40,650 nucleotides of DNA, taken from Gammaproteobacteria bacterium. GTDB taxonomy: Bacteria > Pseudomonadota > Gammaproteobacteria > Arenicellales > Poriferihabitantaceae. The position numbers and the translations under genes were made by a program. The stretch spans positions 1 to 40,650 of the forward strand of contig JAPPQJ010000021.1 in assembly GCA_028817015.1 (NCBI GenBank), written 5' to 3'. The notes under the pieces are model-generated. The model was given only the letters and a program-made list of their open reading frames with translations, had not been told where the DNA came from and searched no databases. Positions 1 to 40,650 of the stretch are shown one piece after another. How positions within the stretch are numbered: position 1 is the stretch's first letter; the number at the start of each line of letters is the position of its first letter.

Positions 1-78
1 CACGGTGAACGAGATGGAATCCACCGCCACCAGCGCGCCAAAGCGCTTTTGCAGATTATCAACCTGAATTTTGCTCAT
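1..78 (-). CDS. ABC transporter ATP-binding protein, N-terminal fragment
   Basis: Reverse translation from the ATG at 78 gives 26 residues, beginning MSKIQVDNLQKRFGALVAVD, before the window edge. This is the A-loop/first-strand pattern of an ABC transporter nucleotide-binding subunit, especially the branched-chain amino acid (LivG/LivF) or lipid/organic-solute importers. The Walker A motif would lie just outside the window, so the substrate cannot be assigned. A good sigma70-like promoter lies about 50 bp upstream, so this is probably the first gene of its transcript, reading leftwards. It is too short and truncated to appear in the ORF track. Confidence 0.7.
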   Translation of the reverse strand, partial: MSKIQVDNLQKRFGALVAVDSISFTV

Positions 79-130
79 CGCTGTTGCGGTCGCCAGCCCC
101 TTGAGGCCTTCTGTTGAAACAGTGCCGATT

Positions 131-158
131 ATTATAAGGGGCGCCGAAAAAATTTCAA
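131..158 (-). promoter_or_regulatory. sigma70-like promoter for the ABC ATPase gene
   Basis: On the minus strand TTGAAA is followed by a 16-bp spacer and a perfect TATAAT. The predicted start near 124 gives a 5' leader of roughly 45 nt before the ATG at 78. Nothing else is visible in the 286-bp gap between this gene and gshA. Confidence 0.6.
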
Positions 159-364
159 TAATGCGTTTGCAGTCTCCTCATTCTCCGGCCTCCCGGGTAT
201 TGTTCGGCGATGGCTCGACCGGGGCTCAGGGTCCCATCCCTGGTGCCGGGGCTCGCCGTTGCGCGGCTCGGGTGGCCGGCGGATGCTCATCCCGGGTCGG
301 CCAGCCCCCTTGCGCCGGGCAGACTTTTATACTCTCGGCGGCAATCCCGGTTTTGCCCGGCCGT

Positions 365-1963
365 TCAAACCTGGTTCTGGCGCCGGAAGTAATCGGCGAG
401 GAAATCATCGAAAGTCATCCGGTCGCGGGCTTCAATTTCCTTTTGCCGAACATGGGAGCGTTTCGCCTCAGCCTGCATTTTTTGGTGGTCGCTGCGCTTC
501 ATTCGCGCTTGCTTGAAGCGCGCTTCGTGCTGTTCGGCGGTGCCCATCGCGAATTCAAAGAAACTGGCCCGCTGCTGTGACATTTGCCGAAGGATTTGGG
601 CCGAAGGGGTGAGGGACGCATCTTCCGCCTTGGCGGCCTGCGCGCTTAACGACGACAGGTAGGCTTGCCCGGTGACTTGCTCGAGCAACTCGGCCAGCGG
701 CGCGATGTCGTCCAGCAGGCGGCGGGCGCGCTCGGCCAACGAGCGTGGGCGCACTTTTTGTTTCGGTTTCCCGGTCGGTTTCGGGTGCTCGCACAGCTCC
801 AGGCCGGCGCGCCGGCCGTTCATGACCGCGCGCCGGCGGTTTTCCGCCGCGCATTCCCATTCCGTGCGGCTGATGTCGGGGCTGCCGGAAAACAGACAGT
901 AAAGCAGCAGCATGTCGAGGAAGCGGATGCAGTCGGCGTCTATGCCGACCGGGACGAACGGGTTGAGGTCGATGCTGCGCACTTCGACATATTGCACGCC
1001 CCGCTGCTGCAGCGCGTGGGTGGGGCTTTCGCCCGACAAGGCGATGCGTTTGGGGCGGATCACCGAATAAAATTCATTTTCGATTTGCAGGAGGTTGGCG
1101 TTGAGTTGCCGGTAGGCGCCGCCCACCTTGACGCCGAATCGCCGATATTCGGGATGCGGCATGCGGATCGCCCGGCGCAGCGAGCGGACGAAGCCTTCGA
1201 CGCTGTTGTAGTTGATGTCGATGCCGGCCTGGGCGTCGCTGTTGTAGCCCAGATTGCTGAGCCGCAGGGAAGTCGCGAAGGGCGCGTAGAAACTGTGCGA
1301 ATCGAAGTCATCCAGCAGGTGTTCGCGGCCTTGCAGGAAGGTTTTGCAGACCGCCGGCGAAGCCCCGAACAGATAGCAGATGAGCCACGAATGGCGGTGG
1401 AAATTGCGAATCAGGCCGAAGTAGGAAACCGACTTGCGGTCGCGGATGGCCGCCTCGTCATCGCTGTCCAGGAACTCGCTCCAGAACGCTTCGGGCATCG
1501 AGAAGTTGAAGTGAACGCCGGCGATGGTCTGCATCAAACTGCCGTACCGAAGGCTCAGCCCGCGCCGGTATACCTCCTTCATTCGCGCGATGTTGGAGGC
1601 TCCGTAGCGGGCGATGGGGATGTGCTCGGCGCCGCGCACGATGCACGGCATGCTGTTGACCCAGAGTTTTTCCCGGTCGAGATTCTGGTAGGTGAAGTGG
1701 TGGATGTCGAACAGGTCTTGCAGCAGGGCGTCTATGCTGGTGTGGGTCGGGGTGATGAATTCCAGCAGCGCTTCCGAGTAGTCGGTGGTGATGGTCGGGT
1801 GGGTCAGCGCCGAGCCGAGCGCGCGGGGGTGCGGGGTGTGCGCCAGGGTGCCGTGTTCATCGACGCGCAAACTTTCTTTTTCGATGCCCCGGTTGAGGCG
1901 GGCGAGGTGGCGGTCGAGGCCTAAACGGCACAAACGCTCCAGGGTCTGGCGCAGGTTATTCAA
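365..1963 (-). CDS. gshA: glutamate-cysteine ligase, proteobacterial type
   Basis: Catalyses ATP-dependent ligation of L-glutamate and L-cysteine, the first and rate-limiting step of glutathione synthesis in the cytoplasm. The N-terminal half carries family signatures recognisable from E. coli GshA: NRGIEKESLRV, GSALTHPTITTDYSEALLEF, a SMPC segment and LMQTIAGVHFNFSMP. The open frame runs to an ATG at 2158, but that start would add about 65 atypical residues and overlap the divergent dusA by 75 bp. I prefer the in-frame TTG at 1963, giving 532 aa against about 518 in E. coli; a TTG at 2056 is also possible. No strong ribosome binding site decides it. The C-terminal tail is charged and helical (about 50 residues rich in K, R, E and Q). 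Confidence 0.93.
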   Translation of the reverse strand: MNNLRQTLERLCRLGLDRHLARLNRGIEKESLRVDEHGTLAHTPHPRALGSALTHPTITTDYSEALLEFITPTHTSIDALLQDLFDIHHFTYQNLDREKLWVNSMPCIVRGAEHIPIARYGASNIARMKEVYRRGLSLRYGSLMQTIAGVHFNFSMPEAFWSEFLDSDDEAAIRDRKSVSYFGLIRNFHRHSWLICYLFGASPAVCKTFLQGREHLLDDFDSHSFYAPFATSLRLSNLGYNSDAQAGIDINYNSVEGFVRSLRRAIRMPHPEYRRFGVKVGGAYRQLNANLLQIENEFYSVIRPKRIALSGESPTHALQQRGVQYVEVRSIDLNPFVPVGIDADCIRFLDMLLLYCLFSGSPDISRTEWECAAENRRRAVMNGRRAGLELCEHPKPTGKPKQKVRPRSLAERARRLLDDIAPLAELLEQVTGQAYLSSLSAQAAKAEDASLTPSAQILRQMSQQRASFFEFAMGTAEQHEARFKQARMKRSDHQKMQAEAKRSHVRQKEIEARDRMTFDDFLADYFRRQNQV

Positions 1964-2083
1964 AGCGTGTTGTCGGTTGTCGGATTGGGGGGTGCAGGAT
2001 GTCCCGAGTCGGGGGCAAAAGCAACCGTTTTTTGCGCCGCCGCTGCGGGTAATCAATGCGGCCGCCGTCGGTGTTAGAATCCG

Positions 2084-3082
2084 ATGCGGACTGATTCGGA
2101 TATGCCGATGGTTGCGGAATTTTCCGTTGCGCCGATGCTGAATGTAACCGACCGGCACTGCCGGATGTTTCTGCGCCTGTTTTCCGGGCGCATGAAATTA
2201 TACACCGAGATGACCGTGTGCGGCGCCGTCATCCACGGCCAGCGCGCGCGTTTCCTGGATTTCGACCCGCGCGAGCGCCCGCTGGCGCTCCAACTGGCGG
2301 GCTCCGACCCGGCCCAACTGGCATGGTGCGCGCGCCTCGCCGAGGAGGCCGGATACGACGAGGTCAACCTCAACATCGGCTGCCCCAGCGCGCGCGTTCA
2401 GAACGGCCGCTTCGGCGCCTGCCTGATGGCCGAGCCCGGCCGGGTGGCGGATTGCGTGGCGGCGATGCGCGCGGCGGTCGCCATTCCGGTGACGGTGAAA
2501 ACCCGCACCGGCATCGACAACCGCGACAGTTATGAGCACCTGGCGGCGTTCATCGCCCGGGTGTCGCAAAGCGGCTGCGAGCACTTCATCATCCACGCCC
2601 GCAAAGCCTGGTTGCAGGGCCTGAGCCCGAAGCAGAACCGCCTGGTCCCGAAGTTGCGTTACGAGCGCGTGTATCGCCTGAAACGGGATTTCCCCGCCAT
2701 CCGCTTCACGATCAACGGCGGCATCAGTACCCTCGACCAGGCGCTCGGCCATTTGCGGCACGTCGACGGCGTCATGATCGGGCGCGAGGCGCGCCATCGT
2801 CCGTGGATGCTGAGCGCGGTTGACCGGGTTATCTTCAAAGCGGCGGATGCGGCGCCCGCCACCCGGGTTGAAACGGTGCGGGCGTATCTGCCCTATGTCG
2901 AGCAGCAACTGGCGCGCGGGGTTTATCTGCGGCATCTGACCCGGCATATCCTGGGGCTGTTCCACGGGCAGCCGGGGGCGCGCGGCTGGCGGCGGCATTT
3001 GTCGGGGCAGGGGTCAGGGCAGGGGGCCGGGGTTGAGGTGATTCGCGAGGCGTTGAAAATCGTTGAAGAGGCGGCCGGGTGA
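2084..3082 (+). CDS. dusA: tRNA-dihydrouridine(20/20a) synthase DusA
   Basis: FMN-dependent reductase that makes dihydrouridine at positions 20/20a of tRNA D-loops, using NADPH. It is a TIM-barrel protein of up to 332 aa. Visible signatures are FSVAPMLNVTDRHCR, LYTEM, the catalytic-cysteine segment NLNIGCPSARVQNGRFGACL, VKTRTGID, HARKAWLQGLSPKQNR, INGGI and GVMIGREA, which match DusA rather than DusB or DusC. The usual APMLDWTD is APMLNVTD here. The start could be 2084, 2102 (MPMVAEF) or 2108. A TAGAAT box at 2075-2080 would favour one of the later ATGs if it is a -10. The C-terminus has a short G/Q-rich insert. It is divergent from gshA. Confidence 0.93.
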   Translation: MRTDSDMPMVAEFSVAPMLNVTDRHCRMFLRLFSGRMKLYTEMTVCGAVIHGQRARFLDFDPRERPLALQLAGSDPAQLAWCARLAEEAGYDEVNLNIGCPSARVQNGRFGACLMAEPGRVADCVAAMRAAVAIPVTVKTRTGIDNRDSYEHLAAFIARVSQSGCEHFIIHARKAWLQGLSPKQNRLVPKLRYERVYRLKRDFPAIRFTINGGISTLDQALGHLRHVDGVMIGREARHRPWMLSAVDRVIFKAADAAPATRVETVRAYLPYVEQQLARGVYLRHLTRHILGLFHGQPGARGWRRHLSGQGSGQGAGVEVIREALKIVEEAAG

Positions 3083-3097
3083 ACCTTTTATACGGCC

Positions 3098-3126
3098 TTG
3101 AGTCTGTATGCCTGGCGGTATAGAAT
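3098..3126 (+). promoter_or_regulatory. promoter of the dctP-paa operon
   Basis: TTGAGT, a 17-bp spacer and TAGAAT (5 of 6 matches to TATAAT) lie in the short gap after dusA. The predicted start near 3133 gives a leader of about 36 nt before dctP. It is the clearest promoter for the whole 14-kb catabolic run downstream. Confidence 0.55.
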
Positions 3127-3168
3127 GCCGGGCATCGTCAATATCAGATGACCAGAGGAGTCAAACAA

Positions 3169-4176
3169 ATGAAATCATTGTATCGATTCGCGTTGCTGGC
3201 CGGCTCGCTGTGCGTCAGCGGCACGGTGTTTGCCGTGGACATGACCGTCGGCACCTGGCTCAACCCCAAGCATCCGCAAAACGCCGTGGTGCTGAAAACC
3301 TGGGGCGAGTGGATCGACATCGCCACCGAAGGCCGGGTGCAGTTGCAACTCAAATACCACCAGGGGCATCCCAAGGGCGTTTTCGGCGATGTCGAGGACG
3401 GCAATTACGATGCCGGGTGGTCGTTTCACGGCTACCTGCCGGGGAAATTCAAACTGACCAGGATGGCCGAGTTGCCGCTGTTAGGCGCCGAGGCCGAGGC
3501 GGCGTCGCTGGCATACTGGCGCGTTCACCGGAAGTATTTGGCCAGGGCCAACGAGCACCGGGGCATGGTGCTCGCCGGGTTGTTTCTGCACGGCCCGGGG
3601 CAGATCATGCTGCGCGAGCCGGTCGACTCGCTGGACGACATGAGGAACAAGAAAATCCGCATCGGCGGCGGCGTGCAGACCCAGATCGCCGAGTCGCTGG
3701 GTGTCAAAGGCATCTCCGCCCCCGGCTCCAAAGTTTATGAAATTCTTTCGCAAGGCGTCGCCGACGGCGTGTTCATGCCGGTCGGTGAGCAGAACACCAT
3801 GCGCCTGTATGAGGTAACCCGTTTCATCTACAAGGCGCCGGCGGGCATGTATTTGGGCAGTTTCGGCATCTTCATCAACCCCGATTTTCTGAAAAAGGTC
3901 GGCGCCAAGGACGCCGAAGCCATCATGGAGGTGTCGGGCGAGAGTCTGTCGCTGCTGGCCGGGCGCGCCTGGGGCGAGAACGATAACATCGGCATCACCA
4001 AAGCCAGGCAGGCCGGCGTGCAAATCGTCGACTGGTCGGATGCCGATGTGGAGCGCTTCACCGCCCTGACCGGCGACATCGAGCGCGACTGGCTTGAATC
4101 GGTTGCGGACCGCCCGGTGGATGCGGCCGGGGCATTGCGCGAATTTCGCCAGGTGGCGCGCGCCTATCCGTTTTAG
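3169..4176 (+). CDS. dctP: TRAP transporter periplasmic solute-binding protein (DctP type)
   Basis: Periplasmic receptor of a tripartite ATP-independent periplasmic transporter; it captures a carboxylate and delivers it to the DctQ/DctM membrane pair. It begins with a typical signal peptide (MKSLYRFALLAGSLCVSGTVFA) followed by the DctP-family fold, with segments DDMRNKKIRIGGG and VYEILSQGVADGVF. The ATG at 3169 is chosen over the track start at 3148 because AGAGGAG lies just upstream and the signal peptide starts cleanly there. Mature length is about 312 aa, normal for the family. The next genes are paaB and then dctQ/dctM, so the ligand is probably phenylacetate or a related aromatic acid (inference). 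Ligand specificity cannot be read from the sequence. Confidence 0.88.
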   Translation: MKSLYRFALLAGSLCVSGTVFAVDMTVGTWLNPKHPQNAVVLKTWGEWIDIATEGRVQLQLKYHQGHPKGVFGDVEDGNYDAGWSFHGYLPGKFKLTRMAELPLLGAEAEAASLAYWRVHRKYLARANEHRGMVLAGLFLHGPGQIMLREPVDSLDDMRNKKIRIGGGVQTQIAESLGVKGISAPGSKVYEILSQGVADGVFMPVGEQNTMRLYEVTRFIYKAPAGMYLGSFGIFINPDFLKKVGAKDAEAIMEVSGESLSLLAGRAWGENDNIGITKARQAGVQIVDWSDADVERFTALTGDIERDWLESVADRPVDAAGALREFRQVARAYPF

Positions 4177-4186
4177 TTTTTTTTTT
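4177..4186 (+). other. ten-T homopolymer immediately after dctP
   Basis: An uninterrupted run of ten Ts follows the dctP stop codon directly. It is preceded by the self-complementary GGCGCGCGCC 18 bp upstream. It could act as a partial terminator or polarity site lowering expression of paaB onward, or be a slippage-prone tract. A proper stem-loop directly abutting the T run is not obvious. Confidence 0.3.
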
Positions 4187-4213
4187 CCACCCTGGCCCGT
4201 TGACGGGGGCGTC

Positions 4214-4495
4214 ATGAACGACACGGTGTTATACGAGGTGTTTGTGCGCTCCCATCACGCCGCCGGCCATCAGCATGTCGGCAGCCTGCGGGCCACCGGC
4301 CCCGAAGAGGCTCTGCTGCATGCGCGGGATTTATACACCCGGCGCAATGAAGGAGAGAGTTTGTGGGTGGTGCGCGCCGATGCGGTCACGGCCAGCGAGC
4401 CGGGCCAGCGCCACTCGCTGTTTAAGCCGGCGGCCGGCAAAGGCTACCGCCACCCGACCGCCTTTCCGCTTCACCCGGGCGTGAAAAACATGTAG
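4214..4495 (+). CDS. paaB: 1,2-phenylacetyl-CoA epoxidase subunit PaaB
   Basis: Small structural subunit of the PaaABC(D)E multicomponent epoxidase, which epoxidises the ring of phenylacetyl-CoA in the aerobic hybrid phenylacetate pathway. The 93-aa product matches the family along its length: LYEVFVRS, HVGSL, ARDLYTRRNEG, SLWVV and YRHPTAFPL. The ATG at 4214 is chosen by alignment; the track ORF is extended upstream through dctP's tail. The gene sits between dctP and dctQ, away from paaC, and paaA is not in the window. In canonical operons paaB follows paaA directly, so this is an unusual layout. Confidence 0.92.
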   Translation: MNDTVLYEVFVRSHHAAGHQHVGSLRATGPEEALLHARDLYTRRNEGESLWVVRADAVTASEPGQRHSLFKPAAGKGYRHPTAFPLHPGVKNM

Positions 4496-4496
4496 C

Positions 4497-4536
4497 GCCT
4501 GGCGCCGGCCGCGCGCGAGGCTGCGGGCGGCCAGGC
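4497..4536 (+). other. intercistronic hairpin between paaB and dctQ
   Basis: GCCTGGC (4497-4503) and GCCAGGC (4530-4536) are perfect inverted arms enclosing further GC-rich partly complementary sequence. The predicted hairpin ends just before the GGAGG of dctQ. No T tract follows, so it is more likely an mRNA stability or expression-balancing element than a terminator. This is inference from sequence only. Confidence 0.35.
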
Positions 4537-4551
4537 CAGCGGAGGTGTCAT

Positions 4552-5025
4552 TTGCGTCACCGGATCAGCCAGTATCTGTCGGTCATCTCGGCCTTCCTGT
4601 TGTTCATTTTGATGTTGATCACGGTGGTCGATGTGATCGGCCGCTATGGCTTTAATCAGCCGCTGGCCGGCTCCAGTGAGTTGACCGAAATTTGCCTGAG
4701 TCTGATCATCTTCGCGGCGTTCCCGCTGTTGTGCCGCAACAACGACCACATCGCCGTCGATTTGCTCGAAAACCGCTTCAGCGCGCGCTTCAAGCGCATC
4801 CGCAACCGCGTCGTTCAAGCGGTGGTCAGCGTCTGCCTGCTGACCCTGGGTTACGGGCTTTTCCTGCTGGGGCTCCGCGCCCGCCGGGATGCGCTGGTTA
4901 CCGAAATTCTGGAAATGCCGAACGATGTGTTTTTGTTCCTGATGGCGTTTTTACTGCTGCTGTCGGGGGCCATGAGCGTTTGCATTCTGTTCACCGCTGA
5001 TGCCGCCGGGGACGGTCAGCCATGA
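4552..5025 (+). CDS. dctQ: TRAP transporter small permease (DctQ type)
   Basis: Four-helix inner-membrane subunit that pairs with the large DctM permease. The 157-aa sequence has hydrophobic helices at roughly residues 8-28, 44-60, 84-105 and 125-150, with the family feature RYGFNQPLAGSSELTE after helix 1. It starts with TTG at 4552, supported by a strong GGAGG about 7 bp upstream. It overlaps dctM by the four bases ATGA, showing translational coupling. It lies after paaB, so transporter and catabolic subunits are co-transcribed. Confidence 0.9.
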   Translation: MRHRISQYLSVISAFLLFILMLITVVDVIGRYGFNQPLAGSSELTEICLSLIIFAAFPLLCRNNDHIAVDLLENRFSARFKRIRNRVVQAVVSVCLLTLGYGLFLLGLRARRDALVTEILEMPNDVFLFLMAFLLLLSGAMSVCILFTADAAGDGQP

Positions 5026-6347
5026 CCGTCGCGCTGTTCGGTTTTGCCGCGCTGTTGTTGCTGATTTTGCTGAGGATACCGCTGTTGGCGGCCATGGGTG
5101 TAGTCGGTTTTTTCGGTTTCGCGGTGACCCAGGGGCTGTTGACCGAAACCGGCTGGTGGGATTTCAACTGGAAGGGAGTGGTCTATCTAATCGCCAGAAC
5201 CGCGGTGTCGGTCACCCAGTCCTACGAATTGTCGGTCATCCCGCTGTTTCTGCTCATGGGGGATTTTGTCGCCCAGGGCGGGTTGTCGAAAGATTTATAC
5301 CGGCTGGCCTATGTTTATTTCGGATACAAGCGCGGCGGCCTGGCGGTGGCCACCATCGTCGCCTGCGGCGGTTTTTCCTCGGTGTGCGGTTCATCGCTGG
5401 CGACCACCGCGACCATGGGCCGCATCGCCTATCCCGAAATGAAACGCCTCAACTACGGCACCAGCCTGGCCAGTGCGTCCATCTCCGCCGGCAGCACGCT
5501 GGGCATTCTCATCCCGCCGAGCGTCATCCTGATCATCTACGGCCTGCTCACCGAGCAAAGCATTCGCGAATTGTTCGCCGCCGGCTTTCTGCCCGGGCTG
5601 CTCGGCATCGTATTGTATGTGGTGGCGATCAAACTGGTGGTGTGGCGCCGCCCGGACATCGCCCCGGCGGGCGGCCGCGAGGACCGGCGGGCCAAATGGG
5701 GCGCGCTGAAAAACGTCTACCATACCGTCCTGTTGTTCACGGTCATCATGGGCGGCATCTATTTCGGCGTGTTCACGCCCACCGAAGCGGCCGGCATCGG
5801 CGCCTTCGGCGGATTTCTGATCGGTTTGCTGCGCCGAACTCTCACCCCCGCCGTGTTGATCGACATCCTCAAGGGCGCTGCCGTCACTTCCGTGAAATTG
5901 TTTTCGCTGCTCATCGGCGCGCTGATTTTTTCCCGTTTCATCAGCAACACCGGCGTGGTGGAGGAGTTGACCGCGCTCATCGCATCGTGGTCGGTCAACC
6001 CCTATTTCGTCATCATCCTGATCATGCTGGTGTATATCGTGCTGGGCATGATTCTGGAGAGTTTGTCGATGATCCTGCTGACCGTGCCGCTGTTTTTCCC
6101 GATAGTCTCGCAACTGGGGTTCGATTTGGTGTGGTTCGGCATTTTGGTGGTGGTGATCACCGAAATCAGTTTAATCACGCCGCCGGTCGGCTTGAATGTG
6201 TTCGTGCTGTCGAGCATCATCCGCGACTTGACCCCCAGGCAGATTTTCCGCGGCGTGCTGCCGTTCTGGTGCGCCGACCTGGTTCGCCTGCTGCTGCTGA
6301 TTTTGTTTCCGGCGGTCAGTTTGTGGCTGCCCCGTTTGTTGTATTGA
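5022..6347 (+). CDS. dctM: TRAP transporter large permease (DctM type)
   Basis: Large inner-membrane subunit thought to form the Na+-coupled translocation path of TRAP transporters. The 441-aa protein is hydrophobic throughout, with about 12 membrane segments. Recognisable family stretches include IPLFLLMGDFVAQGGL, CGGFSSVCGSSLATTATMG, ASISAGSTLGILIPPSVILIIYG, GVFTPTEAAGIGAF and ITPPVGLNVFV. The start overlaps the dctQ stop. Only 26 bp separate it from paaC, so the transporter is embedded within the paa operon. Substrate is inferred from context only. Confidence 0.92.
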   Translation: MTVALFGFAALLLLILLRIPLLAAMGVVGFFGFAVTQGLLTETGWWDFNWKGVVYLIARTAVSVTQSYELSVIPLFLLMGDFVAQGGLSKDLYRLAYVYFGYKRGGLAVATIVACGGFSSVCGSSLATTATMGRIAYPEMKRLNYGTSLASASISAGSTLGILIPPSVILIIYGLLTEQSIRELFAAGFLPGLLGIVLYVVAIKLVVWRRPDIAPAGGREDRRAKWGALKNVYHTVLLFTVIMGGIYFGVFTPTEAAGIGAFGGFLIGLLRRTLTPAVLIDILKGAAVTSVKLFSLLIGALIFSRFISNTGVVEELTALIASWSVNPYFVIILIMLVYIVLGMILESLSMILLTVPLFFPIVSQLGFDLVWFGILVVVITEISLITPPVGLNVFVLSSIIRDLTPRQIFRGVLPFWCADLVRLLLLILFPAVSLWLPRLLY

Positions 6348-6373
6348 AACCTTAACCCGGCAACGAGGGCGCG

Positions 6374-7150
6374 ATGACATTTCACCCCGGCGACTTGAAC
6401 GCGCAGGAAAAACTTCTCCTGCACCTGGCCGACAACGGTTTAATCATGAACCACCGCCTGTGCCAGTGGTGCGCGCATGCGCCGGAACTGGAACTGGAGA
6501 TGGGGCTGGCCAATATCGGTTTGGACCACCTGGGGCAGGCGCGGTTGTGGCTGGGCCGCCTGATTGAAACCCTGGCCGCGCGCGGAGTTGAAACCAGCGA
6601 GGATGAGTTGGCGTATTTTCGCGATGACGATCAATACTTCAACCTTTTGCTGGTGGAGCAGCCCAACGACGATTTCGCCATGACCGTCGGCAAGTTGTTT
6701 TTGTATGATGCGTTCCACCATCTGGCATTGAACCAGTTGTCGCGGGCCGGCGACCCGCCGGTCGCCGCCATCGCCGGGAAAGCGGCGGTTGAGGTCGGTT
6801 ATCATCTGCGGTTTTCCACGCACTGGATGAAGGTGATGGTCGGCGGCACCGAATACAGCGCCGGGCGAATGCGGGTCGCGCTGGACTATCTCTGGCCGTT
6901 GTGCGGGGAATTTTTCACTCCCGCCGACTATGAAAAAACCGTCAAGCAACCGCGAGTCGCCTTTGCGCAACTGAAGGATGCGTGGCTGCAAAGCGTGCTG
7001 CCCGTGGTGCGGCCCCTGGGGTTGGCGCTTGGCGAGGCGCTGGCGTTTCACCATCCTTCCGGCAAACACAACCGCCACAGCGAACACCTGGGTTATGTTC
7101 TCGCCGAAATGCAGGTGCTGGCGCGCAAACACGCGGGGGCCGCATGGTAG
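6374..7150 (+). CDS. paaC: 1,2-phenylacetyl-CoA epoxidase subunit PaaC
   Basis: Ferritin-like structural partner of the catalytic PaaA subunit. PaaC lacks a working di-iron centre and stabilises the PaaA-PaaC core. The 258-aa sequence matches the family strongly (LANIGLDHLGQARLWLG, FNLLLVEQPNDDFAMTVGK, EVGYHLRFSTHWMK, YLWPLCGEFF). GAGGGC lies upstream of the ATG. It overlaps paaD by seven bases. With no PaaA in the window, its obligate partner must be encoded elsewhere or be missing. Confidence 0.93.
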   Translation: MTFHPGDLNAQEKLLLHLADNGLIMNHRLCQWCAHAPELELEMGLANIGLDHLGQARLWLGRLIETLAARGVETSEDELAYFRDDDQYFNLLLVEQPNDDFAMTVGKLFLYDAFHHLALNQLSRAGDPPVAAIAGKAAVEVGYHLRFSTHWMKVMVGGTEYSAGRMRVALDYLWPLCGEFFTPADYEKTVKQPRVAFAQLKDAWLQSVLPVVRPLGLALGEALAFHHPSGKHNRHSEHLGYVLAEMQVLARKHAGAAW

Positions 7151-7599
7151 CCGAAAACGCCGCCGGCACCGCGCAAATCAAGGCCATTCTCGGCAAGGTG
7201 CGCGACCCGGAATTGCCGATGATCTCCATCTGCGATTTAGGGATCGTGCGCCGCATCGAGGAGGGCGGCGGGCAGTATACGGTGGTGATCACCCCGACCT
7301 TCAGCGGCTGCCCGGCGATGACCATGATCGAGCAAAACATCGCTGCGGCGCTGGCCGAGGCGGGAGTGGAATCGTTTCGCATCGTCAAAGAACTGTCGCC
7401 GCCCTGGCAATCCACCGATGTCACCGAGGCGGGGCGCAAGTTGCTGATGGCAAACGGCATCGCCGTTGCCTGCGAAGGCGTGCGCTGTCCCCATTGTCAA
7501 AGCGACAACACCGAGACGGTCAGCGAATTCGGCGCCACCGCCTGCAAGCGGTTTGCAAGGTGCCGGTGTTGCCGGGAGCCGTTCGAGGTTTTCAAATGA
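7144..7599 (+). CDS. paaD: phenylacetate pathway Fe-S assembly protein PaaD (MIP18/DUF59 family)
   Basis: Accessory protein needed for epoxidase activity, thought to help mature the iron or Fe-S centres of the complex. Residues about 10-90 form a MIP18/DUF59 domain with KVRDPELPMISICDLG and TPTFSGCPAM. The C-terminus (about 110-151) is a zinc-ribbon-like module with CPHC and CRCC, ending PFEVFK, as in PaaD rather than general SufT proteins. The ATG at 7144 lies inside the end of paaC; the upstream part of the track ORF is a paaC shadow. It overlaps paaE by ATGA. Confidence 0.92.
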   Translation: MVAENAAGTAQIKAILGKVRDPELPMISICDLGIVRRIEEGGGQYTVVITPTFSGCPAMTMIEQNIAAALAEAGVESFRIVKELSPPWQSTDVTEAGRKLLMANGIAVACEGVRCPHCQSDNTETVSEFGATACKRFARCRCCREPFEVFK

Positions 7600-8708
7600 G
7601 CCCGCCGGCCGCGGCCAGGCGCGGGTTTTTCCCGGTGGCGATTCGCTCCATCGTCGCCGAAACCGGCGACTCCCGGGTGATCGAGTTGTCCCCGTTGCAA
7701 GACCAGGACCGGGGGCGCATCACCCACCGAAGCGGCCAGCATGTCTCGGTCAGGGTCACCGCAGGTGGGCGGGAAATCTATCGCACCTACTCGATCTGCG
7801 AGCCGTCGTCATCCGGGAAAATCGCCCTGGGCGTGCGGTTGCTGCCAAACGGCGTTTTTTCCGACTGGCTGCGCCGCTGCAAGGCGGGCGACCGGCTGGC
7901 GGTCAGTGGTGCGCAAGGGCGTTTCTACCTGCGTCCGCCCGAACATCCGCGCCAGCAGAGTTTGTTCATCGCCTCCGGCAGCGGCATCACCCCGGTGATC
8001 AGCATGCTGGAAGAATTCCTCGGCGCACACCCCGAGGCCGGCGCGCTGCTGCTGTATGCCAACCGCAACACCGCATCCACCATGTTTCTGGAGCGCCTGA
8101 TGCAGTTGAAGAACCGGTTCATGGCGCGTTTCACGCTGCACTTTTTCACCTCGCGGGAGCAGCAGGCCGTGGCCTGGCGCAACTCCCGCATAGACGCCGC
8201 CGCGCTGGGCGGATTGCAGGACAAGCGCCTGTTGCGGGTGCCGGATTTCCGGCATTTCTACTTGTGCGGCCCGCCGCCGATGATGGAGTCGTGCGGCCGA
8301 TTCCTGCGCGCCGGCGGCGTGGACGGCGCGCGCATCCACAGCGAACACTTCGCCCCGGCCCGCCGCCTCGACGCCTCCGACTCTCCCCAACCGCAGTCGG
8401 TGCGCGGCCCCGACCCGGCGGCCCGCATCGTGGCGCGCGTCAGCGTCATCTTGAACGGCACACGGCGCGAATTCAACTATTGCGACCGCGACCCGTCGGT
8501 GCTCGCGGCGGCGGCGCGCCAGCATATCGCCCTGCCTTTCGCCTGCGCCGGCGGCGTCTGCGGAACCTGCCGCTGCAAAATCCTGCAGGGCCGGGTGCTG
8601 ATGGAAAAAAACCACGCGCTGGAAGCGCAAGACATCGCCGACGGTTTCGTCCTGGCCTGCCAGTCCCGGCCGCAAGACGGCAAACTGTCGTTGTCGTTCG
8701 ATTATTGA
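7596..8708 (+). CDS. paaE: 1,2-phenylacetyl-CoA epoxidase reductase PaaE
   Basis: NADPH-dependent reductase that passes electrons through FAD and a plant-type [2Fe-2S] cluster to the epoxidase. The 370-aa domain order is a ferredoxin-reductase FAD domain (RTYSIC at about 63-68), an NAD(P) domain (SGSGITPV at about 127-134, YLCGPPPMM at 222-230) and a C-terminal [2Fe-2S] domain with cysteines near 317, 322, 325 and 355 (CAGGVCGTC and the later LAC). All four cluster ligands are present. The start overlaps paaD's stop. It is the only Rieske- or epoxidase-compatible reductase in the window. Confidence 0.93.
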   Translation: MSPPAAARRGFFPVAIRSIVAETGDSRVIELSPLQDQDRGRITHRSGQHVSVRVTAGGREIYRTYSICEPSSSGKIALGVRLLPNGVFSDWLRRCKAGDRLAVSGAQGRFYLRPPEHPRQQSLFIASGSGITPVISMLEEFLGAHPEAGALLLYANRNTASTMFLERLMQLKNRFMARFTLHFFTSREQQAVAWRNSRIDAAALGGLQDKRLLRVPDFRHFYLCGPPPMMESCGRFLRAGGVDGARIHSEHFAPARRLDASDSPQPQSVRGPDPAARIVARVSVILNGTRREFNYCDRDPSVLAAAARQHIALPFACAGGVCGTCRCKILQGRVLMEKNHALEAQDIADGFVLACQSRPQDGKLSLSFDY

Positions 8709-8769
8709 ACGGGCCGTTTGCGCGGAAGCGGTATTCGTGATATTTTGCCGGCCGCGTGGAGAGTGGATC

Positions 8770-9546
8770 ATGGACAACATCATTTTCAGCATCACAAACC
8801 GACTGGCGGTGATTACCCTGAACCGCCCCGAGTCGCTCAACAGTTTGAATGCCGACATGCTCGGTGAGTTGAACCGGGCGGTGCGAGAGGTGGCCGACTC
8901 GGACGCCCGCGCGCTGTTGATCAGCGCCAAAGGCCGGGGCTTTTGTTCCGGCCAGGATTTGTCCGACCCCGGCATCGACGCCCGGGCCGGCGGCGACTTG
9001 GGGCGAATGCTGGAGCAATACTACAACCCGCTGATGCGCGCCTTGTCGGCGCTGGACATCCCCGTGGTCAGCGCGGTGGGCGGGGTGGCGGCCGGCGCCG
9101 GAGTCAGCCTGGCATTGGCGGCCGACATCATGCTGATGCACCGGTCGGCGTCCCTGGTGCTGGCTTTCAGCCGCATCGGCCTGGTGCCGGACGCCGGCAG
9201 TTCGTGGTTGTTGAGCCGCGCCGTCGGCCTGCGGCGCGCCACCGCGCTGGCCCTGATGGGCGCGACCATCAGCAGCACGCAGGCCCTGGAGTGGGGGCTG
9301 GCCTGGGCGGTATATGAAGACGACTTCCACGACCAAACCGAAACAATCTGCGCCCGGCTGGCCGCTGCGCCGACCAGGGGGCTGGGATACACCAAGCGGG
9401 TGTTTGGCGGTGCGGCGGTCAACGACTTTGACCGGCAACTGGAGGTGGAAAAGGATTTTCAGCGCCTGGCCGGAAACAGCGCCGATTACCGCGAAGGGGT
9501 GGACGCTTTCTTCGCCGGCAGAAAACCCCAATTCACCGGCCAGTAA
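8770..9546 (+). CDS. paaG: ring-1,2-epoxyphenylacetyl-CoA isomerase PaaG
   Basis: Crotonase-fold enzyme that isomerises the ring epoxide to the seven-membered oxepin-CoA, and also acts as a delta3-delta2 enoyl-CoA isomerase later in the pathway. The 258-aa product has the crotonase oxyanion-hole segments GRGFCSGQDLSD and NGVAAGAG-like GGVAAGAG, plus GLVPDAGSSW with the catalytic Asp near residue 141. The C-terminus QRLAGNSADYREGVDAF is diagnostic of PaaG. The ATG at 8770 is preferred to the track start at 8737 because homology begins there. The paaE-paaG gap is about 60 bp. Confidence 0.92.
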   Translation: MDNIIFSITNRLAVITLNRPESLNSLNADMLGELNRAVREVADSDARALLISAKGRGFCSGQDLSDPGIDARAGGDLGRMLEQYYNPLMRALSALDIPVVSAVGGVAAGAGVSLALAADIMLMHRSASLVLAFSRIGLVPDAGSSWLLSRAVGLRRATALALMGATISSTQALEWGLAWAVYEDDFHDQTETICARLAAAPTRGLGYTKRVFGGAAVNDFDRQLEVEKDFQRLAGNSADYREGVDAFFAGRKPQFTGQ

Positions 9547-9559
9547 GGAAACCCAGGCC

Positions 9560-10042
9560 GTGGAGCGCCCGATTGAACAGCGCCAATGCGCTGCGCTGCG
9601 CGAACAGGATGACCGCCTGGCGTTGCGGTGCGTGGAAACCATGCTAAGCGAAGACCATTGCTCGGCGGGGCTCGGCATGGTGCTGGAGGGCGCGGGGGCC
9701 GGCTGGGCGAAGTTGCGCATGCCGGTAACCCGCAGCATGATCAACGGCTACAATGTCTGCCACGGCGGGTTGATCTTTGCGCTGGCGGACAGCACCTTTG
9801 CGTGCAGTTGCAACGGTTACAACCGGGTGACGGTGGCCAGCGGCTGCCAAATCGAATACCTGCGCCCGGCTCTCCTCGGCGATGTTCTAAGCGCCCACGG
9901 CAGCGAGCGCAAACGGGGGAAATGGACCGGCGTCTATGACATCGAAATCCGCAATCAGAAAAAGCAACTCGTCGCGTTGTTTCGCGGCAAATCCTTCACC
10001 ACTCAAAAACCCATCATCGAAAGGCGGGAGAAGCGGGGCTGA
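9560..10042 (+). CDS. paaI: hydroxyphenylacetyl-CoA thioesterase PaaI
   Basis: Hot-dog-fold acyl-CoA thioesterase that frees CoA from dead-end or hydroxylated phenylacetyl-CoA intermediates. In 160 aa the signature NGYNVCHGGLIFALADSTFA is present, with HGG near 68-70 and the probable catalytic Asp near 77. The GTG start at 9560 is chosen because TAAGGAAA lies about 9 bp upstream and just overlaps paaG's stop. With PaaK in the same operon, the cell can both form and cleave the CoA esters. Confidence 0.9.
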   Translation: MERPIEQRQCAALREQDDRLALRCVETMLSEDHCSAGLGMVLEGAGAGWAKLRMPVTRSMINGYNVCHGGLIFALADSTFACSCNGYNRVTVASGCQIEYLRPALLGDVLSAHGSERKRGKWTGVYDIEIRNQKKQLVALFRGKSFTTQKPIIERREKRG

Positions 10043-10082
10043 AGCGCTTTTTCCGCCGGACCGCGTTTTTCAGGAAAACCAC

Positions 10083-11363
10083 ATGCCGAACCTTGAACCC
10101 CTGGACAAAATCGAACGCGCCGGCGCCGATGAACTGCGCGATTTGCAGTTGCGGCGGATGCGGTGGAGTTTGCGGCATTGCTATGAGCGCATCGGTTTTT
10201 ACAAAAACCGCTTCGATGAATGCGGCGTGCATCCCGACGACCTGAAGGAGTTGAGCGATCTGGCCCGGTTTCCGTTCACCACCAAGCGGGATTTGCGCGA
10301 CGCCTATCCGTTTGGGATGTTCGCCAGGCCGCCTTCGGACATCGTGCGCGTTCATGCGTCGAGCGGCACCACCGGCAAGCCGACCATCGTCGGCTACACG
10401 CGCAAGGACATAGACGACTGGGCGCACTGCATGGCCCGCAGCATTCGCGCCGCCGGCGGCGACGCCCACAGCGTGGTGCATGTCGCCTACGGCTACGGAT
10501 TGTTCACCGGCGGCCTGGGCGCCCACTACGGCGCCGAGAAATTAGGCGCCATGGTGATCCCGGTATCCGGCGGTATGACCACCCGCCAGGCGCAACTCAT
10601 TCACGATTTGCGGCCCGACATCATCATGGTCACGCCGTCTTACTTTCTCAACATCGTTGACCAATACATGGCCCAGGGGTGGGACCCCCGGCAATGGTCG
10701 CTGCGGGTCGGCATTTTCGGCGCCGAGCCGTGGAGCGGCGCGATGCGCGATTCCATCCAGGCCGGCACCGCCCTCAAGGCGACCGACATCTACGGGCTGT
10801 CCGAAGTGATGGGGCCCGGCGTCGCCCAGGAGTGCCTGGAAACCCAGGACGGGCTGACCGTGTGGGAGGATTATTTCTACCCGGAAATCATCGACCCGGA
10901 AACGCAGCAGACCCTGCCCGACGGTTGCGAAGGCGAACTGGTGTTCACCACGCTGGCCAAGGAGGGCACGCCGCTGGTGCGCTACCGCACCCGGGACTTA
11001 ACCGCGCTGTTGCCCGGCACCGCCCGCACCATGCGCCGCATGATGCGCATCAAGGGGCGCAGCGACGACATGATGATCGTGCGCGGGGTCAACGTCTATC
11101 CGTCTCAAATCGAGGAACACATCCTGCAGATGCCGGAATTGTCGGCCACCTATCAACTGGAAATCGCCCGCCGGGGCCGCCTCGATGAATTGCTCATTCA
11201 TGTCGAGATGAATCAACCCGGCCAGCCTCACCAGCCGGCCGGGAAAACCCTGCAGCAGCGCATTAAAGACACCATCGGCATCAGCAGCCAAGCGGTGTTT
11301 CACGAGCCGGGGACGCTGCCCCGGTCGCAGGGCAAGGCGGTGCGCGTGAAGAGTCCGCAGTGA
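10083..11363 (+). CDS. paaK: phenylacetate-CoA ligase PaaK
   Basis: AMP-forming ligase that activates phenylacetate to phenylacetyl-CoA, the entry step of the pathway. In 426 aa the ANL-superfamily P-loop SSGTTGKPT is at about residues 93-101, followed by DIYGLSEVMGPGVAQEC, LVRYRTRD and the C-terminal-domain hinge region RSDDMMIVRGVNVYPSQIEE, as in PaaK proteins. The ATG at 10083 follows the end of paaI by 40 bp. A short glutamine/proline insert (QPGQPHQPAG) lies in the C-terminal domain. It is the last of the contiguous paa genes. Confidence 0.94.
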   Translation: MPNLEPLDKIERAGADELRDLQLRRMRWSLRHCYERIGFYKNRFDECGVHPDDLKELSDLARFPFTTKRDLRDAYPFGMFARPPSDIVRVHASSGTTGKPTIVGYTRKDIDDWAHCMARSIRAAGGDAHSVVHVAYGYGLFTGGLGAHYGAEKLGAMVIPVSGGMTTRQAQLIHDLRPDIIMVTPSYFLNIVDQYMAQGWDPRQWSLRVGIFGAEPWSGAMRDSIQAGTALKATDIYGLSEVMGPGVAQECLETQDGLTVWEDYFYPEIIDPETQQTLPDGCEGELVFTTLAKEGTPLVRYRTRDLTALLPGTARTMRRMMRIKGRSDDMMIVRGVNVYPSQIEEHILQMPELSATYQLEIARRGRLDELLIHVEMNQPGQPHQPAGKTLQQRIKDTIGISSQAVFHEPGTLPRSQGKAVRVKSPQ

Positions 11364-11475
11364 TGGTTGGCGCCGCATCGGTGCCGTCGAACCGGCGGTT
11401 TGTTGCGCCGCCGCCGGCCGGATTGCGCATTGAACCGGCCTTCTCAACCCACTTCATCGCCTGGCGAAAACCGAC

Positions 11476-12441
11476 ATGACTCAACCCGCAACCTTCGCCT
11501 CCACCGGCGATCTTGACCCGAAGCCGGTCACCTTTGCCGAACTGGGGCCGAAGGGCTCCGGCTGTTACGGTTTCACCGCCGAAGGCGACCCCAACTCCGG
11601 GGTCATCATCGGCGATGATTCGGTGATGGTGGTCGATGCCCAGGCGACTCCGGGGCTGGCCCGCAAAGTCATCGAGTGCATCCGCACGGTCACCGACAAG
11701 CCGGTCAGCCACATCGTGCTGACCCACTATCACGCCGTGCGGGTGCTGGGGGCGGGCGCTTATGGCGCATCGCAAATCATCATGAGCGACCGCGCGCGCG
11801 ATGATGTCGCTGAGCGCGGGCGGCAGGACTGGGATTCGGAATTCGGCAGATTCCCCCGCCTTTTCGAGGGGCACGAGGAGATCGCCGGGCTGACCTGGCC
11901 GAACGCCACCTTCAGCCGCTCGATGCGCGTGTATTTGGGCGGCCGGGAGGTGCAACTGCATCACCTCGGGCGCGGCCACACGGCCGGCGACATCGTCGTT
12001 TATGTGCCCGACAGCAAGGTCCTGTTTTCAGGCGACCTGGTCGAATATCGCTCCGCCTGCTATTGCGGCGACGCCCATTTGGCCGACTGGCCGGCGACCC
12101 TCGACAACCTGGTGCAATTTGATATTCAGGCGCTGGTTCCGGGGCGCGGCGACGCCTTGACCGATGCGGCGATGATTGCCGAGGGCGTGGCGTTGACGCG
12201 GGATTTTCTGTCCACACTGTATGATTCGGTGAAGTCCAGCGTGGCCGAAAAGCGCGGCTTGAAGGAGGCGTTCGACGCCTGCAACCAGGCCATGCGCCCC
12301 AAGTTCGGCGACTTCGCCATCTTTGAACATTGCCAGCCGTTCAATGTCGCCCGCGCATACGACGAGGCGCAGGGCCTGGAACACCCCCGCATCTGGACCG
12401 CGCAGCGCGACCTGGAAATGTGGGAGCAACTGAGCGACTGA
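11476..12441 (+). CDS. MBL-fold hydrolase-like protein with degenerate metal site, homogentisate cluster
   Basis: Metallo-beta-lactamase-fold protein of 321 aa; function unknown. The usual HxHxDH signature is replaced by THYHAVR: His84 and His86 remain, but the metal-2 Asp and His positions are Val88 and Arg89. The third site-1 ligand (GHTAGD, His168) and the bridging Asp (SGD, Asp187) are kept, while the last site-2 His is Arg224 in VPGRGD. It could therefore bind at most one metal in the normal way. From memory, MBL proteins of this type travel with an FAD monooxygenase, hmgA and DUF2783 in proteobacteria, as here. Its stop overlaps the possible start of the FAD gene. A 7-bp GC stem (CCGGCGG/CCGCCGG) lies in the 112-bp gap before it. 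A hydrolytic or lactonase role in aromatic catabolism is only a guess. Confidence 0.8.
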   Translation: MTQPATFASTGDLDPKPVTFAELGPKGSGCYGFTAEGDPNSGVIIGDDSVMVVDAQATPGLARKVIECIRTVTDKPVSHIVLTHYHAVRVLGAGAYGASQIIMSDRARDDVAERGRQDWDSEFGRFPRLFEGHEEIAGLTWPNATFSRSMRVYLGGREVQLHHLGRGHTAGDIVVYVPDSKVLFSGDLVEYRSACYCGDAHLADWPATLDNLVQFDIQALVPGRGDALTDAAMIAEGVALTRDFLSTLYDSVKSSVAEKRGLKEAFDACNQAMRPKFGDFAIFEHCQPFNVARAYDEAQGLEHPRIWTAQRDLEMWEQLSD

Positions 12442-14099
12442 TGGATGGGGGCCCGATGAACACCGCCTGCCCGCACTGGCGAGAGGTTGAAAAACTGCAG
12501 TTTGTGCATTCGTGCCACCGCGACTCCGAACAGTCGGTGGTCATCGCCGGCGCCGGCCCGATTGGGTTGACTTTGGCCATCGACCTGGCGCAGCGCGGGG
12601 TGCCAAGCGTGGTGCTGGAAAAGTCGGACCGTCTGTCGGACGGCTCGCGCGCGCTGTGCTGGTCGAGGCGCACGCTGGACATCTTCAACCGCCTCGGCAT
12701 CGCCGGGCCGATGCGCGAGACCGGCGTTCAATGGCAGGTGGGCCGCGTGTTCCACCGACAAGAGCAAATCTACAACCTGCGGCTGACCCCCGACACCTTT
12801 CCCGAAAACCCGTTTTTCGTCAATTTGCAGCAGCCGCTTTGCGAATACCTGCTGTTGCAGGCGTGCGCGCAATATCCCCAAATTGATTTGCGCTGGGCCA
12901 ACCGGTTGACCGGTGTGCGGGCGCATCCCGGCGGCGGCGTTGCCCTGACCGTGCGCTGCGACCGCGGAGAATACCGCATCGACACCGAATATTTAGCCGC
13001 CTGCGACGGGGCCAGATCCACGGTGCGGGAAAAACTCGGCCTGCGTTTTGCCGGCCGGCGGTTCAACGACCGTTTCCTAATCGCCGACATCGAGATGGCC
13101 GGCGATTTTCCGAACGAGCGCCGGTTCTGGTTTGAGCCGCCGTTTCACGACGGCCAATCGACGCTGTTGCACAAGCAGGCGCAAAACCTGTGGCGGGTTG
13201 ATTTTCAGTTGAACACCGGGCCCGGGGTGTCCAAAGCGCAACTGCGCCTGGACCGCGACCGGCGCTCGGTGCGCAAGCGCATTCGCGCCTTTTTGGGGCG
13301 CGATGATTTGGACTTTGAAATCGTCTGGTGCTCGGTCTACTTGTTCACCTGCCGGCGCATCGAGCGGTTCCGCCACGGCAACATTTTTTTCGCCGGCGAC
13401 AGCGCGCATTTAGTCTCGCCGTTTGGCGCGCGGGGCGGCAACGGCGGCATCCAGGACAGCGACAACCTCGGCTGGAAACTGGCCGAAGTCCTGCACGGCC
13501 ATGCCGCCGACCGGTTGCTGGACAGTTATGACGCCGAGCGCGTCGCCGCCAGCGATGAGGACATTCTGAACTCGTCGCGCACCACCGATTTCATGACCCC
13601 GAAGAGCGCCAGGTCCAAACGCATCCGCGACACCGTGCTGAAACTGGCGCGCTCCCACGACTTCGCCGTGCACATGGTCAACGCCGGGCGCATGAGCCGC
13701 CCTTTTTCCTACCGCCACCTGGGCCCGTTCAAGGATCATCCCAACGGCATCCGCGTCCGGGCCGGCGATGCGGGCCTCGACATTCCGCTCATTCACGCCC
13801 GCACCGGCGCGCGCAGTTATCTGCTCAGGCACATTCGCGACTACACCATGGTCGCGTATCAGCGCCCGGCGGTGGCGTGGCCGGGGCGCGCCGCAGCCTG
13901 CGATGTCGTTCATATCGGCGATGCCCGGCAGGGGGAAGGGGAATATCTCGACTCGCAGGGTTTGATGAAAAAGCATTATGTCGGCGACACGGGCGGCTAT
14001 GTGTTGTTTCGCCCCGACCAGCATATCCTGGGCGTGTGGCGCGACCGCGAACCGGATGCCGTCATCGCGGCGCTTGAACGGCAGCGCGGCGCGCGTTGA
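12441..14099 (+). CDS. FAD-dependent aromatic monooxygenase (PheA/TfdB/MhpA-like)
   Basis: Single-component flavoprotein hydroxylase of about 552 aa. It has the Rossmann FAD motif VVIAGAGPIGLTLAIDLAQRG near 33-53, the ACDGARSTVR segment and the second FAD motif FFAGDSAHLVSPFGARGGNGGIQD, typical of NAD(P)H-dependent phenol-type hydroxylases. The C-terminal thioredoxin-like domain of the family also appears to be present. Lying directly before hmgA, it probably hydroxylates an aromatic acid towards homogentisate, such as a hydroxyphenylacetate or hydroxybenzoate-type substrate (inference). The start is either ATG 12441, overlapping the previous stop as TGATG, or ATG 12456 behind a GGGGG tract. 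Exact substrate cannot be told from sequence. Confidence 0.85.
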   Translation: MDGGPMNTACPHWREVEKLQFVHSCHRDSEQSVVIAGAGPIGLTLAIDLAQRGVPSVVLEKSDRLSDGSRALCWSRRTLDIFNRLGIAGPMRETGVQWQVGRVFHRQEQIYNLRLTPDTFPENPFFVNLQQPLCEYLLLQACAQYPQIDLRWANRLTGVRAHPGGGVALTVRCDRGEYRIDTEYLAACDGARSTVREKLGLRFAGRRFNDRFLIADIEMAGDFPNERRFWFEPPFHDGQSTLLHKQAQNLWRVDFQLNTGPGVSKAQLRLDRDRRSVRKRIRAFLGRDDLDFEIVWCSVYLFTCRRIERFRHGNIFFAGDSAHLVSPFGARGGNGGIQDSDNLGWKLAEVLHGHAADRLLDSYDAERVAASDEDILNSSRTTDFMTPKSARSKRIRDTVLKLARSHDFAVHMVNAGRMSRPFSYRHLGPFKDHPNGIRVRAGDAGLDIPLIHARTGARSYLLRHIRDYTMVAYQRPAVAWPGRAAACDVVHIGDARQGEGEYLDSQGLMKKHYVGDTGGYVLFRPDQHILGVWRDREPDAVIAALERQRGAR

Positions 14100-14105
14100 A
14101 CGCGG

Positions 14106-15428
14106 ATGCCTGAACTGCAATACATGACCGGTTTCGGCAACACCTTTGAAACCGAGGCGTTGCCGAACGCCCTGCCGCGGGGCCGCAACTCGCCGCAGCG
14201 GTGCAATTACGGCCTGTATGCGGAGCAGTTGAGCGGCACCGCGTTTACCATGCCAAAGCACGCCAACGCGCGCTCGTGGCTGTATCGAATGCTGCCTTCG
14301 GTCAAACATGCCGGCGCCTTTCGCGCCGAATCCCCCGGCCACATTCGCACCGCCCCCTGCCGCGAGCCGCATTCGCTGCCCATCGGCGCGCAGCGCTGGA
14401 GCGCCACGCCGCCGCCGGATCATCCGGCCAACTTTATGGCGGGGATGCTGACCATGACCACGGCCGGCGACAGCGACGCGCACACCGGCATGGCGGCGCA
14501 TGTGTATGCCTGCAATACATCCATGACCGACGACTATTTCTTCAACCGGGACGGCGAATATCTCATCGTGCCGGAGCAAGGCGGGGTCCGTTTCGACACC
14601 GAGTTCGGCATACTGGAAGCGCATCCGGGCGAAATCGTCATCATCCCGCGCGGCGTGGTTTTCCGCGTCGCATTGCCAGAGGGGAGCGCCAGAGGCTATG
14701 TGTGCGAAAACTACGGCGCCCGCTTTGAACTGCCCGAGCGCGGGCCAATCGGCGCCAACGGCCTGGCCAGCCCGCGTGATTTCCAATACCCGGTGGCCGC
14801 TTATGAAGAAGGCCGGGGGCGCGGCCGCCTGTGGGCCAAATGGGGCGGCGATTTATACTCCTGCGAGATCGACCACTCGCCTCTGGATGTGGTGGCCTGG
14901 CACGGAAACTATGCGCCGTGCAAGTATGACTTGCGCGCTTTTTCGCCGCTCGGGGCGGTCGCCTTCGACCACCCCGACCCGTCTGTTTTTACCGTGCTGA
15001 CTTCGCCGTCATCAACGCCGGGCGTCGGCAATGTCGATTTTGTCATCTTTCCCGAGCGATGGATGGTCGCCGAAGACACCTTCCGCCCGCCGTGGTTTCA
15101 CCGCAACATCATGTCCGAATTCATGGGTTTGATCGACGGGGTATACGACGCCAAACCGCGCGGCTTTCACCCGGGGGCGATGAGTCTGCACAACTCCATG
15201 CTGCCGCACGGCCCCGACGCCGATGCGTTTGAAGCGGCCAGCCGCGCCCGGTTGAAACCGGTCAAGCTGGAAAACACCCTGGCGTTCATGTTCGAGAGCA
15301 GCCTGCCGCAGCGCGTCACCCGGTATGCGGCCGAGAGTCCGCAACGCCAGGCGGACTACCGCGACGGCTGGAGGCCCCTCAAAAAAACGTTTCACCAACA
15401 ACCACCCGATGAAACTGGCAACGCTTAA
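14106..15428 (+). CDS. hmgA: homogentisate 1,2-dioxygenase
   Basis: Non-haem Fe(II) enzyme that opens the homogentisate ring to maleylacetoacetate. The 440-aa length is typical. The N-terminal [15 protein letters not shown] and the cupin region [18 protein letters not shown] are diagnostic. Iron ligands correspond to His332, Glu338 and His368 (MLPHGPD). It follows the FAD monooxygenase by 6 bp and overlaps fahA by 20 bp. With fahA and maiA it completes conversion of homogentisate to fumarate and acetoacetate. Confidence 0.96.
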
Positions 15429-16386
15429 AAACGACTGCAGAGACGGCCGGCTGGTCGTGGTCAACCGCGACCTCAGCCGTTTTGCCGAGGCCCCCGCCGA
15501 CCTGCCGACTCTGCAAGCCGCGCTCGATGACTGGAGCCGCGCCCGCCATTCGCTGGCCGCGGTTTACCGCGCCCTGCAATCGGGTGACATCGACGGGCGG
15601 GCGATGGCCATGGAGCAACTGGGTGCGCCCCTGCCGCGCGCCTACCAGTGGCTGGACGGTTCCGCGTATCTCAATCATGTTGAGCTGGTTCGCAAAGCGC
15701 GCGGCGCGCAGATGCCGTCCACATTTTTGACCGACCCGCTGATGTATCAGGGCGGCTCCGACATCCTGCTGGGCTGCCGGGACCCCATCGCCGCCGGCAG
15801 CGAGCGGCACGGCATCGACCTGGAAGCGGAAATTTGCGTGGTGACCGACGATGTGCCGGCGGCGTGCCCGCCGCAACAGGCTGAGCGGCGCATCCAACTG
15901 ATCGGGATGTTGAATGACATCTCGCTGCGCAACCTCATCCCGGCGGAACTGGCCAAGGGTTTCGGCTTTGTGCACGGCAAGCCGCCGACCGCTTTTGCGC
16001 CGGTCCTGGTGACGCCCGATGAATTGGGGGGCGCCTGGAAGGACGCCAAAATTCACCTGCCCCTGCGCACCTGGATCAACGGTCAATGGCTGGGGCATCC
16101 CGACTGCGCGACCGACATGCAGTTCAACTTCGCGGAACTCATCGCCCACGCCGCGAAAACGCGGCCCCTCGGCGCCGGCACGATCATCGGCTCCGGCACC
16201 GTTTCCAACCGCGATGCGTCGCGCGGGTTCTGCTGTCTGGCCGAGGCCCGCATGATCGAAACCATCCGGCACGGCAAACCGCGCACCGGGTTTCTTCGAT
16301 TCGGCGACCGCGTGAAAATCGACATGACCGACGCGCGCGGCAACAGTCTTTTCGGCAGCATCGAGCAAACGGTGGTGAAACGGTGA
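15409..16386 (+). CDS. fahA: fumarylacetoacetase (fumarylacetoacetate hydrolase family)
   Basis: Hydrolyses fumarylacetoacetate to fumarate and acetoacetate. The 325-aa protein has the FAH-domain segments [39 protein letters not shown] and GSGTVSN, including the acidic metal ligands expected of the family. Length fits the shorter bacterial form (about 330 aa) rather than the 420-aa mammalian type. It starts 20 bp inside hmgA and ends overlapping maiA by GTGA. Other FAH-family acylpyruvases share the fold, but the hmgA/maiA neighbours support this call. Confidence 0.9.
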
Positions 16387-17018
16387 AACTCCACGGTTAT
16401 TGGAGGTCCTCGGCGACCTACCGGGTGCGCATCGCGCTGAACTTGAAAGCGGTGCGGTGTGAGTTGGCGCCCGTCAACCTGCTTTCCGAAGACGACAAAC
16501 AGCGCTATGGCGACAAGAATCCCACGGCGCTGGTGCCCACGCTGGAGTTGAGCGGCGGCGCCTGCATTCGCCAGTCCATGGCCATCCTTGATTATCTGGA
16601 GCGCGAATACCCCGAGCCCGCGCTTATCCCGGCGGATTCAACCCGGCGGGCCGCGGTGCTGGCGTTTGCCTGCGACATCGCCATGGAGGTTCATCCGCTC
16701 AACAACCTGCGCGTGTTGCGGCGCCTTAAGGATCGGCACGGTTTTTCCGAAGAGGGAGCGGTCGAATGGATGCACCACTGGATGCACGCTTCTTTTGTGA
16801 ACCTGGAGAAAATGGCGGACGCTTCGGGGCGTTATTGTTTCGGCGATGCGCCGACCCTGGCCGATGTGTTCTTAATCCCCCAGATGTATAACGCCGCGCG
16901 CTGGGAACTGGATGTGTCCGCCTACCCCAAACTCGTGCGCATCAACGACCACGCCACCCGGCAAAGCGCGTTCAGCAAAGCCCACCCCAGCCGGCAAGCG
17001 GACGCAGTCGGCGCATGA
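16383..17018 (+). CDS. maiA: maleylacetoacetate isomerase (zeta-class GST)
   Basis: Glutathione-dependent cis-trans isomerase converting maleylacetoacetate to fumarylacetoacetate. In 211 aa it begins [21 protein letters not shown], the zeta-GST active-site motif with the catalytic Ser-Ser near residues 9-10. This is followed by the GSH-binding ALVPTLE and QSMAILDYLE segments and an all-helical C-terminal domain with GDAPTLADVFLIPQ. The start is GTG at 16383, overlapping fahA's stop. The glutathione it needs is made via gshA at the other end of this region. Confidence 0.93.
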   Translation: MKLHGYWRSSATYRVRIALNLKAVRCELAPVNLLSEDDKQRYGDKNPTALVPTLELSGGACIRQSMAILDYLEREYPEPALIPADSTRRAAVLAFACDIAMEVHPLNNLRVLRRLKDRHGFSEEGAVEWMHHWMHASFVNLEKMADASGRYCFGDAPTLADVFLIPQMYNAARWELDVSAYPKLVRINDHATRQSAFSKAHPSRQADAVGA

Positions 17019-17218
17019 AGCGGATGAGCCTGGCGAACAACTTTGACGACGCCGATGCGTTCTACGAGCGCCTGGTGGCCGTTCACGAATCGCTCGACGA
17101 CGAGCAGTCGGATCAGTTCAATCTGTCGCTGATTTTGATGTTGGCCAATCACATCGGCGATGCGGCGACGCTGGCCGATTTAATGGACAAAGCCGAACAG
17201 TCGGCATGCAACCGGTGA
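17015..17218 (+). CDS. DUF2783 small protein, homogentisate cluster
   Basis: A 67-aa acidic, helical protein (NNFDDADAFYERLVAVHESL, then DEQSDQFNLSLILMLANHIGD) that resembles the DUF2783 family as I remember it. Function is unknown. Its ATG overlaps maiA's stop (ATGA), so it is the translationally coupled last gene of the run. From memory, DUF2783 genes recur next to FAD-dependent aromatic monooxygenases and MBL proteins, which suggests an accessory or regulatory subunit role (inference). An ATG at 17024 or nearby could also serve as start. Confidence 0.75.
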   Translation: MKRMSLANNFDDADAFYERLVAVHESLDDEQSDQFNLSLILMLANHIGDAATLADLMDKAEQSACNR

Positions 17219-17229
17219 TGGGCGGGGGG

Positions 17230-18735
17230 TCAGCCGACCGCCGGAATCTCTCCGTAGCGGCGGCTAAATCGCGTTCTCGCTAACGGCGGCGCCGGAGGTT
17301 GGGTCGGCGCAGGGGGCGGAATCGGCCGGGCCGGGCGTTTCACGGCGGGTGGTTCGGCGTGGGTCATCGGTGCTGCCGGCTCAGTTGGAGCGGGCCGCAT
17401 CACGGGGTCGGGAGCGGGGGCCGGGCCGGGCGCATTGCGCTGCACCGCTTCGCCGCACGGTGCACGATCCGGCCTGTGTCCTGGCGCTTGGTCGGCGTGC
17501 GGTTTGCGCCTTCGTCCGGGGTCGCGGCTTTGCCGCGGCCGGCCGGCGCCCGGCATCTCGATGTCTTCGAGCAAGTCCGGGCCGATGTCCCGGCGCGGCA
17601 ATGCGTGGCCGATGGTTTCCTCGATGTCCATGATGGAATACGCATAGCGCTCGCAGACAAAACTAATCGCCTCGCCGCTGGCGCCGGCCCGGGCGGTGCG
17701 TCCGATGCGGTGAATGTAATCGTCCGCATCCTGGGGCAGGTCGAAGTTATAGACATGGCTGACATCGGGGATGTGCAAACCGCGCGCGGCCACGTCGGTG
17801 GCCACCAGCACTTTGTTTTTTCCGGATTTGAAGGATTCCAGCAGTTGCTCGCGCTTGCGCTGGGGAACATCGCCGGACAGCGCGCCGTTACCGATGCCGT
17901 TGGCGGTCAACACGCCGGCGACTTTGTCGACCGCGTGCCGGGTGTTGACGAACACCAGAATGCGCTCGTGGTGGTCGCGCTTCAACAGGTTCACCAGCAA
18001 CCGCAGTTTTTCCTCTTGCGCCGGGTAGAAACTGTATTCGGTGACCTGGTCAACGACCACGGTGCCGCTCTCGATCTTGATTTCTTCGGGGTTGTTCATG
18101 TGCTCATAGGCGAGTTCCATGACCTTGAACGACAGCGTGGCCGAAAACAGCAGGTTGAGGCGCTCGCCGGCGGCGGGCATGCGCCGCAAAAGAAAGCGGA
18201 TGTCGCGGATGAATCCCAGGTCGAACATGCGGTCGGCCTCGTCGAGCACCGCCACTTGCGCGCAGGCGAGGTCATACAGGCCCTGCCTGAAAAAATCAAT
18301 GAGGCGGCCCGGGGTGCCGATCAGGATGTCGGCGCCGCCGGCCAGCATGGCTTTTTGCTCGTCGTAGCCGGTGCCGCCATACACCAGGCCTAAGGTGAAG
18401 CCGGTGTGCTTGCAGAGAATCCGGGCATCACGGTAAATCTGAATGGCCAGTTCCCGGGTCGGGGCGAGGATCAGCGCGCGCGGCTGGCCGGGCCGCCGCC
18501 CGGGCGCCGCCGGGTGGGTCAGCAGGTAGTGGCCGCAGGCCAGCAGGAAGGCCACTGTTTTGCCGGTTCCGGTCTGCGCCTGGCCGGCCACATCCCGGCC
18601 TTCCAGCACCGCCGGGAGGCAGGCCGCCTGAATCGGCGTGCAGTAGGTGAAATCGGCGTCTTGCAACCCCTGTTGCAGCGATTGATCGAGGTTGAATTGC
18701 GTAAACTTTTGATTGGTAAGGTGCTTTTCGGTCAT
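17230..18735 (-). CDS. rhlB: ATP-dependent RNA helicase RhlB
   Basis: DEAD-box helicase that unwinds structured RNA, in enterobacteria as part of the RNase E degradosome. Visible motifs are CTPIQAACLP (Q motif), AQTGTGKT (53-60), PTRELA, DEAD (165-168), SAT (198-200), VATDVAARGLHIP and HRIGRTARAG. Residues 1-390 align closely with E. coli RhlB (421 aa). The remaining tail of about 110 residues is much longer than in E. coli and is Pro/Arg/Ala-rich and disordered-looking, ending RTRFSRRYGEIPAVG. It is divergent from trxA, the classic rhlB|trxA-rho order. Its stop is 11 bp from the DUF2783 gene, convergent, with no clear terminator. Confidence 0.94.
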   Translation of the reverse strand: MTEKHLTNQKFTQFNLDQSLQQGLQDADFTYCTPIQAACLPAVLEGRDVAGQAQTGTGKTVAFLLACGHYLLTHPAAPGRRPGQPRALILAPTRELAIQIYRDARILCKHTGFTLGLVYGGTGYDEQKAMLAGGADILIGTPGRLIDFFRQGLYDLACAQVAVLDEADRMFDLGFIRDIRFLLRRMPAAGERLNLLFSATLSFKVMELAYEHMNNPEEIKIESGTVVVDQVTEYSFYPAQEEKLRLLVNLLKRDHHERILVFVNTRHAVDKVAGVLTANGIGNGALSGDVPQRKREQLLESFKSGKNKVLVATDVAARGLHIPDVSHVYNFDLPQDADDYIHRIGRTARAGASGEAISFVCERYAYSIMDIEETIGHALPRRDIGPDLLEDIEMPGAGRPRQSRDPGRRRKPHADQAPGHRPDRAPCGEAVQRNAPGPAPAPDPVMRPAPTEPAAPMTHAEPPAVKRPARPIPPPAPTQPPAPPLARTRFSRRYGEIPAVG

Positions 18736-18859
18736 GTTGCTCTGTGTTCAGTTGCGGCCCGCCACCCGGCGGGGGATTTATTTTTCGCTGAAATACTTGA
18801 TTTGTTCGGATAATCGCGGCATAGTCAGCGTCATCATTTAGATAATCGGTCGATTACCC

Positions 18860-19201
18860 ATGTCTTCCAAAATTGTGCATGTCAGCGACGAATCGTTTGA
18901 GGAAGAAGTTCTCAATGCCGATATTCCGGTGCTCATCGATTACTGGGCGGAATGGTGCGGCCCGTGCAAGATGATCGCGCCGATTCTCGACGAATTGGCC
19001 GAAGAATACGGCGGGCGCGTGAAAATCGCCAAACTCAATATCGATGACAACCCTGAAACACCGCCGAAATACGGGATTCGCGGCATTCCGACCCTGATGA
19101 TTTTCAAGGACGGCAATGTCGAAGCCACCAAGGTCGGCGCGGTCTCGAAATCCCAACTCACGGATTTTATCGAGAACAATGTCGACAATCGGTCATTCTA
19201 A
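18860..19201 (+). CDS. trxA: thioredoxin 1
   Basis: Small dithiol-disulfide oxidoreductase of the cytoplasm, reduced by thioredoxin reductase. The 113-aa product contains the active site [13 protein letters not shown] with Cys33 and Cys36, and the cis-proline segment [12 protein letters not shown]. Length and sequence fit the canonical TrxA. It stands between rhlB and rho as in many gammaproteobacteria. The short gap to rhlB presumably holds divergent promoters, but none is convincing by eye. Confidence 0.96.
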
Positions 19202-19553
19202 CAGAAAAGCGCCCGATTTCCAACGCCTCTTAGCGACGGTCATTCGCGGCGGTCATTGGCAACGGTTTTGGCCGGATGCGGACCGACCGGATTGATTTAT
19301 TCCGAATTTTGGATTAGATTTCCGTATCCGCATCGGATTTGCCGCCGGTTGCTGTAGCGTTTTTACGCGGCTGGAGGCTGGACATTCGCACCGAAGTGGT
19401 CTATGCTGACCGCCATCCCCCGACACAGCCGTCCCCGGCTTCTCGGCTCAAGCGCCCGGTAAACTTTTTTTCTCTTTCTTTTAACGCATTCTGCATTTCA
19501 CCAGCCGCCTGCATTCCGCGCAGGCCCGCAGACTGCACAACCATCCTTTCTCC
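19202..19553 (+). other. rho 5' leader region, no gene
   Basis: This 352-bp gap between trxA and rho has no credible ORF. It holds a plausible promoter at 19292-19320 and then about 225 bp of untranslated leader. Long rho leaders with Rho-dependent autoregulation are established in E. coli. A similar role here is inference. The segment just before rho is pyrimidine-rich (TTTTTTTCTCTTTCTTTT-like), unlike the surrounding coding DNA. Confidence 0.5.
19292..19320 (+). promoter_or_regulatory. candidate rho promoter
   Basis: TTGATT, a 17-bp spacer and TAGATT (each 4 of 6 matches to consensus) lie in a locally AT-rich stretch of the gap. Predicted start is near 19327, leaving a long leader of about 225 nt before the rho ATG. 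Confidence 0.4.
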
Positions 19554-20816
19554 ATGGCCATCAATCTAACCGAACTTAAGTCAAAATCCCCCACCGAGTT
19601 GATGGAGGCCGCGCGCGCGCTTCGGCTGGACAACATCACCCGCCTGCGCAAGCAGGACCAAATCTTCGCCATCCTCAAGGCGCAGGCGCGGCAGGGCGAA
19701 AGTGTCATGGGCGAGGGGGTGGTGGAAATCCTGCAGGACGGTTTCGGGTTCCTGCGCTCCGCGAAATCATCCTACCTGGCCGGCCCGGATGACATCTACA
19801 TGTCGGCCAGCCAGATTCGTCGTTTCGGCTTGCGCACCGGCGACACGGTGTCCGGGCAAATCCGCCCGCCCAAGGACTCGGAGCGGTATTTCGCGCTGCT
19901 GAAGGTTGAGAAAATCAACGGCCAGTCGCCGGAGGAGGCGCACCGCAAGGTGTTGTTCGAGAACCTCACACCGCTGCACCCCGACGAGCGCCTCAAAGTG
20001 GAGCGGGAAAACGGCACCACCGAGGACTTGACCGGCCGGGTCATCGACCTGGTCGCGCCCATCGGCAAGGGCCAGCGCGGCCTGATCGTTTCCGCCCCGA
20101 AGACCGGCAAGACCGTGATGCTGCAGCAAATCGCCCAGTCGGTTACCGCGATTAACCCTGAAGTCATCCTGATGGTGCTGCTCATCGACGAGCGCCCCGA
20201 GGAAGTCACCGAAATGGAGCGCACCGTGCGCGGCGAAGTCATCTCCTCGACCTTCGACGAGCCCGCGACCCGGCATGTGCAGGTCGCCGAAATGGTGATT
20301 GAGAAAGCCAAGCGCCTGGTCGAGCACAACAAGGATGTGGTCATCCTGCTGGATTCCATCACCCGCCTGGCGCGCGCCTACAACACCGTGGCGCCGGCCT
20401 CGGGCAAGGTGCTGACCGGCGGCATCGACGCCAACGCCATGCAGCGCCCCAAACGGTTTTTCGGCGCCGCGCGCAACATCGAGGAGGGCGGCAGTTTGAC
20501 CATCCTGGCGACCGCGCTCATCGACACCGGCTCGAAGATGGACGACATCATCTACGAGGAATTCAAGGGCACCGGCAACTTGGAGATCCACCTCGACCGG
20601 CGCATCTCGGAAAAGCGCGTTTACCCGGCCATCAACATCAACCGCTCCGGCACCCGGCGCGAAGAACTGCTCACCGGCCCGGCCGAACTGCAGAAAATAT
20701 GGCTGCTGCGCAAATTGCTGCATCCGATGGACGACCTGCAGGCGGTTGAATTCCTGATCGACAAACTCAAGGCCACCAAAACCAACGCCGAATTCATTAA
20801 ATCGATGAACCGGTAA
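19554..20816 (+). CDS. rho: transcription termination factor Rho
   Basis: Hexameric RNA-dependent ATPase/translocase that ends transcription at C-rich untranslated RNA. The 420-aa length matches E. coli Rho (419 aa). N-terminal [21 protein letters not shown] and the RNA-binding DGFGFLRS are followed by the ATPase core with Walker A ([12 protein letters not shown], about 176-187), Walker B-like [16 protein letters not shown] and the Q-loop/R-loop region TGGIDANAM. All core motifs are intact and there is no insertion domain. Confidence 0.97.
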
Positions 20817-20877
20817 CCGGCAACGGCCTCCCTCCCGCCACCGCCGTGCGCCGATTGAGGGTGAACCGGGCGCCGGG

Positions 20878-21171
20878 TCAGAAGTATTGACGGCGTTTGA
20901 GGATGCGCACCAGGGGATTTGTGGATGTCTCGACCAAATTGACGGAAAGGCCGTTGTCGGGCTTTTGACCGGCCATCGCCAGGCAGCGGGTGATGGGTGT
21001 GGGTTTGTGAAACGGATGCGTTCTGACTTTCAATCCGGCCCATGCGAAGAGGTGATACTCCACCTGCGCCAGGAGATAATTGCCATGATAACTGATTGGC
21101 AGCAAATATATGCGCAACGCATCGGTTGTCAAGGTCAAGTCGGCCCGTTCCATTCTCCAATCCCACGGCAC
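20878..21171 (-). pseudogene. uncharacterised ORF or gene remnant
   Basis: The 97-aa minus-strand frame reads plausibly as protein from about MERADLTLTTDALRIYLLP through VEYHLFAWAGLKV to PLVRILKRRQYF at the stop. It has normal hydrophobic spacing, unlike most shadow ORFs here. The overlapping minus frame (track 20621..21238) also reads well upstream of it, which would fit one gene broken by a frameshift near 21145. I do not recognise a family. It may equally be a short orphan gene or chance; confidence is low. Confidence 0.25.
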
Positions 21172-21315
21172 TCATCTCGCCGCATTGGCCGGCTTCAGCC
21201 ACCGCCATGCCTGACGCCGGTGCGCCGGAAACCCCCAAACCGGATGACCTCCACGGGGCATTATCGGCACCTGACCGAGGCCACCGGACGGGGTTTTGCG
21301 CGTATTGGCCCGTGC

Positions 21316-21345
21316 TTGATGCGCAACCGCTTTTTTTTATATGAT
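21316..21345 (+). promoter_or_regulatory. rpmE promoter
   Basis: TTGATG, an 18-bp spacer with a T8 tract, and TATGAT (5 of 6 matches to TATAAT). The predicted start near 21352 gives a leader of about 57 nt before the L31 ATG at 21409. Confidence 0.5.
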
Positions 21346-21408
21346 CGGCGTTATTCGTTAACTGCGATTTTGGCGATTAACCCGAACAAATAATCTCGAG
21401 GGCATACG

Positions 21409-21612
21409 ATGAAACCAGGCATTCATCCCGACTATCATGATCTTAAGGTAGCGTGCGCGTGCGGCAATCGCTTTGAAACCAAATCCACCCTGAGCGAGGA
21501 ACTGCATGTGGAAATCTGCTCGGCCTGCCATCCGTTCTACACCGGCAAGCAGAAGATCGTTGACACCGCCGGGCGGGTGGGGAAATTCAAGGCAAAATAC
21601 CGCCGCCAATAG
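21409..21612 (+). CDS. rpmE: 50S ribosomal protein L31, zinc-binding type
   Basis: Small protein of the large ribosomal subunit near the central protuberance, bridging to the 30S head. The 67-aa product starts [20 protein letters not shown] and contains [18 protein letters not shown], both diagnostic. All four zinc ligands are present (Cys16, Cys18, Cys37, Cys40), so it is the C+ form and not the zinc-independent YkgM-type paralog used under zinc starvation. Confidence 0.96.
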
Positions 21613-21665
21613 CAAAGCGGGCGGCGGAGCGGCCGTTCGGCGTGAACGGTTCCGGGTGTCGTCGG

Positions 21666-22505
21666 ATGTTTCAACTGCGCCGTCTCACGCTGTGGCACGG
21701 GGCTGCGGTTGGCGCTCTGTTTGGCGTTTTCTCCGGCGTTGTTTTGGCTCAAGGCGCCGGCCCGGCTTCCGCCGACGGGCTTGTTATGGTCACCCATGTG
21801 ATTGACGGCGACACCGTAGAGATCGAAGGCGGCGAAAGAGTGCGGCTGCTCGGCATCGACACGCCCGAAGACAAACGCATCCGCAAGAGCAAAGACGGCG
21901 GCAAACGCCTGGTGCCGGCGCAACCGTTCTTCATCGAAGCCAAGCGCCTGCTGCGCGAACTGGTGGCGAAACAGCGGGTAAGAATCGCGGTCGGCGCGGA
22001 GTCGGTCGGCTATTATGGCCGCACCATCGCCCAACTCCACCTGCCCGACGGAACCGATGTGCAGCAAGCGCTGCTCCGGCGCGGCTACGCGATGGTGGTC
22101 GCCTATCCGCCCAATATCGCACACCTGCAGGACTACGGCGCCACCGAGGCCGAAGCCTGCCGCGCCGGCCGCGGCCTTTGGGGGCACCCGCATTTTGCGC
22201 TGCAAACCCTCGAAGATGGCGCGGCCATCCGAAGCGGGCTGGGGCGCGTGGTCGGCACGGTCACGGCGGTGGCGCGCCGCAACAACGATGTTCGTTTGAA
22301 TCTCGACGGCCGCTTGACGCTGCTGATTTACCGCGGCGCGTGGCGCAAATTCTGGCGCGGCCGGGCCGAAGACCTGATGGGCCGGCGCCTCATTGCGCGC
22401 GGCAGAATTAAATCCGCGGGCCGGCGCCACATTCTGCGAATCCGTCATCCTTTCATGCTGAGGGAGCGCGAATGCGCGGCGTGGCGGCCGGCGGCAAACC
22501 ACTGA
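21666..22505 (+). CDS. secreted thermonuclease-family (SNase-like) nuclease
   Basis: Probable exported Ca2+-dependent nuclease of the staphylococcal nuclease fold. It begins with a signal peptide-like segment (WHGAAVGALFGVFSGVVLA). The SNase domain from about residue 40 has VIDGDTVEIEGGERVRLLGIDTPED, with the equivalents of catalytic Arg35 and Glu43 (Arg60, Glu68), and GYYGRT with the third catalytic Arg (Arg119). The GLWG motif follows. An extra region of about 90 residues, rich in Arg, comes after the nuclease domain. The start is ATG 21666 or GTG 21642, the latter with a GGAG upstream. It abuts hemL directly. Confidence 0.82.
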   Translation: MFQLRRLTLWHGAAVGALFGVFSGVVLAQGAGPASADGLVMVTHVIDGDTVEIEGGERVRLLGIDTPEDKRIRKSKDGGKRLVPAQPFFIEAKRLLRELVAKQRVRIAVGAESVGYYGRTIAQLHLPDGTDVQQALLRRGYAMVVAYPPNIAHLQDYGATEAEACRAGRGLWGHPHFALQTLEDGAAIRSGLGRVVGTVTAVARRNNDVRLNLDGRLTLLIYRGAWRKFWRGRAEDLMGRRLIARGRIKSAGRRHILRIRHPFMLRERECAAWRPAANH

Positions 22506-23801
22506 ATGCCGATGAACGACAGCGACCTCAACAGCGACCTTTTTAAGCGCGCCGGACGAGTCATTCCCGGCGGCGTGAATTCGCCGGTGCGCGCCTTTTA
22601 TGCGGTCGGTGGCGCTCCGGTTTTCGTCCGCCGGGCCGAAGGCGCGCACCTCATCGGCGAAGACGGCACGCGCTATATCGACTATGTCGGCTCCTGGGGG
22701 CCGATGATTATCGGCCACGCCGACCGCCGAATCCTGGAGGCAGTCGGGGCGCGCATGGCGCGCGGCCTTAGTTTCGGCGCGCCGACCATGCTGGAGACCC
22801 GCATGGCGGAGGCCATTTGCGCGCGGCTGCCGTGGGTGGAACAGGTGCGGATGGTCAATTCCGGCACCGAAGCGACCATGAGCGCGATTCGCCTGGCCCG
22901 CGGCCACACCGGGCGCGACAAAATCGTCAAGTTCGAGGGTTGCTACCACGGCCACGCCGACAGCCTGCTGGTCAAGGCCGGCTCCGGTGCGCTGACCTCC
23001 GGGGTGCCCACTTCCCTCGGTGTGCCGGAGGCCGTCGCCCGGCATACGCTGACCGCGAATTTCAACGACCTGGATTCCCTGGACGCGATTTTTTCGCAGG
23101 CCGGCGCGCATATCGCGGCGGTCATCATCGAGCCGGTGGCCGGCAACATGGGCTGCGTCCCGCCGCTGCCGGGATTTCTGGAAGGCGTGCGCCGGCGGTG
23201 CGACGACGCGGGGAGTTTGCTGATTATGGACGAAGTGATGACCGGCTTCCGGGTCGGCCCGCAGGGTGCGCAGGGGTTATACGGCGTGCGCGGCGACCTC
23301 ACCGTGTTGGGCAAAATCATCGGCGGCGGCATGCCGGTCGGCGCATTCGGTGGCGCGGCCGGCATCATGGCCGGCCTGGCCCCGCAGGGCGGCGTCTATC
23401 AGGCCGGCACCCTGTCCGGCAATCCGGTGGCGATGGCGGCCGGCCTGGCCACCCTGGAAATCGCCGCCGGGGACGATTTCTACCGCCAACTCGACGCCCG
23501 CACCGCGCGTTTAGTCGGCGGATTCCTGGATGCGGCGGCGCGCGCCGGCGTGGCGTTGCGCGCCAACCGCGCCGGGTCGATGTTCGGGCTGTTTTTTACC
23601 GACCGGGAAGCGGTGAATTCATTCGCCGATGTGAGCGCATGCGACGCCGGGCGTTTCAAGCGGTTTTTTCACGGCATGCTGGAAGGCGGGGTCTATCTGG
23701 CGCCGTCGCCGTTTGAAGCCGGGTTCGTGTCCGCCGCCCACTGTGATGCGGACATCGAGCGGACCATCGAGGTGGCGCGGGCGGTGTTCGCCGGGTTGTA
23801 G
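22506..23801 (+). CDS. hemL: glutamate-1-semialdehyde 2,1-aminomutase
   Basis: PLP enzyme that converts glutamate-1-semialdehyde to 5-aminolevulinate in the C5 route to haem. In 431 aa it shows [13 protein letters not shown] at the N-terminus, the [18 protein letters not shown]-phosphate region, [19 protein letters not shown] and the Schiff-base Lys at about 270 in [16 protein letters not shown]. All are standard for GSAM. The gene follows the nuclease stop with no gap, so the two may share a transcript. Confidence 0.96.
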
Positions 23802-23829
23802 CGGCGCCGGGCGGCGCGGCGGTCGCAGG

Positions 23830-25002
23830 TCAGCCCGGATACCACAGCGTGATGCGCCGGAACCAGTTGAAGCGCGCCAGGCGCCGATTCAACTCATCTT
23901 GCAGCGCCCGCCGCTCGGCCGCGGTCAAATCGCCGCCGCTTGCGAACAATTCCACCTCGATTCGCTCGTGCAGGTAGTGCAGCGCGAGATGCCCGCGCCG
24001 CATGCCGCCGCCGGCCGCCTGCAGCGCCTCGTCAACCCGCGCCGTGACTTCCGCGCGCAACGGCAGCCGCGCGGCGTGGCGGGGGTCGTCGTCGTGTTCG
24101 GTGTCGATGTGGAAGATGATGTGGCCGATGGAGTGGAATTCCCGCAGCAGTTTCATCATCACGCAGTCGCCAAGGTGGTGGCTTTCGGACACGCTGAGAT
24201 AGGGCGCGACCTGCAAATGCAGTTCCAGCAGGATTTTTGAGCCCATTCGCCGCGACTTGAAACTATGCACGCCGCGGATGCCCTCCACGCCCAACGCCGC
24301 ATCGGTGAAGGCGCGCAAATCGGCCGGGTCAACCGCGGTATCGACCAGTTCGCGCAGCGCCTTGTGGCTCAACTTCCAGCCAATGGCGGCGATGAAGCCG
24401 GCCACCACCACGGCCCCCAAACTGTCCAGCCACGCGAAGCCCAGCATGGCGCCGCCGACCCCGGCGAACACCACCAGCGATGACCACGCATCGGAGCGGC
24501 TGTGCCAGGCGTTGGCGATGAGCAAATCCGACTCCAGGCGGCGCGCTACGCGGCGGGTGTAGCGGAAAATCCACTCCTTGGCGGCGATGGAGAGCAGCGC
24601 CACCGCCAGCGCCGGCCAGCCCGGGGCCTCGGCCGCCTCGCCCGCCAGCAGGCGCGCGCCGCTTTGATACGCCAGGCCTGCCGCAACCGCCAGCAGCAGC
24701 AAGCCGAGGAACACCGTGCCGAGGGTTTCGAAACGCGCGTGTCCGTAAGGATGTTCGGCGTCCGCCTCGGCCCCGGCAACCCTGACCAGCGCCAGCACCA
24801 TGAAATCGGTCAGCAAATCCGACAGCGAGTGGATGCCGTCGGCGATGAGCGCCTGCGAGAGGAACAGCCAGCCAACCACCATTTTGGTCAGCCCCAATAC
24901 GCCGTCCACCACCGCCCCAACCCAGGTGACGCGCATTGCATCACGGGAGAGGTCCCCGGCGCCCGGGGCGCGTTCAAGCGGGGGTGGGTGGTGGCGCATC
25001 AT
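23830..25002 (-). CDS. cation diffusion facilitator (CDF) family metal transporter
   Basis: Inner-membrane proton antiporter exporting divalent metal such as Zn2+, Fe2+ or Mn2+. It has six predicted helices, the TM2 metal motif HSLSD (His58, Asp62) after ADGI, and the TM5 motif HSRSD (His167, Asp171). HPYGHARFETLG is typical between TM2 and TM3. After the usual C-terminal metal-binding domain with FHIDTEHD there is a further stretch of about 90 residues ending WFRRITLWYPG, making it 390 aa against about 300 for FieF. Metal specificity is uncertain. It is convergent with hemL. Confidence 0.9.
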   Translation of the reverse strand: MMRHHPPPLERAPGAGDLSRDAMRVTWVGAVVDGVLGLTKMVVGWLFLSQALIADGIHSLSDLLTDFMVLALVRVAGAEADAEHPYGHARFETLGTVFLGLLLLAVAAGLAYQSGARLLAGEAAEAPGWPALAVALLSIAAKEWIFRYTRRVARRLESDLLIANAWHSRSDAWSSLVVFAGVGGAMLGFAWLDSLGAVVVAGFIAAIGWKLSHKALRELVDTAVDPADLRAFTDAALGVEGIRGVHSFKSRRMGSKILLELHLQVAPYLSVSESHHLGDCVMMKLLREFHSIGHIIFHIDTEHDDDPRHAARLPLRAEVTARVDEALQAAGGGMRRGHLALHYLHERIEVELFASGGDLTAAERRALQDELNRRLARFNWFRRITLWYPG

Positions 25003-25136
25003 CAGGGTGTGAGGGTGCCGCGATGGCGGTGATTATCGCCGATTCCCGCGCTGCCCGGTTTTTATTCGGGGCAAAGTAAAATATAGTCGCTGTTTGGCTC
25101 CAAAGCCTCCCATCAACCGACAGCCGCACCGACATC

Positions 25137-26276
25137 ATGCCAGACAGCGCCATCTACCGGGAACTGACCCGCTGGGCCGGGGAAAACGCCTGGATCGTGC
25201 AGGTGTTCGTGGTGGTGTTTGCGGCCCTGCTGTGCAGTTTTCTGCTGCGCCGCGTGCTGAAACGGCTGCACGAGAGGCTGAAAACAACGGCCAATCTGTG
25301 GGATGACGCGCTGATCTCCGCGATGCAGGGGCCGGCGTTGCTGCTGGTGTGGGTGGTCGGCCTGACCTTCGCGGTGGATATCGTCTATGCCCAGACTCGC
25401 GCTGCGATCTTCACCGCGGTCGGGCCACTCCGGCAGGTCGGCGTGGTTTGCGCGATCACCTGGTTCCTGATGCGCCTGACCCGGCACTTGCAAGACCGGA
25501 TCATCGCTCGCCGGCAAAGCGGGGAAGGGCGCCTGGATGCGGCCACCGCCGATGCGCTCGGCAAGCTGCTGCGCGCCTCTATTCTGATCACCGCCGGCCT
25601 GGTCGCCCTGCAAACCTTGGGCTTTAGCGTCTCCGGCATCCTCGCCTTCGGCGGCATTGGCGGCATCGCCATCGGTTTTGCCGCCAGGGATTTGCTGGCC
25701 AACTTCTTCGGCGGGCTGATGCTGTATCTCGACCGCCCGTTTGCAGTGGGCGACTGGGTGCGCTCGCCGGACCGCAACATCGAGGGTGCGGTCGAGCACA
25801 TCGGCTGGCGGCTGACCCGCATTCGCTCCTTTGACAAGCGCCCGATCTACATCCCCAACGGGGTGTTTTCGACCCTGGTCATCGTCAACCCGTCGCGCAT
25901 GACCCACCGCCAACTATACGAGACCATCGGTATTCGCTACCGCGACGCCGACAAGATGGCGGCGATCGTGGCCGATGTGGCGGCGCTGCTCAAACGCCAT
26001 CCGGGCATCGACCCATCGCAGGCGATCATGGTCCATTTCACCCGCTTCGCCCCTTCATCCCTGGACTTCTTCGTCTGCGCGCATACCCACACCACCGTGT
26101 GGGCGGAGTTTAACCAGGTTAAACAAGACATCCTGCTCCAGATCAACGACATTATCGCCGCCCACGGCGCGCAAATCGCCTTCCCGACATCGACCCTGGA
26201 TTTGCCCGATGCGGTGCGCCTGGTCTCCGGCGGCCAAGCGAGCGAGAGCGGTCCGCTGCCGCCGCAGGGGGATTGA
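25137..26276 (+). CDS. small-conductance mechanosensitive channel family protein (MscS-like)
   Basis: Inner-membrane channel that releases solutes on osmotic downshock. In 379 aa there are hydrophobic helices near 20-40, 65-82, 95-110 and 145-165. The pore-lining helix and beta-domain junction follow (GILAFGGIGGIAIGFAARDLLANFFGG), then LYLDRPFAVGDWV and IYIPNGVF, diagnostic of MscS. The extra N-terminal helices resemble YnaI/YbdG-type family members rather than the 286-aa E. coli MscS. A TATAGT at 25082-25087 could be its -10 box. It ends 6 bp before the acylphosphatase gene. Confidence 0.92.
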   Translation: MPDSAIYRELTRWAGENAWIVQVFVVVFAALLCSFLLRRVLKRLHERLKTTANLWDDALISAMQGPALLLVWVVGLTFAVDIVYAQTRAAIFTAVGPLRQVGVVCAITWFLMRLTRHLQDRIIARRQSGEGRLDAATADALGKLLRASILITAGLVALQTLGFSVSGILAFGGIGGIAIGFAARDLLANFFGGLMLYLDRPFAVGDWVRSPDRNIEGAVEHIGWRLTRIRSFDKRPIYIPNGVFSTLVIVNPSRMTHRQLYETIGIRYRDADKMAAIVADVAALLKRHPGIDPSQAIMVHFTRFAPSSLDFFVCAHTHTTVWAEFNQVKQDILLQINDIIAAHGAQIAFPTSTLDLPDAVRLVSGGQASESGPLPPQGD

Positions 26277-26282
26277 GGCGGC

Positions 26283-26567
26283 GTGGCCGGAACGCAGTGG
26301 AAGGCGGTGCATTTCATCGTCAGCGGGCGGGTGCAGGGCGTCGGATTTCGCCACGCGGCCCGGCGCAAGGCCGGGCAACTGGGGTTGTCCGGCTGGGTGG
26401 CGAATCGGCCGAACGGCGATGTCGAAGCGGTGGCGCACGGCGATGCGGCACGGCTGGGCCGGTTCGAGGCCTGGCTGCGGGTCGGCCCGCAATATGCGCG
26501 CGTCGACCGGGTCGAGGCGACGCCGGCCGCCGCCGGGCCGGTCGGTGATTTCCACATCCGCTTATAA
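26283..26567 (+). CDS. acyP: acylphosphatase
   Basis: Small cytosolic enzyme hydrolysing carboxyl-phosphate bonds. The 94-aa product has the family signature VSGRVQGVGFRHAARRKA, with the catalytic Arg, and GWVANRPNGDVEAVAHG, with the catalytic Asn. It starts with GTG at 26283, just after the MscS-family gene. The overlapping plus-strand ORFs in the track are shadows. Confidence 0.93.
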   Translation: MAGTQWKAVHFIVSGRVQGVGFRHAARRKAGQLGLSGWVANRPNGDVEAVAHGDAARLGRFEAWLRVGPQYARVDRVEATPAAAGPVGDFHIRL

Positions 26568-26568
26568 T
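26563..26568 (+). promoter_or_regulatory. possible -10 box for adk
   Basis: A perfect TATAAT overlaps the acylphosphatase stop codon and lies about 30 bp before the adk ATG. The -35 region is poor, so the call is tentative. Confidence 0.3.
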
Positions 26569-26598
26569 CACCGGCAATTTCCGACCGGGCATCGGGTT

Positions 26599-27252
26599 AT
26601 GAAACTGGTTATCTTAGGCGCTCCGGGCGCCGGCAAGGGCACCATCGCCAAACTGCTGTCGGCCGTGGACGGCTCGGTGCAGATATCGACCGGCGACATT
26701 CTGCGCGGCGCCATCGAGTCGGGCAGTGAATGGGGGCGCCAGGCGCAGGCCTATATGAGCCGCGGGGAATTGGCGCCGGATGCGTTGATTATGGAGGTCA
26801 TGGAAGCGCGGCTGCAACAGCCGGACTGTGAAAACGGCTTCCTGCTGGACGGTTTCCCGCGCACCATCCCGCAGGCGCAGGCGTTGCACCAATTGTTCGA
26901 CAAACTGGGCATCACGCTCGACCTGGCGCTTAACATCGAAGTGCCCCGGGACGTGGTTCTGGAACGCCTGACCACCCGCCGCACCTGCGAAAACCCGGAG
27001 TGCCAGGCAATCTACAACATTAAGAGCAAACCGCCCGCGCGCGAGGGAGTCTGCGACAAATGCGGCAGTGCGGTGGTGCAGCGCGACGATGAAACCGAAG
27101 CGGCCATCAACCGGCGCCTGCAAACCTACACGGAAAAAACCGCGCCGCTCATCGGGTTTTACCGGCAGCGCGGGCTGTTGCTGACCACGCCATCCACCTC
27201 CAGCGAGGAGGTGGTCGCAGCGGTAACCGGGCGGCTTGGTTCAGCGCATTGA
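26599..27252 (+). CDS. adk: adenylate kinase with four-cysteine zinc LID
   Basis: Interconverts ATP + AMP and 2 ADP in the cytoplasm. In 217 aa it has the P-loop GAPGAGKGT (7-15), STGDILR, LDGFPRT and the long-form LID domain (about 122-160). The LID carries Cys130, Cys135, Cys152 and Cys155, that is CENPEC and CDKC, a tetra-cysteine zinc site. E. coli and most gammaproteobacteria instead have a His/Ser/Asp/Thr network without metal. The start at 26599 is fixed by homology; the long upstream extension in the track is an MscS shadow. No Shine-Dalgarno is obvious. Confidence 0.95.
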   Translation: MKLVILGAPGAGKGTIAKLLSAVDGSVQISTGDILRGAIESGSEWGRQAQAYMSRGELAPDALIMEVMEARLQQPDCENGFLLDGFPRTIPQAQALHQLFDKLGITLDLALNIEVPRDVVLERLTTRRTCENPECQAIYNIKSKPPAREGVCDKCGSAVVQRDDETEAAINRRLQTYTEKTAPLIGFYRQRGLLLTTPSTSSEEVVAAVTGRLGSAH

Positions 27253-27286
27253 TAACGCGCCGGGGCCGGGAAGCCGCCGCCCGCCG

Positions 27287-27667
27287 CTACTCCATGCCCG
27301 CTTCCGCCATCACCTTGCGGGCCACGCGAAAACATTCCAGGGACTGGGGCACGCCGCAGTAGATCGCGATGACATGGATGATGGCGCGCAGTTGTTCCCG
27401 GGTGACGCCGTTGCCGATGGCGCCGCGGCAGTGCAGTTCCCATTCATGCATTTTGCCGAGCGCGCCGATCATCGCCAGGTTCATCATTGAGCGGGTTCTG
27501 GCGTCGATGCAGTCGTCGCCCCAGCCGAAGCCCCAGCACCATTCGGTCATCATTTCCTGAAACGGCCGCGAGAAATCATCCGACTCCGCCAGGGTTTTTT
27601 CCACATAGTTGGCGCCTAAGGTGGCCTTGCGCCGGGCCACGCCGAGTTCAAATCGCTGCTTGTCCAC
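27287..27667 (-). CDS. carboxymuconolactone decarboxylase family protein (PcaC-like)
   Basis: A 126-aa helical protein of the CMD/AhpD superfamily. It resembles 4-carboxymuconolactone decarboxylase of the beta-ketoadipate pathway (KQRFELGVARRKATLGANYVEK, FSRPFQEMMTEWCWG, DARTRSMMNLAMIGAL, NNGVTRE-like GNGVTREQLR, IYCGVP). It lacks the CxxC peroxidatic motif of AhpD. GTG at 27667 is preferred over the track start at 27679 because GGAGG lies 5 bp before it. No other protocatechuate-branch gene is nearby, so the substrate may differ from the classical one. It is convergent with adk. Confidence 0.8.
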   Translation of the reverse strand: MDKQRFELGVARRKATLGANYVEKTLAESDDFSRPFQEMMTEWCWGFGWGDDCIDARTRSMMNLAMIGALGKMHEWELHCRGAIGNGVTREQLRAIIHVIAIYCGVPQSLECFRVARKVMAEAGME

Positions 27668-27902
27668 GTGCACCTCCACAGTTGATAAGGGCGGGCGATT
27701 ATGTCATCCCCGCGCTGTTTGGCCAATTCGCCGCCCTCTCGTTGACCGAAGGTTGGCGTTGGCGCCGCTTCGACCGGCCGCTGCGACACGCTATGCCGCG
27801 GCCAGGGCCGTCTGCCTGGCCGGCGTGCCCGTTGCCGGGCGCCTCATCCGCCGGTCACCGCCAGCCCCTGCCGGGCGGAGATTGGAAAGCGCAAAGCGCG
27901 CG

Positions 27903-28118
27903 TCAGTATTGGCGCTTGCGCCGCGCTTTCTGCCGGGACACGCGCTTCTTTTCCCGGCGAACGGCGATGTCGTTGTCGCGCTTGCGAATGGCGGTGGGTT
28001 TTTCGTAACACTGGCGGCGGCGCGCTTCGGTGAACACGCCGGCGCGCTCGCAGGTTCGGCGAAATCTCCGCAATATCACATCGAACGGCTCATTTTGCCG
28101 AACTTGGACGGATGGCAC
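27903..28118 (-). CDS. rpsU: 30S ribosomal protein S21
   Basis: Small basic protein of the 30S platform that helps mRNA engagement during initiation. The 71-aa product ([41 protein letters not shown]) is unmistakable. It starts with GTG at 28118, supported by AAGGAG 5 bp upstream. Its usual neighbours dnaG and rpoD are absent here. Nothing coding is evident in the 235 bp between it and the PcaC-like gene. Confidence 0.95.
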
Positions 28119-28150
28119 AGGCTCTCCTTCGGGATGCTGACAAAAGCGGC

Positions 28151-28156
28151 ATTATA
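28151..28156 (-). promoter_or_regulatory. -10 box of the rpsU promoter
   Basis: A perfect TATAAT on the minus strand lies 33 bp before the rpsU start, implying a leader of about 25 nt that includes the strong Shine-Dalgarno. No good -35 is visible. Confidence 0.45.
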
Positions 28157-28246
28157 CAACGCATGCAAGCGGCGCGCACAGACCGCCGCCGTTGCGCAAG
28201 GGGTTGCCATGCCGGGAAAGCCGCCCTTCCCTCCGCCAATCCCGCC

Positions 28247-30007
28247 TCAGCCGGCGGCTTTAATCTCCAGCAAATACATCACCGTTACCTGTTCATCGGC
28301 GCCGAAGGTGAAGTGATAGGCGTCCGACAACTCCTCGACCCGCTGGATTTGTTCGAGGTGGCGGTGGAACACCGGGTTGAATTGATACAGGTTGAAATCC
28401 GCCACGCGCGCGGTGTAGCCGTGTTGTTCGAGGAGTTTTTCGGTGCGGTGGGCGCCAAGGATGGAGATTTGCATCACATAGGCGAGGCCGCCGGGTTCCA
28501 GGTAGTGGGGCAGTTGCGAGATGAGGTGGTCGAGCAGGTTGCGGCCCCAGTAATCGACATCGCGGTGGCCGCTGTATTGCCCGCGCGGGTCGGTCGGCAT
28601 CTGGTATAGGCTGGCCACGACCAGGTCGAACTTGTGCGCCGGCGTGAACGAATACAAATCTTCGGCGACCCCGGTGATCTTGTCGGCGACGCCGTTGCGA
28701 AAGGCGTTGGTCAGGGTGTTGTCGATGGCCGCCTGCTGGATGTCCACGGCGGTTACTTCGGTGGCGCCGTTCAACGCCAACTGAATGGCCAGGATGCCGA
28801 CGCCACAGCCGATGTCCAGGCAGCGCTTGCCCTCGCCGACCGTGCCGTTGAACAGGTATTTCCAAATCAGGTAACTGCCCTGGGTGGGCATGAACACGCC
28901 GGGGTCGACCACGATGGCGGGCAGCGGCAGCGGAAACAGCGGCCGCCCGGTGGCGTCTCGCCAGCGGTTGGTTAAGGCCTCGGGCGGCTCCCGGTCCGGC
29001 CCGGACTCCGAATCCCTCACATCCCGGCGCGCCCGCCCCCGGCCCCGCGGCATGTCCGCCACGCGCGCGCTCAGCAGGCCGATTTCCTCCGGCCCCACGC
29101 CGCAACAGCCGCCGATGATGTGCGCGCCCTCGGCGCGCCACGCCAGGGCCTGTTCGACGAATGCCTCGGGGCCGGTGTGGGGGTCGAACTTCCAGCCCGA
29201 CTCGACATAACGGCCGACATTGGGATACACGCCAAGCGGCAGGTCGGTGAAATCGCGCAGCCACGGCAGCGTGCCGCCGACCCGTTGCATCGGCAGGCAG
29301 TTGATCAGCAACGCCTCGGCTCCGGCCTTTTCCAGTTGCCGCGCCAGCCTGCCGAAGCGGTCGCCTTCCGGCCCGCCCCACAATTGTCCGTGAATGCCGC
29401 ACAGCCCCTGGCGGCAGCGCCGGAAACTGACCCACACCGGCCAGCCGCGCTCGATGAGTTTCTCGATGCTCGGCAGGGTTAGATTGTCGCCGATCATGGA
29501 CAGCGTCTCGAACAGCACCAGGTCCGGCGGGTCGTGCTTAAACAACCGCAGCAGCAGATCGACGGTGGTCGCCTGCGCTTCGCTTTCTATATCCCCGCCG
29601 ATGCTGAACGCGACCGCCACCCGGCCCTGTTTGCCGGCCTGCGCAATCGCCCGGCGCGGCAGTTCAATGGCGGTTCGCGCCATGTCCATCCAGTGCGCCG
29701 GGTGCCCCCGGTCGGTGTGGTGGCGGCCGGTATACGACGGCGCTTCCAGAATCGAATAGGTGTTGGTGGTTAGAATGTCGGCGCCGGCGTCCAGGTAGGA
29801 GCGATGCACATCGAGCACCGCCGCCGGCGAATCGTGCAGCGCGTCGAATCCCCAGTGCGCGTCATCGCTCAGGTGAAAGCCGCCGGCGCCGAGGCGCTGC
29901 AATTCGGTGGCGATGGCGCCGTCCAAAATCACGCACTGATCCTCGGCAATGCGCCGGCGGATGCGGGCGATGGCGGAGTCGGGCCGGGCCGGCGAATCGC
30001 GGCTCAT
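28247..30007 (-). CDS. fusion: homocysteine S-methyltransferase + class I SAM methyltransferase
   Basis: A 586-aa two-domain protein. Residues about 15-320 form a homocysteine S-methyltransferase (BHMT/MmuM-type) barrel: ILDGAIATELQRLG, LTTNTY, and the zinc ligands Cys237 (LLINCLP) and Cys301/Cys302 (IIGGCCGVGPEEI). After an Arg/Asp-rich linker of about 30-50 residues, a Rossmann methyltransferase follows with motif I LDIGCGVGILAIQLA near 397-411 and VTAVDIQQAAIDNT. Domain 1 should move a methyl group from a betaine- or S-methylmethionine-like donor to homocysteine; domain 2 should use SAM on an unknown acceptor. ATG 30007 is preferred over TTG 30013. Its nearness to betaine-type genes supports a demethylation role (inference). 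Both halves look intact. Confidence 0.85.
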   Translation of the reverse strand: MSRDSPARPDSAIARIRRRIAEDQCVILDGAIATELQRLGAGGFHLSDDAHWGFDALHDSPAAVLDVHRSYLDAGADILTTNTYSILEAPSYTGRHHTDRGHPAHWMDMARTAIELPRRAIAQAGKQGRVAVAFSIGGDIESEAQATTVDLLLRLFKHDPPDLVLFETLSMIGDNLTLPSIEKLIERGWPVWVSFRRCRQGLCGIHGQLWGGPEGDRFGRLARQLEKAGAEALLINCLPMQRVGGTLPWLRDFTDLPLGVYPNVGRYVESGWKFDPHTGPEAFVEQALAWRAEGAHIIGGCCGVGPEEIGLLSARVADMPRGRGRARRDVRDSESGPDREPPEALTNRWRDATGRPLFPLPLPAIVVDPGVFMPTQGSYLIWKYLFNGTVGEGKRCLDIGCGVGILAIQLALNGATEVTAVDIQQAAIDNTLTNAFRNGVADKITGVAEDLYSFTPAHKFDLVVASLYQMPTDPRGQYSGHRDVDYWGRNLLDHLISQLPHYLEPGGLAYVMQISILGAHRTEKLLEQHGYTARVADFNLYQFNPVFHRHLEQIQRVEELSDAYHFTFGADEQVTVMYLLEIKAAG

Positions 30008-30146
30008 CTGCAAGGGGGCGTCGGTGATGTTGTCATGTCAAATGCGCTGATGCGGGGGCGCCTGCCGGCAACCTGCGATTAGTCGAATGGGGGGCGGCCG
30101 CGGTTCTAATCTCCGCCCGGCGGGTTGAATTTCCCTCCCCCTTGAT

Positions 30147-30167
30147 CCCTCTCCCACAGGGAAAGGG
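30147..30167. repeat. intergenic palindrome (CCCTCTCCC-type hairpin)
   Basis: CCCTCTCCC, a 3-nt loop ACA, and GGGAAAGGG form a 9-bp stem with one mismatch, followed by CCGGAGAGAGGG. It sits in the 270-bp gap between the fusion gene and bolA. It resembles the short GC-rich palindromes scattered between genes in many proteobacteria and could act as a terminator for bolA. Only one copy is in the window. Confidence 0.45.
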
Positions 30168-30277
30168 CCGGAGAGAGGGCGGCGCAACGAAGAAAAGCCG
30201 CTGGACGCATGGCGAGGCGGTTGGCGGGCGACGAGTCAGCGGCCATGCTCGGTCGCCGCGCGGCAAAGCGGCGCAGG

Positions 30278-30598
30278 CTAATGCCCGCCGGCGTTCGACC
30301 CGCCCAGGCACGGCGGCGAATCGGCGACCCGCCCGCCGCGTTCGCTCCATTCGTCGGGCGTCAGGGTGTGCAACGCCAGCGCGTGTATCGAAGACGACAA
30401 TTCCTGCGCCAACAACTGGTTGACCATGCGGTGGCGGGCCAGCAACGGCTGGTCGTCAAAACGCGGCGACACCACGGTCACCTTGAAATGCGATTGCGCG
30501 CCCGGCGGCACATTGTGCTTGTGGCTCTCGTTCTCCACTTGCACCCAGCGCGGCTGCAACGCGCGCAGTTTGCTTTCAATCACGGACTGCATGTTCAT
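30278..30598 (-). CDS. bolA: BolA family protein
   Basis: Small stress/Fe-S-related protein that works with monothiol glutaredoxins. The 106-aa product has IESKLRALQPRWVQVENESHKHN, then HFKVTVVSPRFDDQPLLARHRMVNQLLAQEL and HALALHTLTPDEW, the BolA fold with its conserved histidines. The ATG at 30598 is chosen by homology, removing over 50 residues of unlikely upstream frame. A glycine-rich tail follows the domain. It is the last gene of a minus-strand run starting with the Rieske oxygenase. Confidence 0.9.
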   Translation of the reverse strand: MNMQSVIESKLRALQPRWVQVENESHKHNVPPGAQSHFKVTVVSPRFDDQPLLARHRMVNQLLAQELSSSIHALALHTLTPDEWSERGGRVADSPPCLGGSNAGGH

Positions 30599-30668
30599 CG
30601 GGCTGGCCGGTAGTCGAGGAGGCGCCATTATAAGCGACTGCGCGGGTTGATTGGGGCGGCTCCGCCAC

Positions 30669-31982
30669 TCACCCGGTGGCGGCAAAAGCCCGGCACGCGG
30701 CGTCCAAAGCGCGCACAGTCTGCTCCAGGTCCGCTTGATCGTGCGCCACCGACACAAAACGCCGCACTCCCGGCAGGATGTACTGCCCCTGCTTCATCAA
30801 CGCCGCATCCAGGCGCTGCATGGCCGCCGCATCGCCGGCTGACAAATCGGCCTGACAGGCGGGCGGCTGGGGCATGAACAGGATTTGCCACAGCGAGCCG
30901 GTGTTGCAAGCGATGGCGGGCAGGCCGTGCGCGTTCAGCACCGCCTGGCATTCCCGGCACAATTCATCGGCATAGCGGTTCAGGCGCTGATAGACGCCGG
31001 GGGCCGACAATTCATCGAGCAACGCCAGGGTGGCCGCGGCGGCGACCGGATTGCCGTGCAAGGTGCCGTTGAAATAGGTGAATTTGTCCTCGCCTTTGCG
31101 CCTTGGGTTGGCCTGGTCGATGATTTCCGCCGGCCCGGCGATGCACGACAACGGGCCGCCGGCGCCGACCACCTTGCCGTAGGTGGCCAAATCGGGTTTA
31201 ACCTCATACCAGCCCTGCGCCCCGCCGGGCCCCAGGCGGAAGCCGGTAACCACTTCGTCGAGAATCAGCAGGATGTCGTTGCGGTCGCACAGGATGCGCA
31301 GCCCGCGCAGGAATTCGGGGCGCGCCGGAATGATTCGCTGCACGCCTTCGGCGATAACGGCGGCGATGTCACGGCCGTGTTCGGAGACGATTTTGCCGAC
31401 CGCCTCGAGGTCGTTGTAGGGCGCCACTAACACGGTCGAGGTGGTGGCCGGCGGCTGACCAAAAGAATCGGCGCGGGCGGCCGCATGGCTGCCGGGCGCG
31501 GGGAAGGTGGAGACCAGCGCGTAGTCGTGGTTGCCGTGATAGGCGCCCTCGAACTTAAGGATTTTGTCCCGCCCGGTGAACGCCCGGGCCAGGCGCATGG
31601 CGTACGCGGTGGCCTCCGAGCCGGTGGTGGCATAGACGATTTTCTCGGCGCACGGGATGTCGCGCACCAGGCGCGCGGCCAGCGCGATGGCGGGCCCGGT
31701 CAGCGAGCCGAAGACATGCGCGCCGCGCGCCAGTTGCTGCTGGGCCGCCCGCACCACCGCCGGATGCGAATGCCCCAAAATCAGCGCGCCGGCGCCGCCG
31801 ACATAATCGATGTATTGGTTGCCATCGACATCCCACATCTTTGAGCCGCGGGCGTGGGAAAACACCAGGCGAATGTCGTCCGCCAGCGCATAAGCGCCGA
31901 GCCCGGCGCCCGGCAGGCAGCGCTCGGCGGTGGCCAGCAAATCAGCGCCGCATTGCACCGGCGCCAGGGCGGGTTTGGTCAT
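30669..31982 (-). CDS. class III (GSAM-like) PLP-dependent aminotransferase
   Basis: Fold-type I PLP enzyme of 437 aa related to glutamate-1-semialdehyde aminomutase. It has YATTGSEATAYAMRLARAFTG, KFEGAYHGNHDY, LDEVVTGFRLGPGG and the Schiff-base Lys at about 270 in ATYGKVVGAGGPLSCIAG. The usual EPV motif before it is AEGVQ here, suggesting a different substrate from true GSAM (the bona fide hemL is at 22506). A strong GGAGGA lies 7 bp before the ATG. Lying after the enolase-superfamily gene, it may handle an amino or betaine-derived intermediate (inference). It is not assigned to a known pathway step. Confidence 0.85.
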   Translation of the reverse strand: MTKPALAPVQCGADLLATAERCLPGAGLGAYALADDIRLVFSHARGSKMWDVDGNQYIDYVGGAGALILGHSHPAVVRAAQQQLARGAHVFGSLTGPAIALAARLVRDIPCAEKIVYATTGSEATAYAMRLARAFTGRDKILKFEGAYHGNHDYALVSTFPAPGSHAAARADSFGQPPATTSTVLVAPYNDLEAVGKIVSEHGRDIAAVIAEGVQRIIPARPEFLRGLRILCDRNDILLILDEVVTGFRLGPGGAQGWYEVKPDLATYGKVVGAGGPLSCIAGPAEIIDQANPRRKGEDKFTYFNGTLHGNPVAAAATLALLDELSAPGVYQRLNRYADELCRECQAVLNAHGLPAIACNTGSLWQILFMPQPPACQADLSAGDAAAMQRLDAALMKQGQYILPGVRRFVSVAHDQADLEQTVRALDAACRAFAATG

Positions 31983-32038
31983 TGGGATTCCTCCGTTGGG
32001 GTGAAATGAGATGAGCGCGGGCGGCGCTTGGGGGCGGC

Positions 32039-33148
32039 CTATTCATAAACCGCCACCGCGGCGCCCAGCAGGTCCGCATCCGGGGCCACGCCCAGGCCCG
32101 GCAACTCCGGGGCAATGGCGCTGTGGCCGCCGGTATTGCGCGAGCCGCGGCCGGGGGCGGTGTCAACGCTCAGCATTTCCTGGCACAGCCAGGTGCCGAG
32201 CCGGTTTTCCGCGGGGATGGATTGGGCGAAATGCTGCGCGGCGGTGTCGGCGATGACGCTGCCTCCGGTCTCCATCGCCAGCATCTGGATGCCCGCCGAC
32301 AGCGCCGCATCGCGGATGCGCCGCGACTTGGTCAGGCCGCCGCAGCGGTTGATCTTGATGTTGACGATTTCGCCGATGCGCTCGGCGATAATGCGCTGCA
32401 TGTCGGGCAGGGTTTCCAGGCGCTCGTCTATGGAGATGGGTTGCAGGGTGCGGGCGCGAACGGCGGCGCATTGAGCCAGCGACTCGCACGGTTGCTCGAT
32501 GATGACCGGCAGCGCGCGCACCGCATTCATCACCCGCACCGCCTGGGCCGGCAGCCAGGCGCGGTTGACGTCGTAGATCATCACCTCGCCCTCGTCGCGC
32601 TCGGCCTCAAGGCGGCGGATACGCTCGATATCGACCTCGGCATCGGCGCCGATTTTGGCCGAGTGAAGGCGGTAGCCGCGGCTGCGGTATTGGCGGATAT
32701 GCGCCAACATTTGCGCCGGCGTGCCGGTTGGAATGCTGGATGCGATGGGAGTCGGCCGGGCGTCGCCGCCGCCCAGCAGGTCGGCAATCGGCAGGCCGGC
32801 CGACTGGCCGAAGACATCCCAGCAGGCGATGTCAAACGGCGATTTGGCGTATTCATGGCCGGGCAGGGTGATGTCCATCACGCGGTTGACCTGGTCGAGG
32901 CGGCGCGGGTCCATGCCTAACAACGCCGGTGCCAGCAACTTCGCCGCCGCGCGAATGCCGCCGCCGTGGGCCGGCAGATAGGTGTGCCCCCACGGGCAGC
33001 CTTCGCCCCAGCCGGTCAAGCCGTCGTCGGTGTCGAGCCGCACAAAAGTGGAATCCAGACGCTCGAAGCGCAGCCGGCCGCCGGACAGCCGGTATGGCTC
33101 CTTTAGCGGCAGGGTTTTGCGGTGGATGGCGATGCGGCGGATTTTCAT
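32039..33148 (-). CDS. enolase-superfamily enzyme, proline-betaine epimerase / hydroxyproline dehydratase-like
   Basis: Mandelate racemase/muconate lactonizing enzyme of 369 aa. Metal ligands are Asp193 (YDVN), Glu218 (IEQP) and Asp241 (SIDE). Two lysines stand where 1,1-proton-transfer members have them: Lys165 (HSAKIG) and Lys265 (NIKINRCGGLTKSRRIRD). This Lys/Lys pair and the lid segment PWGHTYLPAHGGGI resemble hydroxyproline-betaine 2-epimerase (HpbD) and cis-3-hydroxyproline dehydratase. It starts 6 bp after the Rieske gene, so the two are probably co-translated. That pairing favours a betaine substrate. HpbD versus dehydratase cannot be decided by eye. Confidence 0.85.
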   Translation of the reverse strand: MKIRRIAIHRKTLPLKEPYRLSGGRLRFERLDSTFVRLDTDDGLTGWGEGCPWGHTYLPAHGGGIRAAAKLLAPALLGMDPRRLDQVNRVMDITLPGHEYAKSPFDIACWDVFGQSAGLPIADLLGGGDARPTPIASSIPTGTPAQMLAHIRQYRSRGYRLHSAKIGADAEVDIERIRRLEAERDEGEVMIYDVNRAWLPAQAVRVMNAVRALPVIIEQPCESLAQCAAVRARTLQPISIDERLETLPDMQRIIAERIGEIVNIKINRCGGLTKSRRIRDAALSAGIQMLAMETGGSVIADTAAQHFAQSIPAENRLGTWLCQEMLSVDTAPGRGSRNTGGHSAIAPELPGLGVAPDADLLGAAVAVYE

Positions 33149-33154
33149 GCGCGC

Positions 33155-34330
33155 TCAGGCCGGCGGCGGGTCAACCGCCTCGCGCAGCCAGCCGTGCAGG
33201 ACGGCGATGGCGTGTTCGTTGCCGATGCCGCCGTTCGGGTCGATCATCAGCGGGCCGGGTTGGAAGCCGCGGCTGCGTATTCCGCGTTGCACGCCGCTGA
33301 CCAGTTTCAGGTCCTCGGCGAAGGTGGTTTCCCGGTCCAGGTCGATGATCTTTTGCAGTTGCGCGCTGACCGCCCCGCGCGACGAATACCAGGTGCGGTG
33401 CACTTCGGTGTCATCGACCGCCAGCGGCCGCCAGTGATAACTGTTGACCACGCCGCCGGGGTATACCTGCAGCGAAAACGCCGGCCACAGATAGAAACTG
33501 CCGTACTCGGAGCCGGACATGTCATACCAGGCGCGCGCGCTGCTGGTGGCCCGGGAGGTGTGCCGCAGGCAGCGGCCGCCGCCAAACGGCGCGATGTTAT
33601 AAGAGGCGGGGTCGATGACGCCTTCGGCAAAATGACGGTGCGCGCTCTTGCAATGGTAGCACTCGTTGTAGTTCTCCACCGCGATAGCCCAGTTGCATTG
33701 CTCGCTGGCCGCGAAGGTGTGCGCCAGGGCGCGCGCTTCAAGGTCCGGGCACAACGCCAGTGCCGCGTCGCGCACCCCCGGATAGCAGGCGTCCATCGGC
33801 GCGGCGCGGTCGTCGAGGTTGACGAATACCAGGCCCAGAAACACCTCCAGCGCGACCTCGCGCAGGCTGATGTTGCGCCGCTCAAAACCGGCCACATGAT
33901 GCGCATTGGGCGCGCCGCGCAAGCGCCCGTCCAATTCGTAACTCCAGGCGTGATACGGGCAGACCAGGGTCTCGCAGTGGCCGGCCATGCGCGCCCGGCC
34001 GCCGCTGTCCACCAGCGGGTGGCCGCGGTGCCGGCAGACGTTGTAAAACGCGCGCAGTTTGGCGTCGCGCCCGCGAATGACCAACAACATCTGCTCGCAA
34101 AGCGACAACGCGATGTAATCGCCGGCCTCCCGGACTTCGCTGACGTGGCACGCATATTGCCAGGTGCGAAAAAAGATCCGCTCGCGGGCGCGGGCAAAGA
34201 TTTCGCGGTCGGTGAAATACTCCGCCGGCAGGCCGGTTGCGGGCACCGCGTCAACGGCGGCGCCGGTTTCCGGGGCCTGGCGTTTCATTCGCGCCGGCGG
34301 TTTGTCGCCTGCAACCATTGAATGTGGCAT
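33155..34330 (-). CDS. Rieske non-haem iron oxygenase, alpha subunit (quaternary-amine type)
   Basis: Oxygenase component of 391 aa. The Rieske [2Fe-2S] motif is CRHRGH...CPYH (Cys99, His101, Cys124, His127). The mononuclear iron region ENYNECYHCKSAH supplies His226 and His231, and the bridging residue between the centres is Glu223. Aromatic-ring dioxygenases have Asp there (as in GDAYH), whereas the betaine/carnitine/stachydrine oxygenases I recall (GbcA, CntA, Stc2) have Glu. This supports N-demethylation or cleavage of a quaternary amine. No reductase gene adjoins it. The start is ATG 34330, with 34318 or 34288 also possible; the first 91 track residues are Arg/Pro-rich noise. Confidence 0.88.
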   Translation of the reverse strand: MPHSMVAGDKPPARMKRQAPETGAAVDAVPATGLPAEYFTDREIFARARERIFFRTWQYACHVSEVREAGDYIALSLCEQMLLVIRGRDAKLRAFYNVCRHRGHPLVDSGGRARMAGHCETLVCPYHAWSYELDGRLRGAPNAHHVAGFERRNISLREVALEVFLGLVFVNLDDRAAPMDACYPGVRDAALALCPDLEARALAHTFAASEQCNWAIAVENYNECYHCKSAHRHFAEGVIDPASYNIAPFGGGRCLRHTSRATSSARAWYDMSGSEYGSFYLWPAFSLQVYPGGVVNSYHWRPLAVDDTEVHRTWYSSRGAVSAQLQKIIDLDRETTFAEDLKLVSGVQRGIRSRGFQPGPLMIDPNGGIGNEHAIAVLHGWLREAVDPPPA

Positions 34331-34446
34331 CGGGTGCGGGTCATGGCCTGGGGAGAATCTATCACAAGGGCGCGCCGGCGGCGGGTTTGCAACCGGCCAC
34401 CGCGCTTGCCGGGTTTTTTGACGGCCGCCGGAAACGCTCCCCCCAA

Positions 34447-35562
34447 TCAACGCCCCGCCGGGCAATGCGCCGCCGGGTCGGCGCGCGCCGCTGAGGGCGG
34501 ATGGGTGGACAGGAATTCCAGCAGGCGCGCGGCGGCCCCGGCGTCTTCGTCGGCGTATCGGTCGGCCGGGTTCGGGGGGGTGTCCGGCGGCGCATCCTGC
34601 CATTGGCGATCGTCGTCTTCGATGCGCGCCAGGGCTTCGCCGAAGACCTCCCAGGCGATGCCCCTGGCGGCTAAGTAGCGGTAGGCGAAACAGTCGGCTT
34701 CGGTTTCAAAATTGCGCGAGTATTGCAACTGGGCCAGCACCACCGGGGCCAGGGCGAGGCCCGACACATCGCCGATCAACAGCCCGAACAGCGTGAGAAC
34801 GGAAGCGTTTTGAATCAACAGGCGCAGCGTGTGGCGGCCGCGGATGTGGCCGATCTCATGGGCGGCCACCGCTTTGATATGCTCGCTGTCGGGCATGATT
34901 TCCACCAGGCGGTCGGTCATCACCACGATCCCGGAGGGGAAGGCCAGGGCGTTGGCGGTGGGCGGGCCCCGGTGGCCGAACGAGAAGGTGTGCAGGCGCA
35001 GCCGGTAGTGGAATGGGTCGCCGCCGGCAAAATCGGCGGCGACTTCATCGAAGGCGGCCCGGGCGCGCGCCCGCTGCGTTTCGGACAACTTGCTCGGTTG
35101 CAGCCATTGGTAGTCCTGCAGGCGCTGGTAGAAATCGTCCCCGATCCGCGCCACCGCATCGCCCGGCAGGTTGGCGGCGACCAACTCGGCGGCTGCGGGA
35201 ATCCCGTGGCGCACCACCGCGACTGCGACCGCCAGCGCGAGGATCAGCAAAACCGGCGCCATCCACAGGCGGCTCTCCAGAAAATACAAAGCCCGCGCCG
35301 CGCGCCCGCCCAACGCACCGGCGCGGGCCGATTGGCGATCGATGAAATCGTTGTCGGCGATGCACGCCCAGCCGCCGCCGGGAAACTCCACCCGCCGCGG
35401 CACCCCGGCCAGGCGCGGCGACACCTGGATATCCCGCCACCGGGCGCGGTAGCGGCGGCCGTCGGCGCAGCGGATTTCAGCGTCTCCCGATTCGCTCAGC
35501 GAAAACGCCGCGGCGGTCTTGGCGGAGCAACCGGGCGCATACCAGTCGGCGGGGGTTTCCAT
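34447..35562 (-). CDS. M48 family zinc metallopeptidase, membrane-anchored
   Basis: HtpX/Oma1-like protease of about 371 aa. It has the catalytic AAHEIGHIRGRH (His235, Glu236, His239) and the downstream third-ligand region NFETEADCFAYRYL. A single strong membrane helix lies near residues 101-118. The N-terminal domain of about 95 residues is small and soluble-looking, with a SPRLAGVPRRVEFPGGG segment. The track ORF runs to 36174, but the first 204 residues are a shadow of the DUF898 gene; the ATG at 35562 fits. It follows that gene by 23 bp, a pairing I have seen in other proteobacteria. Role is probably membrane protein quality control (inference). Confidence 0.86.
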   Translation of the reverse strand: METPADWYAPGCSAKTAAAFSLSESGDAEIRCADGRRYRARWRDIQVSPRLAGVPRRVEFPGGGWACIADNDFIDRQSARAGALGGRAARALYFLESRLWMAPVLLILALAVAVAVVRHGIPAAAELVAANLPGDAVARIGDDFYQRLQDYQWLQPSKLSETQRARARAAFDEVAADFAGGDPFHYRLRLHTFSFGHRGPPTANALAFPSGIVVMTDRLVEIMPDSEHIKAVAAHEIGHIRGRHTLRLLIQNASVLTLFGLLIGDVSGLALAPVVLAQLQYSRNFETEADCFAYRYLAARGIAWEVFGEALARIEDDDRQWQDAPPDTPPNPADRYADEDAGAAARLLEFLSTHPPSAARADPAAHCPAGR

Positions 35563-35585
35563 CCTGAAGGCGGCGGCGGCGCGGC

Positions 35586-36743
35586 TTAAATCAGGCCGAC
35601 ATCGAAGTCGAACCCTTGGCCGGCGGCAAATTCGTCGCCGAAGGCGCTGCCCGCACGGGCGGTGTCGGCGAGCAGGAATTGCATGGCCTGCGGTTCGGTT
35701 TCCACCGCAAAATGGGCGGCGAGGTAGGCGGCACGGCGGATCCGCGTCCACGGAATCGCCAGCCCCAGGGTCAAGAGGGCGGCGAGCAGGTTGACCAGGC
35801 GGATGTGCAGCGCAAAACGCCACACCGAAATATCGCAGAGGATTCGCCCGCGCTGCGCCGTTACGCCGGCCCAGTAGAGTTTGAACAGCATCGAGGTGAG
35901 CAACAGCCAGGCGGTGACCAGGGCCAGGACCAGCAGCAGGATGTAGGCGGCAATCGCGTCGTACCATCCCAGCATCGCTTGCAGCCAGCCGGTGCTGAGA
36001 AATATCCAGCCGATGCCGGCCGCAACCGCGGCCGCGGCCAGCGGGAGCAGCCATAACGCGCACAAATATCCGCGCCGGCGCGCCGGGCGGAAGCCCAGTT
36101 CGGTGCGCCCGAGGCGGTGATGTTCGGCCTTGAAGCGGTGATAGGCGCGGCTGGTAAATGGCGCTGACACCCACACCCCGGCCAGCGCGGCCAGTACGGG
36201 CGCGACCACCAGCGGATACACCGACGCCAATTCGTTTTCCGGGGTCAGCAGGAGCGCCGCTATGTAATAGTTGAAGGCGATGATCAGCGCGGTTGCCGGC
36301 AGAAAAATCAGGTATAACCTCAGGTAGCGGCGCACAAAGCCGAAGCGAATCCCGCGATACGACGAGTTGCGGGCGTTGAACGCGAAGCCGCGCACCATCG
36401 CCCAGGGGAGCAGCAGGAACAGCAAAGACGAATGCACCGCCGAGCGCACCGCATCTTCGCCGGCGATGAACGAGCCGCCGACGATCAGCGCCACCAGCAC
36501 CAGGCGGGCGACTAAAATGCTGCGGGGGTCGGCGTGATATTCAAAATTGGCGCCGCCGAGCACCGTGGTGCCGTAAAAATACCGGCGGGTTCGCACCGTG
36601 GCCCACGGCGAATACAGGCCCAGGGTGATGATCGACAACAGGACGTTGACCAGCCAGATTTTGAAATACTCCGGGGTCTTGCCGCGGAATTCAAAACGGT
36701 GGATTTCCCGTTCGTCCCGTTGGGTTTGGGTCATGATGGTCAT
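35586..36743 (-). CDS. DUF898 (YjgN) family integral membrane protein
   Basis: Polytopic inner-membrane protein of about 385 aa with DUF898 repeats: FEFRGKTPEYFKIWLVNVLLSIITLGLYSPWATVRTRRY near the start and a second LVNLLAALLTLGLAIPWTRIRRAAY near the end. About eight to ten hydrophobic helices lie between. Function of the family is not established. ATG 36743 or 36734 is preferred over the track start. It is the first gene of a minus-strand pair with the M48 peptidase and is divergent from the dehydrogenase gene at 36845. Confidence 0.88.
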   Translation of the reverse strand: MTIMTQTQRDEREIHRFEFRGKTPEYFKIWLVNVLLSIITLGLYSPWATVRTRRYFYGTTVLGGANFEYHADPRSILVARLVLVALIVGGSFIAGEDAVRSAVHSSLLFLLLPWAMVRGFAFNARNSSYRGIRFGFVRRYLRLYLIFLPATALIIAFNYYIAALLLTPENELASVYPLVVAPVLAALAGVWVSAPFTSRAYHRFKAEHHRLGRTELGFRPARRRGYLCALWLLPLAAAAVAAGIGWIFLSTGWLQAMLGWYDAIAAYILLLVLALVTAWLLLTSMLFKLYWAGVTAQRGRILCDISVWRFALHIRLVNLLAALLTLGLAIPWTRIRRAAYLAAHFAVETEPQAMQFLLADTARAGSAFGDEFAAGQGFDFDVGLI

Positions 36744-36844
36744 CGGCCGCGGGAGTGATCGATAAAGGATGGCCGCGCCGCTCCCTGTGCGCGAACTGCG
36801 CGGCAATGTATCATACTTCCCCGTTATCAACTGGCTTGTCGACC

Positions 36845-39280
36845 ATGAAAAACCACGCGGAAATCGTCATCATCGGCGGCGGCGTGATGGGTTGCTCGTT
36901 GGCCTACCACCTGTGCAAAGAGGGGCAGACCGACGTCATCCTGCTGGAAAAAGGCGAGTTGACCAGCGGCTCGACCTGGCACGCGGCCGGGCAGATCACC
37001 CACTCGGTGAGCCACTACGCGCTGGCCCAAATGGCCGCTTACGGCACCGCCCTGTATCCGCAACTGGAGCGCGAAACCGGCCAGTCCTGCAATTGGCACG
37101 GTTGCGGCAGTTTGCGCATGGCCTACCACGAAGACGAGGTGGACTGGCTGCGCTACACGCTGTCGGTGAACAAGGGCCTGGGGCACGCCATGGAAATCAT
37201 CGGCCCGCGGCGCATCGCCGAGTTGCACCCTTTCTACCAACTGGACGGAGTGAAAGCGGCGTTGCACACCCCGCGCGACGGCCATGTTGACCCGGCCGGG
37301 GTTTGCCTGGCCATGGCCAAAGGCGCGCGCCGGGCGGGGGCCACGGTGATGCGCCGCAACCGCGCCCGCGGCATCAGCGTGCGCCGCGGCGGCGAATTCA
37401 CCGTGCACACTGAGCGGGGCGACATCACCGCGCACACCGTGGTCAACGCCGGCGGCGTCTATGCGCGGCAAATCGGCCAGTGGGTCGGCCTCGACCTGCC
37501 CATCGCCAACCTCCTGCATCACTACCTGGTCACCGACCGGGTGCCGGAGTTTGCGCAATTACCGGGCGAGTTGCCGGTGGTGCGCGACGACCGGGAAGTG
37601 TCGGGCTACATCCGCATGGAACAACAATCCGGGCTAATCGGCATTTACGAGAAAACCGGCGCGGTGACGGTGTGGGACGACGGCGCGCCGTGGGAATCGG
37701 AAAACGAGCTGTTCGAGGCCGACTACCAGAAAATCATGCCGTGGCTGGCCAACGCCATGGCGCGCATGCCGGTATTGGCCGAACGCGGCATCAAGCGCGC
37801 GGTGCGGGGCGCCATCACTCATCCGCCGGATGGTCAGATGCTGTTGGGGCCTTCGGGGGTGCGCAATTTCTGGCTGTGCTGCGGCGCGCAGGTTGGCATC
37901 GCCTGGGGGCCGGGGGCCGGCAAATACCTGGCGCAGTGGATGCTCCACGGTGCCGCCGACATCTCCATGCAGGCCTTCGACCCGCGCCGCTTCGGGGCCG
38001 TGCTGGATGACCGATACCGCATCGGCAAGGCGGTGGAGGACTATGCCTTGCGCCACGAAATTCCCTATCCCGCGCGCGACCGCCCGGCCTGCCGGCCGTC
38101 TCATTCCAGGACCTCGCCGCTGTATGAAACGCTCAAGCACAAAGGCGCCGTCTATGAGGAAGTGTTCGGCTGGGAGCGCCCGCAGTGGTATGCGGCGGAT
38201 GGCGTGCCGCGCGCGCCCATTGACAGTTTCAGGCGCACCAGGTTGCACGACATCATCGGTGCCGAGGTGGCCGGGCTGCGCGCCCACGCCGGCATCGCCG
38301 ACCTGAGCGCCTTCGCCAAGGTCGAGGTGTCGGGCGCGGGGGCGGGCGCATTTTTGCAGAGAATCTCGTCCAACTTGCTGCCGCACCGCGACGGTGCGCT
38401 GTGCCTGACTTACTTCATCCTCGACAACGGCCGCATCGAAGGCGAGGCCACGCTCCTGAAACTCGGCGGCAACCGCTACTACCTGGTCTATGCCGCGGCC
38501 CGCGAAGCGGCGCTGCTCGACTGGATGAAATCACGGGTGCCAGGCGGTGAGGCGGTGCGCTTCGACAATTTATCCGAGGCTTACGGCGTGCTCCTGGTGG
38601 CCGGGCCGAAATCCCGGGACATCTTAGCCGCGTGCACCGGCGCTGCGCTGGACAACGCCCGTTTCCCGTGGCTGTCGGCGCGCCCCATCGCGCTCGGCGG
38701 GGTCGAAAACATCCGCGCCATGCGGGTAACCTACACCGGCGAACTGGGCTGGGAACTGCATGTGCCGATGCCGGGCATGGCGGCGGTTTACCGGGCCCTC
38801 ACCTCAACCGGGCCCGGTCGCGGCCTGGTGCATGTCGGCTCCGCGGCGTTAGGCGCGATGCGCATGGAAAAAGGCTACCGCTCCGGCCGCGAATTGACCC
38901 AGGAAGTCACCATGGCCGAGGCCGGCATCCTGCGCTTCGCCCGCGCCGGCCCATTCCAGGGGCGCGCCGCCACCGTGGCCGCGCCGCGCCGGTGGCGCCT
39001 GGTCTGCCTGCGGCTGGATGAACCGGCGCCCGGCCAAATCGCCGCCGACCCGCTCGGCGCGGAGGCGGTGTGCCGGCAAGGTGAAGTGGTCGGGCACATT
39101 TCCTCGGGGGGCTACGGCTACGCGGCCGGCTGCTATCTGGGCTTCGCCTATGTCGACCCCGCCACGGCCCGCGCCGGCACTGAACTGGAAGTGCAGGTGT
39201 TAGGCGCGCCCCGGCGCGCGGTGGTCGTTGAGCAACCGCTGCGCGACCCGCATAACAAACTGCCGCGGGATGTTGAATGA
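36845..39280 (+). CDS. dimethylglycine/sarcosine dehydrogenase-like flavoprotein with GcvT domain
   Basis: Two-part enzyme of 811 aa. The N-terminal half is a DAO-type FAD domain with IIGGGVMGCSLAYHL and TSGSTWHAAGQ, where His46 is the position of covalent FAD linkage in mammalian dimethylglycine dehydrogenase. The C-terminal half (from about 440) is a GcvT/tetrahydrofolate domain: GLRAHAGIADLSAFAKVEVSG, VTYTGELGWELHVP, GYRSGRELTQEVTMAEAG. Such enzymes oxidise N-methyl groups and pass formaldehyde to THF as 5,10-methylene-THF. Fhs downstream and the Rieske/HpbD-like genes upstream place it in N-methyl catabolism (inference). The substrate may be dimethylglycine, sarcosine or an N-methylproline. 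The start is fixed by the FAD motif. Confidence 0.9.
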   Translation: MKNHAEIVIIGGGVMGCSLAYHLCKEGQTDVILLEKGELTSGSTWHAAGQITHSVSHYALAQMAAYGTALYPQLERETGQSCNWHGCGSLRMAYHEDEVDWLRYTLSVNKGLGHAMEIIGPRRIAELHPFYQLDGVKAALHTPRDGHVDPAGVCLAMAKGARRAGATVMRRNRARGISVRRGGEFTVHTERGDITAHTVVNAGGVYARQIGQWVGLDLPIANLLHHYLVTDRVPEFAQLPGELPVVRDDREVSGYIRMEQQSGLIGIYEKTGAVTVWDDGAPWESENELFEADYQKIMPWLANAMARMPVLAERGIKRAVRGAITHPPDGQMLLGPSGVRNFWLCCGAQVGIAWGPGAGKYLAQWMLHGAADISMQAFDPRRFGAVLDDRYRIGKAVEDYALRHEIPYPARDRPACRPSHSRTSPLYETLKHKGAVYEEVFGWERPQWYAADGVPRAPIDSFRRTRLHDIIGAEVAGLRAHAGIADLSAFAKVEVSGAGAGAFLQRISSNLLPHRDGALCLTYFILDNGRIEGEATLLKLGGNRYYLVYAAAREAALLDWMKSRVPGGEAVRFDNLSEAYGVLLVAGPKSRDILAACTGAALDNARFPWLSARPIALGGVENIRAMRVTYTGELGWELHVPMPGMAAVYRALTSTGPGRGLVHVGSAALGAMRMEKGYRSGRELTQEVTMAEAGILRFARAGPFQGRAATVAAPRRWRLVCLRLDEPAPGQIAADPLGAEAVCRQGEVVGHISSGGYGYAAGCYLGFAYVDPATARAGTELEVQVLGAPRRAVVVEQPLRDPHNKLPRDVE

Positions 39281-39339
39281 GTCCAGCCGTGGCCGGGTAG
39301 CGGCGGGGCAGAGACCTTCAGGTTGTTTCAGGTTGCCTC

Positions 39340-39651
39340 ATGCCGCCTGATGGGTTTTCCGCATTCCTTGCATCTGCGCTTGAAGTTCCTTCAGGTTCTC
39401 CTGCTTGTCGACCCATCCGCCCTTATGCCCGCCAACGATGGGTCCATCGGCGAGCGGTGGTTCATAACCCGGCGTTTCATTTCCCCGGCGAGGGCGTCGT
39501 GTCGCGAGCGGATTTTGGACAGAGCCACCAGCCCCGTCTCCTCGCAGCCCCGGGTGCTGACGCTCTTCCTGATCGACCCGGCGAACAGGCGCATCTCCAC
39601 ATGCTCGCCAGGCAGTGCTTGCCGCAAAGCGACGCCGGGTTGACTGCCCAC
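39340..39651 (-). pseudogene. possible frameshifted gene remnant
   Basis: Reading leftwards from GTG 39651 gives a protein-like stretch through EHVEMRLFAGSIRKSVS and ALSKIRSRHDALAGEMK. Near 39480 the frame loses character. The alternative frame then reads GYEPPLADGPIVGGHKGGW and ends ENLKELQAQMQGMRKTHQAA-stop near 39349. Together these suggest one short gene broken by a frameshift. A promoter-like element lies just upstream. I recognise no family, so chance cannot be excluded. Confidence 0.3.
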
Positions 39652-39656
39652 ATCCT

Positions 39657-39685
39657 TATAACGCGATACTGTATCACATATTCAA
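39657..39685 (-). promoter_or_regulatory. promoter with embedded palindrome, minus strand
   Basis: On the minus strand TTGAAT and TTATAA are separated by about 18 bp. The spacer contains the perfect palindrome GATACaGTATC (39665-39675), which could be an operator. It points at the broken ORF rather than at fhs. Confidence 0.3.
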
Positions 39686-39811
39686 CTCATCCGGTGCTGA
39701 GGCATCTTCGCCCGCCGGGGGGCTATACAAACCCGCAAAACAAATCCATAATCCGCGCCTTTATGCACTTTGCCCGTGTCAGCCGATTAACTTGAACACC
39801 CACATAAACCC

Positions 39812-40650
39812 ATGTCCGATATTGAAATCGCGCAGAACGCGCCGCTCCAACCGATAGCCGACATCGCCGCAAGGCTGGATATTCCCCATCAATCGCTGAT
39901 GCCTTTCGGCCACACCAAGGCCAAGGTCAGCCTGGATTTCATCGACTCGCTGAGCCGGCGGCCGAACGGCAAACTCATCCTGGTCACGGCGATTACCCCG
40001 ACCCCGGCGGGGGAGGGCAAGACCACCACTTCGGTGGGCCTGACCGACGGCCTGAACCGCATCGGCAAAAAGACCATGGTGTGTCTGCGCGAGCCGTCGC
40101 TGGGCCCGTGCTTCGGGATGAAAGGCGGGGCGGCCGGCGGCGGCTACGCGCAGGTGGTCCCGATGGAGGACATCAATTTGCACTTCACCGGCGATTTCCA
40201 CGCCATCACCTCGGCCCACGCGCTGTTGTCGGCGCTCATCGACAACCACATTTACTGGGGCAACCAGGCCGGCCTCGACCCCCGGCGGGTGACCTGGCGG
40301 CGGGTGGTGGACATGAACGACCGCGCGTTGCGGCAAATCATTAGCTCGTTGGGCGGCGCGGCCAACGGCTACCCGCGCGAGGACGGCTTCGACATCACCG
40401 TGGCCTCCGAGGTGATGGCGATTTTCTGCCTGGCCCGCGATGCCGCCGATTTGGAGCAACGCTTAAGCCGCATCGTCATCGGCTACACCCGCGAGCGAAA
40501 GCCGGTGCGCGCCGACGCGGTGCTGGCGCCGGGGCCGATGACCGTGCTGCTGAAAGACGCCATTGCGCCGAACCTGGTGCAGACCCTGGAGCACAACCCG
40601 GCGTTCATCCACGGCGGCCCGTTCGCCAACATCGCGCACGGCTGCAACTC
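39812..40650 (+). CDS. fhs: formate-tetrahydrofolate ligase, N-terminal part
   Basis: ATP-dependent ligase making 10-formyl-THF from formate and THF; the reverse direction can release formate and ATP from one-carbon oxidation. The 279 visible residues include the P-loop [16 protein letters not shown] (about 63-78), [36 protein letters not shown], and [17 protein letters not shown], all diagnostic. The full enzyme is about 555 aa, so half lies beyond the window. It is missing from the ORF track because there is no stop. It lies downstream of the GcvT-bearing dehydrogenase, which would supply methylene-THF for oxidation through this enzyme. Confidence 0.95.

Follow-up and report, generated by a model that had tools for sequence, protein, structure and literature searches.

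In a window of 40,650 nucleotides (the whole stretch of DNA analysed) from a gammaproteobacterium of the Poriferihabitantaceae, genome G000, the genes of a TRAP importer lie between those of the phenylacetyl-CoA epoxidase, and paaA is absent. Such a locus raises the question of whether importer and epoxidase form one catabolic unit and which oxygenase subunit completes it. The order dctP-paaB-dctQ-dctM-paaC-paaD-paaE (3169-8708), proposed from the sequence alone, was borne out by profile HMMs. The set, entirely on the forward strand, consists of dctP for the TRAP solute-binding protein (3169-4176; PF03480, 77 bits), paaB for the bridging subunit of the epoxidase (4214-4495; TIGR02157, 97.6, cut-off 85.5), dctQ and dctM for the small (4552-5025; PF04290, 76) and large permease (5022-6347; TIGR00786, 313, cut-off 268), paaC for the structural subunit (6374-7150; TIGR02158, 208, cut-off 133), paaD for a maturation factor with FeS_assembly_P and PaaD zinc ribbon domains (7144-7599; TIGR02159, 140, cut-off 108) and paaE for a divergent reductase with FAD, NAD and Fer2 [2Fe-2S] domains (7596-8708), for which TIGR02160 is by far the best family although its 287 bits stay below the cut-off of 420.8. 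Stop/start overlaps were part of the sequence-only description; they exist for dctQ/dctM (4 nt), paaC/paaD (7 nt) and paaD/paaE (4 nt), while the remaining junctions are gaps of 26-56 nt. For dctP, whose reading frame is open from 3148, the ATG at 3169 behind GAGGAG is the likelier start. A sigma-70-like promoter candidate 5' of dctP (TTGAGT-17-TAGAAT, 3098-3126, forward strand) matches the consensus in 9 of 12 positions, which is not above chance for the region. Since four such sites occur in the scanned region against 3.2 expected, a single promoter for the whole dctP-paaE set is only plausible.

Placing the end of the set at 8708 proved too short, as genes on the same strand run on to 17218. 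They comprise a paaG-like epoxide/oxepin isomerase gene (8770-9546; 306 bits, cut-off 345), paaI of the hydroxyphenylacetyl-CoA thioesterase family (9560-10042; TIGR02286, over cut-off), paaK for phenylacetate-CoA ligase (10083-11363; TIGR02155, over cut-off) and, behind these, genes for an MBL-fold hydrolase, an MhaA-like hydroxylase, HmgA, FahA, MaiA and an MhaB-like protein; the entire run is presumably co-transcribed. The genome of a second species of the genus (G002) has the identical order across the whole run, and the layout is therefore no assembly accident. A binning error was rejected: the run in the window shares synteny with G002 that takes in rho, trxA and a helicase gene, and the paaA on contig C214 is closest to that of G002.

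The absence of paaA from the window was confirmed, but the gene is present elsewhere in the genome. A genome-wide profile search returned a single PaaA match (G000:C214:9322-10188; 501 bits, cut-off 280), intact and on a different contig from the dctP-paaE run. G002 shows the same split, with paaA on C52 and paaC on C86, and neither paaA has another paa gene nearby. Thus, the "missing" paaA has moved to another place in the genome, and the subunit has not been lost. Glu49, Lys68, Glu72 and Asp126, the active-site residues of PaaA named in PMC4498308, are identical in an alignment with E. coli PaaA, as are further conserved carboxylate and histidine positions. A normal paaABCDE operon elsewhere, which would have made the present one redundant, was not found as far as tested: paaA and paaB (TIGR02157) each give one match in the genome. 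With paaA outside the operon, a balanced supply of subunits would need a separate promoter. PaaA and PaaC have been recommended as paired genomic markers (PMC13186573), and this genus shows that the two can lie far apart.

The alternative that PaaBCDE serve a different oxygenase was raised in the sequence-only reading beside the option that paaA lies elsewhere, and it is extremely unlikely. The window without paaA and the divergence of PaaC and PaaE in this clade, with 34-43% and 31-36% identity to other lineages compared with 59-65% for PaaA, speak for another partner, as does the presence of BoxB in the genome. However, BoxB works without a subunit of the PaaC type and shows no cross-reactivity towards phenylacetyl-CoA (PMC4498308), on which ground it was rejected as the missing oxygenase, and the genome holds an intact, single-copy and co-inherited PaaA. 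The trees of PaaA, PaaC and DctP each group G000, G002 and a third genome, G285 (support 100/99, 100/100 and 100/99). Because these trees agree, PaaBCDE most likely still work with PaaA, which would join the epoxidase complex in trans.

The TRAP set is complete, with profile HMMs recognising the solute-binding protein and both permeases, and its proposed tie to aromatic acid degradation is strengthened by two kinds of evidence. A search of other genomes for dctP beside paa genes found orthologous dctPQM in paa gene clusters elsewhere among the Gamma- and Alphaproteobacteria. The arrangements include paaAB-dctPQM-paaCDE-paaF-paaG (G285, L059), dctPQM-paaJ-paaABCDE-paaZ (L060), paaZ-paaABCDE-dctPQM-paaG-paaI-paaK (G135), paaZ/paaG-paaI-paaJ-paaK followed by dctPQM (G112) and, on a Ruegeria plasmid, paaK/paaI/paaG, dctPQM and paaZ. 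In G324, dctPQM precedes iorA/iorB-like genes, and in G209 it accompanies fahA/maiA and a phenylpyruvate decarboxylase gene; the short contig with the DctP orthologue of G354 shows no aromatic gene. The second kind of evidence is that the nearest characterised solute-binding proteins mostly bind aromatic acids. The nearest PDB sequences of DctP are 4p56 of B. bronchiseptica, which is the closest and the ligand of which we take to be mandelate, TarP_Sse, 4n6d and a marine TRAP protein "specific for aromatic acid ligands". The TarP_Sse entries are complexes with cinnamate and coumarate, while the title of 4n6d names no ligand. The AlphaFold model of DctP is poor (pLDDT 52), so that pocket residues are unreadable, and fold matches add little to phmmer.

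TarPQM and related aromatic-acid importers of R. palustris and other bacteria (PMC3610893; 7nra, 7nr2, 7nqg) have the same DctP/Q/M set, and aromatic-acid binders are among the nearest solved relatives of DctP by sequence. The set described here differs in that its closest solved relative is 4p56 and in its genetic tie to the aerobic phenylacetate pathway. A chance position of TRAP genes that carry an unrelated substrate, such as a C4-dicarboxylate, is very unlikely. The Pfam names of the DctP family are generic and would allow it, but the TIGR00787 dctP score of 30.6 of 175 bits is far below the cut-off, the closest solved relatives mostly bind aromatic acids, and the genes are repeatedly found linked with paa or related arylacetate genes, in varied arrangements and in two classes. 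Gene context gives good support to the prediction that DctPQM imports arylacetates. As the same importer stands beside phenylacetate genes in other bacteria, it most likely imports phenylacetate-like acids. A literature search found no phenylacetate-specific TRAP importer and nothing direct on a mandelate TRAP. Phenylacetate uptake is poorly covered, and a TRAP importer recurring in paa clusters of two classes provides a testable annotation.

We consider it about 85% probable that 3169-17218 is a single arylacetate catabolic unit. The stronger divergence of PaaC and PaaE, the position of paaA outside the operon and the G354 orthologue without aromatic neighbours count against it. DctPQM would take up phenylacetate, and probably hydroxyphenylacetates too, PaaK would produce phenylacetyl-CoA, and the epoxidase would be assembled from the local PaaB, PaaC, PaaD and PaaE with PaaA from its separate locus; PaaG and PaaI would then handle the products. 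Like the E. coli-type paaABCDE system, the genome contains all five epoxidase genes, with paaG, paaI and paaK near the locus and unchanged PaaA active-site residues, but it differs in the interleaved TRAP genes, the paaA on another contig, the divergent PaaC and PaaE and the lack of a detectable paaZ. An older TRAP-paa association would have been rearranged in several ways, one of which gave the interleaved order. G285 (MAG O_S4.2_bin.19) retains paaA-paaB-dctPQM-paaC-paaD-paaE and shares with this genus the TRAP genes between paa genes, the nearby MhaA-like and MBL genes and the clade in all three trees. In contrast to the present locus, its paaA is still within the operon, PaaZ is present and the contig is without hmgA. 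In this genus, paaA would have left the operon, and paaB and dctP would have swapped.

The distal half of the run encodes the MBL-fold hydrolase (11476-12441), an MhaA-like FAD aromatic hydroxylase of the PRK08132 family (12441-14099), homogentisate 1,2-dioxygenase HmgA (14106-15428; TIGR01015, 640 bits), fumarylacetoacetate hydrolase FahA/HmgB (15409-16386), maleylacetoacetate isomerase MaiA/HmgC (16383-17018) and a DUF2783 protein of 67 aa, a candidate MhaB-like coupling protein (17015-17218). This homogentisate half, and the absence of a ring-opening enzyme, lay beyond the view of the sequence-only reading. The MhaAB-HmgABC module of P. putida U and B. xenovorans LB400 (PMC3053370) likewise combines an FAD hydroxylase of ~550 aa, a small protein of ~60 aa and grouped hmgA, fahA and maiA, the MhaA and MhaB sequences themselves being outside the comparison. 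Here, the module is joined to the TRAP-paa run, the small gene follows maiA instead of mhaA, and HPPD was not found. In G000 and G002, which are 92-93% complete, there is no recognisable PaaZ, no stand-alone PaaZ-type MaoC hydratase, no NF046063 match over cut-off for the alternative oxepin-CoA hydrolase and no recognisable HPPD. The sole MaoC match per genome lies in a protein of ~300 aa beside an SDR, unlike PaaZ, and was rejected as ring hydrolase. As PaaZ-type hydrolases and HPPD were found in neither genome, homogentisate needs another source, and the epoxidase combined with this module makes ring opening a directly testable question. Either a ring hydrolase of an unrecognised kind operates, or the epoxide is diverted via 2-hydroxyphenylacetate to homogentisate.

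The single-unit reading can accordingly be refined in two ways. At even odds, one importer feeds two parallel lines: phenylacetate would pass through PaaK, PaaABCDE, PaaG and an unrecognised oxepin-CoA hydrolase to PaaF/PaaH/PaaJ, and 3-hydroxyphenylacetate would be converted by the MhaAB-like hydroxylase to homogentisate for HmgA, FahA and MaiA. PaaG retains the PDAG motif expected for the isomerase, in which it has a catalytic role, and both genomes contain PaaH and PaaJ, although those of G000 adjoin boxB and a benzoate-CoA ligase gene and thus may serve benzoate. On plasmids of Sulfitobacter and Sphingobium, the MBL-MhaA-DUF2783-hmg genes form a module of their own, and 3-hydroxyphenylacetate is described as the specific substrate of MhaAB from P. 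putida U (PMC3053370). The lack of PaaZ, of a PaaZ-type MaoC hydratase and of an NF046063 match over cut-off in G000 and G002 counts against these parallel lines; an unusual crotonase-type oxepin-CoA hydrolase has, however, previously been discovered by genetics (PMC9007349).

A hybrid route without PaaZ is a more doubtful refinement. The 1,2-epoxide formed by PaaABCDE would rearomatise to 2-hydroxyphenylacetyl-CoA, from which PaaI, or CoA loss together with the MBL hydrolase, would free 2-hydroxyphenylacetate; the MhaA-like enzyme would hydroxylate this para to the OH to homogentisate, and HmgA, FahA and MaiA would yield fumarate and acetoacetate. A spontaneous reaction that turns the epoxide into 2-hydroxyphenylacetyl-CoA and in which CoA is lost has been described (PMC7497051), one run holds every gene except paaA, and PaaZ-type hydrolases and HPPD were found in neither genome. 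Two further genomes of the genus, G001 and G003, are without paaA, paaC, hmgA and HPPD together. The nearest relative with interleaved TRAP genes, G285, keeps PaaZ, so that lack of PaaZ coincides with the presence of hmgA in the run. On the other side, the reported specificity of P. putida U MhaAB for the 3-isomer (PMC3053370) and the reported narrow action of PaaI on phenylacetyl-CoA (PMC4498308) do not fit, the genomes are incomplete, and paa genes do not always accompany the MBL-Mha-Hmg module. Moreover, PaaG looks intact, an argument for continued formation of oxepin-CoA. A literature search for a bacterial route from phenylacetate to homogentisate gave nothing direct. If true, the route would be new: an aerobic bacterial phenylacetate pathway in which PaaABCDE and the "side product" 2-hydroxyphenylacetate lead to homogentisate, with its own TRAP importer.

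The MBL gene had also been considered as encoding a lactonase made for this operon, an assignment that is weakened because the gene recurs beside MhaA-like genes without paa.

The order dctP, paaB, dctQ, dctM, paaC, paaD, paaE, in which genes of a TRAP importer (DctPQM) alternate with genes of the phenylacetyl-CoA epoxidase (PaaABCDE), had been claimed from sequence alone and is upheld by profile searches. The co-directional run extends beyond paaE through paaG, paaI, paaK and genes for an MBL-fold protein and a PRK08132-family FAD hydroxylase to hmgA, fahA, maiA and the gene for a DUF2783 protein, the last of the run, which stops at 17218. Intergenic gaps within the run measure -20 to 61 nt, with a single exception of 112 nt. 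A sigma-70-like site precedes dctP; the frequency of such matches in the region is not above chance.

The sequence-only reading had left open that paaA, missing from the run, lies elsewhere, and this option proved correct. The window corresponds to C175:1-40650 of its genome of origin (G000; 2.52 Mb in 220 contigs, 93% complete). This genome contains one match to the PaaA profile TIGR02156, with 501 bits on contig C214, where an MFS transporter gene adjoins paaA and where no further paa gene was found. In G002, a second species of the same genus with the same gene order as the window run, paaA stands alone on C52, adjoining genes that are polA-like and glyoxalase-like by sequence, and paaC is located on C86. 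Every active-site residue of PaaA that was checked is retained. In each of three trees, of PaaA, PaaC and DctP, both species and G285, a metagenome-assembled genome (O_S4.2_bin.19) with a related TRAP-interleaved locus, are grouped with strong support. This agreement is as would be expected if PaaA still partners this PaaBCDE. The chromosomal neighbourhood of the solitary paaA (L032:9253-10254; L033:8715-9704) differs between the two species of one genus, suggesting that the gene was relocated more than once or that its surroundings were rearranged. PaaC and PaaE of this clade (window 6374-8708; L059, the G285 locus) are unusually divergent, with 34-43% and 31-36% identity to other lineages, respectively, unlike PaaA of the same clade, which stays at 59-65%.

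The order in G285 is paaA-paaB-dctPQM-paaC-paaD-paaE. Judging from few genomes, the window order may be derived from a G285-like ancestral state, from which paaA would have departed and in which paaB and dctP would have swapped places. An amidase-like gene (L059:6952-8601) immediately precedes paaA in G285 and perhaps yields an arylacetate from an amide.

DctP orthologues were sought in two scans, over named genomes and over 369 members of the class, and were found at 52-87% identity in G002, G285 (on the contig shared with L059), L060, G135, G324, G354 and G112. The search for dctP beside paa genes elsewhere was successful, with paa genes located at most 10 kb from the orthologue in five of these seven genomes, in several distinct layouts. 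In G324, the importer adjoins iorA/iorB-like genes, whose known relatives act on arylpyruvates, and on the short contig of G354 nothing aromatic surrounds the orthologue. A more distant homologue (40%) lies among paaK, paaI, paaG and paaZ on a Ruegeria plasmid, and further homologues adjoin either ring-hydroxylating dioxygenases or fahA/maiA and a phenylpyruvate decarboxylase gene. The solved proteins nearest to DctP by sequence are 4p56, TarP_Sse, 4n6d and a marine aromatic-acid solute-binding protein, named here after the titles of their structure entries. The ligand of 4p56 is presumably mandelate.

PaaZ is encoded in G285 (816 bits) and at L060 (691 bits). In G000 and G002, the PaaZ profile retrieved generic aldehyde dehydrogenases only (at most 128 bits vs a cut-off of 563), NF046063 gave no match above cut-off, and the sole MaoC-domain protein recovered from each is of a different type. 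HPPD was found in neither genome by a search that was positive in the genome G011, and hmgA is present in both despite the absence of HPPD. Only draft genomes represent the genus, and the absence of PaaZ and HPPD from these two, which are 92-93% complete, is suggestive rather than proof. PaaH and PaaJ exist, and in G000 their genes adjoin boxB and a benzoate-CoA ligase gene. On contig C19 of this genome (L083:191-4692 and 5053-11280), a branched-chain-type ABC transporter and the benzoate-CoA ligase are encoded after boxB-paaH-paaJ; the stretch reads as a benzoate Box operon, whose PaaH and PaaJ might also serve phenylacetate degradation.

In the window, the FAD hydroxylase together with the DUF2783 protein fits the published account of MhaAB, a 3-hydroxyphenylacetate 6-hydroxylase with a 60-residue coupling protein, encoded beside hmgABC (PMC3053370). 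This combination of MBL, hydroxylase, DUF2783 and hmg genes recurs on plasmids of Sulfitobacter and Sphingobium, where the part of the plasmid inspected contains no paa genes. With a probability of about one half, an epoxidase route with an as yet unrecognised oxepin-CoA hydrolase operates in parallel to a separate homogentisate line. The unstable epoxide can, according to published work, be diverted through 2-hydroxyphenylacetate (PMC7497051), and a single route leading from the epoxide via this compound to homogentisate is conceivable here, if rather unlikely. The two parallel lines are preferred on prior grounds, given the apparently intact PaaG and the reported specificity of MhaAB for the 3-isomer (PMC3053370). 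Both readings are compatible with an arylacetate catabolic unit whose PaaA is supplied from another contig, and they differ solely in the steps after the epoxidase.

Among the other genes of the window, a 586-aa protein (28247-30007, minus strand) combines a homocysteine S-methyltransferase domain with a PrmA/MTS-type methyltransferase domain. At 32039-34288 (minus strand), an enolase-superfamily protein, with cis-3-hydroxy-L-proline dehydratase as its best NCBIfam match (323 bits, under the cut-off of 500), adjoins a Rieske oxygenase, and a role of this pair in betaine or hydroxyproline catabolism is possible. A dimethylglycine dehydrogenase-like protein of 811 aa with DAO and GCV_T/GCV_T_C domains (36845-39280, plus strand) is accompanied by a formate-tetrahydrofolate ligase, the gene of which is interrupted by the window end.
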